Assembly (NCBI RefSeq): GCF_000745855.1
Contig: NZ_JQKD01000005.1
Span: forward strand, 62,001-126,000
DNA: 64,000 bases
Direction: 5' to 3'
DNA from: Xenophilus azovorans DSM 13620
GTDB lineage: Bacteria; Pseudomonadota; Gammaproteobacteria; Burkholderiales; Burkholderiaceae_C
The notes beneath the pieces are model-generated. The model saw nothing but the letters and a program-made list of their open reading frames with translations, was not told where the DNA came from and searched no databases. Positions 1 to 64,000 of the stretch are shown here, in pieces. The translations under genes and the position numbers were made by a program. Within the stretch, counting starts at the first letter, position 1; each line of letters starts with the position of its first letter.

Positions 1-50
1 AGGTCGGGGGTGCGGCCGGGATCGACCCGGTAGGGCTTGAAACGGCTCAT
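1..50 (-). CDS. 5' end of an unidentified gene, cut by the window edge
   Basis: An ATG at 50 opens a frame reading MSRFKPYRVDPGRTPT before the window ends. It starts 10 bases after the stop of the Hsp15 gene on the same strand, and an AGTAGG Shine-Dalgarno-like stretch overlaps that stop, so it may be the next gene of a short operon. Sixteen residues are too few to assign a family. Confidence 0.35.
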   Translation of the reverse strand, partial: MSRFKPYRVDPGRTPD

Positions 51-60
51 GGTGCGCAGC

Positions 61-483
61 CTACTTGATGTCGTCGTCCACGCTGGCGCTCCAGCGGTCG
101 CCCCAGCCGTGGCGCGCCTGGTCGAGCTGCCGGCGGTCGCGCTTGGTGGGGCGGCCCTGCTCGATGGCCAGCGCCGGTTCGCGGGCCACGCGCCGCTGCT
201 CGCGCGCGGCGGCCTGGGCCGCCAGGCTCTCGGGGGTTTCCTCGTACAGCTGCTGCGCCACCGGCGCCGGGCCGCGCTGCAGGCTCAGGCCGAGCACGCG
301 CACGGTGCGCGTCGCATCGCCCTGGCGCAGCGCGACGGTGTCGCCCGGCCGGATCTCGCGCGAGGGCTTGGCGTTCTCGCCGTTGACCTGCACCCGGTGC
401 CGCTCGATCTCGTCGACCGCGAGCGAGCGGGTCTTGTAGAAGCGGGCGGCCCACAGCCACTTGTCGATGCGCATGCGCTCCAT
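61..483 (-). CDS. hslR: Hsp15-type ribosome-associated heat shock protein (S4 domain)
   Basis: About 140 residues. The N-terminus MRIDKWLWAARFYKTRSLA is the classic opening of the S4 RNA-binding fold of Hsp15, and the basic C-terminal half (PTKRDRRQLDQAR) fits the family. In E. coli Hsp15 binds free 50S subunits that carry a stalled nascent chain attached to tRNA and helps recycle them; the same role is inferred here. Two in-frame ATGs, at 483 and 474, could start the protein (MERMRIDKW or MRIDKW). Neither has a strong ribosome-binding site, so the start is uncertain by three residues. It lies just downstream of the sensor kinase gene on the same strand. Confidence 0.88.
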   Translation of the reverse strand: MERMRIDKWLWAARFYKTRSLAVDEIERHRVQVNGENAKPSREIRPGDTVALRQGDATRTVRVLGLSLQRGPAPVAQQLYEETPESLAAQAAAREQRRVAREPALAIEQGRPTKRDRRQLDQARHGWGDRWSASVDDDIK

Positions 484-524
484 GAAGGCGTGTGTATGAC
501 GGAGTGTGATGATGAGGGAAGTGC

Positions 525-1946
525 TCAGTGTCGCGCCAGCGGCAGCCGGACGAGTGCGTCGAGCCCGGTGATGCGGCCGTCGGGCGCCGTGCGATTGTCC
601 AGCGCGATGTCGCCGCCGAGCGTGTGGACGATCTCGCGGCAGATGGCCAGCCCCAGGCCGGAGCCGCGCGCCACGTCGCCGGCGGCGAAGGGCGCGAACA
701 GGCGCTGGCGCAGCTCGGCCGGGATGCCCGGGCCGGCGTCGCCCACGCGCAGCACGGCGCGGCCGTCCTGCGCAGCCACGCGCACCGCCAGGCTGCCGCC
801 CGCGGGGCTGTGCTTGATGGCGTTGTGCAGCAGGTTGCGCGCCAGCTCGGTGAGCATCCAGCGGTGCGCATGCACGGCGGCCGGCTGCACGGCGAGCTCG
901 AAGTCGAGCGCCTTGTCCGCCACCAGCGGCGAGAGGTCCAGCGCCACCTGGCGCACCACCTCGCCCAAATCCAGCGTCTCCCATTCCGGCTGCTGGCGCA
1001 ACTGCTCGATCTTGGCCAGCGAGAGCATCTGGTTGGCCAGCAGCGTCGCGCGCTCGACGGTGCCGCCGATGTCGGCCAGCGCCTCGGCCGCCGGCAGGTC
1101 GCCGCGCCGCGCCGACTGCACCTGCGCCTTGAGCACCGCCAGCGGCGTGCGCAGCTGGTGCGCCGCATCGCGCACGAAGCGCTTCTGGTGGTCCAGCAGC
1201 CGCTGCAGCCGCCCCATCACGCCGGTCATCGCGTCCAGCAGCGGCAGCAGCTCGCGCGGCGCGTCGGGCGCGTCGATGGGCGAGAGGTCGCCGGCCGCGC
1301 GCGCCTCGATGGCCCGGCCCAGCGCGCGCACCGGGCGCGTGGCCAGCTGCACCACCAGCACCGTCACGCCCGCGATCACCGCCGCCAGCAGGAGCTGGCG
1401 CCACAGCATGTCGACCAGCAGGCGGCGCGCCAGCGCCTCGCGCAGCTCCAGCGTCTCGGCCACCTGCACCACCGCCATGCCGCGGCCCTGGCTGCTGGCC
1501 ACCGGCTGCAGCAGCACGGCCACGCGCACCGGGCGGGCGCGGAAACGGTCGTCGTAGAAGTCGACCAGCGCGGCGTAGGGCGGCCGGTCCGGCAGGCGCC
1601 CGTGCCAGAAGGGCAGCTCCTCGAAGCCGGAAACCAGCTCGCCGCGCTGGGTCGAGACGCGGTAGTACATGCGGCTCTGGTTGTCGGCCTCGAAGGCTTC
1701 CAGCGCGGAGTAGGGCACGGTGGCGCGCAGCACGGCGGCCTCGTCGTAGCCGGTCACGTCGAGCTGCTCGCCGATGGTCTTGGCCGAGGCCAGCAGGGTG
1801 CGGTCGTAGGCGGTGGTGGCGGCGGCCAGCGCCTGGCGGTAGACGCTGACGCTGTTGATGACGATGAACAGCGCCACCGGCGCCAGCAGGCCCAGCAGCA
1901 GCCGGAAGCGCAGCGAGGTGCGGCGGGGCGCGGTGCTCAATGGCAT
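525..1946 (-). CDS. tctE: sensor histidine kinase, TctE-like
   Basis: 473 residues from the ATG at 1946. A first membrane segment lies at about residues 15-35 (LLLGLLAPVALFIVIN). A periplasmic sensor of about 130 residues follows, then a second membrane segment (LLLAAVIAGVTVLVVQLA) leading into a HAMP-like linker. The DHp box reads RFVRDAAHQLRTPLAVLK, with the phospho-accepting His in HQLRTP. The ATPase domain shows ARNLLHNAIKHS (N box), GDAGPGIP (G1) and GSGLGLAI (G2). It is paired with the response regulator upstream and sits next to tctCBA, so it most likely senses a di/tricarboxylate and drives tctC expression. Kinase and regulator genes of this kind usually abut, but here 199 bases with a dispersed repeat separate them. 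An in-frame start at 2051 exists but runs through that repeat, so I reject it. Confidence 0.9.
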   Translation of the reverse strand: MPLSTAPRRTSLRFRLLLGLLAPVALFIVINSVSVYRQALAAATTAYDRTLLASAKTIGEQLDVTGYDEAAVLRATVPYSALEAFEADNQSRMYYRVSTQRGELVSGFEELPFWHGRLPDRPPYAALVDFYDDRFRARPVRVAVLLQPVASSQGRGMAVVQVAETLELREALARRLLVDMLWRQLLLAAVIAGVTVLVVQLATRPVRALGRAIEARAAGDLSPIDAPDAPRELLPLLDAMTGVMGRLQRLLDHQKRFVRDAAHQLRTPLAVLKAQVQSARRGDLPAAEALADIGGTVERATLLANQMLSLAKIEQLRQQPEWETLDLGEVVRQVALDLSPLVADKALDFELAVQPAAVHAHRWMLTELARNLLHNAIKHSPAGGSLAVRVAAQDGRAVLRVGDAGPGIPAELRQRLFAPFAAGDVARGSGLGLAICREIVHTLGGDIALDNRTAPDGRITGLDALVRLPLARH

Positions 1947-1974
1947 GGGATGCGCGAGTCTGGCGCAGTCGTTT

Positions 1975-2032
1975 TGCGGGGGCACCCGCGGAACCGGCTT
2001 GGCCGGGCCGCTGGGTGCGCCCCCTCGAGGGG
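1975..2032. repeat. dispersed intergenic palindromic repeat, copy 1
   Basis: A block of about 58 bases running from TGCGGGGGCACCCGCGGAAC to CCCCCTCGAGGGG. It matches, in inverted orientation, the block at 17786-17846 almost base for base (CACCCGCGGAACCGGCTT.GCCGGGCCGC.GGGTG.GCCCCCT). It lies between the response regulator and sensor kinase genes and contains nested inverted repeats (GCACCCGCGG/CCGCTGGGTGC and CCCCTCGAGGGG). It could act as an RNA hairpin between the two genes or simply be a parasitic repeat. Confidence 0.8.
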
Positions 2033-2145
2033 CTGAAGGCCGCGGCTCCAAGCCTGCCTGCGCAGGCTTGGACGGCCTGAAGGGCTGCCGCCTCTGGCGG
2101 CTGCTCGGATGAGACCCGCGAAGTCCGGGAGAAACGGGGGTGGTT

Positions 2146-2826
2146 TCATTCCTTGCGCAGCAGGTAGCCCAGGCCGCGCAGGGTCATCAGGGCGCAGCCG
2201 GTGCCGGCCAGCTTCTTGCGCAGGCGGTAGACCACCACCTCGATGGCCTCGTACTGCACGGCCGCCTCGCCCGGGAAGACCAGCTCGAACAGCCGCTCCT
2301 TGCTCACCGCGTGGCCGGGGCGGGCCATCAGCGCGCGCAGCAGCGCCAGCTCGCGCGGGGTCAGCTCCATCGGCTCGCTGCGCAGGTAGATGGCGCCGCT
2401 GGCGGGCTCGAAGCGCAGCGCGCCCAGCTCCATCGGCGTGGGCACCGGCTCGGCGCCCGGCGCCTCCTGGTGGCGCCGGCGCAGGGCGCGCAGGCGGGCC
2501 TCCAGCTCGTCGAGGTCGAAGGGCTTGGGCAGGTAGTCGTCGGCGCCGGCGTTCAGGCCCATCACGCGGTCGCCCACCGTGCCGCGCGCGGTGAGCAGCA
2601 GCACCGGCGTGCGCAGCCCGGCGGCGCGGGCCTGGGCCAGCACCTGCAGGCCGTCCAGGCCGGGCAGGCTCAGGTCCAGCGCCACCACGTCGGGCTCCAG
2701 CGCGCGCCATTGTTCGAGCGCCTGCGCGCCGTCGCCGCAGGGCCGCACGTCGATCTGCCGGCGCGCCAGCGTGCGCTGAAGGGTGGCCTGCATGGCCGGG
2801 TCGTCTTCGACCAGGAGCACTTTCAT
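2146..2826 (-). CDS. tctD: OmpR-family response regulator, TctD-like
   Basis: 226 residues from the ATG at 2826; a TTG two codons further upstream is an alternative. The receiver domain begins MKVLLVEDDPAM, with the acidic pair at residues 8-9. The phosphorylation Asp is at about 51 (VALDLSLPGLDG), the Thr at 79 (LLLTARG) and the Lys at 101 (YLPKPFD). The C-terminal winged helix (about 130-226) shows ELTPRELALLRALM and EVVVYRLRKKL, typical of OmpR/PhoB DNA-binding domains. It is divergent from tctC with 122 bases between the starts, which leaves room for a shared control region. The usual role in this arrangement is activation of the adjacent transporter. Confidence 0.9.
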   Translation of the reverse strand: MKVLLVEDDPAMQATLQRTLARRQIDVRPCGDGAQALEQWRALEPDVVALDLSLPGLDGLQVLAQARAAGLRTPVLLLTARGTVGDRVMGLNAGADDYLPKPFDLDELEARLRALRRRHQEAPGAEPVPTPMELGALRFEPASGAIYLRSEPMELTPRELALLRALMARPGHAVSKERLFELVFPGEAAVQYEAIEVVVYRLRKKLAGTGCALMTLRGLGYLLRKE

Positions 2827-2948
2827 CTTCAACGCTCAGTGTTTTCCCCGAGGTGCCGGACAGCCAACTGACAGGAGCGGCGCGCATGATAGCCACGCAA
2901 CGCGCCTGCAGCGTGCGTGCCATTCCATCAGTCAAGGAGACCTTCCAC

Positions 2949-3908
2949 ATGCGTCGTGACACCTTCCTCAAGTCCCTGGCCGCGCTGGCGGCCGCGGGCA
3001 CCCTGCCGCTCACGGCCCGCGCCGCGGCCAACGTGAAGATGATGATCCCCGCCAACCCCGGCGGCGGCTGGGACACCACCGGCCGCGCCCTGGGCAAGGC
3101 GATGGTGGACGCGAAGGTGGCCGACACGGTGGCCTACGACAACAAGGGCGGCGCCGCCGGCGCGCTGGGCCTGGCGCAGTTCGTCAACGGCTCCAAGGGC
3201 GACCCGAACGCGCTGATGGTGATGGGCGCCGTGATGCTGGGCGGCATCATCACCGGCAAGCCGCCGGTCAACCTGTCGCAGGCCACGCCGATCGCCCGCA
3301 TCACGAGCGAGTACAACGTGTTCGTGCTGCCGGCCAACTCGCCCTTCAAGACCATGGCCGACGTGGTGGCGCAGCTCAAGAAGGACCCGGGCAGCGTCAA
3401 GTGGGGCGGCGGCTCGCGCGGCGCCACCGAGCACATCGCGGCGGCCATGATCGCCAAGCAGGTCGGCGTCGATCCGAAGAAGATCAACTACGTGGCCTTC
3501 CGCGGCGGCGGCGAGGCGACGGCTGCCATCCTCGGCGGCAACGTCACCATCGGCGGCAGCGGCTACAGCGAGTTCGCGCCCTACATCGCCGACGGCAAGA
3601 TGAAGGCCATCGCCGTCACCTCGGGCACGCGCCTGGAAGGCAGCAGCGTGCCCACGCTCAAGGAGCAGGGCATCGACGTGGAGATCGGCAACTGGCGCGG
3701 CGTGTACGGCGCGCCCGGCATCACGACCGAGCAGAAGAAGGCGCTGACCGACATGGTGCTGGCGGCGCTGAAGTCGGCCTCGTGGGCCGAGGCGCTGAAG
3801 AAGAACGACTGGACGCCGGCGGTGCTCTCGGGCGACGAGTTCGCCAAGTTCGTCGACGACGACTTCGCCAACCTGCGCGACATCATGACCCAGTCCGGCA
3901 TGGTCTGA
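2949..3908 (+). CDS. tctC: tripartite tricarboxylate transporter solute-binding protein (Bug/TctC family)
   Basis: 319 residues. The ATG at 2949 follows AAGGAG at a good distance; longer frames from 2853 have no such site. The N-terminus MRRDTFLKSLAALAAAG has a twin-arginine-like RRDTFLK followed by a hydrophobic stretch ending ARAAA, so export through the Tat or Sec pathway is likely. The mature part starts VKMMIPANPGGGWDTTGR, the signature that opens Bug proteins, and the total length is normal for the family. It captures a carboxylate in the periplasm and hands it to TctAB. It is transcribed away from tctD, and a 218-base gap with a perfect hairpin separates it from tctB. Confidence 0.92.
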   Translation: MRRDTFLKSLAALAAAGTLPLTARAAANVKMMIPANPGGGWDTTGRALGKAMVDAKVADTVAYDNKGGAAGALGLAQFVNGSKGDPNALMVMGAVMLGGIITGKPPVNLSQATPIARITSEYNVFVLPANSPFKTMADVVAQLKKDPGSVKWGGGSRGATEHIAAAMIAKQVGVDPKKINYVAFRGGGEATAAILGGNVTIGGSGYSEFAPYIADGKMKAIAVTSGTRLEGSSVPTLKEQGIDVEIGNWRGVYGAPGITTEQKKALTDMVLAALKSASWAEALKKNDWTPAVLSGDEFAKFVDDDFANLRDIMTQSGMV

Positions 3909-3975
3909 GCGCCCCCAGGGCCGGGCTGCGCCCACCCCGCCCCCGAGGGGGCAAGAAAACTTGGGGCGGCCCGGC
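3909..3975. repeat. GC-rich palindromic element after tctC
   Basis: The stretch contains CCCCGCCCCCGAGGGGG (core CCCCGAGGGG at 3941-3950) followed by AAGAAAACTTGGGGCGGCCCGGCG. The core resembles those of the dispersed repeats at 1975 and 17786 and the one inside the efflux adaptor gene. It may also reduce read-through from tctC into tctBA. Confidence 0.5.
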
Positions 3976-4090
3976 GTTTTCTTGAGAGGACGGACGCATC
4001 ACGCTGTCACACGCCCAAGGGCCGAAGGGCCCGCCGGCTTCGGCACGGTACCCACGCGAGCGGGGCCCGTGCCTTTTTCTCTCGCATTGA

Positions 4091-4112
4091 CCATCGCGCC
4101 TGCGCGCGATGG
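4091..4112 (+). promoter_or_regulatory. perfect hairpin in the tctC-tctB gap
   Basis: CCATCGCGC, four bases (CTGC), then GCGCGATGG: a perfect 9-bp stem ending one base before the GGAGAAAGG ribosome-binding region of tctB. No U-tract follows, so it is not a standard terminator. A stem here could stabilise the upstream tctC message or modulate ribosome access to tctB. Solute-binding proteins are normally made in excess over their permeases, and this arrangement would suit that. Confidence 0.6.
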
Positions 4113-4126
4113 CGGAGAAAGGCAAC

Positions 4127-4669
4127 ATGACCACGACAAACACCAAGGAACGCGCGCCCGGCCAGGGCGGCAACTGGCCCCAGACGCTGGTGGGGCTGGG
4201 CGTCCTCGCCACCGGCCTGGGGCTGGGCTGGGGCGCCATGGGCATTTCCTCCGATGCCGGCTACAGCGGCATCGGCCCGAACTTCTTCCCGTGGATGTGC
4301 GCGGTCGTGCTCACGGTGTGCGGCGCCTGGATCCTCTGGGAGGCGCGTACCGGCGGCTTCCGCGAGATGGACGAGGAGGGCGCGCCGGCCCATCCGCCGT
4401 ACTGGACGGGCTTCGTCTGGGTGTCTGCCGGGCTGCTGCTGAACGCATCGCTGATCACCGCGATCGGCTTCATCCTGAGCTGCGCGCTGTGCTACCTGCT
4501 GGCGGTGCAGGGGCTGCGGCGGGCCGGCGGGCAGCCCATCGCCAACGCGCCGCGCACCTGGATCGTCGACGTCCTGGTGGGCCTCATCATCTCGGCGCCG
4601 GTGTACTGGACCTTCACCAAGTTCCTGGCGATCAGCCTGCCGGGGCTGACGAACAGCGGCTGGCTCTGA
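4127..4669 (+). CDS. tctB: tripartite tricarboxylate transporter small membrane subunit TctB
   Basis: 180 residues from the ATG at 4127, preceded by GGAGAAAGG. Four hydrophobic segments are visible: LVGLGVLATGLGLGWGAM, FFPWMCAVVLTVCGAWIL, TGFVWVSAGLLLNASLIT running on into FILSCALCYLLAV, and IVDVLVGLIISAPVYWTF. The motif YSGIGPNFFPW near residue 50 is characteristic of the TctB family. It is the poorly conserved small subunit that partners TctA in the inner membrane. The stop is followed after 10 bases by the tctA start, so the two are co-translated. Confidence 0.88.
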   Translation: MTTTNTKERAPGQGGNWPQTLVGLGVLATGLGLGWGAMGISSDAGYSGIGPNFFPWMCAVVLTVCGAWILWEARTGGFREMDEEGAPAHPPYWTGFVWVSAGLLLNASLITAIGFILSCALCYLLAVQGLRRAGGQPIANAPRTWIVDVLVGLIISAPVYWTFTKFLAISLPGLTNSGWL

Positions 4670-4679
4670 GGGAGGCACC

Positions 4680-6194
4680 ATGGACATCTTCAACGCGCTC
4701 CTGGTCGGCTTCTCGCACGCGATCACCTTCTCCAACCTGCTGTGGTGCCTGCTGGGCTGCGCTCTGGGCACGGCGGTGGGCGTGCTGCCCGGCATCGGCC
4801 CGGCGGTGGCCGTGGCGATGCTGCTGCCCATCACCGCCAAGGTGGAGATCACGGCCTCGATGATCTTCTTCGCCGGCATCTACTACGGCGCCATGTACGG
4901 CGGCTCGACCACCTCCATCCTGCTGAACACGCCGGGCGAGACCGCCAGCATGGTCACGGCCATGGAGGGCAACAAGATGGCCAAGAGCGGCCGCGCCGGC
5001 GCCGCGCTGGCGACGGCGGCGATCGGCTCCTTCGTCGCCGGCACCATCGCCACCGTGATCGTCACGCTGTTCGCGCCCTACGTCGCCGACTTCGCCGTCA
5101 AGCTCGGCCCGCCCGAGTACTTCATGCTCATGCTGCTGGCCTTCACCACCGTGAGCGCGGTGCTGGGCAAGAGCACGCTGCGCGGCATGACGGCGCTGTT
5201 CGTCGGCCTGGCGGTGGGCTGCGTCGGCATGGACCAGATCTCGGGCCAGGGCCGCTACGTGGGCAGCGTCCCCGAGCTGCTGGACGGCATCGAGATCGTG
5301 CTCGTGGCCGTCGGCCTGTTCGCGGTGGCGGAGGTGCTGTACGCCGTGCTGTACGAGGGCCGCGTCGTCGAGAGCCAGAACCGCCTGAGCCGCGTGCACA
5401 TGACGCGGCGCGACTGGAAGCGCTCCATCGGCGCCTGGCTGCGCGGCACCGCCATCGGCACGCCCTTCGGCTGCATTCCGGCCGGCGGCACCGAGATCCC
5501 GACCTTCCTGAGCTACGCCACCGAGAAGAAGATGGCGAAGGACCCGCAGGACAAGGCCGAGTTCGGCACCACCGGCGCCATCGAGGGCGTGGCCGGCCCC
5601 GAGGCCGCCAACAACGCCACCGTGACGGCGGCGCTGATCCCGCTGCTGACGCTGGGCATCCCGACCAGCAACACCACCGCGATCCTGCTGGGCGCGTTCC
5701 AGAACTACGGCATCCAGCCCGGGCCGCAGCTCTTCACCACCAGCGCGGCGCTGGTGTGGGCGCTGATCGCGTCGCTGTACATCGGCAACGTGATGCTGCT
5801 GGTGCTGAACCTGCCGATGGTGGGCCTGTGGGTGAAGCTGCTGAAGATCCCGAAGCCGCAGCTCTACGCCGGCATCCTGATCTTCGCCACGGTGGGCGCC
5901 TACGGCATGCGGCAGAGCGCCTTCGACCTGTTCCTGCTCTACGCCATCGGCGTGCTGGGCGTGATCATGCGGCGCTTCGACTTTCCGACGGCGCCGGTGG
6001 TGGTGGGCATGATCCTCGGGCCGCTGGCCGAGGCGCAGCTGCGCAACGCGCTGTCCATCGGCGAGGGCAGCCCGCTGGTGTTCCTGCAGCGGCCGATGTC
6101 GCTGGCGCTGATCGTCGTGGTGCTGGCGGTGCTCGTGCTGCCGCGCGTGGCCAAGCGCATGTCGCAGCGCCGGCTGCGTGAACAGGCGGCGTGA
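4680..6194 (+). CDS. tctA: tripartite tricarboxylate transporter large permease TctA
   Basis: 504 residues, the normal length, with about 11-12 membrane segments. The family signature [19 protein letters not shown] is at residues 23-41, and the second conserved block [15 protein letters not shown] follows at about 70. GGAGG precedes the start. TctA forms the transport path and uses the ion gradient, with TctB as partner and TctC delivering substrate. The substrate cannot be read from the sequence: citrate, other di/tricarboxylates and aromatic acids such as terephthalate are all known for relatives. Confidence 0.93.
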
Positions 6195-6336
6195 GCGGAT
6201 GCGGTGGGCCATCGGCGGCTAATGAGAATGTTGCAAGGAGAAACACTCTCCGCACACGAGAGGGTGTGCCCCTAGACTCGACTGTCTTTGTTCCTGCATG
6301 GCCGCGCTGCCGCGCGCGCCGAACACCCACCCATCG

Positions 6337-6621
6337 ATGACCCTCTGGACCTTGCTGGCCTGGATCGCGGCTGCGCTGATCGTCGTGATCGCCGCCGTGC
6401 TCATCTGGCGCCGCGTCGGGCGCCGCACCAAGGAAACCCCCACCGTCGCGCTGGTGCGCAGGCGGCGTGAACTGCAGTCGCAGCTGCAGAGCCTGGCCGG
6501 CGACGAGGGTGGAGGCATCCTCAAGCAGGAGGCCCAGCGCATGCGCGCGAGCCCGACCGAACTGCAGGTGCTGGAGGCCGCCGTCGCGCGCGCGCAGCGG
6601 CTCGCCTCTGACCGGCGCTGA
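6337..6621 (+). CDS. small single-pass membrane protein of unknown function
   Basis: 94 residues from the ATG at 6337; an in-frame ATG at 6298 would add 13 residues. Neither start has a good ribosome-binding site. One membrane segment (WTLLAWIAAALIVVIAAVLIW, residues 4-24) is followed at once by RRVGRRTK and then a soluble, probably helical tail rich in Gln, Glu and Arg (RRRRELQSQLQSLAG). The charge pattern predicts the tail in the cytoplasm. I do not recognise the family. It stands alone between tctA and a convergent acetyltransferase gene. Confidence 0.55.
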   Translation: MTLWTLLAWIAAALIVVIAAVLIWRRVGRRTKETPTVALVRRRRELQSQLQSLAGDEGGGILKQEAQRMRASPTELQVLEAAVARAQRLASDRR

Positions 6622-6639
6622 GGCCGGCCGGTCTTCCTC

Positions 6640-7149
6640 TCAGCTTTCGCTGGAGGCGTCGCCGCCTGCAGCCAGCGCCGCCAGCCGCTCGCCGGTCACG
6701 CGGCAGATGCGCCAGTCCGGCATGACGGTGGCGCCCATTCCCTCGTAGAGCGCGATGGCGCGCCGGTTCCAGTCGAGCACGCTCCATTCCAGCCGGCCGC
6801 AATCGCGCTCGGCAGCCAGTGCGGCCACGCGCGCCAGCAGGGCCCGGCCGAGGCCACGGCTGCGCCATGCGGGGCGCACGTAGAGGTCTTCAAGCCACAG
6901 GCCGGGCCGGGCCAGGAAGGTGGAGAAGGTCGGGAAGAAGAGGGCGTAGCCGACGGCCTCGCCGTCCGCCATGGCCACCATCGCCTCGGCCGCGGGCCGT
7001 TCGCCGAAGAGCTGCGCGGCCAGGCGCTCGGGCGTGGCTTCCATCAGGTGCTCGAGCCGCTCGAACTCGGCCAGCTCGCGGATCATGCCGACGATGGCCG
7101 GCACGTCCCGGGGCGTGGCGGGGCGCAGGGTGAAGGCAGGGGAAGTCAT
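6640..7149 (-). CDS. GNAT-family N-acetyltransferase, diamine acetyltransferase-like
   Basis: 169 residues from the ATG at 7149. Acetyl-CoA motif A is DLYVRPAWRSRGLGRALLAR, and motif B reads EWSVLDWNRRAIALYEGMGA. The LEDLYVRP and VLDWN..AI..Y..MGA pattern is typical of the spermidine/spermine (SSAT-like) branch of GNAT enzymes, which acetylate small amines. The actual acceptor is unknown. It lies 19 bases after the UPF0126 gene on the same strand, so the two probably share a transcript. Confidence 0.82.
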   Translation of the reverse strand: MTSPAFTLRPATPRDVPAIVGMIRELAEFERLEHLMEATPERLAAQLFGERPAAEAMVAMADGEAVGYALFFPTFSTFLARPGLWLEDLYVRPAWRSRGLGRALLARVAALAAERDCGRLEWSVLDWNRRAIALYEGMGATVMPDWRICRVTGERLAALAAGGDASSES

Positions 7150-7168
7150 GGGGGCGTCCGTGGGTGGC

Positions 7169-7819
7169 TCATGTTCTCCACGCCGGCAGCGTCCAGCCGC
7201 ACAGCATCGCCAGCACGCGCAGCAGCGCGGCGGTGGCCGCCGCCACGGTGAGCCCCAGCCATTCGGCCAGGCCGGCGCCCTGCGCCGCCACCACCACCCA
7301 GCCGCCGGCGAAGGCGCACAGCGCATAGGGGCGGTGGTCGGAGAAGGCGCGGGGGATCTCGTTGCACACGATGTCGCGCAGCACGCCGCCGAACACGGCG
7401 GTCATCACGCCCATCAGCACGGCGACCAGCGCCGGCATGCCGGCGGCCAGCGCGATCTGCGTGCCGCTGGCGGCGAACAGGCCCATGCCGAGCGCGTCGG
7501 GCCACTGCATGGCGCGCTCGGTCCAGGCGAAGTGCCGCGCGCGCAGGAACAGCATGGCGGCGATGCACAGCGCCAGCAGCGCCCACAGCCACAGCCCATG
7601 CTGCACCCAGAAGAAGGGGCGCCGGTCGAGCAGCACGTCGCGCAGCGTGCCGCCGCCGAAGGCCGCCAGCCCGGCGACCATGACCACGCCCACCGCGTCC
7701 AGCCGCTTGCGCGCGGCCTCCAGCAGGCCCGACAGCGCGAAGGCCAGCGTCCCGGCGGCCTCGACGAGGGTGTGGGCGTTGGACAGCGTCAGCACGTGGG
7801 CGAGCGGCGTGGCGGGCAT
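7169..7819 (-). CDS. UPF0126 / TRIC-like membrane protein (YicG/YadS family)
   Basis: 216 residues from the ATG at 7819. Two homologous three-helix halves are visible. Each carries the family's glycine-arginine signature: AAFGGGTLRDVLLDRRPFFW near residue 55 and AVFGGVLRDIVCNEIPR near 140. The fold is that of trimeric intracellular cation channels. E. coli YicG of this family has been reported as a glycine transporter, so either an ion or a small-solute role is possible. It appears to be the first gene of a two-gene unit with the acetyltransferase. Confidence 0.85.
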   Translation of the reverse strand: MPATPLAHVLTLSNAHTLVEAAGTLAFALSGLLEAARKRLDAVGVVMVAGLAAFGGGTLRDVLLDRRPFFWVQHGLWLWALLALCIAAMLFLRARHFAWTERAMQWPDALGMGLFAASGTQIALAAGMPALVAVLMGVMTAVFGGVLRDIVCNEIPRAFSDHRPYALCAFAGGWVVVAAQGAGLAEWLGLTVAAATAALLRVLAMLCGWTLPAWRT

Positions 7820-7882
7820 GGAGCATGAAGGCGGAGCGGGGAGCCGAATGGTACGGTGAGGCCTCGCCCGTTCACACCCCTC

Positions 7883-7909
7883 ACCGTTCACGCTGAGCTT
7901 GTCGAAGCG
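7883..7909. repeat. dispersed repeat of the CTGAGCTTGTCGAAG type
   Basis: CCGTTCACGCTGAGCTTGTC followed by GAAGCGC. This matches a short intergenic element found in many copies in high-GC proteobacterial genomes (consensus of the form CCGTTCGGGCTGAGCYTGTCGAAG). It sits just past the stop of the RND gene. Only this copy was noticed in the window. Confidence 0.6.
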
Positions 7910-7928
7910 CCGCACCCCCGACGCGTCT

Positions 7929-10900
7929 TCAGCGCACCGGATCGGTCGCCCCTCGCAGGTCGTCGTCGATGTGCGGGTCCGGCGGCTGCCGCCGCACGCG
8001 CCGCACCGTGCGGCGGATCCAGTGCTCCACATCGTCCACGTAGGTGAACACGGCCGGCACCACCAGCAGGCTGAGCACGGTGGAGGTGATCAGCCCGCCG
8101 ATCACGGCGGTGGCCATGGGCGAGCGGAAGCTGGCGTCGGCCGCGCCCCAGCCCACGGCGATGGGCAGCATGCCCGCGCCCATCGCCAGCGTGGTCATGA
8201 TGATCGGGCGGGCGCGCTTGTGGCAGGCGTCCAGCAGCGCCTCCCAGCGGCTCATGCCGTGCTCGCGGCGCGCGACGATGGCGTACTCCACCAGCAGGAT
8301 GGAGTTCTTGGTCGCGATGCCCATCAGCATGATGAGGCCGATCAGCGAGGGCATGGAGAAGCTCTTGCCCGCCAGCAGCAGCCCGACGAAGGCGCCGCCC
8401 AGCGACAGCGGCAGCGCCGCCAGGATGGTGACCGGCTGCAGGAAGTCCTTGAACAGCAGCACCAGCACGATGTAGATGCACACGATGCCGGTGAGCATCG
8501 CCAGCCCGAAGCCGGTGAACAGCTCGGCCATCGCCTCGGCGTCGCCCACGTCGATGATGCGCACCGACGGGGGCAGGTTCTTCACCGCGGGCAGCTGGCG
8601 CACCGCCTCGGTCACGTCGTTCAGGCCGCGCGTGGACAGCTCGATCTCAAAGTTCATGTTGCGCGCGCGGTCGTAGCGGCTGATGACGGCGGGGCCGCCG
8701 GCGAGCTGCAGCGTGGCGACCTCGTCCAGCCGCACCGGCCCGTGCGCGCCGGGCACGGCCAGGCGGCCGAGCAGGGCGAGGTCCTGCCGCGCGCTGTCGG
8801 CTAGGCGCACCATGATCGGCACTTGCCGCTCGGCCAGGTTCAGCTTGGGCAGCTGGCTGTCGTAGTCGCCCATCGTCGCCACGCGCAGCGTGTCGGCGAT
8901 GGCCGCGCTGGTCACGCCCAGGTCGGCGGCGCGGGCGAAGTCGGGCCGCACCACGATCTCGGGCCGCACCAGGCCGGCCAGCGAGGTCACGTTGCCGATG
9001 CCGGGGATGGTGCGCAACTCGCGCTCCACGTCGGTGGCCGCCTGACGCAGCGCCAGCGGGTCCTGGCCGGACAGGGCCAGCACGTACTTGTCGTTGGAGC
9101 CGCCCAGGCCCACGCCCCAGCGCACGCCGGGCAGGTCGGCCAGCGCCTCGCGGATCTGCTGCTCGATCACCTGCTTCTTCGGCCGCGTGCCGCGCGGCGC
9201 CAACTGCAGCGTCAGCGTGGCCTTGCGCGCCTCGACGAAGTTGCCCGAGAACGGGTCGGCGCCCGCGCTGCCGGCGCCGATGGCGGTGTAGATGTCGCCG
9301 ACGTGGTCGATCTTCAGCAGCCGCTGGCGCACCTGCTCGGCGGTGGCGATGGTCTGCTCCAGCCGGGCGCCGGGCGGCAGCTCCACACGCACCTGGGTCT
9401 GGGCGTTGTCGTCCGGCGGAATGAAGCCGGAGGGCAGCAGCGGGATCAGCGCCAGCGAGACGAAGAAGAACAGCGTGGCGCCGATCATGGTGCGCCAGCG
9501 GTGCCGCAGGCAGGCCTGCACCCAGCGCATGTAGGTGGCGAGCCAGGTCGGCTCCTTCTCCTGTGCTACCAGCGGCTTGAGCATGTAGGCGGCCATCATG
9601 GGCGTGAGCATCCGCGCCACCACCAGCGAGGCGAACACCGCCAGCGACGCCGTCCAGCCGAACTGCTTGAAGAACTTGCCCACCACGCCGCTCATGAAGG
9701 CGGTGGGCAGGAACACCGCGATCAGCGTGAAGGTGGTGGCGACCACCGCCAGGCCGATCTCGTCGGCCGCCTCCATCGCGGCCTGGTAGGGCGATTTGCC
9801 CATGCGCAGGTGGCGCACGATGTTCTCGACCTCGACGATCGCGTCGTCCACCAGGATGCCGACCACCAGCGACAGCGCGAGCAGCGTGATGATGTTGATC
9901 GAGAAGCCCAGCAGGTACATGCCGATGAAGGCCGGGATCACCGACAGCGGCAGCGCCACCGCCGAGACGATGGTGGCGCGCCAGTCGCGCAGGAACAGCC
10001 ACACCACCAGCACCGCCAGCAGCGCGCCCTCGTACAGCAGGTGCATCGAGGCGTCGTACTCCTCGGCGGCGATCTTCACGAAGTCCAGCGTGCGCGTGAG
10101 GTGGATGTGAGGGAAGTCCTTCTGCAGTTGCTGCAGCGCCTTCTCGACGCCGGCGCCCACCTCCACCTCGCTGGCGCCGCGGCTGCGCGCCACCTCGAAG
10201 CCCACCACCTGCTTGCCGTTGAGCAGGGCGGCGGCGCGCGGCTCGGCCACCGTGTCGTCGACGGTGGCGACGTCGGCCAGCGCGATGCGTCGGCCGTCCG
10301 ACAACGGGATCTGCATGCGCCGCAGCTCGTCGGCCGACTGCACGGTGGCGATGGTGCGCACCGGCTGCTCGGCGCCGCCCAGGTCGGTGCGTCCGCCGGC
10401 GCTTTCCTGCTGTACCTGGCGCAGCTGGCGCGAGACGTCGGCCGCGGTGGCGTTCAGCGCCAGCAGGCGCGCCGGATCCAGCGCCACGCGGATCTCGCGT
10501 GCGACGCCGCCCACCCGGTTGACCGCGCCGACGCCCGGCACCGCCATCAGGCGGCGCGCGATGGTGTCGTCGACGAACCACGAGAGGCCCTCGTCGTCCA
10601 GCCGGTCGGAGGCGATGGCGAAGGCCAGGATCGGCTGCGAGGCCAGGTCCAGCTTGGTGACGATCGGGTCGCGCAGGTCGGCCGGCATGTCGGAACGCAC
10701 GCGGCTGACGGCCGATCGCACGTCGTCCACCGCCTCCTGGATCGGCTTCTCCAGCACGAACTCGGCCGCGATGGTGGCCGAGCCGTCGGTCAGCGTGGAG
10801 GTGATGTGCTTGAGGCCCTGCAGCGTGGCGATCGAGTTCTCGATCTTGCGTGCCACGTCGTTCTCGAGCTGCGCCGGCGAGGCGCCGGGCAGCGCGGCGG

Positions 10901-11042
10901 TGACGATGACCACCGGCAGGTCCATGTCCGGGAAGTTCTGCACCTTCATGGCGCGGAACGAGAACAGGCCCGCCAGCGTCAGCAGCACGAAGATCATCAC
11001 CGCCGGGATGGGGTTGCGGATGGACCAGGCCGAGACGTTCAT
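7929..11042 (-). CDS. RND multidrug efflux permease (HAE-1 type)
   Basis: 1037 residues, typical for AcrB/MexB/MdtB relatives. It begins MNVSAWSIRNPIPAVMIFVL with the first membrane helix and has the expected two large periplasmic loops and twelve helices. The proton-relay Asp pair lies at about 399-400 (GILVDDAIVEVENI) and the matching Lys at about 912 (GIATKNSILLVEYA), so it should be proton-driven. It is the last gene of the operon TetR-OMF-MFP-RND; nine bases separate it from the MFP gene. Substrates are probably hydrophobic or amphiphilic drugs; sequence alone does not define them. Confidence 0.93.
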   Translation of the reverse strand: MNVSAWSIRNPIPAVMIFVLLTLAGLFSFRAMKVQNFPDMDLPVVIVTAALPGASPAQLENDVARKIENSIATLQGLKHITSTLTDGSATIAAEFVLEKPIQEAVDDVRSAVSRVRSDMPADLRDPIVTKLDLASQPILAFAIASDRLDDEGLSWFVDDTIARRLMAVPGVGAVNRVGGVAREIRVALDPARLLALNATAADVSRQLRQVQQESAGGRTDLGGAEQPVRTIATVQSADELRRMQIPLSDGRRIALADVATVDDTVAEPRAAALLNGKQVVGFEVARSRGASEVEVGAGVEKALQQLQKDFPHIHLTRTLDFVKIAAEEYDASMHLLYEGALLAVLVVWLFLRDWRATIVSAVALPLSVIPAFIGMYLLGFSINIITLLALSLVVGILVDDAIVEVENIVRHLRMGKSPYQAAMEAADEIGLAVVATTFTLIAVFLPTAFMSGVVGKFFKQFGWTASLAVFASLVVARMLTPMMAAYMLKPLVAQEKEPTWLATYMRWVQACLRHRWRTMIGATLFFFVSLALIPLLPSGFIPPDDNAQTQVRVELPPGARLEQTIATAEQVRQRLLKIDHVGDIYTAIGAGSAGADPFSGNFVEARKATLTLQLAPRGTRPKKQVIEQQIREALADLPGVRWGVGLGGSNDKYVLALSGQDPLALRQAATDVERELRTIPGIGNVTSLAGLVRPEIVVRPDFARAADLGVTSAAIADTLRVATMGDYDSQLPKLNLAERQVPIMVRLADSARQDLALLGRLAVPGAHGPVRLDEVATLQLAGGPAVISRYDRARNMNFEIELSTRGLNDVTEAVRQLPAVKNLPPSVRIIDVGDAEAMAELFTGFGLAMLTGIVCIYIVLVLLFKDFLQPVTILAALPLSLGGAFVGLLLAGKSFSMPSLIGLIMLMGIATKNSILLVEYAIVARREHGMSRWEALLDACHKRARPIIMTTLAMGAGMLPIAVGWGAADASFRSPMATAVIGGLITSTVLSLLVVPAVFTYVDDVEHWIRRTVRRVRRQPPDPHIDDDLRGATDPVR

Positions 11043-11051
11043 CGCTGCTCC

Positions 11052-12290
11052 TTACTTGGGCGCGCCCTGCGGCGCCGGCGCGTCGACCACGCGCACCAGG
11101 TCGCCGTCGTTGAGGAAGCCGGCGCCCTGCACCACGATGCGGGCGTCGGCCGGCAGCTTCGAGGTGATCTCCACCCGGTCGCCGACGCGCCGGCCGGTCT
11201 CCACGCGGGTCTGCTGCACGCGGCCGTCGGGCTGCACCACCATCACGTTGTTGAAGCCGTCGCGCGGCACCACGGCGGCCTGCGGCACGGTCTGCGCGTT
11301 GCTTTTGCCCAGCTCGAAGTCGCCGCGCGCGAACATGCCGGCCTTGATGGCCCCCAGGCTTGGCGCTTCGCGTCCGGCGCCCCCCCCCGAGGGGGTGCTC
11401 GCGCCTTCGGGCGGCCGTGCGGCGCTCGCGCCCGTCTTCTGCAGCGCGCCCGGCAGGTCCACGTAGACCAGGGCGTTGCGCGTCTGCGGGTCCACCGTCG
11501 GCGCCACGGTGCGCACCGTGCCGCGCACCTGCTCGCCGCTGGCGGCGGTCACGACGGCCGGCGTGCCCGGCGCGATGCGCGACAGCTCGGCGGAGGTGAC
11601 CTCGGCGCGCCACTCCAGCCGGCCCTGGCGCACCAGGCGGAACAGCTCCGTGCCCGCGTTCACCACGCTGCCCACGGTGGCGCCGCGGGCGGAGATCACG
11701 CCGTCGTCGGGCGCCAGCACCTGGGTGTTGCGGCTGCGCACCTGCTGCGCCGCCACCACGGCGCGCGCCGCCTGCACGCGGGCCTGGGCGGTCTGCGCCG
11801 TCGTCACGTACTGGTTGATCTGCTGCTGGCTCAGCGCGCCGGTCTTCTCCAGCGTGCGGGCCCGCTCGGCATTGGCGGCGGCGTCGGCCGCCTGCGCCTC
11901 GGCCTCGGCCAGGCTGGCCTGGGCCTGCGCCACGTCGGCGCGCACCGTGTCGCCGGTGAAGACGGCCAGCACCTGGCCCTTCTTCACCACGTCGCCCACG
12001 TTGACGCGCACCTCGGCCAGTTTCAGGCCGCTGGACTCGGAGCCGATGCTGGCCTCCTGCCAGGCGGCGATGTTGCCGTTGGCCGCGAGCGTCACGCTCA
12101 GCTCGGCCGGCTCCGGCGAGGCGACAGTGACGGCGAGCGCCGGGCGCGGCGCGGCCGGGTCCGGTGCCTTGGCCGCGTCGCGGCCGCCCGCGGGGGCGTC
12201 GCCCGAGGGCCTGGCGATCAGCCAGAAGGCCAGGGCCGCCGCCAGCACGAGGAGGGCGGCGATGAGAAGGTTGCGCTTGGAGCGTGTCAT
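11052..12290 (-). CDS. RND efflux periplasmic adaptor (MFP/HlyD family) with a repeat-derived insert
   Basis: 412 residues from the ATG at 12290. A membrane anchor (NLLIAALLVLAAALAFWLIA) is followed by lipoyl halves, an alpha-helical hairpin rich in Ala/Gln/Glu (ADVAQAQASLAEAEAQAADA) and beta-barrel blocks ending GAGFLNDGDLVRVVD. About 28 residues rich in Pro/Gly/Ser/Ala (from about QKTGASAARPPEGAST onward) interrupt the conserved run VYVDLPGA...IKAGMFARGDFELG. The DNA under them (11351-11432) is a copy of the intergenic CCCCCGAGGGGG repeat. The insert is in frame and lies between the barrel and membrane-proximal parts, so the adaptor may still work. It links the RND pump to the outer-membrane channel. 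Confidence 0.9.
   Translation of the reverse strand: MTRSKRNLLIAALLVLAAALAFWLIARPSGDAPAGGRDAAKAPDPAAPRPALAVTVASPEPAELSVTLAANGNIAAWQEASIGSESSGLKLAEVRVNVGDVVKKGQVLAVFTGDTVRADVAQAQASLAEAEAQAADAAANAERARTLEKTGALSQQQINQYVTTAQTAQARVQAARAVVAAQQVRSRNTQVLAPDDGVISARGATVGSVVNAGTELFRLVRQGRLEWRAEVTSAELSRIAPGTPAVVTAASGEQVRGTVRTVAPTVDPQTRNALVYVDLPGALQKTGASAARPPEGASTPSGGGAGREAPSLGAIKAGMFARGDFELGKSNAQTVPQAAVVPRDGFNNVMVVQPDGRVQQTRVETGRRVGDRVEITSKLPADARIVVQGAGFLNDGDLVRVVDAPAPQGAPK
11351..11432. repeat. dispersed repeat inserted inside the adaptor coding sequence
   Basis: CCCCCAGGCTTGGCGCTTCG then CGTCCGGCGCCCCCCCCCGA then GGGGGTGC lines up with the non-coding stretch 17756-17803 (CCCCCAGTCTCCGCGCTTCG, CGCTCCGCCAACCCCCTTGC, AGGGGGCAC). 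The repeat has no stop codon in the adaptor frame and codes for a Pro/Gly/Ser/Ala-rich segment. Confidence 0.7.
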
Positions 12291-12351
12291 GGTGCGATGG
12301 ATGGCGAAGTTCTCAGAAGGTGTGAATGAATCCGGCGTGCCCGAGCAGGCC

Positions 12352-12437
12352 GTCAAAACGTGCCCGATCAAGGCGCAAAGCGCAGCCATAGCTCGGGCTA
12401 TGGCGAGCATTTGCAACGCGGAGCGGGTGCGTTTTGG
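12352..12437. repeat. long imperfect palindrome between adaptor and outer-membrane genes
   Basis: The core is GCCATAGC-TCGG-GCTATGGC (12385-12404). The symmetry extends outward with mismatches to GTCAAAACGTGCCCG on the left and CGGGTGCGTTTTGGC on the right. RNA from either strand could fold into a stem of about 40 bp. It is unrelated to the CCCCCGAGGGGG repeats, and resembles another intergenic element type of this bacterial family (from memory). Its place in the OMF-MFP gap suggests an effect on relative expression. Confidence 0.7.
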
Positions 12438-12474
12438 CGGGATGAGCGGGCATGTCGGGTTCGTTCACGCCTTC

Positions 12475-14007
12475 TCAGGGCTTCGGGGCGAGGGCGCCGT
12501 CGCGGGCGGCCTGCGGCGCGTCGGGGCGCGCCCAGCCGCCGCCGAGGGCGCGGTAGAGCGACACCCAGGCCTGGGCGCGCTCGCGCTGCAGGCCGACGCG
12601 GGCGGTCTGCGCGGCGAAGAGGGTGCGGCGCGATTCCTCCAGCTCGAACTGGCTGGCCATGCCGCTGCGCCAGCGGGATTCGGTGGCGTCGAAGGAGGCC
12701 TGGTAGTCCTTCACCGCGCGCTCGGCGTCGGCGCTGCGCTCGTCGGTGGCCTGGAGGTTGGTTAGGGCCTCTTCCACTTCCTTGACGGCCTGGCGCACGC
12801 CGGCGCGGTACTGCGCGGCCGCCTCCTCGTAGCGGGCCTTGGCCGCCTCGGTGTTGGCGGCGCGCGTGCCGCCGTCGAAGATCGGCACCGTGAGCGCCAC
12901 GGGGCCGATGCTCCAGGTGTCCAGCGTCTCGCGGAAGCCGCTCACGCGCAGCTGCATGCGGCCGATGGAGCCGGTGAGCGACAGGCGTGGATAGCGCTGC
13001 GCCTGCATCTGGCCCACCTCGGCGCTGGCGGCGGCCACGGCGAGTTCGGCGGCGTAGACGTCCGGCCGCTGGGCCAGCGTCTGCGCCGGCACGCTGCTCA
13101 CGGGGTGCAGCGCGGGCAGGGCGAGGTCGACGGGGCGCTCGTCGAGCCGGCGCGCGAGGTCCTGCGCGTCCAGCCCGGTCAGCGCCACCAGGCCCTGGCG
13201 CAGCACCTGGCACTGGGCGCGTTGCTGCACCAGGCGGCCGCTCGCGTCGGCGGCGCCGGCACGGGCCAGCGCGGCGTCGGCCGGCGCGGTGAAGCCGGCG
13301 TCGGCCGAGAGCTGGGTGAGGCGGGCGCTTTCCTGGCGCGAGCGCGTGTCCGATTCCGCCACGGCGAGTTGGCGCGCGCAGGCGCGTTCGGCGAAATAGG
13401 CGTTCGCCGTCTCGGCGGCGACGGCCACGCGCGCGTCGTGCCACTTCGCCTCGCTGGCCGCCAGGCGCGAGGCGGCGGCGTCGCGGCCGGCGCGCAGGCC
13501 GCCGAAGAGGTCGATCTCCCAGCTCGACTGCAGGCCGGCCTGCAGGACGGTGACCGCCGGGATGGCGCCGGACGCGCCCAGGCCGGCGCTTCCCGTGTCG
13601 CCGGTGCCGGTGCCCGTGCCGCCGACGCCGGTGGTCGGCGAGGCGCTGCGGGTGGCGGACAGCGTGCCTTCCAGATTGGGCGCCAGCGCCGCGCCGGCTT
13701 GCACGCGGCTGGCGCGCGCCTCGGCGATGCGCGCGGCGGCGCTGGCCACGCTGGGGCTGGCCGCCTGGGCGGCATCGACCAGGTCGGCCAGCAGCGGGTC
13801 GCCGGCCTGGCGCCACCACTGGTCGAGCGAGGACAGCGAGCCGCCGTGCGCCAGCGCCTCGGCCGGCACCGGCGACTGCCAGCGTGCCGGCACCGGCGCC
13901 TCGACCTGGGCCGGCGGGCGGCCCAGCGCGCAGCCGGCCAGCGCCAGCGCGGCCAGGCACAGGCCGGCGCACCTGAAGGGAGGGGCAGGGGGAAGGAAGC
14001 GGTTCAT
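12475..14007 (-). CDS. outer-membrane efflux lipoprotein (OprM/NodT family)
   Basis: 510 residues from the ATG at 14007. A lipoprotein signal is clear: basic start, then CLAALALAGCALG with the lipobox Cys. Two TolC-type repeats follow, each with long helices (ASRVQAGAALAPNLEG... and YAAELAVAAASAEVGQMQAQ...). The conserved block AQRYPRLSLTGSIG and the C-terminal EEALTNLQATDERS also fit. It forms the trimeric outer-membrane exit duct for the RND pump encoded downstream. Its ATG overlaps the TetR gene's stop (ATGA), so the two are translationally coupled and the repressor leads its own target operon. Confidence 0.93.
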   Translation of the reverse strand: MNRFLPPAPPFRCAGLCLAALALAGCALGRPPAQVEAPVPARWQSPVPAEALAHGGSLSSLDQWWRQAGDPLLADLVDAAQAASPSVASAAARIAEARASRVQAGAALAPNLEGTLSATRSASPTTGVGGTGTGTGDTGSAGLGASGAIPAVTVLQAGLQSSWEIDLFGGLRAGRDAAASRLAASEAKWHDARVAVAAETANAYFAERACARQLAVAESDTRSRQESARLTQLSADAGFTAPADAALARAGAADASGRLVQQRAQCQVLRQGLVALTGLDAQDLARRLDERPVDLALPALHPVSSVPAQTLAQRPDVYAAELAVAAASAEVGQMQAQRYPRLSLTGSIGRMQLRVSGFRETLDTWSIGPVALTVPIFDGGTRAANTEAAKARYEEAAAQYRAGVRQAVKEVEEALTNLQATDERSADAERAVKDYQASFDATESRWRSGMASQFELEESRRTLFAAQTARVGLQRERAQAWVSLYRALGGGWARPDAPQAARDGALAPKP

Positions 14008-14729
14008 GCGGTGGTGGTGCGGGCGCGGGTGCGCCGGATGCGTGTGGCCGCCGGCGGCGAGGACGCGGGGGCGCGCCGCTTCGCCTCGGCCTCGACGAGC
14101 GCGACGGCGTACTGCGCGAGCCGCTGCGCCCACAGGTCGATGTCCTGCGCGCGGCGCATCAGCGAGGGGCGCACGGCGAGCACGAAGTCGTTCGCCACGA
14201 ACAGTTGCAGCGCCAGGCCGGTGATGGCCAGCGCCAGGCGGTGGATGTCGTCGTCGGGCTTCACGTCCAGGTGCCGGCACAGGATGCGCACCAGCGCGGC
14301 GTGCGGGCCCTTGATGTCGCGCTCGAACTCCTTGGCCCACTGGCTGGTGGGCTCGAGCATCTCGCGCATGTGCAGCCGCATGCACTGGCGCACGATCTCG
14401 CCGCGCTTGAGCGGCTCGACGTAGCTGGAGAGGAAGCGGCGCAGCGCCTCGCCGACCTCCAGCCCGGGCGCGTCGTACAGTGCGACCAGGTCGCCGGCGT
14501 TGCCGCCCATGGGCTCGCTGAAGCAGGCCGCGTACAGGCCCGCCTTGTCGCCGAAGTAGTAGCTGATGGCCGCGAGGTTGGCGCCGGCGGCCTGCGCGAT
14601 CTCGCGCGTGGAGGTCTTGGCGAAGCCGCGCTCGGCGAACAGGCGCAGCGCGGCCAGCAGCAGGCGCTTGCGCGCCTCCAGGCCGTCGCTGCGCGCGCCG
14701 CGCGCCGCCGTGATCGGGGGGATGGGCAT
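14004..14729 (-). CDS. TetR-family repressor of the efflux operon (CecR/DUF1956-like)
   Basis: 241 residues from the ATG at 14729. The helix-turn-helix is near residues 17-65: KRLLLAALRLFAERGFAKTS, then TREIAQAAGANLAAISYYFG with the typical YYFGDKAGLY recognition end. The C-terminal ligand domain resembles the CecR/YbiH (DUF1956) group, with YVEPLKRGEIVRQCMRLHMR and FVANDFVLAVRP. The C-terminus ends in an Arg/Thr/Ala-rich tail. As first gene of the efflux operon it very likely represses itself and the pump; a palindrome at 14755-14770, 26 bases upstream, is a good operator candidate. Confidence 0.9.
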   Translation of the reverse strand: MPIPPITAARGARSDGLEARKRLLLAALRLFAERGFAKTSTREIAQAAGANLAAISYYFGDKAGLYAACFSEPMGGNAGDLVALYDAPGLEVGEALRRFLSSYVEPLKRGEIVRQCMRLHMREMLEPTSQWAKEFERDIKGPHAALVRILCRHLDVKPDDDIHRLALAITGLALQLFVANDFVLAVRPSLMRRAQDIDLWAQRLAQYAVALVEAEAKRRAPASSPPAATRIRRTRARTTTA

Positions 14730-14754
14730 CGAGGGGCAGATTAGAGCACGAAGG

Positions 14755-14770
14755 TCAATCGTTTGATTGA
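14755..14770 (-). promoter_or_regulatory. probable TetR operator, TCAATC-GTTT-GATTGA
   Basis: A perfect 6-bp inverted repeat around a 4-base spacer, extendable to GGTCAATC/GATTGAAC with one mismatch. It lies 26 bases upstream of the TetR start codon, where a repressor would cover the promoter. TetR-type operators commonly have this size and symmetry. Confidence 0.6.
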
Positions 14771-14893
14771 ACTCGGCCACGGCGCCTACAGGGGCATTGC
14801 CTGCCCGCCTGCATTGTGGGCGGACCCTGCCGGCGCATTGATGACGATGGCGTGGCGGATTGATGCCGGATGCGCAGGCTACGATCGTGCGCC

Positions 14894-16408
<1,515 letters not shown>

Positions 16409-16423
16409 ACATTGGACAAATGT

Positions 16424-16458
16424 CTGAATTTCAGTCAAATCAAACGACTGAAATTCAG
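16424..16458 (+). promoter_or_regulatory. upstream activator site for the sigma-54 activator
   Basis: CTGAATTTCAGTC, nine bases, then GACTGAAATTCAG: a perfect 13-bp inverted repeat. It is centred at 16441, about 75 bases upstream of the -24 element. Each arm is itself partly palindromic (TGAATTTCA). This size and position fit dimers of a Fis-type enhancer-binding protein. The stretch is far more AT-rich than its surroundings. Confidence 0.82.
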
Positions 16459-16513
16459 TCAATTCAGGGGTGAGCGCGGAAGAATTTCCTTTTGTGACAG
16501 CAGGTTGGGTGGA

Positions 16514-16529
16514 TGGCACGAACTGTGCA
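16514..16529 (+). promoter_or_regulatory. sigma-54 (-24/-12) promoter of the ABC importer operon
   Basis: TGGCACG-AACT-GTGCA matches the consensus TGGCACG-N4-TTGCA with one mismatch. The invariant GG (16515-16516) and GC (16527-16528) have the exact spacing of 12. The start codon at 16562 and its AAGGAG site follow at a suitable distance. Confidence 0.85.
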
Positions 16530-16561
16530 ATATCCAGTCATCTGACAGAAGGAGACCTCCC

Positions 16562-17746
16562 ATGCACCGTCGCCACCTCATCGCCTGCGCCGCACTTGCG
16601 GCCGTCGCCACCGCCCCTGCCTGGGCCCAGTCGGGTGAGATCCGCATCGCCCACGTTTACAGCAAGACCGGCCCGCTGGAAGCCTACGGCAAGCAGACGC
16701 AGGCCGGCCTGATGATGGGCCTGGAGTACGCCACCGGCGGCACCATGGCCGTCAACGGCAAGAAGCTGGTGGTGATCGAGAAGGACGACCAGGGCAAGCC
16801 CGACCTGGGCAAGTCGCTGCTGGCCGCCGCCTACTCCGACGACAAGGCCGCGCTGGCCGTCGGCCCCAGCTCCTCGGGCGTGGCCCTGGCGATGCTGCCG
16901 GTGGCCGAGGAGTACAAGAAGGTGCTGATCGTCGAGCCCGCCGTGGCCGACTCCATCACCGGCGACAAGTGGAACAAGTACATCTTCCGCACCGGCCGCA
17001 ACTCCAGCCAGGACGCGATCAGCAACGCCGTCGCGCTGGACAAGCCCGGCACCGTGATCGCCACGCTGGCGCAGGACTACGCCTTCGGCCGCGACGGCGT
17101 GAAGGCCTTCAAGGACGCCGTCAAGAAGGCCAAGATCGTCCACGAGGAATACCTGCCGGCCAACACCACCGACTTCACCGCCGGCGCGCAGCGCCTGATC
17201 GACAAGCTCAAGGACCAGCCCGGCCGCAAGGTGATCTGGATCATCTGGGCCGGCGCGGGCAACCCCTTCAAGATCGCCGACCTGGACCTCAAGCGCTACA
17301 ACATCGAGATCGCTACCGGCGGCAACATCCTGCCGGCCATGGCGAGCTACAAGCAGTTCCCGGGCATGGAGGGTGCGACCTACTACTACTTCGGCATCCC
17401 GAAGAACCCGGTGAACGACGCGCTGGTGTCGATGCACTACAAGGAATACAAGACGCCGCCGGACTTCTTCACGGCCGGCGGCTTCTCGGCGGCGATGGCG
17501 GTCGTGACGGCGCTGAAGAAAACGGGCGGCGACACGAACACCAACAAGCTCATCAGCACCATGGAAGGCATGAGCTTCGACACGCCCAAGGGCACGATGA
17601 CCTTCCGCAAGGAAGACCACCAGGCCATGCAGAGCATGTACCACTTCAAGATCAAGAACGACCCGGCCTTCGCCTGGGGCGTGCCGGAGCTGGTGCACGA
17701 GATCAAGGCGTCCGAGATGGACATCCCCATCAAGAACAAGCGGTAA
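16562..17746 (+). CDS. ABC importer periplasmic binding protein, branched-chain amino acid type
   Basis: 394 residues. The ATG at 16562 follows AAGGAG, and a signal peptide (MHRRHLIACAALAAVATAPAWAQ) is clear. The mature protein begins EIRIAHVYSKTGPLEAYGKQ, characteristic of the Peripla_BP_6 family, which binds branched-chain amino acids but also urea, amides and aromatic or aliphatic acids. Expression from the sigma-54 promoter and linkage to acyl-CoA enzymes point to an organic acid rather than leucine. A repeat-bearing gap of 136 bases separates it from the ATPase gene. Confidence 0.9.
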   Translation: MHRRHLIACAALAAVATAPAWAQSGEIRIAHVYSKTGPLEAYGKQTQAGLMMGLEYATGGTMAVNGKKLVVIEKDDQGKPDLGKSLLAAAYSDDKAALAVGPSSSGVALAMLPVAEEYKKVLIVEPAVADSITGDKWNKYIFRTGRNSSQDAISNAVALDKPGTVIATLAQDYAFGRDGVKAFKDAVKKAKIVHEEYLPANTTDFTAGAQRLIDKLKDQPGRKVIWIIWAGAGNPFKIADLDLKRYNIEIATGGNILPAMASYKQFPGMEGATYYYFGIPKNPVNDALVSMHYKEYKTPPDFFTAGGFSAAMAVVTALKKTGGDTNTNKLISTMEGMSFDTPKGTMTFRKEDHQAMQSMYHFKIKNDPAFAWGVPELVHEIKASEMDIPIKNKR

Positions 17747-17785
17747 TCGGGCTCACCCCCAGTCTCCGCGCTTCGCGCTCCGCCA

Positions 17786-17846
17786 ACCCCCTTGCAGGGG
17801 GCACACCCTGCGGCCCGGCAAAGCCGGTTCCGCGGGTGTTCCCGCA
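17786..17846. repeat. dispersed intergenic palindromic repeat, copy 2
   Basis: Runs from ACCCCCTTGCAGGGGGCACA to GGTTCCGCGGGTGTTCCCGC and is the reverse complement, with few changes, of the block at 1975-2032. It lies between the binding-protein gene and the rest of the importer operon. A hairpin here could favour higher expression of the binding protein. Confidence 0.8.
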
Positions 17847-17882
17847 CAGGCATCGCCCGGCTCGCCGGCTGACTTCCATTTC

Positions 17883-18647
17883 ATGCTCGAAACCCATCAG
17901 CTCACCATCCGCTTCGGCGGCCACGTCGCGGTGAACGCCGTGAGCTGCCGCTTCGCGCCGGGCACGCTCACGGCCATCGTGGGCCCGAACGGCGCGGGCA
18001 AGACCACGTACTTCAACCTGATCTCGGGGCAGCTCAAGGCCACGGCCGGCAAGGTGCTGCTGGATGGGCGCGACCTCTCGACGCTGCCCGCATCGGCCCG
18101 CACGCGTGCCGGCCTGGGCCGCGCCTTCCAGCTCACCAACCTGTTCCCCAACCTCACGGTGCTGGAGAACGTGCGCCTGGCCGTGCAGGCGGCGCATGCA
18201 GGCCCGCACCGCCGCGGCCTGAACCTGTGGAGCATCTGGAGCGACCACCGTGCGTTGACGGAGCGCGCCGACGCGCTGCTGGCCGACACCCATCTCAAGG
18301 CCCGCGAGCACGACGTCGTCGCCAGCCTGCCGCACGGCGACCAGCGCAAGCTGGAGGTGGCGCTGCTGATGGCCCTGGAGCCGCAGGTCTTCATGTTCGA
18401 CGAGCCGACCGCCGGCATGAACGCCGCCGAGGCGCCGGTCATCCTCGACCTGATCCGCAGGCTCAAGCAGGACCCATCCAAGACCATCCTGCTGGTCGAG
18501 CACAAGATGGACGTGGTGCGCGAGCTGGCCGACCGCATCATCGTGCTGCACAACGGCACGCTGGTGGCCGACGGCGAGCCGGCCGAGGTGATCGCCTCGC
18601 CGGTGGTGCAGGAGGCCTACCTGGGCGTGGCGAAGGAGGCGGCATGA
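17883..18647 (+). CDS. ABC importer ATP-binding protein, LivG type
   Basis: 254 residues. Walker A is GPNGAGKTT (residues 38-46), the Q-loop region reads GLGRAFQLTNLFPNLTVLEN, the signature is SLPHGDQRKLEVA and Walker B is VFMFDEPTAG with the switch His in LLVEHKMD. LPHGDQ replaces the textbook LSGGQ, as is usual in LivG proteins. It energises the importer together with the LivF-type ATPase. Its stop overlaps the next start as ATGA. Confidence 0.92.
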   Translation: MLETHQLTIRFGGHVAVNAVSCRFAPGTLTAIVGPNGAGKTTYFNLISGQLKATAGKVLLDGRDLSTLPASARTRAGLGRAFQLTNLFPNLTVLENVRLAVQAAHAGPHRRGLNLWSIWSDHRALTERADALLADTHLKAREHDVVASLPHGDQRKLEVALLMALEPQVFMFDEPTAGMNAAEAPVILDLIRRLKQDPSKTILLVEHKMDVVRELADRIIVLHNGTLVADGEPAEVIASPVVQEAYLGVAKEAA

Positions 18648-19363
18648 ACCTGCTTGAACTCCAGGGCGTGCACACGCACATCGGCGCGTACCACATCCTC
18701 CACGGCGTCGACCTCGCCGTGCCCAAGGGCCGGCTCACCATGCTGCTCGGCCGCAACGGCGCCGGCAAGACGACCACGCTGCGGACCGTCATGGGCCTGT
18801 GGAAGGTGGCGCAGGGCCGCGTCGCCTTCGCCGGCAAGGAGATCGGCGGCCTGGCGACGCCGCAGATCGCCGACCTGGGCATCGCCTACGTGCCCGAGAC
18901 CATGGGCATCTTCGCGGACCTGACCGTGAAGGAGAACATGCTGCTGGCCGCGCGCGCCGCCCGCCGCGCGCAGGACATGGACGAGGCGCGGCTGAAATGG
19001 ATCTTCCGCCTCTTCCCCGCCGTGGAGAAGTTCTGGAACCACCCGGCCGGCAAGCTCTCCGGCGGGCAGAAGCAGATGCTGGCCGTCTCGCGCGCCATCG
19101 TCGAGCCGCGCCAACTGCTCATCATCGACGAGCCCAGCAAGGGCCTGGCGCCGGCCATCATCAACAACATGATCGACGCCTTCGCCGAGCTGAAGGCCAG
19201 CGGCGTCACGATCCTGCTGGTGGAGCAGAACATCCACTTCGCGCAGCGCCTGGGCGACACGGTGGCCGTGATGGACAACGGCCGCGTGGTGCACGCAGGC
19301 TCGATGGCCGACTTCTCGGCCGATGCGCAACTGCAGCAGCGCCTGCTGGGGCTGTCCCTATGA
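18644..19363 (+). CDS. ABC importer ATP-binding protein, LivF type
   Basis: 239 residues from the ATG at 18644, overlapping the previous stop by four bases. Walker A is GRNGAGKTTT, the signature is KLSGGQKQMLAVSRA, and Walker B is LLIIDEPSKGLAP, the last being a LivF hallmark. It pairs with the LivG-type subunit in the ATPase dimer. The downstream permease start overlaps its stop as ATGA, so translation of the whole importer is coupled. Confidence 0.92.
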   Translation: MNLLELQGVHTHIGAYHILHGVDLAVPKGRLTMLLGRNGAGKTTTLRTVMGLWKVAQGRVAFAGKEIGGLATPQIADLGIAYVPETMGIFADLTVKENMLLAARAARRAQDMDEARLKWIFRLFPAVEKFWNHPAGKLSGGQKQMLAVSRAIVEPRQLLIIDEPSKGLAPAIINNMIDAFAELKASGVTILLVEQNIHFAQRLGDTVAVMDNGRVVHAGSMADFSADAQLQQRLLGLSL

Positions 19364-20349
19364 GTCTCAAGATGGATGTCGACTGGAAACCGCTGCTCTT
19401 GGTGCCCGCGCTGGCGCTGCTCGCGCTGCCGCTGGTGGGTTCGCCCAGCACCTGGCTCACGCTCACCGTCGCCGGGCTGGCGATGGGGATGATCGTGTTC
19501 ATCATCGCCTCCGGCCTCACGCTGGTCTTCGGCCTGATGGACGTGCTGAACTTCGGCCACGGCGTGTTCATCGCGCTGGGCGCCTTCGTCGCCACCAGCG
19601 TGCTGGGCGCGATGGGGGACTGGACGCAGTCGCAGTCCATCCTCGCCAACCTGGCGGCGGTGCTGCCGGCGATGGTGGTGGCGATGCTGGTGGCCGGCGC
19701 CGTGGGCCTGGCCTTCGAGCGTTTCATCGTGCGGCCGGTGTACGGCCAGCACCTCAAGCAGATCCTCATCACGATGGGCGGCATGATCATCGGCGAGGAG
19801 CTGATCAAGGTGATCTGGGGCCCGGCGCAGATCCCGTTGCCGCTGCCCGAGGGGCTGCGCGGCTCGTGGCTGTGGGGCGATGCGGCGGTGGAGAAGTACC
19901 GCGTACTGGCCGTCGTCGTCGGCGCGCTCGTCTTCGGCCTGCTGGCCTGGACGCTGGCGCGCACCAAGATCGGCCTCTTGATCCGCGCCGGCGTGCAGGA
20001 CCGCGAGATGGTCGAGTCGCTCGGCTACCGTATCCGCGTGCTGTTCGTCGGCATCTTCGTGGCCGGCAGCGCGCTGGCGGGCCTCGGCGGCGTGATGTGG
20101 GGGCTGTACCAGCAGAACGTCATCCCGCAGATGGGCGCGCAGGTCAACGTGCTGATCTTCATCGTCATCATCATCGGCGGGCTGGGCTCGACCACCGGCG
20201 CGCTGATCGGCGCACTGCTGGTGGGGCTGATGGCCAACTACACCGGCTTCGTCGCGCCGAAGGTGGCGCTCTTTTCCAACATCGCGCTGATGGTCGCCAT
20301 CCTGCTGTGGCGGCCGCAGGGCGTGTACCCCGTGGCGGGGAGCCGCTGA
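19360..20349 (+). CDS. ABC importer permease, LivH type
   Basis: 329 residues with about eight membrane helices. The conserved stretch SGLTLVFGLMDVLNFGHGVF near residue 50 is diagnostic of LivH. GAFVATSVLG and GRV-like loops, and the C-terminal block IGGLGSTTGALIGALLVGL, also match. It forms one half of the transmembrane channel. The stop of this gene and the LivM start share one base (TGATG). Confidence 0.92.
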   Translation: MSLKMDVDWKPLLLVPALALLALPLVGSPSTWLTLTVAGLAMGMIVFIIASGLTLVFGLMDVLNFGHGVFIALGAFVATSVLGAMGDWTQSQSILANLAAVLPAMVVAMLVAGAVGLAFERFIVRPVYGQHLKQILITMGGMIIGEELIKVIWGPAQIPLPLPEGLRGSWLWGDAAVEKYRVLAVVVGALVFGLLAWTLARTKIGLLIRAGVQDREMVESLGYRIRVLFVGIFVAGSALAGLGGVMWGLYQQNVIPQMGAQVNVLIFIVIIIGGLGSTTGALIGALLVGLMANYTGFVAPKVALFSNIALMVAILLWRPQGVYPVAGSR

Positions 20350-21416
20350 TGCTGCGCCGCCTGCTCTCCAACGACCTGCCGCGCAGCAAGGTGCTGGCGG
20401 TGCTGCTGATCGCCGTGCTGCTGGGCCTGGCCTTGGCGCCCTTCGTCTTCCCGGGCGTCAAGGCGCTCAACGTGGCGGCCAAGATCCTGGTGTTCATCGT
20501 GCTCGTGGCCAGCTTCGACCTGCTGCTGGGCTACACCGGTATCGTCAGCTTCGCGCACACCATGTTCTTCGGCATCGGCGCCTACGGCATCGCCATCGCC
20601 GCCACGCGCATGGGGGCGGGCTGGGACGCGGTCGCCGTCGGGCTGGCCTGCTCGCTCGCGGTGTCGCTGGTGCTGGCGCTGGCGATCGGCCTGTTCTCGC
20701 TGCGCGTGCGGGCGATCTTCTTCGCCATGATCACGCTGGCGGTGGCCTCGGCCTTCCAGACGCTGGCTTCGCAGCTGTCGGAGTTCACCGGCGGCGAGGA
20801 CGGCCTGAGCTTCAGGCTGCCGGAGATCATCTCGCCCAGCTTCGAGTTCAGCGAGGAGCCCTTCCTCGGCGTCTCGCTGGACGGGCGCCTGCTGTGCTAC
20901 TACCTGCTGTTCGTGGTGGCGGTGGTGCTGGTGCTGGCGCTGCTGCGCATCGTCAATTCGCCCTTCGGCCGCGTGCTGCAGGCCATCCGCGAGAACGAGT
21001 TCCGCGCCGAGGCGATCGGCTACCGCGTGGTGGTGTACCGCACGCTGTCGGCGGTGCTGTCGGCGTTGTTCGCCACGCTGGCCGGCGCGATGCTGGCCCT
21101 CTGGCTGCGCTACAACGGGCCGGACACCTCGCTCTCCTTCGAGATCATGATCGACGTGCTGCTGATCGTCGTCATCGGCGGCATGGGCACGGTCTACGGC
21201 GCGGCCATCGGCGCGGTGCTGTTCGTGGTGGCGCAGAGCTACCTGCAGGACCTGCTGCGGCTGGGCAATGAAGCCGTGTCGGGCCTGCCCTGGCTGGCGG
21301 CCCTGCTGTCGCCCGACCGCTGGCTGCTCTGGCTGGGCCTGCTGTTCGTGCTGTCGGTCTACTACTTCCCGACGGGCATCGTCGGAAAACTCAGGGCAAG
21401 GAGCAGCGCACGATGA
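20349..21416 (+). CDS. ABC importer permease, LivM type
   Basis: 355 residues. LivM features are FDLLLGYTGIVSFAHTMFFG, the Arg/Glu-rich coupling loop FGRVLQAIRENEFRAEAIGY and the terminal IGGMGTVYGAAIGAVLF. It is the second half of the channel. The hydrolase gene starts inside its last codons (ATGA), so the hydrolase belongs to the same transcript. Confidence 0.92.
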   Translation: MLRRLLSNDLPRSKVLAVLLIAVLLGLALAPFVFPGVKALNVAAKILVFIVLVASFDLLLGYTGIVSFAHTMFFGIGAYGIAIAATRMGAGWDAVAVGLACSLAVSLVLALAIGLFSLRVRAIFFAMITLAVASAFQTLASQLSEFTGGEDGLSFRLPEIISPSFEFSEEPFLGVSLDGRLLCYYLLFVVAVVLVLALLRIVNSPFGRVLQAIRENEFRAEAIGYRVVVYRTLSAVLSALFATLAGAMLALWLRYNGPDTSLSFEIMIDVLLIVVIGGMGTVYGAAIGAVLFVVAQSYLQDLLRLGNEAVSGLPWLAALLSPDRWLLWLGLLFVLSVYYFPTGIVGKLRARSSAR

Positions 21417-22318
21417 GCACACCCGCATCCCGCTACGCCCCGCTGTGCGGGCGCGAGATCCACTGGGTGGAGTGGGGCGAGGAGGGCGCACCCGCCGTCA
21501 TCGCCTGGCACGGCCTGGCGCGCACCGGCCGCGACATGGACGAGCTGGCGCAGCACCTCGCGCAGCGGGGCTTGCGCGTCATCTGCCCCGACACGCTCGG
21601 CCGCGGCCTGAGCCAGTGGAGCCCGGCGCCGGACGAGGAATACACGCTGGCCTTCTACGCCCGGCTGGCCAATGCGCTGTGCGACCACCTGGGCCTGGCG
21701 CGCGTGCACTGGATCGGCACCTCCATGGGCGGCGCCATCGGCACCGTGTGCGCCTCGGGCGGCCTCGCGCCGCGGATGAAGGCGCGCATCGCCAGCCTGG
21801 TGCTCAACGACAACGCGCCCGAACTCGCGGCTCCCGCGCTGGAACGCATCAAGGCCTACGCGGGCCAGCCGCCGGCCTTCGACACGGTGGCCGAGCTGGA
21901 GGTCTTCTTCCGCACCGTCTACCGGCCTTACGGCTGGCTGAGCGATGCCCAGTGGCGGCGCCTCACCGAAAGCTCCACGCGGCGCCTGCCCGACGGCCGG
22001 GTGACGCCGCACTACGACCCGGCGATGGTGCGCCAGTTCACCGCGCACGAGAACGACTACCTGATCTGGGAGCACTACGATGCGATCGAGGTGCCGGTGC
22101 TGCTGCTGCGCGGCGCCGAGTCCGACCTGGTGCTGCCCGAGGTGGTCGAGCGCATGCGCCACCGCGGCCCCGGCGCCGCCGGCCGGCTGCAGGTGATCGA
22201 GGTGCCCGGCTGCGGGCATGCGCCCGCGCTCAACGTGCCGGCGCACCTGGAGCCGGTCGAGGCCTTCATCCGCGCCGCGGACGCAGGCGGCGCGGCGCCG
22301 CAGGCGAGGGCGGCATGA
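21413..22318 (+). CDS. alpha/beta-fold hydrolase
   Basis: 301 residues. The oxyanion strand reads VIAWHGLARTGRDMDEL, the nucleophile elbow is WIGTSMGGAIG with the catalytic Ser, a likely acid lies near LLRGAESDLVLP, and the His is in EVPGCGHAPALN. It resembles carboxylesterases and ring-cleavage-product hydrolases. Translational coupling to the importer suggests it works on the imported compound, for example cleaving an ester, lactone or thioester. No more precise substrate can be given. Confidence 0.85.
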   Translation: MSTPASRYAPLCGREIHWVEWGEEGAPAVIAWHGLARTGRDMDELAQHLAQRGLRVICPDTLGRGLSQWSPAPDEEYTLAFYARLANALCDHLGLARVHWIGTSMGGAIGTVCASGGLAPRMKARIASLVLNDNAPELAAPALERIKAYAGQPPAFDTVAELEVFFRTVYRPYGWLSDAQWRRLTESSTRRLPDGRVTPHYDPAMVRQFTAHENDYLIWEHYDAIEVPVLLLRGAESDLVLPEVVERMRHRGPGAAGRLQVIEVPGCGHAPALNVPAHLEPVEAFIRAADAGGAAPQARAA

Positions 22319-22689
22319 TGCAGGTCGCCGTGCTGCGCGCCGACGACGAACGGCCGCCGCGCGCGCCGCAGGCGGGCGACGGCGTGGCCGAGTGGTTCGA
22401 GCCGATGCTGGCCGGCCGGCTGGTGCAGGCCGGCCTGCCCACGCTGGCGGCGCTGGCCGGCCGCATCAACGAGGCCGGTTCGCGGTGGTGGTATCCGGTG
22501 CGCGGCCTCGGCGCCACCAAGGCCGCGCGCATCGGCGAGTGGCTGCAGGCGCGGCAGGGCGAGACGGGCCTGGCGGTGCGGCTGCCCGCACGGCCGGCAC
22601 AGGCGCAGCGCCCGCACGCGGCGCGCGACCTGGCATGGCGGGCGCCGCGGCCGGCGGCGCATCCGTTCCCGCCGTCCTTCACCACTTGA
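22315..22689 (+). CDS. stand-alone fragment resembling a phage-integrase SAM-like/HhH domain
   Basis: 124 residues; ATG codons at 22315 and 22318 overlap the hydrolase stop. The block WFEPMLAGRLVQAGLPTLAA followed by LAGRINEAGSRWWYPVRGLG and ATKAARIGEWL resembles the N-terminal SAM-like part (Phage_int_SAM_2/DUF3701) of some betaproteobacterial integrase-like proteins. The catalytic recombinase domain is absent. The C-terminus is Ala/Arg/Pro-rich low-complexity sequence. It may be a domesticated DNA-binding domain or the stump of an old integration. Family assignment is from memory. Confidence 0.55.
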   Translation: MMQVAVLRADDERPPRAPQAGDGVAEWFEPMLAGRLVQAGLPTLAALAGRINEAGSRWWYPVRGLGATKAARIGEWLQARQGETGLAVRLPARPAQAQRPHAARDLAWRAPRPAAHPFPPSFTT

Positions 22690-22700
22690 AAGATCCCGCG

Positions 22701-22731
22701 GCAGCCACTCCCCGCAAGACCCCGGCGCGCG
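22701..22731 (+). promoter_or_regulatory. shared upstream motif, copy 1 (before the acyl-CoA dehydrogenase)
   Basis: GCAGCCACT-CCC-CGCAAGACCCCGGCGC lies about 40-70 bases upstream of the dehydrogenase start. The same block, GCAGCCACT-GGG-CGCAAGACCCGGCGC, is found at 25643-25670 before the carboxylase gene. About 25 of 28 positions agree. These are the only two non-overlapping gene junctions in this part of the cluster, so the motif probably marks a promoter or operator. Confidence 0.55.
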
Positions 22732-22768
22732 GCGCCGCTAGCCTCGGTCGTCGCAAGGAGAGAGCTTC

Positions 22769-23944
22769 ATGGAGTTCCTGGACGCGCCGCCGCAGCCCCA
22801 CTACTTCACGCCGGAGCACGAGCAGTTCCGCGCCGGCCTGCGCGCGTTCATCGCGCGCGAGATCACGCCCTTCGTCGACGAATGGGACGAGGCCGAGACC
22901 TTCCCGCGCGCGCTCTACGAACGCGCCGCCGAGCTCGGCGTGCAGGGTCTGGGCTACCCGGAGGCCTACGGCGGCACGCCGGCCGACCTGTTCCACCAGC
23001 TCATCGTGGCCGAGGAGTTCGCCCGCTGCGCCTGCGGCGGCGTGTCGGCCTCGCTCAACTCGCACAGCATCGCGCTGCCGCCGATCCTGAAGGCCGGCAG
23101 CGAGGCGATCCGGCAGCGCGTGATCCCGCCGGTGCTGGCCGGCCGCAGGATCGCCGCGCTGGCCGTGACCGAGCCCGGCGGCGGCTCCGACGTGGCGCAC
23201 CTGCGCACCCGCGCCGTGCGCGACGGCGACCACTACGTCGTCGACGGCGAGAAGACCTTCATCACCTCGGGCATGCGCGCCGACTTCATCACCACCGCCG
23301 TGCGCACCGATCCCTCCGTGCCCGGCGCCGAGGGCATCTCGGTGCTGGTGATCGACGGCGACACGCCGGGCCTGACGCGCACGGCGCTCAGGAAGATGGG
23401 CTGGTGGTGCTCCGACACCGCGCACCTGCGCTTCGACGGCTGCCGCGTGCCGGTGGCCAACCTGGTGGGCGAGGAGAACCGCGGCTTCAGGGTCTTCATG
23501 GACAACTTCAACAGCGAGCGCCTGTTCATGGCGGCGCAGGCCTGCGGCCTGGCCGGCGTGTGCCTGCAGGAGGCGCTGGACTGGACGCGGCAGCGCCAGG
23601 TCTCCGGCAGCGCGCTCTCGCAGCGGCAGGTGGTGCGCCACAAGCTCATGGACATGACGGTGCGCATCGACGCGGCGCGCGCGCTGGTCTACGACCTGGC
23701 CTGGCGCATCCAGCACGCGCAGGCGCGGCCGGCGCAACTGGTGGCGCGCGTGTGCCTGGCCAAGGTGCAGGCGACGCAGGCGCTGCAGTTCTGCGCCGAC
23801 CAGGCGGTGCAGCTGCTCGGCGGCATGGGCTTCATGCGCGGCACGAAGAGCGAGCGCATCTACCGCGAGGTCAAGGTGATGATGATCGGCGGCGGCTCGG
23901 AGGAGGTGCTGAAGGACCTCGCGGCGCGGCAGCTGGGCGTCTGA
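22769..23944 (+). CDS. acyl-CoA dehydrogenase
   Basis: 391 residues with AAGGAGAG before the ATG. The FAD/acyl-CoA signature is ALAVTEPGGGSDVAHLRTRA at about 130-149, and the C-terminal block ERIYREVKVMMIGGGSEEVL is characteristic. The overall pattern (SASLNSHSIALPPILKAGS, GMGFMRGTKSERIYRE) resembles short/medium branched-chain dehydrogenases such as the isovaleryl- and citronellyl-CoA enzymes. It would introduce the alpha,beta double bond that 3-methylcrotonyl-type carboxylases act on next, which matches the carboxylase pair downstream. Substrate chain structure is not determined. Confidence 0.9.
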   Translation: MEFLDAPPQPHYFTPEHEQFRAGLRAFIAREITPFVDEWDEAETFPRALYERAAELGVQGLGYPEAYGGTPADLFHQLIVAEEFARCACGGVSASLNSHSIALPPILKAGSEAIRQRVIPPVLAGRRIAALAVTEPGGGSDVAHLRTRAVRDGDHYVVDGEKTFITSGMRADFITTAVRTDPSVPGAEGISVLVIDGDTPGLTRTALRKMGWWCSDTAHLRFDGCRVPVANLVGEENRGFRVFMDNFNSERLFMAAQACGLAGVCLQEALDWTRQRQVSGSALSQRQVVRHKLMDMTVRIDAARALVYDLAWRIQHAQARPAQLVARVCLAKVQATQALQFCADQAVQLLGGMGFMRGTKSERIYREVKVMMIGGGSEEVLKDLAARQLGV

Positions 23945-23950
23945 AGAATC

Positions 23951-24757
23951 ATGGGCCGCGAGGACGTCATCGCCGACCTGCGCGCCGAGTGCGCGGAACT
24001 GGCCGCGCTGTGCGGTGGGCTCGTGCCGGCGCAGTGGCGCGTCGCCAGCGCCTTCTATGGCTGGAGCGCCTGGGACGAGATCGCCCACCTGTGCTACTTC
24101 GACGAGGCCGGCCTGCTCGCCGCGACCGACGCCGACGCCTTCGCGCGCGACACCCGGGCGCTGGCCGGCCGGCTCGCGCGCGGCGAGGAGATCAGCGCCA
24201 TCGCCCGCGAGCGGTACGGCCACCTGGACGGCGCCGCGCTGCTGGCGCACTGGACGCCGCTCAGCGCGCGGCTGGCGGACGCGCTGGCCGCGCTCGATCC
24301 CAGGGCGCGGCTGCCGTGGTACGGGCCGGACATGAGCGCGCGCTCCTTCGCCACCGCGCGCCTGATGGAGACCTGGGCCCACGGGCAGGACGTGTGGGAC
24401 GTGGCGGGCCGCGTCCGCCCGGCCACGCCGCGCCTGCGGCACATCGCGCACCTGGGCGTGACGACCTACCGCTGGACCTTCGTGAACCGCGGGCTGCCGG
24501 TGCCCGAGCCGGTGCCCCGGGTGGCGCTGGATGCGCCGGACGGCAGCACCTGGACCTGGGGCGACCTGGACGCACCGCAATGGGTGCGCGGCCCGGCGCA
24601 GGACTTCTGCCTGGTCGTCACCCAGCGCCGCCATGTGGCCGACACCGCGCTGGCGGCGAGCGAGGGCAGCGCCAGCCGGTGGCTGGCCATCGCGCAGTGC
24701 TTCGCAGGGCCGCCGGCCGACGGCCCGGCGCCGGGCGTGCGCAAGCCGGCGGCCTGA
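23951..24757 (+). CDS. TIGR03084-family DinB-like protein
   Basis: 268 residues. The N-terminal half is a DinB/maleylpyruvate-isomerase-like four-helix bundle: VPAQWRVASAFYGWSAWDEI with an early His in IAHLCYFDEA and a second conserved segment ARLMETWAHGQDVWD. The C-terminal half ends in a compact domain (GSTWTWGDLDAPQWVRGPAQ). Metal-binding His residues at IAHLCYF and WAHGQD are consistent with thiol-dependent DinB enzymes, but no reaction is known for this family. It is commonly found next to acyl-CoA metabolism genes (established pattern, from memory). Confidence 0.75.
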   Translation: MGREDVIADLRAECAELAALCGGLVPAQWRVASAFYGWSAWDEIAHLCYFDEAGLLAATDADAFARDTRALAGRLARGEEISAIARERYGHLDGAALLAHWTPLSARLADALAALDPRARLPWYGPDMSARSFATARLMETWAHGQDVWDVAGRVRPATPRLRHIAHLGVTTYRWTFVNRGLPVPEPVPRVALDAPDGSTWTWGDLDAPQWVRGPAQDFCLVVTQRRHVADTALAASEGSASRWLAIAQCFAGPPADGPAPGVRKPAA

Positions 24758-25638
24758 TGACCGGCGAGCCGCTTACGCTGGCGCTGCAGGCGCCCATCGA
24801 GGCGGCGCTGGCACGGCTGCGCGCCGGGCGCGGCGAGCGCTGCCTGTCGGAGTGGTGCTTCTCGAACCTCTACCTGTTCCGCGAGGTCCACGCCTACCGC
24901 TACCTGCCGGGGCCGTGGCCCGCCATCGCCGGCCGCAGCTACGACGGGGCGCGCCACCTGATGCCGCTGTTCGAGCCCGCGCAGGCGCCGGCCGAAGTGC
25001 TGCACGCCTTGGTCGTAGCGCACGGCCACCTCTATCCCGTCGCGCGCGACCAGGCCGAGGCGCTGGCGGCGGGGCGCTTCACCGCCACCGAATCGCGCGA
25101 CGACGCGGACTACCTCTACCGCGCCGCCGCCTTCGCCGACTATGCGGGCCGGCCGCTGGCTGCCAAGCGCAACCAGTTGCGCCGCTTCCTGGCCGTGCAC
25201 CGGCCGCAGGCACTGCCCTATGCGCCGGCGCTGGAGGGCGCCGCGCGCGAGGTGCTGGCCGGCTGGATGGCGCACAAGGGCAGGGCGTGCGGCGAGGCCG
25301 ACGAGGCCGCCTGCATCGAGGCCTTCGCGCAGGCCGGGGCCTTCGGGCTGGAGGGCTTCGTGCACTTCGACGGCGCGCGCCCCGTCGGCGTGGTGCTGGG
25401 GCAGATGCTGGCGCCGGGCGTCTGCGCCATCCGCTTCGCCAAGGGGCGGGACGGCCACCCCGGCCTGTACCCGCACATGTTCCGGCACTTCTGCCGGGCC
25501 TTCGAGCCGCAGTTCGGCCGGCCGCTGCACTGGCTCAACTTCGAGCAGGACATGGGCATCGCGGGCTTCCGGCGCAGCAAGATGTCCTACCGGCCGGCGG
25601 CGCTGCTGTCCAAGCTGCGCCTCGCGCCCGCGGGCTGA
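24757..25638 (+). CDS. DUF2156-type (phosphatidylglycerol lysyltransferase C-terminal-like) protein
   Basis: 293 residues; start and previous stop share a base (TGATG). The sequence CLSEWCFSNLYLFREVHAYR at the N-terminus and the two GNAT-like blocks (KRNQLRRFLAVHR; GLYPHMFRHFCRAFEP followed by LNFEQDMGIAGFRRSKMSY) match DUF2156 proteins. These share the dup-GNAT fold of MprF and FemXAB aminoacyltransferases. No membrane domain is present. It could transfer an acyl or aminoacyl group, but the substrate is unknown. Its place between the TIGR03084 and carboxylase genes is unexplained. Confidence 0.75.
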   Translation: MTGEPLTLALQAPIEAALARLRAGRGERCLSEWCFSNLYLFREVHAYRYLPGPWPAIAGRSYDGARHLMPLFEPAQAPAEVLHALVVAHGHLYPVARDQAEALAAGRFTATESRDDADYLYRAAAFADYAGRPLAAKRNQLRRFLAVHRPQALPYAPALEGAAREVLAGWMAHKGRACGEADEAACIEAFAQAGAFGLEGFVHFDGARPVGVVLGQMLAPGVCAIRFAKGRDGHPGLYPHMFRHFCRAFEPQFGRPLHWLNFEQDMGIAGFRRSKMSYRPAALLSKLRLAPAG

Positions 25639-25642
25639 GCGG

Positions 25643-25670
25643 GCAGCCACTGGGCGCAAGACCCGGCGCC
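25643..25670 (+). promoter_or_regulatory. shared upstream motif, copy 2 (before the carboxylase)
   Basis: GCAGCCACTGGGCGCAAGAC followed by CCGGCGCC. It starts right after the DUF2156 stop and ends about 23 bases before the carboxyltransferase ATG, with TAAGCT between. See the copy at 22701. The short distance to the ATG leaves little room for a leader. Confidence 0.55.
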
Positions 25671-25692
25671 GGCCGTTTCCTAAGCTGGCGGC

Positions 25693-27320
25693 ATGGCGAC
25701 CCTCGAATCCACCCTCTCGCCCGGCAGCGCGTCCTTCCAGGCCAACCGCGAGGGCATGCTGGCGCTGCTCGGGCGCGTGCGCGCCTGCGAGCGCCGCGCG
25801 GTCGAGGCCTCGGAACGCTCGCGCGCGCGCTTCGAGCAGCGCGGCCAGCTGCTGCCGCGCGAGCGCCTGTCGCTGCTGCTCGACCCCGGCACACCCTTCC
25901 TGGAGATCGCCAGCCTGGCCGGCCTCGGCCTGGACAACCCCGACCTGGACAAGAGCGTGCCCGGCGGCGGCGTGATCGCCGGCATCGGCTGGGTGTCCGG
26001 CATGCGGGTGATGGTCACCGCCTCCGACTCGGGCATCGACGCCGGCGCGCTGCAGCCCATGGGGCTGCCCAAGCAGCTGCGCATCCAGGAACTGGCGCTG
26101 GAGAACCGGCTGCCCTTCGTGCAGCTGGTGGAGAGCGCCGGCGCCAACCTGATGACCTACCGGGTGGAGGAGTTCGTCACCGGCGGCAGCCTGTTCCGCA
26201 ACCTGGCGCGCATGTCGGCCGCCGGCCTGCCGGTGGTGACGGTGACGCACGGCTCCTCCACCGCCGGCGGCGCCTACCAGACCGGCCTGTCCGACCACAT
26301 CGTGATGGTGCGCGGGCGCTCGAGGGCCTTCCTGGCCGGCCCGCCGCTGCTGAAGGCCGCCACCGGCGAGATCGCCACCGAGGAGGAGCTGGGCGGCGCG
26401 GAGATGCACACCGGCATCTCCGGCCTGGGCGACTACCTGGCCGAGGACGACCGCGACGCGATCCGCCTGGCGCGCGAGATCCTGGCGCACATCGACTGGA
26501 ACCGCGACCTGCCGCCGGCGCCGGCGCCGGCGCACCGCTTCCGGCCGCCGCGCCACGACGCCGAGGAACTGCTGGGCATCATGCCCACCGACCTCAAGCG
26601 CCCGGTGGACATGAAGCAGGTGATCGCGCGCATCGTCGACGACTCCGAGTTCCTCGAATTCGGCGAGCGCTACGGCAGCGCCACCGTCACCGGCTTCGCC
26701 AAGGTGGAGGGCCTGCCGCTGGGCGTGATCACCAACAACGGCCCGATCGACCCGGCCGGCGCGGCCAAGGCCACGCATTTCATCCAGGCCTGCTGCCAGG
26801 CGGGAACGCCGATTCTGTACCTGCAGAACACCACCGGCTACATGGTCGGGCGCGTGTACGAGGAGGCCGGCATCATCAAGCACGGCTCCAAGATGATCCA
26901 GGCCGTCACCAACGCCACGGTGCCGCAGATCACCATCCAGTGCGGCGCCTCCTTCGGCGCCGGCAACTACGGCATGTGCGGGCGCGGCTTCCAGCCGCGC
27001 TTCTGCTTCTCGTGGCCCAACGCGCGCACGGCGGTGATGGGCGGCGAGCAGGCCGCGCAGACCATGGTCAACGTGACCGAGGCGGCGATGCGGCGCAAGG
27101 GCGGCGAGGTCGACCGCGCCAAGCTCGCCGAGATGGAGCGCCGCATCGTCGAGCGCTTCGACAGCCAGATGAGCGTGTTCACCACCAGCGCGCGCCTGCT
27201 CGACGACGGCGTGATTGACCCGCGCGACACGCGCGCCGTGCTGGCGCAGGTGCTGTCCATCTGCCGCGACGCCGGGCTGCGCCGGCCGAAGCCCATGCAG
27301 TTCGGCGTGGCGCGTCCCTG

Positions 27321-27321
<1 letters not shown>
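25693..27321 (+). CDS. acyl-CoA carboxylase carboxyltransferase (beta) subunit
   Basis: 542 residues, the length of methylcrotonyl-, geranyl- and propionyl-CoA carboxylase beta chains. Characteristic blocks are RERLSLLLDPGTPFLEIASL, VESAGANLM, GSSTAGGAYQTGLSDHIVMV, the N/C domain break near PPRHDAEELLGIMPTDLKRP, and FIQACCQAGTPILYLQNTTG. GASFGAGNYGMCGRGFQPRF and the nearby FSWPNARTAVMGGEQAA are typical of the methylcrotonyl/geranyl/isohexenylglutaconyl branch. It transfers CO2 from biotin to an acyl-CoA. No hydratase or lyase gene of the leucine pathway accompanies it, so the substrate may differ from methylcrotonyl-CoA. Confidence 0.9.
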
Positions 27322-29327
<2,006 letters not shown>

Positions 29328-29336
29328 CGAAGGCCC

Positions 29337-30386
29337 TCAGCCGACTTCGCCGCGCGTCGGCCAGCCGGACAGGTGGCGCTCGGCGATGCCGGCCAGCGCG
29401 GTGATCCATGCGCTGGCGTCGTTGAGCGCCGGGATGTAGTGGAACGCCTTGCCGCCGCTGTCCAGGAAGGCGGCGCGGCCCTCCATCGCGATCTCCTCCA
29501 GCGTCTCCAGGCAGTCGGCCGGGAAGCCGGGGCACAGCACGTCCACGCGGCCGACGCCGCGGCGGCCCAGCTCGCGCAGCGTGGGCTCGGTGTAGGGCTG
29601 CAGCCAGGCGGCGCGGCCGAAGCGCGACTGGAAGGTCACGTTCCAGGCGTCCTCGCGCCACTGCAGGCGCTCGATCAGCTGCATGGCGGTGCGGCGGCAC
29701 TGCGTCTCGTAGGGGTCGCCCAGCCGGATGTTGCGCTCGGGGATGCCGTGGAAGCTCAGCAGCAGCCGGTCGGGCCGGCCGTGGGCCTGCCAGTGGCTCT
29801 GCACGCTGGCGGCCAGCGCATCGATGTAGCCGGCGTCGTCGTGGTAGTCGTTGACGAAGCGCAGTTCGAGCTGCCGGCGCTGGCGCGCCTGCCAGGCGTT
29901 GATCTCGTCGACCACGCTGGCGGTGGTGGTGGCCGAGTACTGCGGATAGGCCTGCAGCACCAGCACGCGGTCGATGCCGCCGGCCTTGAGCGCGTCGAGC
30001 TGCGCGGCGATGGAGGGCGGGCCGTAGCGCATGGCCGGCTGCACCGCCACCCGGTGGCCGCGCTCGCCCAGCCAGCCCTGCAGCAGCGCGGCCTGCCTGT
30101 GCGTCCACACCGCGAGGGGCGAACCCTCGGCGCTCCAGATGCTGGCGTACTTGGCCGCCGAGGCCGCCGGCCGGCGGCGCAGGATCAGGCCGTGCAGCAG
30201 CGGCAGCCACACCGGGCGCGGGATCTCCACCACCCGCGGGTCGCCCAGGAACTGCGCCAGGTAGGGCCGCACGGCGGCGGCGGTGGGCGCCTGCGGCGAC
30301 CCGAGGTTGCACCACAGGACGGCGGTGCGCGAGGCGGCCACCGGGGGGCTCTGGATCGAATCGGGCTCGGGACGGAAGCGGGGCAT
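29337..30386 (-). CDS. hemH: ferrochelatase
   Basis: 349 residues from the ATG at 30386. It reads TAVLWCNLGSPQAPTAAAVR at the N-terminus and carries the catalytic His in LLLSFHGIPERN plus the acidic segment GFPADCLETLEEIAMEG that helps place iron. Ferrochelatase inserts Fe(II) into protoporphyrin IX, the last step of protoheme synthesis, at the inner membrane face. It is convergent with the carboxylase gene (9-base gap). Its start lies only 15 bases from the divergent HAD gene, so the two promoters must overlap the neighbouring coding regions. Confidence 0.94.
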   Translation of the reverse strand: MPRFRPEPDSIQSPPVAASRTAVLWCNLGSPQAPTAAAVRPYLAQFLGDPRVVEIPRPVWLPLLHGLILRRRPAASAAKYASIWSAEGSPLAVWTHRQAALLQGWLGERGHRVAVQPAMRYGPPSIAAQLDALKAGGIDRVLVLQAYPQYSATTTASVVDEINAWQARQRRQLELRFVNDYHDDAGYIDALAASVQSHWQAHGRPDRLLLSFHGIPERNIRLGDPYETQCRRTAMQLIERLQWREDAWNVTFQSRFGRAAWLQPYTEPTLRELGRRGVGRVDVLCPGFPADCLETLEEIAMEGRAAFLDSGGKAFHYIPALNDASAWITALAGIAERHLSGWPTRGEVG

Positions 30387-30401
30387 GCGATATTCTGGGC
30401 C

Positions 30402-31130
30402 ATGACCCGCGCCGCCTCCGCGACCGAAGCACCCCCCCTGGACGTCAAGCGCATCGCGGCGATCACGCTGGACCTCGACGACACGCTCTGGCCGATCTGG
30501 CCCACCATTGAACGCGCGGAGCAGACCCTGCACGAATGGCTGGAGCGCCGCGCGCCGGCCACCGCGCAACTGCTGGCTGATCCGCAGGTCCACCGCGAGC
30601 TGCGCCAGGCCACGGCCAAGGAACTGTCGGACCTGGCGCACGACCTCAGCGCGCTGCGCCGCGAGTCCATCCGCGCCGCGCTGCGCCGTGCCGGCGAAGA
30701 CCCGGCGCTGGCCGACCCGGCCTTCGACATCTTCTTCGCCGAGCGCCAGCGGGTGGAGCTGTACGACGACGTGCTGCCCGCGCTGCGCTGGCTGAGCGAG
30801 CGCTATCCCCTGGTGGCCGTGTCCAACGGCAACGCCGACCTGCAGCGCACCGGCATCGCGCGCTGGTTCCGCACCGGCTTCAGCGCCCGGAGCTTCGGCA
30901 GCGGCAAGCCGCATGCGCCCATCTTCCGCGCCGCTGCCGCCTCGGTCGGCCTGCTGCCGCGCGACGTGCTGCACGTGGGCGACGACGCTGAACTGGACGT
31001 GGCCGGCGCCCTCAACGCCGGCATGCAGGCGGCCTGGGTGGTGCGCGATGCACGCCCCTGGGCGGAGGGTGCGCGGCCGCAACTGGTGGTGCCCAACCTG
31101 CATGCGCTGTGCCTGGCGCTGGATCGCTGA
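30402..31130 (+). CDS. HAD-superfamily hydrolase
   Basis: 242 residues. HAD motif I is ITLDLDDTLWP (nucleophile Asp 24, acid Asp 26), motif II is AVSNGNAD, the motif III Lys is in SGKPHAPIF and motif IV is HVGDDAELDVAGA. An alpha-helical cap lies between motifs I and II. The pattern resembles FMN/phosphosugar-type phosphatases such as YigB, which dephosphorylates FMN and 5-amino-6-ribitylaminouracil phosphate; the true substrate is unknown. It is divergent from hemH with a 15-base gap. Confidence 0.85.
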   Translation: MTRAASATEAPPLDVKRIAAITLDLDDTLWPIWPTIERAEQTLHEWLERRAPATAQLLADPQVHRELRQATAKELSDLAHDLSALRRESIRAALRRAGEDPALADPAFDIFFAERQRVELYDDVLPALRWLSERYPLVAVSNGNADLQRTGIARWFRTGFSARSFGSGKPHAPIFRAAAASVGLLPRDVLHVGDDAELDVAGALNAGMQAAWVVRDARPWAEGARPQLVVPNLHALCLALDR

Positions 31131-31259
31131 GCAGGACGGTCCGGACACATTCGGGAACCAATCCGCCCGCCTTGAAACACACGGAACACGGCTTGCCGGG
31201 ATCGACGGTGGGCCGGGTCGTCCGTGTTTCCACCCCTGTTCGAGAAAGGATCGTTCCGC

Positions 31260-31718
31260 ATGTCCATCGCGCTCCGCCGCCTGCCCGCCCTGTTCGTGTT
31301 GCTTTGCGCCCTGTTGCTGGCCTGGCCGGCCGCCCACGCGCAGCAGATGGTGGCGGCGGCGCGCGACGGGGTGATGCTGCGCAGCGGTGCCAGCGAGCGG
31401 GCGAAGGCCAAGTGGTCGGTGGACCGCGGCTATCCGCTGCAGGTCGTCGGCCGCAGAGGCGCCTGGCTGCAGGTGCGCGACTTCGAGGGCGACCGCGCCT
31501 GGGTGCTGAGCTCGCGCACCAACCGCCGGGCGCACATGGTCTCCAAGGCCAGCGTGCTCAATGTCCGCGCCACGCCGGCCGCGCGGGGACGCATCGTCGC
31601 CAGGGCCGGCTATGGCGACGTGCTGCGCACGCTGGACCGGCGCGGCGACTGGGTCAAGGTGCGCACCGGCGCCGGCGTGGTCGGCTGGGTGGCGCGCAGG
31701 CTGGTGTGGGGGTTCTGA
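31260..31718 (+). CDS. exported protein with two SH3b domains
   Basis: 152 residues from the ATG at 31260. The signal peptide is ALFVLLCALLLAWPAAHAQQ. Two bacterial SH3 repeats follow: about 29-85 (MVAAARDGVMLRSGASERAK ... RAWVLSSRT) and about 92-150 (SKASVLNVRATPAARGRIVA ... VGWVARRLVWGF). Such domains bind cell-wall or peptide ligands in the periplasm. No catalytic domain is present. Its stop is one base away from the convergent hpnE stop. Confidence 0.85.
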   Translation: MSIALRRLPALFVLLCALLLAWPAAHAQQMVAAARDGVMLRSGASERAKAKWSVDRGYPLQVVGRRGAWLQVRDFEGDRAWVLSSRTNRRAHMVSKASVLNVRATPAARGRIVARAGYGDVLRTLDRRGDWVKVRTGAGVVGWVARRLVWGF

Positions 31719-31719
31719 C

Positions 31720-32976
31720 TCAGTCCAGCAGCGCCGCCGCCTCCAGTGCGCTGCGCACGGCGCCCTCGAGCGTGGCCGGGTAGGGGCCTTCGATGTGATC
31801 GCCGCAGGCCAGCAGGCCCGGGGCGACCCGGGCGCCCGGCCGCTGCAGCCCCGGCGTGCAGGCGAAGGTGGCGCGCTTCTCGACGATGGTCTGCACGGGC
31901 GCCAGGCCGGTCCAGCCCAGTTGCTCGCGCGCCTGTCCGATGACCTGCGCCTCCAGCGCGTCGCGCGCCTCGCCGCAGGCGCTGACCACGAAGGCCGCCA
32001 GCCCCTGGGGACCGCCGAGCCGGCCGCGGTCGAACACGAACTGCGCCGGGCCGCCGCGCAGGGCGAGCATCGGCAGGCCCGGCCACGAGGGCGCGCCGCG
32101 CAGGTAGACGGTGGCGATGCCTTCGTGCGCCAGCGCCTCGGCCGTGCGCGCCCAGGCCGCCGCATCGGCCACGCCGGTGGCATGCGCCAGGCGGGCGCTC
32201 TCCCAGGCCGGCGCGGCGAGCACGACGTGGTCGAAGTGCTCGCCGTCCACGCGCCAGCCCTCGCCGTCGGGCTGCAGCGCCTGCACGCGGTGGCCCAGGC
32301 GCATCGCGGCGCCGCGGGCCGACAGCCAGCGCATCGCGGCATCGGGCAGCAGGGTGCCCAGGTCGGTGCGCGGCAGCAGCAGGTCGGCGCCGCCGGGCTC
32401 GGAAAAGAGCGCATCCCGCAGCACGCGCAGGAAGACGGCGCCGCTGGCGCGCGCCACCGGCACGTTGAGCGCCGAGACGCACAGCGGCGCGATCAGCTCG
32501 TCGACGACGCGGGGCCGCAGGCCGGCGCACAGGCCGGCCACCGTCTGCTCCGGCGCGCAGGCGAAGCGGCGCGCCCGCCAATGCAGCGCGGTGCGCAGCA
32601 GCGAATACCGGTCCCGCCACGACCAGCCGCGCGCGCCGGCGATGCCGGCCAGCAGGTCCATCGGCGGCTTCATGCCGGCGGGAATCGCCAGCCCGCCGCC
32701 GTCGGGGAAGCGCAGCGCCAGCGGGGCGCGCAGCAGCGCCTGCTGCGGGTCCACGCCCACGGTGCGCATCAGTTCGAGCGTGGCGCGGTAGGCGCCGATC
32801 AGGATGTGCTGGCCGTTGTCGAGCGCCAGGCCGCCTTCGGCGTCCACGCGGCGCGCGCGGCCGCCCGGCGTGCGCGCCGCCTCGAACACGGTGACGGCGT
32901 GGCCGCCGTGCACGGCCCGCACCGCGCAGGCCAGCCCGGCCCAGCCGGCGCCGACGACGGCGACCGTGCGGCTCAC
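31720..32976 (-). CDS. hpnE: hydroxysqualene dehydroxylase, FAD-dependent
   Basis: 418 residues from a GTG start at 32976 that overlaps the hpnD stop (GTGA). The FAD/NAD-binding motif reads VAVVGAGWAGLACAVRAVHG, followed by FEAARTPGGRARR. The middle block DLLLPRTDLGTLLP and the C-terminal GDHIEGPYPATLEGAVRSA are typical of squalene-associated FAD-dependent desaturases. HpnE reduces hydroxysqualene to squalene in the HpnC-HpnD-HpnE route. Squalene then feeds hopanoid synthesis; the cyclase gene is not in this window. Confidence 0.92.
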   Translation of the reverse strand: MSRTVAVVGAGWAGLACAVRAVHGGHAVTVFEAARTPGGRARRVDAEGGLALDNGQHILIGAYRATLELMRTVGVDPQQALLRAPLALRFPDGGGLAIPAGMKPPMDLLAGIAGARGWSWRDRYSLLRTALHWRARRFACAPEQTVAGLCAGLRPRVVDELIAPLCVSALNVPVARASGAVFLRVLRDALFSEPGGADLLLPRTDLGTLLPDAAMRWLSARGAAMRLGHRVQALQPDGEGWRVDGEHFDHVVLAAPAWESARLAHATGVADAAAWARTAEALAHEGIATVYLRGAPSWPGLPMLALRGGPAQFVFDRGRLGGPQGLAAFVVSACGEARDALEAQVIGQAREQLGWTGLAPVQTIVEKRATFACTPGLQRPGARVAPGLLACGDHIEGPYPATLEGAVRSALEAAALLD

Positions 32977-33815
32977 ATCCGCCCCAGCGCCTGGACCTTC
33001 CACGCCAGCCACAGCTTGCGCAGCGGGGTGAGGGCGATGCGCTGCTGCAGCACGGCGAAATCCTCGGCCTCGATCTCGCGCAGCAGCGTGCGGTAGATGC
33101 TGGCCATCATCAGGCCCGGCTTCTGGCTGCGTCGGTCGGCGTCGGGCAGCAGGGCCATGGCCTCGTCGTAGAAGGCATGGGCGCGCGCGGCCTGGAACTT
33201 CATCAGCGCGACGAAGCGGTCGGAGTACACGCGGCCCAGCAGTTCGTGCGCCTTGACGTCGAACTGCTGCAGCTCGTTGACGGGCAGGTAGATGCGCCCG
33301 CGGATGGCGTCCTCGCCGACGTCGCGGATGATGTTGGTCAGCTGCAGCGCCAGGCCGAGCTTGTGCGCGTAGCCGGTGGTGCGCGCATCGGTCTGCCCGA
33401 AGATGCGCGCCGACACCTCGCCCACCACGCCCGCCACCAGGTGGCAGTAGCGCGCCAGGCCGGCGAAGTCGAGGTAGCGCGTCTGCTGCAGGTCCATCTC
33501 GCAGCCGTCGATCACCTCCTGCAACTGCCGCTCCTCCAGGCCGAAGGCGGCGGCGTGCGGCATCAGCGCCTGCATCGCCGGATGACGCGGCTGGCCGGCG
33601 AAGGCGCTCGCCACCTCGGTGCGCCACCACGCCAGCTTGGTGGCGGCCACGCCGGGGTCGCGCACCTCGTCCACCACGTCGTCCACCTCGCGGCAGAAGG
33701 CGTAGAAGGCGGTGATTGCCGCGCGGCGCTCCGGCGGCAGGAAGAGGAAGGCGTAGTAGAAGCTGCTGCCCGAGGCGGCGGCCTTGTCCTGGACGTACTG
33801 CTCGGGGGTGGTCAT
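32973..33815 (-). CDS. hpnD: presqualene diphosphate synthase
   Basis: 280 residues. Squalene/phytoene synthase signatures are present: GSSFYYAFLFLPPERRAAIT, the first acidic motif DDVVDEV, YLDFAGLARYCHLVAGVVGE and the second acidic motif QLTNIIRDVGEDA. HpnD condenses two farnesyl diphosphates to presqualene diphosphate. It sits between hpnC and hpnE on one strand, with overlap to hpnE. Confidence 0.92.
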   Translation of the reverse strand: MTTPEQYVQDKAAASGSSFYYAFLFLPPERRAAITAFYAFCREVDDVVDEVRDPGVAATKLAWWRTEVASAFAGQPRHPAMQALMPHAAAFGLEERQLQEVIDGCEMDLQQTRYLDFAGLARYCHLVAGVVGEVSARIFGQTDARTTGYAHKLGLALQLTNIIRDVGEDAIRGRIYLPVNELQQFDVKAHELLGRVYSDRFVALMKFQAARAHAFYDEAMALLPDADRRSQKPGLMMASIYRTLLREIEAEDFAVLQQRIALTPLRKLWLAWKVQALGRM

Positions 33816-33870
33816 CGGGGCAGGGCGGATCTCATGGGCGGCGATTGTCGGTGCTGCATCGGGCGCGCCG

Positions 33871-34764
33871 TCACATGCGCAGGGCGCGCCACAGCAGCCG
33901 TGGTGCGTCGGCCCTGCTCACCGTGGGGCGGTGCGAAAAACTGTCGAAGCCCCGGGCCTCGATCTTGCGAAGGATGGCCAGGCCGCCCTGGACCACCAGG
34001 CGCAGTTCCCAGCCGATGCGGCCCGGCAGCCGATGCACGAGCGGCGCGCCCTGCTGCATCAGCTCGCGCGCCCAGCGCACTTCGTCGGCCACCAGCGCGA
34101 TGGCTGCGCGCGGGGGCGGGGCGGGCTTCAGGGGTTCGAAGGCGTCGAAGTCCCCGGGCGCCAGTGCATGGCGCGCGCAGTCGTCCAGCGGCAGGTAGAA
34201 GCGGCCGCGCGGCAAGTCGACGGACAGGTCCTGCCAGAAGTTGGCGAGCTGCAGCGCGCTGCAGATGGCGTCGCTGCGCGCCAGCGATTCGGCGTCGCCG
34301 ATGCCGTAGAGGTGCAGCAGCAGCCGGCCGACCGGGTTGGCCGAGCGCCGGCAGTAGTCCAGCAGCTCGGCCCGGTCGGCGAAGCGGCGGCCGTCGCGCG
34401 TCCAGGCGACATCCTGCGCGAAGGCGTCGAGCAGGTCGGCCAGCAGCGGCTCGGGCAGGCCGAAGTCGCGCACCGCCTGAGCGAGCGGGCCGAACACGCG
34501 GGCCCAGCGCGGCGCGGGCGGCCGGCCGGCGCAGGCGGCGGCCAGCTCCTCGCGGTAGGCGTGCAGGTCGGCCAGCCGCGCGTCGGGCGATGCATCGCCC
34601 TCGTCGGCGATGTCGTCCGCGGTGCGCGCGAAGTGGTAGATCGCGGCGATGGGCGGCCGCAGCCGGGCCGGGCACAGCCAGGAGGCGACGGGGAAGTTCT
34701 CGTAGTGGTCGGGCGCCGCCGCCCGCGTGGGAGCGACGGCCGGCGGGGCAGGGCGGACGGGCAC
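33871..34764 (-). CDS. hpnC: hydroxysqualene synthase
   Basis: 297 residues. It has DHYENFPVASWLCPARLRPP (the HpnC opening), the first acidic motif ARTADDIADEGD, YCRRSANPVGRLLLHLYG and the second acidic motif QLANFWQDLSVD. HpnC converts presqualene diphosphate to hydroxysqualene. It is the first gene of hpnCDE; 55 bases separate it from hpnD. It is divergent from the efflux adaptor gene upstream. Confidence 0.92.
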   Translation of the reverse strand: MPVRPAPPAVAPTRAAAPDHYENFPVASWLCPARLRPPIAAIYHFARTADDIADEGDASPDARLADLHAYREELAAACAGRPPAPRWARVFGPLAQAVRDFGLPEPLLADLLDAFAQDVAWTRDGRRFADRAELLDYCRRSANPVGRLLLHLYGIGDAESLARSDAICSALQLANFWQDLSVDLPRGRFYLPLDDCARHALAPGDFDAFEPLKPAPPPRAAIALVADEVRWARELMQQGAPLVHRLPGRIGWELRLVVQGGLAILRKIEARGFDSFSHRPTVSRADAPRLLWRALRM

Positions 34765-34842
34765 GGCGGCGATTGTCGCGGCGCAGCCCGCGCGGCCCGC
34801 GCGCAGTCACCGCATTGACAGGTGGGAGACCGATCGCCTAGA

Positions 34843-34864
34843 TTACTAACCCGTCGGTCATTAA
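34843..34864 (+). promoter_or_regulatory. operator-like palindrome before the second efflux pair
   Basis: TTACTAACC-CGTC-GGTCATTAA: 7 of 9 arm positions are symmetric. This size and shape fit a TetR-type operator. It lies 38 bases upstream of the preferred adaptor start, and no regulator gene is adjacent, so the cognate repressor must be encoded elsewhere. Confidence 0.5.
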
Positions 34865-34901
34865 ATGCATGACCGCACATCCCGTCTTCCCTTCCCGGTG
34901 C

Positions 34902-36077
34902 ATGCCCATGGTCGCAGCCCCTGCCTTGTCCTTTCTCCGTGCGCGGCCTGCCGCAGGACGGTTGTTCCTCGCCGCGGCGGTCGTGCTTGCGGCCGGCTGC
35001 TCCAGGCCGCCGCCGCCCGAGGAGCCGGTGCGGGCGGTGAAGGTGATGACGGTGGGCGTGGGCGCGCTGGACGCGTCGCCGGAGTTCTCCGCCGACGTGC
35101 GGGCGCGGGTGGAGTCGCGGCTGGGCTTCCGCGTGGCGGGCAAGATCACTCGGCGGCAGGCCGAGCTGGGCCAGCACGTCGAGCGCGGCCAGGTGCTGGC
35201 GCAGCTCGATCCGCAGGACTACCGCCTGGCCGCCGAGGCGGCGCGCGCCCAGGCCGCCGCGGCGCAGACGCAGCGCGACCTCGCCGCCGCCGACCTGCGG
35301 CGCTACCGCGAGCTGCGCGAGCAGAACTTCATCAGCGGCGCCGAGCTGGACCGGCGCGAGGCCAGCTTCAAGTCGGCCCAGGCGCAGTTCGAGCAGGCGC
35401 AGGCGCAGGTCGCCTCGCAGGGCAACCAGGCCAGCTACACCACCTTGGTCGCCGACGTGGCGGGGGTGGTGACGGGCATCGACGCCGAGCCGGGGCAGGT
35501 GGTTTCGGCCGGCACGCCGGTGGTGCGCATCGCGCAGGACGGGCCGCGTGACGTGGTCTTCGCCGTGCCGGAGGACCGGGCCGGCGCGCTCGCGCTGGGC
35601 TCGCCCGTCCAGGTGCGGGGCTGGGCCGGCGGCCGCGAGATCGAGGGCCGGGTGCGCGAGGTGGCGGCCAGCGCCGATCCGGTGACGCGCACCTACACGG
35701 TCAAGGTCGGCATCGATGCCGCCGACGCGCCGGCCCTGGGGGCGACCGTGTACGCCAGGCCGCAGGCGCTGGCGCACGGCGGGGTGCCGGTCATCAAGCT
35801 GCCCACCAGCGCGCTGCGGCAGGAGGGGCAGGGCACGGCGGTGTGGGTGCTCGACACGGCGTCCATGACGGTGAAGTCGCAGCCGGTCCAGGTGGCGACG
35901 GCCGACGGCAACGAGGCGGTGATCGCCGCCGGCCTGGCGCCGGGCCAGCAGGTGGTGACGGCCGGCGTGCACGTGCTCACCGCCGGGCAGAAGGTCGCGG
36001 TCTACAGGGAGAAAGGGACTGCGCCGCCCCCGCCGCCTGGCGGTGCAGCGAACCCGGCCGCCGCGGGGAGCCGCTGA
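34902..36077 (+). CDS. RND efflux periplasmic adaptor lipoprotein (MFP)
   Basis: 391 residues from the ATG at 34902; ATGs at 34869 and 34908 are in frame. The first would sit directly on the operator-like palindrome with no ribosome-binding site, so I prefer a later start. The signal RLFLAAAVVLAAGCSRPPPP ends in a lipobox Cys. Lipoyl, hairpin (AARAQAAAAQTQRDLAAADL) and barrel blocks follow, with LGFRVAGKITRRQAELGQHV typical of this AcrA subgroup. The C-terminus is a Pro/Gly/Ala tail. The next start overlaps its stop (TGATG). Confidence 0.88.
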   Translation: MPMVAAPALSFLRARPAAGRLFLAAAVVLAAGCSRPPPPEEPVRAVKVMTVGVGALDASPEFSADVRARVESRLGFRVAGKITRRQAELGQHVERGQVLAQLDPQDYRLAAEAARAQAAAAQTQRDLAAADLRRYRELREQNFISGAELDRREASFKSAQAQFEQAQAQVASQGNQASYTTLVADVAGVVTGIDAEPGQVVSAGTPVVRIAQDGPRDVVFAVPEDRAGALALGSPVQVRGWAGGREIEGRVREVAASADPVTRTYTVKVGIDAADAPALGATVYARPQALAHGGVPVIKLPTSALRQEGQGTAVWVLDTASMTVKSQPVQVATADGNEAVIAAGLAPGQQVVTAGVHVLTAGQKVAVYREKGTAPPPPPGGAANPAAAGSR

Positions 36078-39000
36078 TGGAGGCCCCGGCGCCGGCGAAA
36101 TCCGGCTTCAACCTCTCGAAGTGGGCGCTGGACCATGCGGCGCTGACGCGCTACCTGATGGTGGTGCTGATGGTGCTGGGCTTCGCCGCCTACTTCCAGC
36201 TCGGGCAGGACGAGGACCCGCCCTTCACCTTCCGCGCGATGGTGGTGCGCACCTACTGGCCCGGCGCCACGGCGCAGCAGGTGGCCGAGCAGGTCACCGA
36301 CAAGATCGAGCGCACGCTGCAGGAGGTGCCCTACGCCGACAAGATCCGCAGCTACTCCAAGCCGGGCGAGTCGCAGGTGATCTTCGAGATCAAGGACTCG
36401 TCGAAGCCGGCCGAGGTGCCGCAGGTCTGGTACACGGTGCGCAAGAAGATCGGCGACATGCGCTACACGCTCCCGGGCGGCATCCAGGGGCCCTTCTTCA
36501 ACGACGAGTTCGGCGACGTGTACGGCGTCATCTACGCCCTGCAGGGCGACGGCTACAGCTACGCCGAGCTGAAGGACTTCGCCGACGACGTGCGCCAGCA
36601 GCTGCTGCGCGTGAAGGACGTGGCCAAGGTCGAGCCCTTCGGCGTGCAGGACGAGAAGATCTGGATCGAGGTCTCGCAGCGGCGCCTGGCGCAGCTCGGG
36701 CTGGACTTCAACGCGGTGCTGCAACAGCTGGGCGCGCAGAACGCGGTGGAGAGCGCCGGCGCCGTGCAGTCGCCGCAGGACGTGGTGCAGGTGCGCGTGG
36801 GCGGCCAGTTCAACGACGTGGAGCAGCTCCGTGCGATGCCGATCCGCGGCAGCTCCGGCCACCAGCTGCGCCTGGGCGACATCGCCGAGGTGCGCCGCGG
36901 CTATGTCGATCCGCCCTCGGTCAAGGTGCGCTTCCAGGGACAGGAGGCGATCGCGCTGGGCATCTCGATGGCCAAGGGCGGCGACATCATCGCGCTGGGC
37001 CAGTCGCTGCGCGACGCCACACGGCGCATCGAGAAGACCCTGCCGGCCGGCGTGACGCTGGCGCAGGTGCAGGACCAGCCGGCCTCGGTGGCCGCCTCGG
37101 TCAACGAGTTCGTGAAGGTGCTGATCGAGGCGGTGGTGATCGTGCTGGCGGTGAGCTTCATCTCGCTCGGGCTGCACAAGGGCGGCCGCTTCGGCTGGTA
37201 CATCGACTACCGGCCCGGCCTGGTGGTGGCCATCACCATCCCGCTGGTGCTGGCCGTGACCTTCCTGGCGATGAACTACTTCGGCATCGGGCTGCACAAG
37301 GTGTCGCTCGGCTCGCTCATCATCGCGCTGGGCCTGCTGGTGGACGACGCCATCATCGCGGTGGAGATGATGGTGCGGAAGATGGAGGAGGGCTACGACA
37401 AGACGCGCGCCGCCACCTTCGCCTACGACGTGACAGCCAAGCCGATGCTCACCGGCACGCTCATCACGGCGGCGGGCTTCCTGCCCATCGGCATCGCCAA
37501 GTCGGTCACGGGCGAGTACACCTTCGCGATCTTCGCGGTGACAGTGATCGCGCTGGTGCTGTCGTGGATCGTCTCGGTGTACTTCGTGCCCTACCTGGGC
37601 ACGCTGCTGCTGAAGGTCAAGCCGCACGACCCCGACGCGCCGCCGCATGAACTGTTCGACACCCCGTTCTACACGCGCTTCCGCCGGACGGTGGGCTGGT
37701 GCGTGCAGCACCGCTGGCTCACCATCGCGGCCACGGTGGGCATCTTCGCGCTGGGCATCTTCGGCATGACGCGCGTGCAGCAGCAGTTCTTCCCCGATTC
37801 CAGCCGGCCCGAGATCATGGTGGACCTGTGGTTCCCGGAGGGCACCTCGTTCCGGGCCAACGAGGAGGTCTCCAAACGGCTGGAGCAGCGGCTGATGCAG
37901 GAGGAGGGCGTCGAGAGCGTCGCCACCTGGGTGGGGTCGGGCACGCCGCGCTTCTACCTGCCGCTGGACCAGGTCTTCCCGCAGACCAACGTGTCGCAGT
38001 TCATCGTGCTGGCCAGGGACCTGCACCAGCGCGAGGCGATCCGCCAGCGCCTGCCGGCGCTGCTGGCGCAGGAGGTGCCGGAGGCGCGCGGCCGCGTCAA
38101 GCTGCTGCCCAACGGGCCGCCGGTGCCGTACCCGGTGCAGTTCCGCGTGATCGGCTCCGACCCGGCGCAGCTGCGCCAGCGCGCCGACGAGGTCAAGGCC
38201 GTGATGCGGGCCAACCCGAACATGCTGGGCGTCAACGACAACTGGAACGAGTCGGTCAAGGCCATTCGCCTGGAGGTGGACCAGGCCAAGGCGCGCGCGC
38301 TGGGCGTGACCAGCCAGTCGATCGCCCAGGCCTCGCGCATCATGTTCACGGGCACCACCGTCGGCCAATACCGCGAGGACGACAAGCTCATCGACATCGT
38401 GCTGCGCCAGTCGCCCGACGAGCGTGAGGCCATCTCGGACATCGGCAACGCCTACCTGCCTACGGCCAGCGGCCGGGCCATCCCGCTGACGCAGATCGCG
38501 CGCCCCGTCTTCACCTGGGAGCCGGGCGTGATGTGGCGCTGGAACCGCGACTACGCCATCACCGTGCAGGGCGACATCGTCGAGGGGCTGCAGGGCGCCA
38601 CCGTCACCGAGCAGTTGCTGCCGAAGCTGCGCGACCTGGAGGCGGGCTGGCAGGAGGCCGGCGACGCCGGCGCGCGCATCGAGGTGGCCGGCGCGGTGGA
38701 GGAGAGCAGCAAGGGCTCCTCCTCCATCGTGGCGGGCGTGCCGATCATGCTGTTCATCGTCTTCACGCTGCTGATGCTGCAGCTGCACAGCTTCAGCCGC
38801 TCGATGCTGGTGTTCCTCACTGGGCCGCTGGGCATCGCAGGGGTGGCCGGCGCGCTGCTGCTGCTGAACCGGCCCTTCGGCTTCGTGGCGCTCCTGGGCG
38901 TGATCGCGCTGATGGGCATGATCCAGCGCAACTCGGTGATCCTGATCGACCAGATCGAGCTGGACCGGGCCGCCGGCGTGCCGACCTGGGATGCCATCGT

Positions 39001-39220
39001 CGAGGCGGCGGTGCGGCGCCTGCGGCCCATCGTGCTGACGGCGGCGGCGGCCGTGCTGGCGATGATCCCGCTGTCGCGCAGCGTGTTCTGGGGGCCGATG
39101 GCGGTGGCCATCATGGGCGGGCTGATCGTGGCCACGGTGCTGACGCTGCTGGCGCTGCCCGCCATGTACGCGGCGTGGTTCCGGGTCAAGCGGGAAAAAA
39201 CCGGTCCGGAACCCGCTTAA
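36077..39220 (+). CDS. RND efflux permease (AcrB-like)
   Basis: 1047 residues. It opens FNLSKWALDHAALTRYLMVV, the variant start common to one broad RND clade of proteobacteria. The Asp pair of the proton relay is at about 423-424 (LGLLVDDAIIAVEMM). The position usually held by Lys in helix 10 is Arg, about residue 951 (GMIQRNSVILIDQIE); Arg is seen in this clade and can still serve the relay. It pairs with the adaptor and needs an outer-membrane channel from elsewhere. A terminator follows at 39244. Confidence 0.92.
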   Translation: MEAPAPAKSGFNLSKWALDHAALTRYLMVVLMVLGFAAYFQLGQDEDPPFTFRAMVVRTYWPGATAQQVAEQVTDKIERTLQEVPYADKIRSYSKPGESQVIFEIKDSSKPAEVPQVWYTVRKKIGDMRYTLPGGIQGPFFNDEFGDVYGVIYALQGDGYSYAELKDFADDVRQQLLRVKDVAKVEPFGVQDEKIWIEVSQRRLAQLGLDFNAVLQQLGAQNAVESAGAVQSPQDVVQVRVGGQFNDVEQLRAMPIRGSSGHQLRLGDIAEVRRGYVDPPSVKVRFQGQEAIALGISMAKGGDIIALGQSLRDATRRIEKTLPAGVTLAQVQDQPASVAASVNEFVKVLIEAVVIVLAVSFISLGLHKGGRFGWYIDYRPGLVVAITIPLVLAVTFLAMNYFGIGLHKVSLGSLIIALGLLVDDAIIAVEMMVRKMEEGYDKTRAATFAYDVTAKPMLTGTLITAAGFLPIGIAKSVTGEYTFAIFAVTVIALVLSWIVSVYFVPYLGTLLLKVKPHDPDAPPHELFDTPFYTRFRRTVGWCVQHRWLTIAATVGIFALGIFGMTRVQQQFFPDSSRPEIMVDLWFPEGTSFRANEEVSKRLEQRLMQEEGVESVATWVGSGTPRFYLPLDQVFPQTNVSQFIVLARDLHQREAIRQRLPALLAQEVPEARGRVKLLPNGPPVPYPVQFRVIGSDPAQLRQRADEVKAVMRANPNMLGVNDNWNESVKAIRLEVDQAKARALGVTSQSIAQASRIMFTGTTVGQYREDDKLIDIVLRQSPDEREAISDIGNAYLPTASGRAIPLTQIARPVFTWEPGVMWRWNRDYAITVQGDIVEGLQGATVTEQLLPKLRDLEAGWQEAGDAGARIEVAGAVEESSKGSSSIVAGVPIMLFIVFTLLMLQLHSFSRSMLVFLTGPLGIAGVAGALLLLNRPFGFVALLGVIALMGMIQRNSVILIDQIELDRAAGVPTWDAIVEAAVRRLRPIVLTAAAAVLAMIPLSRSVFWGPMAVAIMGGLIVATVLTLLALPAMYAAWFRVKREKTGPEPA

Positions 39221-39243
39221 AATAATCGGTTGACCGATTTCGG

Positions 39244-39278
39244 CGGGCGGTCCAGGCACGGGCCGCCCGTTTTCGTTT
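39244..39278 (+). terminator. Rho-independent terminator after the second efflux operon
   Basis: CGGGCGG, twelve bases, then CCGCCCG and TTTTCGTTT. Immediately upstream lies a second perfect inverted repeat, AATCGGT-TG-ACCGATT (39224-39239), that could bind a regulator or form an extra stem. Confidence 0.7.
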
Positions 39279-39289
39279 CCATCGACGTT

Positions 39290-39376
39290 GCGCGGGTGGC
39301 GAAATTGGTAGACGCACCAGGTTTAGGTCCTGACGCCAGCAATGGTGTGGGGGTTCGAGTCCCCCCCCGCGCACCA
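39290..39376 (+). tRNA. tRNA-Leu (UAG anticodon)
   Basis: 87 bases with encoded CCA. The acceptor stem is GCGCGGG/CCCGCGC, the D-loop carries AATTGGTAGACGC, and the anticodon loop TTTAGGT gives UAG at 39324-39326. A long variable arm (ACGCCAGCAATGGTGT) marks a class II tRNA, and the T-loop is GGTTCGAGTCC. The tig gene starts 24 bases after the CCA end, so the two are probably on one transcript. Confidence 0.95.
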
Positions 39377-39399
39377 GCGACCTCCACAAGGAAAGACAC

Positions 39400-40713
39400 A
39401 TGACCGTGAACGTTGAAACGCTCGAGAAGCTCGAGCGCAAGATCACCCTGACGCTGCCCGTCGACACCATCAAGAACGAGGTCGATTCGCGCCTCAAGCG
39501 CCTGGCGCGCACCGTCAAGATGGACGGCTTCCGTCCCGGCAAGGTGCCGATGAACGTGGTCGCCCAGCGCTACGGCTACTCGGTGCAGTACGAGGTGATG
39601 AACGACAAGGTCGGCCAGGCCTTCGCCCAGGCCGCCAACGAGGCCAAGCTGCGCGTCGCCGGCCAGCCCACCATCACCGAGAAGGACGGCGCACCCGAGG
39701 GCCAGCTCGCCTTCGACGCCGTGTTCGAGGTGTATCCCGAGGTCAAGATCAACGACCTGGCCGGCGCCGAGGTGGAGCGCCTGGCGGCCGAGGTCAACGA
39801 CGAGGCCATCGACCGCACCCTGGACATCCTGCGCAAGCAGCGCCGCACCTTCGCTCAGCGCGCCCAGGACGCCGCCGCCCAGGACGACGACCGCGTCACG
39901 GTCGACTTCGAGGGCAAGATCGAGGGCGAGCCCTTCGACGGCGGCAAGGCGACCGACTTCCAGTTCATCGTCGGCGAAGGCCAGATGCTCAAGGAGTTCG
40001 AGGACGCCGTGCGCGGCATGAAGGCCGGCGACAGCCGCACCTTCCCGCTGGCCTTCCCGGCCGACTACCACGGCAAGGACGTGGCCGGCAAGACGGCCGA
40101 CTTCCTGGTCACGGTCAAGAAGATCGAATCCGCCAACCTGCCCGAGGTGAACGAGCAGTTCGCCAAGTCGCTGGGCATCGCCGACGGCACGGTCGAGGGC
40201 CTGCGCGCCGACGTGCGCAAGAACCTGGAGCGCGAGGTCAAGTTCCGTTTGCTGGCGCGCAACAAGAACGCCGTCATGGACGCGCTGCTGGCCAACGCCG
40301 AGCTGGACCTGCCCAAGTCCATCGTCCAGGCCGAGATCGACCGCATGGTCGAAGGCGCCCGCGCCGAGCTGAAGCAGCGCGGCATCAAGGACGCCGACAA
40401 GGCCCCGATCCCGGCCGACGTGTTCCGCCCGCAGGCCGAGCGCCGCGTGCGCCTGGGCCTGGTGGTGGCCGAGCTGGTGCGCGCCAACGGCCTGGAAGCC
40501 AAGCCCGAGCAGATCAAGGCCCACATCGAGGAGCTGGCCTCCAGCTACGAGAAGCCGGCCGACGTGGTGCGCTGGTACTACGGCGACAACCGCCGCCTGG
40601 CCGAGGTCGAGGCGGTGGTGATCGAGAACAACGTCACCGACTTCGTGCTCGGCAAGGCCAAGGTCGCCGACAAGGCGGTGAGCTTCGACGAACTGATGGC
40701 GCAGCAGGGCTGA
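39400..40713 (+). CDS. tig: trigger factor, ribosome-associated chaperone and peptidyl-prolyl isomerase
   Basis: 437 residues, with AAGGAAAG before the ATG. The ribosome-docking signature GFRPGKVP is at residues 43-50. The PPIase domain (about 160-245) has RVTVDFEGKIEGEPFDGGKA and FIVGEGQMLKEFEDAV. The rest is the helical C-terminal cradle. It binds nascent chains at the ribosome exit. tig, clpP, clpX and lon are in the order conserved across proteobacteria. Confidence 0.96.
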   Translation: MTVNVETLEKLERKITLTLPVDTIKNEVDSRLKRLARTVKMDGFRPGKVPMNVVAQRYGYSVQYEVMNDKVGQAFAQAANEAKLRVAGQPTITEKDGAPEGQLAFDAVFEVYPEVKINDLAGAEVERLAAEVNDEAIDRTLDILRKQRRTFAQRAQDAAAQDDDRVTVDFEGKIEGEPFDGGKATDFQFIVGEGQMLKEFEDAVRGMKAGDSRTFPLAFPADYHGKDVAGKTADFLVTVKKIESANLPEVNEQFAKSLGIADGTVEGLRADVRKNLEREVKFRLLARNKNAVMDALLANAELDLPKSIVQAEIDRMVEGARAELKQRGIKDADKAPIPADVFRPQAERRVRLGLVVAELVRANGLEAKPEQIKAHIEELASSYEKPADVVRWYYGDNRRLAEVEAVVIENNVTDFVLGKAKVADKAVSFDELMAQQG

Positions 40714-40733
40714 TCCGCCCCCTCGCGGCATCT

Positions 40734-40770
40734 GGGGCTTGTGCTCGCGGGCACAGGCCCCATTTCATTT
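40734..40770 (+). terminator. Rho-independent terminator between tig and clpP
   Basis: GGGGCTTGTGC, TCGCGG, GCACAGGCCCC, then ATTTCATTT. An 11-bp stem with one G-T pair. It should separate tig from clpP transcription at least in part. Confidence 0.75.
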
Positions 40771-40818
40771 GAGCGTACGGGTTTGGTCGTACAGTTGGCA
40801 GCTCTTCCGGAGAGAAAC

Positions 40819-41427
40819 ATGAGTTCACAGGACACCCAGGCCCTCGGCCTGATCCCGATGGTCATCGAGCAGTCGGGGCGCGGCGAACGCTCCTTCGACA
40901 TCTATTCGCGCCTGCTCAAGGAGCGGGTCGTTTTCCTGGTCGGCGAGGTCAACGACCAGACCGCCAACCTGGTGGTGGCGCAGCTGCTGTTCCTGGAAAG
41001 CGAGAACCCCGACAAGGACATCTCGCTGTACATCAACTCGCCCGGAGGCAGCGTGACGGCCGGCATGTCGATCTACGACACCATGCAGTTCATCAAGCCC
41101 GACGTCTCGACCATGTGCCTGGGCTTCGCGGCCAGCATGGGCGCCTTCCTGCTGGCGGCCGGGGCCAAGGGCAAGCGCTACAGCCTGCCCAACAGCAAGA
41201 TCATGATCCACCAGGTGCTGGGCGGCGCGCGCGGCCAGGCGACCGACATCGAGATCCACGCCCGCGACATCCTGCGCACCAAGGATCAGATGAACCGCAT
41301 CCTGGCCGAACGCACCGGCCAGCCGCTGGAGAAGGTCAAGGCCGACACCGAGCGCGACTACTTCCTGACCGCCGACGAGGCCAAGGACTACGGCCTGGTC
41401 GACCAGGTGATCTCCCAGCGCGGCTGA
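40819..41427 (+). CDS. clpP: ATP-dependent Clp protease proteolytic subunit
   Basis: 202 residues from the ATG at 40819 after GGAGAG. The catalytic triad is Ser 106 ([11 protein letters not shown]), His 131 (IMIHQVLGG) and Asp 180, nine positions beyond the E. coli numbering. [19 protein letters not shown] is also present. It forms the tetradecameric chamber that works with ClpX. Confidence 0.97.
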
Positions 41428-41449
41428 ACGGCCCGCCGGGCGTTGCCGG

Positions 41450-41482
41450 ACGGCGTTTCCCGCGCGGGGGACGCCGTTTTTT
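41450..41482 (+). terminator. terminator or attenuator between clpP and clpX
   Basis: ACGGCGTTTCCC, GCGC, GGGGGACGCCGT followed by TTTTT. A long stem with a proper U-tract 40 bases before clpX. Since clpP and clpX are often co-transcribed, it may be a partial terminator that sets their ratio. Confidence 0.75.
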
Positions 41483-41523
41483 CTTTCGTTATCATTGGAA
41501 ATCCCCCTCCGAGGCACCCGCCC

Positions 41524-42801
<1,278 letters not shown>

Positions 42802-42893
42802 GAAGCCCGCCGGTGCAGGTCGCTGCCGTCGCTCCTCCTGCCCCTTCCCGCCGCGCGCCTTTGACGCTGAATCCGATGCCGACGGCGTTCCGC

Positions 42894-42921
42894 CTTGAAA
42901 ATGGCGGCGCGCCGTCCATCT
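42894..42921 (+). promoter_or_regulatory. sigma-32 (heat-shock) promoter of lon
   Basis: CTTGAAA, 14 bases, TCCATCT. The consensus is CTTGAAA-N11-16-CCCATNT; only one -10 base differs. It lies 26 bases upstream of the lon start, and Lon is a known heat-shock protease. Confidence 0.75.
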
Positions 42922-42946
42922 TTGCCTGACAACCCAGAGGATTGCC

Positions 42947-45391
42947 ATGTCCGGCCATACCCCCCTGCCTTCCGATCCCATCGACTTGCCGCTCTTGCCC
43001 CTGCGCGACGTGGTGGTCTTCCCCCACATGGTCATCCCGTTGTTCGTGGGCCGGCCCAAGAGCATCAAGGCGCTGGAACTCGCCATGGAGGCCGAGCGCC
43101 GCATCATGCTGGTGGCCCAGAAGGCCGCCGCCAAGGACGAGCCGTCGGTCGACGACATGTTCGAGGTCGGCTGCGTCTCGACCATCCTGCAGATGCTCAA
43201 GCTGCCCGACGGCACCGTGAAGGTGCTGGTCGAGGGCCAGCAGCGCGCGCGCGTGGCGCGCATCGACGACGGCGAGACGCACTTCACCGCCAACGTCGTG
43301 CCGCTCGAGACCGACGGCGGCGCCGCCAGCACCGAGGTGGAGGCGCTGCGCCGCGCGGTGATGCAGCAGTTCGACCAGTACGTCAAGCTCAACAAGAAGA
43401 TCCCGCCCGAGATCCTCACCTCGATCTCCAGCATCGACGACGCCGGCCGCCTGGCCGACACCATCGCCGCCCACCTGCCGCTCAAGCTCGACAGCAAGCA
43501 GGCGGTGCTCGACCTGGCCGGCGTGAAGGAGCGGCTGGAGAACCTGTTCGGCCAGCTCGAGCGCGAGGTCGACATCCTCAACGTCGACAAGAAGATCCGC
43601 GGCCGCGTGAAGCGGCAGATGGAGAAGAACCAGCGCGACTTCTACCTCAACGAGCAGGTCAAGGCGATCCAGAAGGAACTCGGCGAGGGCGAGGAGGGCG
43701 CCGACATCGAGGAGATCGAGAAGAAGATCAAGGCCGCCCGCATGCCCAAGGACGCGCGCAAGAAGGCCGAGGGCGAGCTCAAGAAGCTCAAGCTCATGTC
43801 GCCCATGTCGGCCGAGGCCACCGTGGTGCGCAACTACATCGACGTGCTGGTCGGCCTGCCATGGGCCAAGAAGACCAAGATCAAGCACGACCTGGCCAAC
43901 GCCGAGACGGTGCTCAACGAGGACCACTACGGCCTGGAGAAGGTCAAGGACCGCATCCTCGAGTACCTCGCGGTGCAGCAGCGCGTGGACAAGGTCAAGG
44001 CGCCGATCCTGTGCCTGGTCGGCCCGCCGGGCGTGGGCAAGACCTCGCTGGGCCAGTCGATCGCCAAGGCCACCGGCCGCAAGTACGTGCGCATGGCGCT
44101 GGGCGGCATGCGCGACGAGGCCGAAATCCGCGGCCACCGCCGCACCTACATCGGCGCGCTGCCCGGCAAGGTGCTGCAGAACCTGAGCAAGGTGGGCACG
44201 CGCAATCCGCTGTTCCTGCTGGACGAGATCGACAAGCTGGGCACCGACTTCCGCGGCGACCCGTCCAGCGCGCTGCTGGAGGTGCTGGACCCGGAGCAGA
44301 ACCACACCTTCGGCGACCACTACGTCGAGGTCGACTTCGACCTGTCGGACGTGATGTTCGTCGCCACCTCCAACTCGATGAACATCCCGCCGGCACTGCT
44401 GGACCGGATGGAGGTCATCCGTCTGGCGGGCTACACCGAGGACGAGAAGACCAGCATCGCGCTGAAGTACCTGCTGCCCAAGCAGATGGAGAACAACGGC
44501 GTGCGCGAAGGTGAACTGCTCGTCACCGAGGACGCGGTGCGCGACATCGTGCGCTACTACACCCGCGAGGCCGGCGTGCGCTCGCTGGAGCGCGAGCTCT
44601 CGAAGATCTGCCGCAAGGTGGTCAAGGGCCTGCAGCTCAAGAAGATGGAGCCGAAGGTCACCGTCGACAGCGGCAACCTCAACGACTTCCTGGGCGTGCG
44701 CAAGTACAGCTTCGGCCGCGCCGAGCAGCAGAACCAGGTGGGCCAGGTGGTCGGCCTGGCCTGGACCGAGGTGGGCGGCGACCTGCTGACCATCGAGGCG
44801 GCCACGCTGCCGGGCAAGGGCATGATCACGCGCACCGGCTCGCTGGGCGACGTGATGAAGGAGTCGGTCGAGGCCGCGCGCACGGTGGTGCGCAGCCGCG
44901 CCCACCGCCTGGGCATCCGCGACGAGCTGTTCGAGAAGAAGGACATCCACATCCACGTGCCCGACGGCGCCACGCCGAAGGACGGCCCGAGCGCCGGCGC
45001 CGCCATGACGACGGCGATCGTGTCGGCGCTCACCGGCATCCCGGTGCGCGGCGATGTGGCGATGACGGGCGAGATCACGCTGCGCGGCGAGGTCACGGCC
45101 ATCGGCGGCCTGAAGGAAAAGCTGCTGGCCGCGCTGCGCGGCGGCATCAAGACAGTGCTGATCCCCGAAGAGAACGCCAAGGACCTGCAGGAGATCCCCG
45201 AGAACGTGAAGAACGGCCTGGAGATCGTGCCGGTCAAGTGGATCGACAAGGTGCTCGAGCTGGCGCTGGAAAAGCAGCCCGAGCCGTTGTCGGACGAGGA
45301 GGTCGCGGCCTCGCAGGCGGCGATGGCCGAACTGGCCAAGCAGCGTGCCGGCGCCCCGGCGCCGGCCACCGACGGCTCGGTCAAGCATTGA
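42947..45391 (+). CDS. lon: ATP-dependent Lon protease
   Basis: 814 residues. The N-terminal LAN domain starts [20 protein letters not shown]. Walker A is [13 protein letters not shown] (about 359) and Walker B is [11 protein letters not shown]. The protease domain has the catalytic Ser in [11 protein letters not shown] (about 682) and Lys in [11 protein letters not shown] (about 725). The C-terminus continues about 30 residues past the usual core. It degrades misfolded and regulatory proteins. Confidence 0.97.
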
Positions 45392-45482
45392 TGTCGTGCG
45401 CGAGGCCCGCCGGTTGTCCGAAGGGCCTCGTTTTCGGCATATAATGCGAGGCTTCCGACAAACGGAAGAAGCTGAACACAGC

Positions 45483-45558
45483 GCGGGAATAGCTCAGTTG
45501 GTAGAGCGCAACCTTGCCAAGGTTGAGGTCGGGAGTTCGAGACTCCTTTCCCGCTCCA
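45483..45558 (+). tRNA. tRNA-Gly (GCC anticodon), island insertion site
   Basis: 76 bases with encoded CCA. The acceptor stem is GCGGGAA/TTCCCGC, the anticodon stem is CAACC/GGTTG around TTGCCAA with GCC at 45516-45518, and the T-loop is GTTCGAGAC. A tyrosine recombinase gene begins 231 bases beyond its 3' end, the classic arrangement of an integrated island. Confidence 0.96.
45531..45558 (+). other. putative att core at the tRNA-Gly 3' end
   Basis: P4-type integrases usually recombine within the T-arm and 3' end of a tRNA gene, and the island restores the tRNA sequence. The segment GGGAGTTCGAGACTCCTTTC followed by CCGCTCCA is the likely identity block. A second copy should mark the far end of the island; none was seen before the window ends. 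Confidence 0.5.
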
Positions 45559-45568
45559 ATTTGCGATC

Positions 45569-45592
45569 TATGGAGTTCTACAGAATTCCATA
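45569..45592. repeat. imperfect palindrome next to the att site
   Basis: TATGGAGTTCTACAGAATTC followed by CATA; 20 of 24 positions are symmetric. It starts 11 bases after the tRNA end and may be an integrase arm or core-flanking site. Confidence 0.5.
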
Positions 45593-45605
45593 AGTCATTG
45601 AAAAC

Positions 45606-45627
45606 AGGGGCTTTTCGCCCCTTTTTT
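45606..45627 (+). terminator. Rho-independent terminator after tRNA-Gly
   Basis: AGGGGC-TTTTC-GCCCCT followed by TTTTT. It would end transcripts coming from lon or the tRNA before they enter the integrase region. Confidence 0.8.
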
Positions 45628-45629
45628 CA

Positions 45630-45690
45630 TCCAGTGAGGTCCACTGGAATCCGTCTTCAGCCACAGGTTTTTAGTACATTTTCTAGTACA
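45630..45690. repeat. inverted and direct repeats upstream of the integrase
   Basis: TCCAGTG-AGGTC-CACTGGA (45630-45648) is a perfect inverted repeat. TAGTACA occurs twice, at 45672-45678 and 45684-45690, with starts 12 bases apart, about one helical turn. Such clustered sites are expected for integrase arm binding or an excisionase/repressor. Confidence 0.5.
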
Positions 45691-45789
45691 GAAATCCGGT
45701 GGCTTGGCAGATCGATTTCTTCCAAGTGCCAGCCTTACCGGGATCGTACAAAGCTCCTCAACTCAAACGAGACCGAGGATGTATGTGCG

Positions 45790-47589
45790 ATGGCTCTCAC
45801 CGATACCGTGGTCCGTCAAGCCAAGGCTGACCGCAAAGACTATGCACTCCATGACAACGATGGCTTGAGCCTCTACGTGACTGCACGTGGTGGAAAGAGT
45901 TGGCACTTCCGGTTTTCTTGGGCGGGCAAGCAGCCCCGCATCTCGCTGGGTACCTACCCTGAGATTAGCCTGCGGGAGGCGCGCGAGCGACGCGACGAGT
46001 GTCGTGCTCTCGTGGCCAAGGACATTGATCCACGCATGCACCGTCGCACCCAGCGGGCTGCGGCGATCTGTGCTGCAGAGAACACCTTCGAGGTGATGTT
46101 TCAGTCGTGGCGTGCTTTCAAGGCGATGAGCCTGAAGACTGGACGCCAAAGCACGCTCTCCCAGATCGATCGCATCTTCGGCAAGGATGTCCTGCCCACA
46201 CTGCGCAACCTGTCGATCTTCGAGATCAAGCGCCAGGATCTGCTGGAGATCCTGCGCAAAATCGAGCGGCGCAGGGCTCTTACCACGGCCGAGAAGTGCA
46301 GAACCTGGTTCAATCAGCTTTTCCGCTTCGCGATGGTCGAGGTGAACTTGCCGGAGAACCCGGCCGCCGACCTGGACATCGTGGCGATGCCGCAGCCTCC
46401 GGTCAAACACAACCCGTTCCTGCGCATGCACGAGTTGCCGGCTTTCCTGCGCAAGCTGCGTGCCTACCGCGGCGAAACCAAGACGCAACTGGGGGTGTGG
46501 CTGTTATTGCTCACGGGAGTACGAACCGGTGAACTGAGGCTGGCGATGCGAGACCAGTTTGACCTTGAGCGAGGCCTCTGGATCATCCCTGCCGAGGTTG
46601 TGAAGCAGCTTCAGCAGCCGCTGCGCACGGAAGACAGGGACATCCCGCCGTACATCGTTCCCCTGCCGCGTCAGGCCATCGAAATCTTCCAGCACCTGTT
46701 GGACGACATGGCGCCGGCACAGCGTTATCTGCTTGCACATCGCAGTGACCTCAAGAAGCGCATCAGCGAGAACACCCTCAACGCTGCTCTGAAGCGCATG
46801 GGGTACAAGGACCAACTGACTGGGCACGGCATCCGGGGCACCATCTCCACGGCGCTGAACGAACTCGGCTACAACGGGAAATGGGTGGATGCCCAACTCT
46901 CGCATACCGATCCCAATCAAATCAGTTCGGCCTACAACCACGCGGAGTACGTTGAGCAGCGCCGGGGGATGATGCAGGACTGGGCCGATCGGCTGGATGC
47001 TTGGGCGAACCAGCCGCCGGATGCGGACCTCATGAACGCTTCCAGCACCCAGGTCGCCGGCTCGCACACGATTTCGCCAGCCAACCCTGCACAGGACCAT
47101 GCCGCAGTTGCCGACAACACGATGGAGAATGCCAATCCGGATGGGCCACTGCCGCCGCCACCGAGCCCGATGACCATCATCGCGCGTCGCGACCAGCGCC
47201 CGCAACCGGTGATGACCGATTTCCAGCGTGCCCATGCCGAGATGCTGGCGACCTTCGAAGCGCCGCAAAACCTCTCAGTCCCTGTGTTCGCCAAGCTGGC
47301 TGGAAAATCCCGCGACCAGATCAATCGGGAAATCAAGGCCAAGCGGCTATTGTCCATCAGCCTGGGCAACCGTGGTCAGCGCATCCCGGAGTGGCAACTC
47401 AATCCGCTGTGCCAGCGCTTCGTGCACAAGGTGATGGAGCGGGCACAGCGGATTGATTCATGGGTGCTCTATCGGACCTTGTCCGAGCCGCGGGACGATC
47501 TGGAGGGACTTGCGCCTGTGGTCGCCGTTGCTGCGGGCAAGCTCGCCGCCGCGGAGGAAATGGTATTCGCGCAGTTGGGTCTGGATTGA
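45790..47589 (+). CDS. P4-type tyrosine recombinase (integrase) with a long C-terminal extension
   Basis: 599 residues from the ATG at 45790. The N-terminal DUF4102-like part reads LTDTVVRQAKADRKDYALHD and LYVTARGGKSWHFRFSW. The catalytic residues are Arg 245 (LTGVRTGEL), His 346 and Arg 349 (GHGIRG), His 372 (LSHTDPN) and Tyr 382 (SSAYNHAEY). P4-type integrases usually end near residue 400-420, after MMQDWADRLDAW. Here about 190 more residues follow: a Pro/Asn-rich linker, then a compact domain with a helix-turn-helix look (VPVFAKLAGKSRDQINREIK) and a C-terminal helical part (AAEEMVFAQLGLD). The extension may bind DNA or a partner; it is not part of the recombinase fold. Confidence 0.9.
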   Translation: MALTDTVVRQAKADRKDYALHDNDGLSLYVTARGGKSWHFRFSWAGKQPRISLGTYPEISLREARERRDECRALVAKDIDPRMHRRTQRAAAICAAENTFEVMFQSWRAFKAMSLKTGRQSTLSQIDRIFGKDVLPTLRNLSIFEIKRQDLLEILRKIERRRALTTAEKCRTWFNQLFRFAMVEVNLPENPAADLDIVAMPQPPVKHNPFLRMHELPAFLRKLRAYRGETKTQLGVWLLLLTGVRTGELRLAMRDQFDLERGLWIIPAEVVKQLQQPLRTEDRDIPPYIVPLPRQAIEIFQHLLDDMAPAQRYLLAHRSDLKKRISENTLNAALKRMGYKDQLTGHGIRGTISTALNELGYNGKWVDAQLSHTDPNQISSAYNHAEYVEQRRGMMQDWADRLDAWANQPPDADLMNASSTQVAGSHTISPANPAQDHAAVADNTMENANPDGPLPPPPSPMTIIARRDQRPQPVMTDFQRAHAEMLATFEAPQNLSVPVFAKLAGKSRDQINREIKAKRLLSISLGNRGQRIPEWQLNPLCQRFVHKVMERAQRIDSWVLYRTLSEPRDDLEGLAPVVAVAAGKLAAAEEMVFAQLGLD

Positions 47590-48008
47590 TTGGGTGAACC
47601 GATCGTGCAAGACGTTCTTCTACTGGCTCTTGCGAAGCAGATAGGTCGTCAGGGGCGCGCGATCTGCGATAGTGCGTCCCACAACGCCCAGAGGGCGGTA
47701 CTGCTCAATTTACACCGCCTAGCCTGCAGCCACCAGTGTCATCATCAACTCAAACGATCTCGCTTCCATCGTGCTGGGTGGCGAGCCTTTGGCAACGGTC
47801 AGACTGCTCGACCTGACGCCGATAGCCCGCGCGTGTGGACGTCCAGGGTGATCAAGGGGGATCCGCTATTCAGAAATCAGAACTGAGATCTTGAGGGGTA
47901 TCGCCACGCTCGTCGTGTCGAATTGAAGAACTCCTAGAAAGGAAAAAAGCCCTGCCGGCCAAGCGGACCGGCAGGGCGAGGTTCTTACGAAGGTCCCTTG
48001 CGCTCGGG
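47590..48008. other. 419-base gap after the integrase, no convincing gene
   Basis: A 98-codon frame at 47590-47886 has no ribosome-binding site and an unremarkable composition. In another frame, 47723-47851 reads PAATSVIINSNDLASIVLGG, then EPLATVRLLDLTPIARACGR, then PG and a stop. That looks protein-like and could be the tail of a lost gene, but I do not recognise it. The right end holds the terminator of the hydrolase gene. Confidence 0.4.
47943..47977 (-). terminator. Rho-independent terminator of the isochorismatase-family gene
   Basis: On the minus strand: GCCCTGCCGG, nine bases, CCGGCAGGGC, then TTTTTT. A perfect 10-bp stem 31 bases after the stop codon. Confidence 0.85.
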
Positions 48009-48635
48009 TCAGGCCTTGGCACCGTAGTAACTGCCGATGACGCTGCCGTAGAACGGGAGCACTTCGGCCATGAAGGGACCGAACTCGGCTGCTGAAGGGT
48101 TGCGCCAATCACCCTGCAACTCGGCGCCGCAGGCGACAACGCTTGTCGGCTTGACACCAGCCTGGACCATGCGCTGGACAGCGATGTCTTCGACGAGCTT
48201 GCTCCAGGTTCCGCTGGCGTCCAGCACCGCATAGGTTTCGTAGCCGGCCCGCACTGCCGAAAGCGCAACGAACGACACGCATACTTCGGTCGAGATGCCG
48301 GCGACCAGCAGCTTCTTTCGGCCCGTGGCTTCCACGGCCGTGACGAACTCGCTATTGTCCCACGCGTTGATTTCGCCGGGCCGGGACACGATCTTCGCGT
48401 TCGGCAGCAAACTGGTGATCTCGCTCAGGATAGGACCGTTGGGGCCCTTCTCGGCGCTCGTGGTGATGATGGTCGGCAGCTTGAAGATCTTGCCTAGCTT
48501 GGCCAAGCCAACGATGTTGGCCCGGAAGTCGTGTGGCGTCTGGGTGGTGACGCCATTGAACAGACCCGTCTGGTGGTCGATCAACAGCAGTGCGGTATTG
48601 TCCGGCGTCAGACGGTCCATGGTAGAGGCGGTCAT
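48009..48635 (-). CDS. isochorismatase-family cysteine hydrolase (YcaC-like)
   Basis: 208 residues; CAGGAGACC precedes the ATG. The active-site Asp is at 20 (LLLIDHQTGLF) and the nucleophile Cys at 119 (VAGISTEVCVSF), with the cis-peptide region GISTEV typical of the fold. NAWDNSEFVTAVEATGRKKL resembles the YcaC group of amide or imide hydrolases. The substrate is unknown. It is the first island gene past the integrase and is transcribed toward it with its own terminator. Confidence 0.88.
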   Translation of the reverse strand: MTASTMDRLTPDNTALLLIDHQTGLFNGVTTQTPHDFRANIVGLAKLGKIFKLPTIITTSAEKGPNGPILSEITSLLPNAKIVSRPGEINAWDNSEFVTAVEATGRKKLLVAGISTEVCVSFVALSAVRAGYETYAVLDASGTWSKLVEDIAVQRMVQAGVKPTSVVACGAELQGDWRNPSAAEFGPFMAEVLPFYGSVIGSYYGAKA

Positions 48636-48988
48636 GCAGGTCTCCTGGGAGTGAGGGTACGAAAAGGTTCATGGGCGGCGACACATATCGCGCCCCGGCG
48701 CTTGAATTTCCGACGCAATGATCGGCGGGGCCGGCAGGGCAGTCCAATGCCATTATTCGGGTCATTAATTCCGACAGCGGAACAATGGAGCACGGCAAAC
48801 CGCAAGATGGGCCGACACACATTCATATCTGTGGAGCAACAAGCCAGCACACGTCAGCATTTGTCCCTGGTACGACTGAAAGCGCGCCTGACCGGCAGCC
48901 ACTTTCCCGCACCAGATGACAGGAAAGCACAGGGCGCTCCATGGCAGGGTTCGCGGTGACTGCACCAGCGTCAGCTACACGCTCAGCG
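48636..48988. other. 353-base gap holding the scar of a duplicated SDR module
   Basis: The left part carries the promoter region of the hydrolase gene. From 48802 on, the sequence parallels 59942-60112, the region upstream of the second SDR gene: CGCAAGA, ACACATTCATA.CTG, GAGCAACAA.CC, ATTTGTCCCTGGT and GAAAGCACAGGG. It ends in an ATG at 48941 that corresponds to that SDR's start codon. Confidence 0.7.
48941..48975 (+). pseudogene. remnant of a short-chain dehydrogenase (start and last codons only)
   Basis: ATGGCAGG corresponds to the start ATGGCACG of the SDR at 60107, and TGCACCAGCGTC corresponds to its end TACACCAGCGTC. Everything in between (about 700 bases) is missing. The sequence after the scar again follows the other module into the LysR 3' end (CGCCAGTTG.../CTGCCAGTTG..., GCTCAACC). 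So an SDR gene convergent with the LysR gene was deleted here. Confidence 0.65.
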
Positions 48989-49936
48989 TCAGGCAACTGC
49001 CAGTTGGAGATACGTTCGCTCAACCTTGCCCTGAGTGGGTGGTGTGTAATTTGTGCATTCTCGGATGAGCTGCGTGAATCGCTCGATGACGGTCGACGAC
49101 TCGGTGGCGCGGTGCGCGATGGCAAGCTCGACCGCCGCTGAAGCTTCCAGAAGAGGGCGGAAAACGACTCCCTGTGCCACCAGCTTCGTCACATGTGCAG
49201 GTAGCAGGGTGATCCCCACCCCTTCCGCGACGAAGCCGAGCATGATCTGCATCTCGCCAGTTTCTTGGGCGACGGCTGGATTGAACCCCGCGGAGTTGCA
49301 GACGCGTATCACTTGGTCATACAGGCCGCAGCGCTTGGATCTTGGGGATAGTACAAACGCCTCACTAGTCAGCTCGGCGAGCGAGATCGGGTTTCTCCCA
49401 GCCAGCCGGTGACCTTCGCTCATGCAGACGACCAGTGGTTCGCTAAGGATCGGGGTGGCTCGGAGGGCCGTGTCGTAGATGGGTGGCACGACAAATCCGA
49501 GGTCGATCTTTGAGTTCTTGAGGGCACTGGCCTGCTCGTCCGTGACCATCTCGACAAGTCGCAGCGAAACCCCAGGAAATTCCTCTTTGAACTGCTTCAT
49601 GGCGCGCGGAAGCATATCCATGGCCGACGACGCCTCGTAGCCCACCACCAGTTCCTGTGTGAGCCCGACCGCCGCCTGGCGGGCGCGCTCGATCGAATTG
49701 CCGAACTGAGAGGCCACCAAATAGGCTTCCTTCAGGAAGACTTCTCCCACCACGGTGAGTGCAACGCTGCGAGTGGTACGCCGAATCAGTTCGGCTCCAA
49801 GGTACTCCTCAAGTTGCTGGATCATGCGCGTGACGGGCGGTTGCGTGGTGTGCAGCCGATCGGCACCCTTCACGAAGCTCAGCTCCTCGGCCACGGCTAT
49901 GAAGCACTCAATGTGTCTAAGGTCTATGCGCGACAT
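48989..49936 (-). CDS. LysR-family transcriptional regulator
   Basis: 315 residues. The winged helix-turn-helix is at residues 1-60: RIDLRHIECFIAVAEELSFV, then GADRLHTTQPPVTRMIQQLE. The effector domain starts near 90 (LTQELVVGYEASSAMDMLPR). It resembles BenM/CatM-type regulators that respond to aromatic acids or their products, which is an inference from the TTQPPVTRMIQQLE pattern. Its former partner SDR next door is deleted. It is divergent from the molybdoenzyme operon across a 640-base gap and may control that. Confidence 0.9.
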   Translation of the reverse strand: MSRIDLRHIECFIAVAEELSFVKGADRLHTTQPPVTRMIQQLEEYLGAELIRRTTRSVALTVVGEVFLKEAYLVASQFGNSIERARQAAVGLTQELVVGYEASSAMDMLPRAMKQFKEEFPGVSLRLVEMVTDEQASALKNSKIDLGFVVPPIYDTALRATPILSEPLVVCMSEGHRLAGRNPISLAELTSEAFVLSPRSKRCGLYDQVIRVCNSAGFNPAVAQETGEMQIMLGFVAEGVGITLLPAHVTKLVAQGVVFRPLLEASAAVELAIAHRATESSTVIERFTQLIRECTNYTPPTQGKVERTYLQLAVA

Positions 49937-50576
49937 GCTTGTCTCCAGTCAGGGCGTGTACCCCTTGTCGTCGTTCCGCGTCTGCGCGCGGTGATTTCTC
50001 GCGTCGGGTGTGGTGCGCCAATCATCCGTGCCTAGGTGTCGGGACTGACCCTAGCCCATTTTGAACCCCCAAACAACGACAAGCTACGCTAATTTAATTA
50101 TATCAATGTATAGATAGAAGTGATGGATTGGTGAAGGCGGCCTTCTTGGCGGACGAGGGGAGTGCGGCGGTGCAACACCAGTGTTCACTTATGTGCTTGG
50201 TGTATTACTGCCTGCATATTGAGAAATTGTGTTTCGCGAGGGTCGTCTTTACGATCCGCCGATCGCGAGGCAACGCGCCGGTCTGCGCTCGAGTCAGAGG
50301 CAGCGAAGCAATGCAAACGGCGAAGACAGCCGGACCAAGGAGACAACCATGAACAACTGCCCACGAGGGTGCCTGGAGCAGCCCCAATGCACGCTTGAGT
50401 CAGCAGTGCGCTGCGAAAGGGTTCCGAGCAACAGTGACAGTGGCCTGCCACTGAGGCGGCTGGCTGCCGTGTCGCGAGCGGGGCTTGCTCAGGTCCTTCC
50501 TGTCCTCCGCCTTGGCGCAAGCCCCGAGTTGATCTACCCGTAGACGTCGGCCGAATCCATACTTTACGACCACCAC
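49937..50576. other. 640-base control region between LysR and the molybdoenzyme operon
   Basis: An AT-rich stretch at 50085-50120 (AATTTAATTATATCAATGTA then TAGATAG) stands out against GC-rich flanks and contains TATC-N8-GATA (50101-50116), a possible LysR site. A 64-codon frame with a strong ribosome-binding site lies at 50349. The remainder holds no convincing gene. The molybdoenzyme start has only a weak ribosome-binding site. Confidence 0.45.
50349..50543 (+). CDS. possible small protein upstream of the molybdoenzyme
   Basis: 64 codons starting MNNCPRGCLEQPQCTLES with AAGGAGACAACC before the ATG, the best ribosome-binding site in this gap. There is no recognisable domain and no membrane segment; four Cys lie in the first 22 residues. 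It may be a leader peptide, the stump of a lost gene, or chance. It ends 33 bases before the molybdoenzyme start. Confidence 0.3.
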   Translation: MNNCPRGCLEQPQCTLESAVRCERVPSNSDSGLPLRRLAAVSRAGLAQVLPVLRLGASPELIYP

Positions 50577-53552
50577 ATGCTCAAGCGAACTGCGCTCAAA
50601 ACCATCCTGCTCGCGCTGCCCCTTGCCATCCGTTTGGCGGCGAAGAAAAGCCAACCTGTTCGTGCCCGACTCGCCGGGGCCAATCGCGTGATTCAAGTGC
50701 GCCTCAGGGACGGCAGCCTAGCCCACCACTATATCTTCAAGGCCGGACGGGTGCGTGGTCATGCCGGCCTGCATCCCAGCCCCGACGGCGAGATGGTGTT
50801 CAAGTCGGTCGACATGGCGTTGGCCATGCTGAACCCGTCGCCCGACTACGCCATCGTCATCGATGCGCTCAAGAACTTCAAGGTCACCGCTGGCGGAAAA
50901 GATGTTGCGCTGGTGTGGTTCGGTCGGCTGATGAGCGCCGTGGGAGCTGCCGGCTGGAAAGCCGGTGTAGAGCTGGGTGACGGTGTGGTGCGATACACCA
51001 ACCTGACCAATGGCGGGCCGATCTACGTCGATGTCAAGGACGGGAAAATTCTGCGTACGGTACCCATCGATCTCAAAAGCGAGGACGCGCCGAGTTGGAC
51101 GATATCGGCGCGCGGGCGCCAGTTCAGCCCGGTCCGCAAGGCGCTCGTGAGTCCGCACGCGCTGAGCCTGAAGTCCATGGTCTATTCGGACAAGCGTCTG
51201 CTCTACCCGATGAAGCGCGTGGACTTCGATCCGACCGGTGAACGCAATGTGCAGAACCGGGGCAAGTCGGGTTACGTGCGGATTGGCTGGGATGAGGCGC
51301 TCGACATCGTCGCAGGCGAAATCCAGCGCATGAAGAAGGAACACGGCCTCGGTTCGATCGCGGTGTTCCATCCCGCGCATCACCAGTGGGGGAACCTGAA
51401 CTATTGGCTTTCGGCGCTGTTCCGCTTCAGCAACTTGATCGGGGCCACGAAGATGGGGTTCAGTCCGATCAGCTGGGAGGGTTGGTACTGGGGCGCAACT
51501 CACCACTTCGGAAACAACTTGCGCCTGGGTACTCCCGGCTTCTACGGCACGCTCGAGGACTGCCTCCAGCACGCGGACATGATCGTGTTCTGGTCCAGCG
51601 ATCCCGAAAGCACCAACGGCCTGTATGCCGGCTTCGAGGCGACACAACGGCGGCTCTGGGCGAAGGAACTCGGGATCGAGTTCGTGCACATCGATCCGCA
51701 CTTCAACAAGACGGCTCAGCTCCTCGGGGGCAAATGGATGCCCATCCGACCAGGCTCGGACCCGGCGCTGGCGCAGGCGATCATGTACCAGTGGATCGTC
51801 GATGACACCTACGACAAGGAATACGTCGAAAAGCGCACGACCGGGTTCGGCGAGTGGAAAGACTACTTGCTCGGCAAGAGCGACGGCGTGCCAAAGACCG
51901 CGGAATGGCAGGAGAAAGAGACTGGTATTCCGGCAAAGGATGTCCGCAGTCTCGCTCGTTGCTGGGGCCGCCGCAAGGTCTACCTCGGCGCTGGTGGGCT
52001 TGGCGCCGGCTTCGGTGGCGCATGCCGTTCGGCGACTGGGGACCAGTGGGCACGCTGCATGGTCCAGCTTCTTGCAATGCAGGGCTGGGGCAAGGAAGGC
52101 GTGAACTTCGGCAACCTGCAGTTTGGAACGCCGATGGACTTGAACTTTTATTTCCCGGGGTATGCCGATGGCGGCATCTCCGGCGACGTCATCAACACGG
52201 CTGCCGCCTTCCACAACTTCAACCGCATGCCGCATGTCGTGACGATGAATCCCAACAAGCAGATGATCCCGCGACAGCTCTTCCCCGAGGCGATCATCGA
52301 GGGGAAGTGTACGGGTCATCTCTGGGACGGCATGTCCATGGAGGGCCAGTTTCCCGCCTACCAGTATCCGCTCGAGGGCCACTCGCGGGTGCACATGCTC
52401 TACCGCTACGGCGGGTCCTCGCTCGGCACGGTGGCCAACTCGGCCCGGCTGATCGAAGCCTATCGGCATCCGTCGCTGGAATTCGTCGTCAACCAGTCGA
52501 TCTGGATGGAGAACGAGGTCCAGTTCGCCGACGTCATCTTGCCCGCCTGCACATCGCTGGAACGCTGGGACATCGCGGAGTCCGCCAATTGTGCGGGCTA
52601 CATCGTGCACAACCAGAACCAGCTCAATCACCGCATGGTCGTCATGCAGCACCAGTGCATCCAGCCCCTGGGTGAATCGAAGTCCGACTACGAGATATTC
52701 ACCGACGTACTTGCGCGACTCGGACTGGGCGCGTTGTTCTCGGAAGGTGGGTGTGACGACCTCACGTGGTGCAAGCGCATCTTCGATTCCTCCGATTTGC
52801 CGTCCCGCATCAGCTGGAAGGAGTTCCTCAAGAAGGGGTACTACGTGGTGCCGCCCGATCCGCCCAGCATGCCGACGCCAGTCGATATGCGGTGGTACGC
52901 AGAGGGGCGCCCCAAGGACGTACCCGAACCCAACCCGATGCCGGCACAGTACACGGAGGAATTCGGACGCGGACTGCCTACACAATCCGGCAAGTTTGAA
53001 TTCGTGCCGAGTACGCTGAGGCGGATCGAGTCGTCGGACCCAGGTCGTCCGGCCGTCAACCGGTACATCCCTCCCTGGGAAGGGCATGGCACCGACGGGC
53101 TTGCCCAACGGTATCCACTTCAATTGCTGACCGCTCACCCGGCGTACAGCTTCCATACGTACGGCGACGGCAAGAACAGCACGATCAATGACATCGAGGA
53201 TCATCGCATCACGGTGGACGGACGGGCTTACTGGGTGCTGCGCGTGAGTCCGAAGGACGCAGAGTCACGTGGCCTTCGTCCGCATGACTTGGTGCGTGTC
53301 TTTAATGACCGCGGGGCGGTCATCTGTGCTGTAGACGTGATGCCTTTGATGTTCGGAGGCGTGGTCAAGGCGTTCGAATCATGCGCGGTGTTTGAAATGG
53401 TAGAGACACCGAATGGGCCGGTCGACCTCGGCGGTTGCCTGAATCTGTTGACTCCGGGCCGTTCGATCAGCGCCACCGCTCAGGGCATCGCGCCCAACTC
53501 ATGCCTGGTCGAGATCGAGAAGTGGGATCGCGTTGTTCTGGAGGCGGCATGA
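50577..53552 (+). CDS. molybdopterin oxidoreductase, transhydroxylase-like, with an SCP2-like N-terminal domain
   Basis: 991 residues. Residues 35-125 (VIQVRLRDGSLAHHYIFKAG ... GGKDVALVWFGRLM) have the strand-helix layout and key spacing of SCP2-type sterol/lipid carrier domains. The rest matches the large subunit of pyrogallol-phloroglucinol transhydroxylase, a bis-MGD enzyme of the DMSO-reductase family. RLLYPMKRVDFDP, HPAHHQWGNLNYW, SWEGWYWGATHHFGNN, IVFWSSDPESTNGLYAGFEA and HIDPHFNKTA are visible. There is no N-terminal CxxC iron-sulfur motif, as in that enzyme, and no twin-arginine signal, so it should be cytoplasmic. Ser 299 (SWEGW) fits the Mo ligand and His 268 the active-site His, but the residue before the Ser is Ile where the Pelobacter enzyme has Asp (from memory). 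A different reaction is likely. Its stop overlaps the Fe-S gene start. Confidence 0.85.
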   Translation: MLKRTALKTILLALPLAIRLAAKKSQPVRARLAGANRVIQVRLRDGSLAHHYIFKAGRVRGHAGLHPSPDGEMVFKSVDMALAMLNPSPDYAIVIDALKNFKVTAGGKDVALVWFGRLMSAVGAAGWKAGVELGDGVVRYTNLTNGGPIYVDVKDGKILRTVPIDLKSEDAPSWTISARGRQFSPVRKALVSPHALSLKSMVYSDKRLLYPMKRVDFDPTGERNVQNRGKSGYVRIGWDEALDIVAGEIQRMKKEHGLGSIAVFHPAHHQWGNLNYWLSALFRFSNLIGATKMGFSPISWEGWYWGATHHFGNNLRLGTPGFYGTLEDCLQHADMIVFWSSDPESTNGLYAGFEATQRRLWAKELGIEFVHIDPHFNKTAQLLGGKWMPIRPGSDPALAQAIMYQWIVDDTYDKEYVEKRTTGFGEWKDYLLGKSDGVPKTAEWQEKETGIPAKDVRSLARCWGRRKVYLGAGGLGAGFGGACRSATGDQWARCMVQLLAMQGWGKEGVNFGNLQFGTPMDLNFYFPGYADGGISGDVINTAAAFHNFNRMPHVVTMNPNKQMIPRQLFPEAIIEGKCTGHLWDGMSMEGQFPAYQYPLEGHSRVHMLYRYGGSSLGTVANSARLIEAYRHPSLEFVVNQSIWMENEVQFADVILPACTSLERWDIAESANCAGYIVHNQNQLNHRMVVMQHQCIQPLGESKSDYEIFTDVLARLGLGALFSEGGCDDLTWCKRIFDSSDLPSRISWKEFLKKGYYVVPPDPPSMPTPVDMRWYAEGRPKDVPEPNPMPAQYTEEFGRGLPTQSGKFEFVPSTLRRIESSDPGRPAVNRYIPPWEGHGTDGLAQRYPLQLLTAHPAYSFHTYGDGKNSTINDIEDHRITVDGRAYWVLRVSPKDAESRGLRPHDLVRVFNDRGAVICAVDVMPLMFGGVVKAFESCAVFEMVETPNGPVDLGGCLNLLTPGRSISATAQGIAPNSCLVEIEKWDRVVLEAA

Positions 53553-54055
53553 GCAAGTGGAATCTGATCATTGACGTCGACCTGTGCTGCAACTGCGGCA
53601 ACTGCTCGCTCGCGATCAAGGACGAGTATGTCGGCAACACGTTTCCCGGGTACGCCGCGAGTCAGCCCTTGCACGGCTCTGAGTGGTTCCGGGTCGATCG
53701 TCATGTCCGGGGCGAGGGCACGCACGTGGATGTCACCTACATCCCGAAGACATGCAACCACTGCGATGACGCGCCGTGCTTGAAGAAAGGCGAGGGCGCA
53801 GTCAAGAAGCGGGACGATGGGATCGTGATCATCGACGAGATCGCGGCCAAAGGGCGCAAGGACCTGGTACCTGTCGGCAACACTGTCCGACTGGACCAAC
53901 CCGAACTACAAGTTCCACCAGCGGATCATCGATCGGACCAAGGTGCCGCTGACCCGGTTCACGCCGGACGCGATGGCGGGCGAAGGAGCGCGCTGACGTG
54001 TTCGCGCTCCTCGACTCCATCGGCGCGGCGCGCAGGCCGGGCTCGGTTCTCCTGA
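53549..54055 (+). pseudogene. truncated iron-sulfur subunit of the molybdoenzyme
   Basis: The frame starts at an ATG overlapping the large-subunit stop (ATGA). The first 106 or so residues are authentic: MSKWNLIIDVDLCCNCGNCS with one Cys cluster and TYIPKTCNHCDDAPCLKKGE with the start of a second, as in the small subunit of transhydroxylase/DmsB-type proteins. After GRKDLV (about 53868) the frame runs into unrelated sequence for 62 residues to a stop at 54055 inside the next gene. The second half of the ferredoxin-like domain, with the remaining Cys ligands, is gone. The subunit can hold at most one or two clusters and is probably non-functional. Confidence 0.8.
53871..53996 (+). pseudogene. 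C-terminal remnant of another gene, fused at the deletion point
   Basis: In a different frame from the Fe-S gene, 53871-53996 reads LSATLSDWTNPNYKFHQRII, then DRTKVPLTRFTPDAMAGEGA, R and a stop. It has normal coding character and ends two bases before the next gene's start. In related clusters the gene preceding a YCF48-type protein and an MMPL transporter is often a DUF1329 protein with a TP-containing C-terminus. That identity is a guess from gene order. Confidence 0.55.
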
Positions 54056-55104
54056 TGTTGGTCATGTTGCTGACCTGCTGGCCCTCCGCACAGGCCGCCC
54101 TGGAGGACGTGCTGGCTCGTCCCTCGATGACGAGCGCGAAGGCCGTGCAGGCGGCCATGCTGTCGGTGGGGCGCGCAGGAAGCCGCCTGGTGGCTGTTGG
54201 TGAGCGCGGCATCGTGCTGGTCTCGGACTCGAACGGCCAACAATGGAAACAAGTCGCGACCCCGGTCAGCGTCACGCTGACCGCCGTGAACTTTCCCGAT
54301 GCCCGACACGGCTACGCTGTTGGCCATGGAGGCGTGGTGCTTGCTTCCGCGGATGGCGGACTGAGCTGGAGGCGCATCCTTGATGGGCGTCAGGCGGCCG
54401 GCCTGATGCTGGTGGACGCCGAATCGCGCACGGACCTCGATGACCCCGAGCGACTCGCACTCGTGGGTGAGGCCAAGAGACTCGTCGAAGATGGTCCCGA
54501 CAAGCCGTTTCTCGACGTGCGCTTCAGCGATCAGAAGAACGGCCTGATCGTGGGCGCGTTCGGCATGGCATTGACCACGGAAGACGGTGGTGTCCATTGG
54601 AAGCCGATCGGTCACCGCATCCCGAACCCGAAGCGCAAGCATTTGTACCGGATCGTGGTCCACAAGGATCTGCTCTGGCTGGCTGGAGAGCAAGGCGCGC
54701 TGTTCTTCAGTCGGGACGGTGGCCGCTCCTTTGAGGAAATGGCTCTTCCCTATGCCGGAACGCTGTTCGGCCTGGTGGCTGCTTCCGAGAGCGAATGGTT
54801 GGTGTACGGGCTGCGCGGGAACGTGTTCCGTACGTCCGATGCTGGCTCGACGTGGACGAAACTCGCCAATGCCGAGGCCACGAGCGTCACCCACGGTCAA
54901 CTGCTGTCGGACGGACGCGTTGTCCTGATCGATCAAGCCGGTCGCGTCCTGGTCGAGAGCGTGTCTGGTAGCGGACTCACTGCACTGGGCAAGGACGATC
55001 TTCCATCACTGAACGCGGTCGTTCAGGCCCCGGACGGCTCACTTGTGATGGCTACGTTGCGAGGCATGGTGCGCCGATCAACTGCTTCGTCGGGTAAACC
55101 ATGA
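53998..55104 (+). CDS. YCF48/BNR-type beta-propeller protein
   Basis: 368 residues from a GTG at 53998, with GAAGGAG upstream. A hydrophobic signal (SVLLMLVMLLTCWPSAQAAL) directs export. At least five propeller blades are visible by the repeated pattern GxRGIVLVSDSNGQQWKQV, GHGGVVLASADGGLSWRRI, GAFGMALTTEDGGVHWKPIG, GEQGALFFSRDGGRSFEEM and GLRGNVFRTSDAGSTWTKL. Proteins of this kind, related to the photosystem assembly factor Ycf48, are encoded next to MMPL transporters in many hydrocarbon and steroid degraders. A role as a periplasmic partner of that transporter is inferred. The next start overlaps its stop (ATGA). Confidence 0.85.
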   Translation: MFALLDSIGAARRPGSVLLMLVMLLTCWPSAQAALEDVLARPSMTSAKAVQAAMLSVGRAGSRLVAVGERGIVLVSDSNGQQWKQVATPVSVTLTAVNFPDARHGYAVGHGGVVLASADGGLSWRRILDGRQAAGLMLVDAESRTDLDDPERLALVGEAKRLVEDGPDKPFLDVRFSDQKNGLIVGAFGMALTTEDGGVHWKPIGHRIPNPKRKHLYRIVVHKDLLWLAGEQGALFFSRDGGRSFEEMALPYAGTLFGLVAASESEWLVYGLRGNVFRTSDAGSTWTKLANAEATSVTHGQLLSDGRVVLIDQAGRVLVESVSGSGLTALGKDDLPSLNAVVQAPDGSLVMATLRGMVRRSTASSGKP

Positions 55105-57524
55105 TCTCCATGAAGACAAGCGACGAAGTTTTTCTCGAGAACACCATGGCGTTTGACCGGCGGTCAGGGTCACTGCTCGAGCGCGCGCTCTTCAACCATC
55201 GGCTGATCGTGCTGCTTCTGTGCTTGATTGCCACCGTGCTGCTCGGCTGGCAGTCAACACGGCTGAAGGTCAATGCGGGCTTCGAGAAAATGATCCCGCT
55301 GCAGCACGAATTCGTCGTGAACTACATGGCGAACAAGAGCGAACTCGCGGGCTTGGGCAATGCGCTGCGGATCGTTGTCTCCACGGAGCAGGGAAATATC
55401 TTCACGGCTGAGTACATGGAGGTGCTGCGCAAGATCAACGATGAGGTCTTCCTGTTGCCGGGCGTGGAGCGCTCGCACATGAAGTCCCTGTGGACGCCGG
55501 CTGTGAGGTGGGTGGCAGTCACGGAAGACGGGCTCGAAGGTGGGCCAGTCATTCCAGACAACTTCGATGGTTCGCCGGCGAGCCTTGAGGAACTCCGCAC
55601 CAACGTCATGCGTTCGGGGCAACTCGGCCAACTGGTCGCCTTTGACTATAAGTCCACCACCATCTACGTGCCGCTGTTCGATCGGGATCCAGAGGGACGC
55701 CAACTGGACTACCACGCGTTTTCGCAGCAGCTGGAGGCGGTTCGAGCCAAGTACGAGAAGGGGGGGGTCAAGGTCCATATCATTGGCTTCGCCAAGGTCG
55801 TGGGCGAACTGATCGATGGGTTGCGCGAAGTCCTGATGTTCTTTGGCCTCGCGATCGTGATCTGTACGATCGTGTTGTACGCGCACACACGATGCTGGCG
55901 CAGCACCACGCTGGTCGTCGCCTGCTCGTTGTTGGCTGTGGTCTGGCTCCTGGGCCTGCTGCCAGCCCTCGGCTATGAGCTCGACCCATATTCAGTCCTG
56001 GTGCCATTCCTCGTTTTCGCCATTGGCATGAGCCATGGCGCTCAGAAGATGAACGGGATCATGCAGGACGTTGGTCGAGGCATGGACAAAGTCGTCGCGG
56101 CCAGATACACGTTCCGGCGCCTTTTCCTGGCTGGCACTACAGCATTGCTGGCAGATGCCGTTGGCTTCGGCGTCCTCATGGTGATTCAGATTCAGGTTAT
56201 CCAGGATTTGGCGGTGGCCGCCAGCCTGGGTGTCGGGATCTTGATCTTCACGAACCTGGTGCTGTTGCCGATTCTGCTTTCCTATGTCGGTGTCAGCCCG
56301 GAGGCCGCAGCGCGATCCATGGAAGCGAATCAAGCGGACGTTGCCGAAGCGTCACATCGCAAGCACCCGATGTGGGCTTTCCTTGACCTCTTCACGCAGC
56401 GTCGGTGGGCTACCTGGGCGTTGGCCGTGGCTGTGATCCTCGCGGTGCTGGGATACGGAGTGGGCCGTGGGTTGAAGATCGGTGATCTGGAGCCTGGCGC
56501 GCCGGAACTGCGGCCGAGTTCCAGATACAACCAGGACAACAGCTACATCACGGCCCACTACGCGGCCAGCAGCGACGCCTACGTCGTGATGGTCAGGACC
56601 CAGCCCTTCCAGTGCAATACCTACGAATCGCTCGCAGCGATCGACGCGCTCGAGTGGGAACTCCAACAATTGCCACAGGTCGAGTCGACGCGTTCGTTCT
56701 CCGGTTTCGCCAAGCAGGCCTCGGTCGGCATGAACGAGGGGTCGTTTCATTGGTTCGACATTCCTCGCAACCAGGGCCAACTGAACTCGGTAGCCAACCG
56801 CGGTGCGCCACGAGAGCTGATCAACCAGAACTGCGACCTCGTCACGCTGTATGCCTACCTCACAGACCACAAGGCGGAGTCGCTGGAGGGTGTTGTGAAG
56901 GTGGTCAGCGATTTCGCGACGCGGCACAACAGCGACAAGATCAAGTTCCTCTCGGCGGCCGGAAGTGCAGGCATCGAGGCCGCGACGAACATCGTTGTCA
57001 AAGAAGCCGACCGCAAGATCCTGTGGCTGGTCTACGCTGCGGTGACGATCCTGGCCTTCGTCGTGTTTCGGTCTGTGCGTGCCGTTGCCTGCGCAATCAT
57101 CCCGCTCGTTGTTACGACACTGCTGGCGGAAGCATTGATGGTGCTTCTGGGCATTGGCGTAAAGGTGGCGACGTTGCCTGTGATCGCCTTGGGTGTGGGC
57201 ATCGGCGTTGACTACGCCCTCTACGTGCTGACCGTGACGCTGGCGGAGTTGCGCCGCGGGAAGACCCTTTCGCAGGCGTACTACTCGGCGCTGCTGTTCA
57301 CCGGCAAGGTCGTCGTGCTGACAGGCCTCACCTTGTCGGGCGCAGTCTGCATTTGGGCAGCGTCGCCGATCAAGTTCCAGGCCGACATGGGCCTATTGCT
57401 GGCGTTCATGTTCCTCTGGAACATGCTCGGCGCGCTGATCCTGCTCCCGGCTTTGGCCCATTTCCTACTGGAGCCAGCGGCCCGCACCAAGCGGACTCCC
57501 CAGACGGTCGTGCCTTCAGCCTAG
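55101..57524 (+). CDS. MMPL/RND-superfamily transporter
   Basis: 807 residues with the two-fold layout of MMPL proteins. One N-terminal helix (LIVLLLCLIATVLLGWQS), a periplasmic domain, five helices (VLMFFGLAIVICTIVLYAHT ... NLVLLPILLSYVG), then the same again (WATWALAVAVILAVLGYGVG ... LLLAFMFLWNMLGALILLPA). SSD-like helices GVGIGVDYALYVLTVTL and FAIGMSHGAQKMNGI carry the charged relay residues. It moves hydrophobic molecules between membranes or leaflets; import or export of the pathway substrate is inferred from context. It is translationally coupled to the beta-propeller gene. Confidence 0.88.
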   Translation: MISMKTSDEVFLENTMAFDRRSGSLLERALFNHRLIVLLLCLIATVLLGWQSTRLKVNAGFEKMIPLQHEFVVNYMANKSELAGLGNALRIVVSTEQGNIFTAEYMEVLRKINDEVFLLPGVERSHMKSLWTPAVRWVAVTEDGLEGGPVIPDNFDGSPASLEELRTNVMRSGQLGQLVAFDYKSTTIYVPLFDRDPEGRQLDYHAFSQQLEAVRAKYEKGGVKVHIIGFAKVVGELIDGLREVLMFFGLAIVICTIVLYAHTRCWRSTTLVVACSLLAVVWLLGLLPALGYELDPYSVLVPFLVFAIGMSHGAQKMNGIMQDVGRGMDKVVAARYTFRRLFLAGTTALLADAVGFGVLMVIQIQVIQDLAVAASLGVGILIFTNLVLLPILLSYVGVSPEAAARSMEANQADVAEASHRKHPMWAFLDLFTQRRWATWALAVAVILAVLGYGVGRGLKIGDLEPGAPELRPSSRYNQDNSYITAHYAASSDAYVVMVRTQPFQCNTYESLAAIDALEWELQQLPQVESTRSFSGFAKQASVGMNEGSFHWFDIPRNQGQLNSVANRGAPRELINQNCDLVTLYAYLTDHKAESLEGVVKVVSDFATRHNSDKIKFLSAAGSAGIEAATNIVVKEADRKILWLVYAAVTILAFVVFRSVRAVACAIIPLVVTTLLAEALMVLLGIGVKVATLPVIALGVGIGVDYALYVLTVTLAELRRGKTLSQAYYSALLFTGKVVVLTGLTLSGAVCIWAASPIKFQADMGLLLAFMFLWNMLGALILLPALAHFLLEPAARTKRTPQTVVPSA

Positions 57525-57611
57525 CCGGCTTCGTTCGAGCGCTTCGGCAAGGTAGAGACAAATTCAGCGAATCAAACTTCAACCCACCCCCCCCCGAAAG
57601 CAGGAGAAGCT

Positions 57612-57968
57612 ATGTACCAGGATCGAGTCCAACGCTTGTTCGACGCCATTGACACGATGTCGGCCGGACGTTTTGCTGAGTCTCTCGCACCGAACGTGCA
57701 CTTCCAGTTCGGCAACGCCTCCGAGGTTCGAGGTCGAGATGCCGTGGAGGCGACCGTGGCGGGGTTCTTCTCTTCGATCGACGGCCTACGCCACCACCTG
57801 CGCGGCTACTGGGAGCAGGCGAGCACCGCCATCGTCAAGCTCGAAGTGGAATACACACGCAAGGACGGACGCAAGCTGACCTTGCCCTGCACCAACATCT
57901 TCGAGTTCGATGGTGATTTGATCAGCGACTATCGCATCTACATGGACATCGGCCCGGTGTTCGCCTGA
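57612..57968 (+). CDS. NTF2-like/SnoaL-type small protein
   Basis: 118 residues; AGGAGAAG precedes the ATG. The cone-shaped NTF2 fold is suggested by RVQRLFDAIDTMSAGRFAES, VHFQFGNASEVRGRDAVEAT and the final FEFDGDLISDYRIYMDI. Ketosteroid isomerase and SnoaL cyclases belong here, but catalytic residues cannot be assigned. It could isomerise or bind an intermediate of the island pathway. The SDR gene follows after 47 bases. Confidence 0.75.
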   Translation: MYQDRVQRLFDAIDTMSAGRFAESLAPNVHFQFGNASEVRGRDAVEATVAGFFSSIDGLRHHLRGYWEQASTAIVKLEVEYTRKDGRKLTLPCTNIFEFDGDLISDYRIYMDIGPVFA

Positions 57969-58015
57969 TCGGAACGCCATCCGCAGACCGCCAACCACGC
58001 ACGGAGCGAACGGAC

Positions 58016-58765
58016 ATGAGCAGGTTCAAGGACAAGGTGGCGCTGGTCACCGGAGCGGGCAACGGCATGGGCCGCTCTCACGCACTGCGGCTGGCCCGCG
58101 AAGGGGCCACGGTCGTTGTGGCCGACGTCAACGCCGCGGATGGAGCAGCGGTTTGCGGTGAGATCACGGCAGCGGGGGGCCGGGCCGTTTTTCAACTGCT
58201 GGACGTGACCCAAGAAGAGCAGTGGAAGCAAGCTTGCTCACGGGCGCAGAAGGACTTCGGTTACATCGATGTCCTCGTCAACAATGCCGGCATCATCATC
58301 TACAAGACGCTCTTGGACACCAGCACGGCCGAGTGGGAGAAGGTGATGGCCGTCAACAGCACGGGCACCTATCTGGGCTGCCGGGAGGTCGGTGCGCTGA
58401 TGAAGGGGCACGGCGGCGCCATCGTCAATGTGTCTTCGGTCCTCGGCAGTGTGGCGGCACCGGGAGTGGCGGCCTACCAGGCGAGCAAGGGTGCGGTCAA
58501 CATGATCACGAAGTCCGCGGCCGCGGAACTTGTGTCATTCAACATCAGGGTGAACTCCGTGCACCCTGGTCTTGTGGCCACGCCCATGATCAAAGACTTC
58601 GTTGGCGATCCCCAAGCCGTGGAGATGCTGCTGGGCCCGACTCTCATCCGCCGTCTCGCGCGACCCGAGGAGATCACCAACGTCGTCGCGTTCCTGGCTA
58701 GCGACGAAGCGTCGTACGTCACTGGTGCGGCGTACATGGTGGACGGCGGTTTCAGTACCGTCTGA
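58016..58765 (+). CDS. short-chain dehydrogenase/reductase
   Basis: 249 residues. The cofactor motif is VTGAGNGMG (residues 11-19), and the acidic residue after the second strand (VVVADVNAAD) points to NAD rather than NADP. NNAG is at 89-92. The catalytic Ser is about 140-141, with Tyr 154 and Lys 158 (AAYQASKGAV). The ending YMVDGGFSTV is typical of hydroxysteroid/3-oxoacyl-type dehydrogenases. It probably oxidises an alcohol of the pathway substrate. Confidence 0.9.
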   Translation: MSRFKDKVALVTGAGNGMGRSHALRLAREGATVVVADVNAADGAAVCGEITAAGGRAVFQLLDVTQEEQWKQACSRAQKDFGYIDVLVNNAGIIIYKTLLDTSTAEWEKVMAVNSTGTYLGCREVGALMKGHGGAIVNVSSVLGSVAAPGVAAYQASKGAVNMITKSAAAELVSFNIRVNSVHPGLVATPMIKDFVGDPQAVEMLLGPTLIRRLARPEEITNVVAFLASDEASYVTGAAYMVDGGFSTV

Positions 58766-58792
58766 GTCCCATTCAGCGCAGGGAGTACCAGC

Positions 58793-59674
58793 ATGCCACA
58801 TCAGGGACGTGATACCGGGACCACCACTGTCATCCGCTCGCGCAATGTCGATCAGCTTGTCGAGGGAGTGTCCACGACGGATGGCGCGGGTGTAAAGCTC
58901 ACGCGGGTCCTGAGTGAGGCGCTGCACCAGCGGCTGGACCCATTTCTCATGCTCGATGCCTTCAGAAGCGAGAATCCGAGCGACTACATCGCGGGATTTC
59001 CAGAGCATCCGCATCGTGGTTTCGAGACTGTGACGTACATGCTGGCGGGACGAATGCGTCACCGCGACAGCCTAGGAAATGAGGGCCTATTGCTCGGAGG
59101 TGACATACAGTGGCTCACCGCGGGGCGAGGCGTCATCCACTCGGAGATGCCCGAACAGGAAAATGGGTTGCTCGAGGGCTTTCAGCTCTGGATCAACCTT
59201 CCGGCGCGCGACAAGCTGTGCGAACCAGCATACAGGGACATTGCACATCAGGATCTGCCGCGGATCGCACGTCCTGGCGTGACCGTCGTCGTGATTGCCG
59301 GCAGCTTCGGCGAGGTTGGCGGCCTCGTGCACCGCGAGGCGACAAGTCCAACATATTTGGATGTGCATCTGCAGGCTGGCGCACGAGTTGCCGTGCCGCT
59401 GCCCTCCGAACACAACGCATTCCTCTACCTCTATCGCGGGTCGCTGAATGTGGCTGGCCGTTCCATTCAGCAAGGCCACATGGCCATCCTGGCCAACGAC
59501 CTGAGGGCCGATGGCGTCGTGCTCGAGGCGCCAACCGAGGCGCGCGCGCTGCTGATCGCCGGCCGCCCGTTGGGTGAGCCCATCATGCAGTACGGCCCCA
59601 TCGTGATGAACACGCAGGGCGAATTGCTTCAGGCGGTCGCAGATTTCCAGAGCGGCAGATTCACCTCGCCCTGA
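58793..59674 (+). CDS. pirin family protein
   Basis: 293 residues of double cupin fold. The metal ligands are present: His 72 and His 74 (FPEHPHRGFETVTYM), His 116 and Glu 118 (GRGVIHSEMPEQ). Bacterial pirins such as YhaK/YhhW relatives include quercetin 2,3-dioxygenases, so oxidation of a polyphenol is possible; many others have no known activity. Its presence with a transhydroxylase-like enzyme is suggestive but not proof. It is followed by a 7-bp hairpin. Confidence 0.88.
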   Translation: MPHQGRDTGTTTVIRSRNVDQLVEGVSTTDGAGVKLTRVLSEALHQRLDPFLMLDAFRSENPSDYIAGFPEHPHRGFETVTYMLAGRMRHRDSLGNEGLLLGGDIQWLTAGRGVIHSEMPEQENGLLEGFQLWINLPARDKLCEPAYRDIAHQDLPRIARPGVTVVVIAGSFGEVGGLVHREATSPTYLDVHLQAGARVAVPLPSEHNAFLYLYRGSLNVAGRSIQQGHMAILANDLRADGVVLEAPTEARALLIAGRPLGEPIMQYGPIVMNTQGELLQAVADFQSGRFTSP

Positions 59675-60106
59675 GCCGCGGGCGAGATTGCCCTCCGGAG
59701 ATGGAGGGCACAACCAGTCGTCTCGTGAATGGCGATCATGTGGATGCGATCGGAACCATTTGCGAATCGACTCCGAAAGTGTGTCCCATGGATCTTCCGA
59801 AGCGATGTCGGATCGACCTAATTTCGGCGATGGCGCTGTGATGCAGCTCTACTGCTTGGTGAAGCTTACATGCCCATGTAGAACAAGGTGGACGCCTATG
59901 TCGGAGATTGACACAGAGATGGTGGGAGGCCTGGTCACGGGGCGCAAGAACGATGCGCACGCATTCATACCTGCTGAGCAACAAACCGGTGCAAAACAGA
60001 ATTTGTCCCTGGTTCTACCAAAAGCTAAGCTGCTTCGATCCATGCAGGCTCGCCAACGGCGGCCAATCTTCGAACTCAGTTGGCAACGAAAGCACAGGGA
60101 GGTTCT
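59675..60106. other. 432-base gap with hairpin and SDR promoter region
   Basis: GCCCTCC-GGAGAT-GGAGGGC (59690-59709) is a perfect hairpin after the pirin gene but lacks a U-tract. The stretch 59942-60112 is paralogous to 48802-48947 and must contain the promoter of the following SDR. A 143-codon frame across the gap has no protein-like character. Confidence 0.5.
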
Positions 60107-60859
60107 ATGGCACGACTAAACAACAAGGTGGCGCTCATCACGGGTGCCGCGCATGGCATGGGGCGCGCTCACGCGGAACTGTTCGCGAAGGAGGGTTCTA
60201 AGGTCGTTGTCACGGACCGTGATGAGCGCGCTGGCGCTGCCGTGGCGGCGCAGATTGTGGAGTCTGGCGGCAATGCCATCTTCTCGCCGCTCGATGTGTC
60301 GAGCGCTCAGGACTGGGAAGGCGTCACAGCCCTCGCGGAAGCGACTTTCGGACCGATCACTGTTCTGGTCAACAACGCCGGAACTTATGTTTACGGCGAG
60401 ATCGAAGCGGCCACCGAATCGCAGTGGGACATTGTCAACTCGGTCAATGCTCGTGGAACGTTCCTTGGCTGTCGAGCGGTAGTACCACAAATGAAGCGAG
60501 CCGGCGGCGGCGCGATTGTGAATGTCTCATCGAACTTCGCCATTGTCGGTCGCCCAGGCTTCTCGATCTATTGCGCTTCGAAGGGGGCGGTGCGAATGAT
60601 GAGCAAGGCGCTCGCGGCAGAATTGGCGCCATACGGCATCCGCGTGAACTCGCTTCATCCCGGGCTTGTCGCAACGGACATGACCCGTGACCTTATCGCC
60701 ACGCCTGAATCCCTTGACACATTGCTCGGTTCCGCGCTGATCAGGCGCGCAGCTGCACCGCTTGAGCTTGCCTATGCGGCCCTGTTCTTGGCGTCTGACG
60801 AATCGTCGTACATGACAGGCGCGGAGTTGGTGGTTGACGGCGGCTACACCAGCGTCTGA
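60107..60859 (+). CDS. short-chain dehydrogenase/reductase, second copy
   Basis: 250 residues from the ATG at 60107, after CAGGGAGG; a frame from 60080 adds nine unlikely residues. The cofactor motif is ITGAAHGMG, with the acidic VVVTDRDE indicating NAD. The catalytic Ser is about 142, with Tyr 155 and Lys 159 (SIYCASKGAV). It is clearly related to the SDR at 58016 (same length, VNSxHPGLVAT, ASDExSYxTGA), so a duplication followed by divergence is likely. It is convergent with a decayed LysR gene. Confidence 0.9.
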   Translation: MARLNNKVALITGAAHGMGRAHAELFAKEGSKVVVTDRDERAGAAVAAQIVESGGNAIFSPLDVSSAQDWEGVTALAEATFGPITVLVNNAGTYVYGEIEAATESQWDIVNSVNARGTFLGCRAVVPQMKRAGGGAIVNVSSNFAIVGRPGFSIYCASKGAVRMMSKALAAELAPYGIRVNSLHPGLVATDMTRDLIATPESLDTLLGSALIRRAAAPLELAYAALFLASDESSYMTGAELVVDGGYTSV

Positions 60860-60865
60860 CTGGTG

Positions 60866-61108
60866 ACGCAGCTTCTGGCTGCCGCCAGTTGCGGATGTGT
60901 TGGCTCAACCATGCTCTGAGCTGGCGGCGTGTGGCCCGTGCATTCTCGGATGATCTGGGTGCGTCGCTCGATGGCATCTTGCGCAACGGCGAGCACGGTG
61001 GCCGTCGAGGCTGCACAGCGGGGCACCCAATGGTTTCGGCTCCAGGTGGATCATGCGCGTGACGCGCAACTGCTGGTGCTCCGTCCCATTCATTCGTAGG
61101 CGCGACAT
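60866..61108 (-). pseudogene. decayed LysR regulator gene with a large internal deletion
   Basis: Read on the minus strand from 61108: a start MSR, then RVTRMIHLEPKPLGAPL, which matches VTRMIQQLEEYLGAEL of the intact LysR at 48989-49936. The next part jumps to AASTATVLAVAQDAIERRTQ and IIRECTGHTPPAQSMVE, which matches that protein's last 50 residues (EASAAVELAIAHRATESSTV, LIRECTNYTPPTQGKVE). About 600-700 bases in the middle are missing and the frame is broken. It is the LysR half of the duplicated SDR-LysR module. Confidence 0.75.
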
Positions 61109-61170
61109 CTGCGCGGATTTACGGCATCCTTGGAGGTGCCGCCTTACTCAATGCCACTGCCAAGAGCCGG

Positions 61171-61315
61171 GATGGCGCTCAACGAAGCCTGCCGACGGCG
61201 GCACTCACCGAGCCCCGCGCGCTCGCCGCAGAAACCCGTCTCAGCAAGAGCACGGTGGCGCGGCAGCTGCAGGCACTCCAGCTCAAACCGCATCGAGTCG
61301 CTCGACAGACTTGTC
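61171..61315 (+). pseudogene. IS630-like transposase remnant
   Basis: One frame reads GAQRSLPTAALTEPRALAAE then TRLSKSTVARQLQALQLKPH and RV before it breaks down. ETxLSKSTVxRxLQxxxLKPHRV is the helix-turn-helix signature of IS630-family transposases. No inverted ends or catalytic domain remain. It marks a past insertion between the two LysR genes. Confidence 0.55.
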
Positions 61316-61326
61316 TGCACTATCCG

Positions 61327-62280
61327 CTAGTCCAGGATGCCAGCTTTGTGCAACAAGACATGGCGGAACTGGTCAGCGAGAAGGCTGCGCAACCAGCGGT
61401 TGGCCGGGTCTCGGTGGAATCGAGTGTGCCAATACAGGCCAATGTCGATTTGGGGAAGGTCGATGGGGTGTGGGCAGTAACGCAAGTTGAAGTGCTTGAC
61501 GCTGCGGATGGCAAACACCTCGGGAACCGTCGCGATTAGGTTGGAGCCTTCCAGCACATCGGCCAAGGCCACGTAGTGCGGAACGCGCAATCGCACTTGG
61601 CGCCGCACGCCTGAGCGCTCCATGATCTCCTCGACCCGACCGTGGCCTGTGCCGGCAGAAATCACGGCGGCGTGCTCGCTTTGGGCGAAAACGTCGAGGC
61701 CGGCACCGGCCTGGTCCATGGGGTGCCCTTGGCGAAACAGGCAGACATAGCGTTGCGAAAACAAGGTGCGCCGATGAAAGTCGGTGACCAAATCGGGCAA
61801 ATACCCCAGTGCGAAATCGATGTTGCCGGCCTCCATCTCGAACTTCAGGTTGACGGCAGTGCCGCGCACGGTGCTGATGGAAATGCCGGGGGCGGACGAT
61901 TCCAGGGTGGCCATCAGTTGCGGCAGGAAGTGAAATTCGCCGATGTCCGTCATGGCCAGCCGGAACTGCCGGATGACGGATGCGGCATCAAACATCATTT
62001 GTCCTGTCAAAGTGTCGCGAATGCTTTGCAACGCCCGGCTGACGGGCTGTGCAATCTGATCGGCCAAGGGCGTGGGCTGCATGCCACTGGCGGTGCGCAC
62101 GAACAGCTCATCGTTGAGGATGCGCCGCAGACGCCCCAAGGCTGCGCTCACAGTGGGCTGTGACAGCCCCAGGTTCTCTGCCGCGAGCGACACCTTCCGG
62201 TCACGGTAAACCTGCGTGAAGGCGACCAGCAGGTTGAGGTCGATGTCTCGCACATGCGTTTCTAGGGATGAACTCAGCAT
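61327..62280 (-). CDS. LysR-family regulator, NahR/DntR-like
   Basis: 317 residues from the ATG at 62280. The winged helix is VRDIDLNLLVAFTQVYRDRK, then AAENLGLSQPTVSAALGRLR. The effector domain begins near 95 (MMFDAASVIRQFRLAMTDIG), where RxFRLAMTDIGExxFLPxLM is a NahR/LinR/PcpR-type stretch. Those regulators respond to salicylate or related aromatics. It is divergent from the aryl-AMP ligase gene, with a palindrome between them, so it is the likely activator of that gene. Confidence 0.9.
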   Translation of the reverse strand: MLSSSLETHVRDIDLNLLVAFTQVYRDRKVSLAAENLGLSQPTVSAALGRLRRILNDELFVRTASGMQPTPLADQIAQPVSRALQSIRDTLTGQMMFDAASVIRQFRLAMTDIGEFHFLPQLMATLESSAPGISISTVRGTAVNLKFEMEAGNIDFALGYLPDLVTDFHRRTLFSQRYVCLFRQGHPMDQAGAGLDVFAQSEHAAVISAGTGHGRVEEIMERSGVRRQVRLRVPHYVALADVLEGSNLIATVPEVFAIRSVKHFNLRYCPHPIDLPQIDIGLYWHTRFHRDPANRWLRSLLADQFRHVLLHKAGILD

Positions 62281-62341
62281 TGTTTGGGGTCCTTGGTTCG
62301 GTGCTTCCCGCCCATCGCATCAGCACGCGCACACAGACCAC

Positions 62342-62358
62342 TATTTGAAATCCAAATA
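62342..62358. promoter_or_regulatory. LysR-type binding site between regulator and ligase
   Basis: TATTTG-AAATC-CAAATA is a perfect 6-bp inverted repeat with a five-base spacer. It lies 62 bases upstream of the LysR start and 98 upstream of the ligase start. LysR proteins usually bind such sites in a divergent gap. Confidence 0.6.
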
Positions 62359-62455
62359 AAGCCTATCGGCAGAATTTCTCGAAAAAAAACAGCGGGAATC
62401 CTACATTCGCTTCCAGTGCGTGGTGCGACGCACCCAGCGATTTCTTGGAGACAAA

Positions 62456-64000
62456 ATGCTCGACGGATTCATTCCCTGGCCCAAAGACGCGGCCGAAAAA
62501 TACATCAAGGCCGGCCTGTGGGAGGAACGAACCATCACCGACATGGTGTATGCCGTGGCGGCCCGTCATCCGGACAAGATTGCCGTCATTGACGGGCAGA
62601 GCCAGTACACCTATGGGCAGTTGCGCCAGAGGGTGGATCGACTGGCTTGTCGCCTGCTGCGCGAAGGCATGGGTCCGCGAGACCGCATCGTCATGCAGCT
62701 GCCCAATTCGGCGGAATTCATCTTTGCCTACCTGGCCATCACCCGAATCGGTGCCATTCCCGTCATGGCCTTGCGGGCGCACCGCGAAACCGAGATTCTC
62801 CATTTCGTGCGTTCGGCGGCAGCAGCGGGATACATGATCCCCGCCGAGTACAGCCGTTTTGATTACCGAAGGATGGCCGAGGCCGTGGCGCGGCAGTGCC
62901 CTTCGCTGAGAAGAACCTTTGTCTTGGGTCAGCCTGCTGCCGGACAAGTCTCGTTGACTGACATGTTCACGGAGCCGCTCGACGAGGCTGTGGTGGCTGC
63001 TGAGTTGGCCAAGGTCAGTGTAGACCCCAGCGAAGTGGCGACGATGCTGCTGTCTGGGGGCACCACTTCCATGTCCAAGTTGATTCCGCGCACGCACAAC
63101 GATTTCGTGCTGAATGCCCGCTTGTGCGGCAAGGCGGGCGGGTTCGACGAAAACACCGTGTTCATGGCGGTGCTGCCGTTGGGCCACAACTACAACCTGG
63201 CTTCCCCCGGCATGCTGGCTGTTTTCTACTTCGGCGGAACGGTGCTGGTGGGGGCGGGCACCGATGCCGAAGCGGTGTTTCCGCAGATCGCCAAGCACCG
63301 TGTGAACGTGATCGCCGCCGCAGTTCCCATGATTGCGAACTGGCTGCAGTCCACTGCAGCGGTTCAACACGATCTGTCGTCGCTGAAAGTCATCCAGAAC
63401 GGTGGGGCGCGTCTGGCTCCGGAACTGCGTCGCCGCATCATGGAGCAATTGCACTGCATCCCGCAGGAGGTGTACGGCACTGCCGAGGGGTTGATCAACA
63501 TGACCCGTCTGGACGACCCGGAGGACCTGTTGCTCGAAAGCTCTGGCGCGCCGGTCTGTGACGAAGATGAGATCAAGGTCGTGGATGACGACGGCAACGA
63601 GGTGCCGGATGGCGAGGCCGGTGAACTGCTCTGCCGGGGTCCTTACACCATTCAGGGCTATTACAACGCTCCCGAAAAGAACAAGGAAGCCTTCACCGAG
63701 GACGGTTTTTACCGCATGGGCGACGTGGTGCGCAAGCGAGGCCGCTACGTGTTCGCCGAAGGGCGAAAGAAGGATCTCATCAACCGTGGGGGTGAAAAGA
63801 TCAGCTGTGAAGAAGTTGAAGACCTGATCTTCAAACACCCTGCGGTACATCAAGTTGCGCTGGTGGCCATGCCAGACCCCGTGTTTGGCGAAAAGGCGTG
63901 TGCCTTTGTGGTGACCAAACCCGGACAAACGCTGACTTTTGAAGAACTGATCGGGTTCTTGAAAAAGCAGAACATCGCCAGCTTCAAGTTGCCTGAGCGA
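62456..64000 (+). CDS. aryl/acyl-AMP ligase, 2,3-dihydroxybenzoate/salicylate-AMP ligase-like (3' end missing)
   Basis: 515 codons are present and the frame is still open at the window end; the family is about 540-560 residues long. TTGGAGA precedes the ATG. Adenylation motifs are LLSGGTTSMSKLIPRTHNDF (P-loop), EVYGTAEGLINMTR, GELLCRGPYTIQGYYNAPEK, FYRMGDVVRKRGRYVFAEGR and DLINRGGEKISCEEVED. The C-terminal Lys (IASFKLPER) is just reached. The LPLGHNYNLASPGMLAVFYF pattern resembles DhbE/EntE-like aryl-acid adenylases used for CoA activation of salicylate or dihydroxybenzoate. The divergent NahR-like regulator supports an aromatic acid substrate. Confidence 0.88.
   Translation, partial: MLDGFIPWPKDAAEKYIKAGLWEERTITDMVYAVAARHPDKIAVIDGQSQYTYGQLRQRVDRLACRLLREGMGPRDRIVMQLPNSAEFIFAYLAITRIGAIPVMALRAHRETEILHFVRSAAAAGYMIPAEYSRFDYRRMAEAVARQCPSLRRTFVLGQPAAGQVSLTDMFTEPLDEAVVAAELAKVSVDPSEVATMLLSGGTTSMSKLIPRTHNDFVLNARLCGKAGGFDENTVFMAVLPLGHNYNLASPGMLAVFYFGGTVLVGAGTDAEAVFPQIAKHRVNVIAAAVPMIANWLQSTAAVQHDLSSLKVIQNGGARLAPELRRRIMEQLHCIPQEVYGTAEGLINMTRLDDPEDLLLESSGAPVCDEDEIKVVDDDGNEVPDGEAGELLCRGPYTIQGYYNAPEKNKEAFTEDGFYRMGDVVRKRGRYVFAEGRKKDLINRGGEKISCEEVEDLIFKHPAVHQVALVAMPDPVFGEKACAFVVTKPGQTLTFEELIGFLKKQNIASFKLPER

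Follow-up and report, generated by a model that had tools for sequence, protein, structure and literature searches.

What kind of enzyme results when a putative lipid-carrier domain precedes a core resembling the large subunit of pyrogallol-phloroglucinol transhydroxylase (PGTH), and on which compounds would such an enzyme act? This question is raised by one gene in the window, i.e. the whole stretch of 64,000 nucleotides of Xenophilus azovorans DSM 13620 DNA analysed in this study. We compared its product with known structures, with relatives in other genomes and with the genes that surround them.

The alpha gene and its molybdoenzyme core

The gene encodes the alpha subunit of a putative two-subunit enzyme and has the following features:
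50577..53552, +: alpha subunit, SCP2-fold domain and PGTH-like molybdoenzyme core, 991 aa (ORF, Pfam, PDB alignment and model)
50577..50960, +: N-terminal helices (residues 1-34) and modelled SCP2 fold (about 35-128), residues 1-128 (model and Foldseek)
51015..51179, +: PF21423, AhtL-like domain 1, residues 147-201 (Pfam)
51195..52712, +: PF00384, molybdopterin oxidoreductase, residues 207-712 (Pfam)
51378..51473, +: active-site stretch with His268, Ile298 and Ser299 (counted along the 4v4c alignment)
53220..53504, +: PF01568, dinucleotide-binding domain, residues 882-976 (Pfam)

The open reading frame starts with ATG and contains 991 codons and no internal stops. The PGTH large subunit (4v4c) matches residues 137-985 along their length (E 1.3e-284), which bears out the preliminary description, in which the approximately 850 C-terminal residues had been likened to this subunit. 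It is also the top PDB match of the full-length alpha model (49% identity, TM 0.92 by target; model pLDDT 80.7 and pTM 0.84, with block means of 81-93 for residues 1-130). PF21423 scores 82.7 bits against a cut-off of 27, and the presence of this AhtL-like domain 1 together with the molybdopterin domains places alpha in the PGTH/RhL (AhtL-like) lineage. Relative to PGTH, the protein has 136 extra residues at its N-terminus, and Pfam detected no family before residue 147 at E<=1. No twin-arginine motif was spotted by eye.

Fold of the N-terminal domain

The N-terminal domain was modelled by AlphaFold2 from 44 homologue rows (A1 and A2), which were hand-picked for spread out of 81 sequences. In the resulting model (mean pLDDT 84.0, pTM 0.74), residues 1-126 form, in order, two helices, four strands, two helices, one strand and a long helix. 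A Foldseek search of the PDB with this model yielded 34 matches at E<=0.001, all of which are SCP2-type or SCP2-bearing chains. Judged by title, 21 of them are UbiJ-SCP2, AF1534 or SCP2/SCP2-like chains, and the other 13 are alkylsulfatases or YjcS, chains of ~620-640 residues aligned over ~95 columns. The top match is UbiJ-SCP2 (6h6o, E 7.4e-6), and TM values by query length are modest (0.36-0.53). YjcS presumably also bears an SCP2-like domain. For the alkylsulfatases SdsA1, Pisa1 and SdsAP, a C-terminal SCP2-like domain has been described (PMC5426288).

The assignment of residues 35-125 to an SCP2 fold had been made from the letters of the sequence, and the fold search that had been set as its decisive check gave SCP2 matches in all 34 cases. 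The region is also not an ordinary molybdoenzyme N-domain, because the alignment with 4v4c begins only at residue 137. Sequence comparison lends weak support: in residues 1-145 of the window protein, Pfam detected no family at E<=1, and PF02036 was matched in 10 of the 44 homologue N-domains (best E 1.3e-4), the window protein not being among them. A profile built from the 44 N-domains retrieved no SCP2 chain from the PDB at E<=10, and we dropped sequence-only proof for the window protein in view of these PF02036 and profile searches. Fold comparison of the model, on which the claim rests, nevertheless provides strong grounds for accepting the SCP2 fold, and the domain may bind lipid.

Conservation and distribution of the fusion

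A scan of genome contigs yielded 589 relatives, of which the best 80 were kept. The N-domain is complete (residues 30-135 filled) in 79 of these best 80 of 589, the short one being L039. Because one of the six search peptides was drawn from the N-domain, this set is biased toward fused members; we therefore turned to PF21423, a domain of the core, and looked for it in three overlapping draws of 200, 398 and 399 genomes. Eight genomes, including that of the window, were above the cut-off (two fragments below it, L088 and L089, were left out of the count), and the N-domain is present in all eight. Thus, the domain pairing noticed in the window protein was rightly recognized, and it is not peculiar to the window.

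The architecture of this fusion family is conserved, and its distribution is patchy. In the phylum draw, the window genome alone among 398 was above the PF21423 cut-off, and this draw thus provided no outgroup lacking SCP2. None of the 14 other genomes of the window's genus contains a close match; the matches found there are other molybdoenzymes with 24-34% identity. Within the PGTH/RhL lineage, the fusion is a domain variant for which we found no description: none of the open papers searched, which take in only a minority of subscription journals, joins SCP2 with a transhydroxylase.

Several family members are located on plasmids (L084, L085, L090, L091 and L092) of Salipiger, Burkholderia, Paraburkholderia, Ensifer and Cupriavidus, and the gene set may therefore travel on plasmids. 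A plasmid nucleotide search with 14.6 kb of the window region returned eight records, the best of which covers 14%.

Active-site residues and the Ile/Val clade

His268, Ser299 and Tyr529 of the window protein are equivalent to His144, Ser175 and Tyr404 of PGTH and are all kept, whereas the position of PGTH Asp174 is occupied by Ile298. We take all four PGTH residues to have active-site roles, as in the PGTH structure. In an alignment of 81 sequences (the window protein and the best 80 of 589 relatives), Ser299 is invariant in all 81, and the His268 column shows little variation, although the residues on either side of it shift. The Asp174 column of the same 81 sequences contains Asp in 60, Ile in 20 and Val in one. 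PGTH and RhL coordinate Mo via Ser (PMC10100899).

In a tree of 78 rows (L025, L039 and L040 were left out), the 20 Ile/Val rows are all on one side of a single branch (SH-aLRT 99), so that one change suffices to explain them. Since PGTH has Asp, loss is the likelier direction. Judged by its sequence, the window protein thus belongs to a clade whose active site has changed, more likely by loss of Asp than by its gain elsewhere.

A broken beta subunit gene beside alpha

The region directly downstream of alpha contains two partial genes:
53549..53866, +: beta subunit, first 106 codons only (4Fe-4S, PF13247 partial; comparison with relatives)
53868..53996, +: probable tail of a DUF1329 gene, in a frame that differs from that of beta (12-residue match and position before YCF48)

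From 53549, the window beta matches its relatives for about 106 of 280 codons; past this point, the frame encodes unrelated residues up to a stop at 54055, and six of the nine Cys conserved in relatives are left. A whole Fe-S beta subunit beside alpha, which the window lacks, is found in 73 of the best 80 of 589 relatives (within 300 bases of the alpha end in 71 of those 73 loci) and in all seven further loci obtained by the core-only PF21423 search. The frame at 53868-53996 ends in FTPDAMAGEGAR. In L072 and L074, FTPDAMAGEGVR closes the gene directly before YCF48 (a 12-residue match, E 0.009), and the L072 protein is a DUF1329 protein by Pfam. The naming of this tail depends on these twelve residues and on its position, because the 42-residue window tail by itself gives no DUF1329 match.

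The simplest reading of the junction is a deletion that fused the beta and DUF1329 genes. An error of assembly, with a whole alpha-beta enzyme in the strain, would be compatible with an alpha frame that is open over its full length and with the draft state of the genome (132 contigs). However, the junction lies inside a contig of 306,954 bases, and neither a further piece of beta (next best match E 0.003, 26%) nor a DUF1329 gene was found in this genome, which is rated 99.62% complete; we therefore regard such an error as unlikely. Because beta is truncated, the window copy is probably impaired or dead and may be inactive. An alpha-only enzyme for redox-neutral hydroxyl transfer could be imagined as a matter of speculation. 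Although its domain call stands, the preliminary description had passed over both this broken beta beside alpha and the Asp-to-Ile change in the window's clade.

Gene neighbourhood in the window

The genes that flank alpha and beta are as follows:
48009..48635, -: isochorismatase-family (YcaC-like) hydrolase, 62% to L084
48989..49936, -: LysR-type regulator, divergent from alpha
53998..55104, +: YCF48-like beta-propeller (PF14870; Pfam)
55101..57524, +: MMPL/RND-type transporter (Pfam and further comparison)
57612..57968, +: SnoaL/NTF2-like protein, 45% to Salipiger L084 (Pfam and L084 comparison)
58016..58765, +: short-chain dehydrogenase 1
58793..59674, +: pirin family protein
60107..60859, +: short-chain dehydrogenase 2, 61% to L084
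61327..62280, -: second LysR-type regulator
62420..64000, +: AMP-binding aryl/acyl ligase, continuing beyond the window and heading a salicylate/gentisate-like gene set

The closest layout found is that of the Ile-type locus on a Salipiger abyssi plasmid (L084), which shares with the window the alpha subunit (65%), the isochorismatase-family hydrolase (62%), the short-chain dehydrogenase (61%) and the SnoaL-like protein (45%), and which also contains an annotated salicylyl-CoA ligase. For YCF48 and MMPL, the window genes are similar to those of Asp-type loci. In the downstream flank of the window (L093, 2147-7458), the ligase gene at 62420 is followed in a row by genes for a flavoprotein resembling the first half of salicylyl-CoA 5-hydroxylase, for a cupin that resembles gentisate dioxygenase and for a VOC protein that resembles HpaD; all are below the NCBIfam cut-offs for those names and are likenesses only. 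An acyl-CoA-synthetase-like gene of this flank was named by eye.

Upstream of the cluster, a tRNA-Gly(gcc) gene adjoins a tyrosine integrase gene (window 45483-47589; the integrase ORF as called overlaps the tRNA), a pair that suggests an integrated island. A tRNA-bounded island was not adopted: the 26-base end of the tRNA-Gly gene occurs only once in the genome (allowing <=1 mismatch), and therefore no right end was found.

Loci of relatives

Genes of the relatives were called by a heuristic in flanks of unequal length, and the neighbour counts given here are approximate; the names DUF1329, MarR, MMPL and YCF48 were tested with Pfam. Among the best 80 of 589 relatives, the 60 Asp-type loci contain genes for FAH hydrolases (43 loci), VOC dioxygenases (34), AMP-binding ligases (32), OmpW (17), DUF1329 (11), YCF48 (8), MMPL (8) and DUF1302 (7). 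His169, His220 and Glu285 are kept in all 44 clustered VOC proteins. This complete His-His-Glu set fits the triad by which type I extradiol dioxygenases bind their metal. The 20 Ile/Val-type relatives in the same best 80 of 589 contain instead MarR regulators (13), NMT1-like proteins (11) and FAH hydrolases (5), and the VOC, ligase and OmpW genes of the Asp-type clusters were found in none of these 20. Seven of the 20 have an FAD protein of the ketosteroid-dehydrogenase kind, with NCBIfam matches below cut-offs, and the likeness of the NMT1-type cluster to dihydroxyphthalate decarboxylase was judged by eye. LigB-type dioxygenase genes are present in L044 and L111, and among the neighbours of Ile-type members are a 3-hydroxybenzoate 6-monooxygenase gene (L004) and a GST-family gene (L007). 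The shared theme of these loci is aromatic catabolism, with no single fixed operon.

In L110, alpha-beta is immediately followed (4584-6707) by another molybdopterin oxidoreductase that has an Fe4S4 domain of its own; a comparable match is present in L111. This second molybdoenzyme of L110 might point to a resorcinol operon of the Azoarcus type; no pyruvate-dehydrogenase-like genes were seen by eye in the gene lists, from which a few proteins were scanned.

Proposed function and alternative explanations

The reading that we prefer, and to which we give about an even chance, is that the family enzyme is a cytoplasmic two-subunit molybdenum hydroxylase whose SCP2 domain feeds a lipophilic phenol to the core. 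The SCP2-like domains of alkylsulfatases have a role in substrate capture. Similarly, the SCP2 domain at the front of the protein would capture a lipophilic phenol and hand it to the PGTH-like core, where molybdenum, coordinated by Ser299 and a pair of pterin cofactors, would add or move a ring hydroxyl without O2. The Fe-S beta subunit would carry electrons, and ring-cleaving dioxygenases and hydrolases would then open the product. We infer the cofactor, the cytoplasmic location, the lipid binding, the direction of the reaction and the substrate from an observed basis of two folds, a conserved fusion, the Ser, His and Tyr kept in the core, a beta gene adjoining alpha and a linkage to aromatic catabolism in many relatives. 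The SCP2 domain of UbiJ binds hydrophobic ubiquinone intermediates, and UbiT has been proposed to do likewise in the O2-independent pathway (PMC6747719).

Lipophilic-ring chemistry, as had been proposed from the window alone, is fairly drawn from the ring-cleavage genes and from transport-type genes: an OmpW, FadL-like or DUF1302/DUF1329/YCF48/MMPL gene is located within ~10 kb in 35 of the best 80 of 589 loci. However, all 35 belong to the Asp-type branch, and the window's branch has none among these 80. Other observations also count against the preferred reading. The window's branch lacks VOC and OmpW genes and has FAH in 5 of 20 loci (best 80 of 589), and of the seven loci from the core search, L115 alone has VOC and FAH homologues, together with the DUF1302-DUF1329-YCF48-MMPL set. 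Conservation is lower in the N-domain than in the core (modal-residue frequency 0.61 versus 0.78), and the window's own beta is broken.

The SCP2-fold domain might instead be a structural, membrane-docking or complex-docking module of an enzyme that, like PGTH and resorcinol hydroxylase, has small polar phenols as its substrates. We consider this possible, though on the improbable side. The characterised relatives use pyrogallol and resorcinol (PMC10100899); amidohydrolase-family genes are present in L085, L110, L111 and L114, gentisate-type genes lie near some Ile-type members (L004, L007 and the window flank L093), and the N-terminal helix of the window protein is mildly amphipathic, with a moment of up to 0.49. 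On the other hand, the fold belongs to a lipid-binding family, the transport-type genes mentioned above speak against a mere docking role, and 37 of 129 N-domain positions are at least 90% hydrophobic, although any folded core would have many such positions. A role as an O2-independent hydroxylase in lipid quinone synthesis, with the SCP2 domain in the place of UbiT, appears highly improbable: the neighbouring genes are catabolic and the gene is patchily distributed (0 of 14 congeners, 1 of 398 in the phylum draw), even though the top Foldseek match is UbiJ-SCP2, UbiT and UbiU-UbiV exemplify hydroxylation without O2 that is assisted by an SCP2 protein, and ubiT is reported to be fused to ubiU in Zymomonas (PMC6747719).

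If the SCP2 domain does capture a lipophilic phenol, bacteria of soil and water would possess a conserved branch of these enzymes that, by means of a built-in lipid carrier, applies the ring chemistry to hydrophobic phenols, and an SCP2 domain would be placed on a redox metalloenzyme. A broader proposal, which we regard as doubtful, is that widespread O2-independent Mo hydroxylases with a lipid-carrier domain act on alkyl- or prenyl-like phenols and that the Ile clade of the window carries out a ring reaction unlike that of PGTH.

Comparison with known systems

Few bis-MGD molybdoenzymes that modify aromatic rings are known (PMC7028382, PMC10100899). PGTH of Pelobacter acidigallici (4v4c) resembles the window protein over the whole core (49% identity), including the positions of Ser175, His144 and Tyr404, but it has 875 residues without an SCP2 domain, it has Asp174 where the window protein has Ile298, and the window beta is truncated. 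Resorcinol hydroxylase RhLS of Azoarcus anaerobius has been placed with PGTH in a branch of the DMSO reductase superfamily that hydroxylates its substrates and has a Ser ligand (PMC10100899). RhLS was compared by description only, and the status of the RhL N-domain bears directly on the novelty of the pairing.

UbiJ shares the fold of the N-domain, and both UbiJ and UbiT are used beside hydroxylases of lipid phenols (PMC6747719). Unlike the fusion described here, however, they are mostly separate proteins with no molybdoenzyme attached, and their setting is biosynthetic rather than catabolic. Type III alkylsulfatases are zinc enzymes and differ from the window protein in being hydrolases of the metallo-beta-lactamase fold with a C-terminal SCP2 domain. 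Nevertheless, SdsA1, Pisa1 and SdsAP provide a case of an enzyme for greasy substrates with an SCP2-like domain (PMC5426288). The catechol dehydroxylases of Eggerthella are likewise bis-MGD molybdoenzymes that act on aromatic rings, but they form a separate clade closer to acetylene hydratase (PMC7028382).
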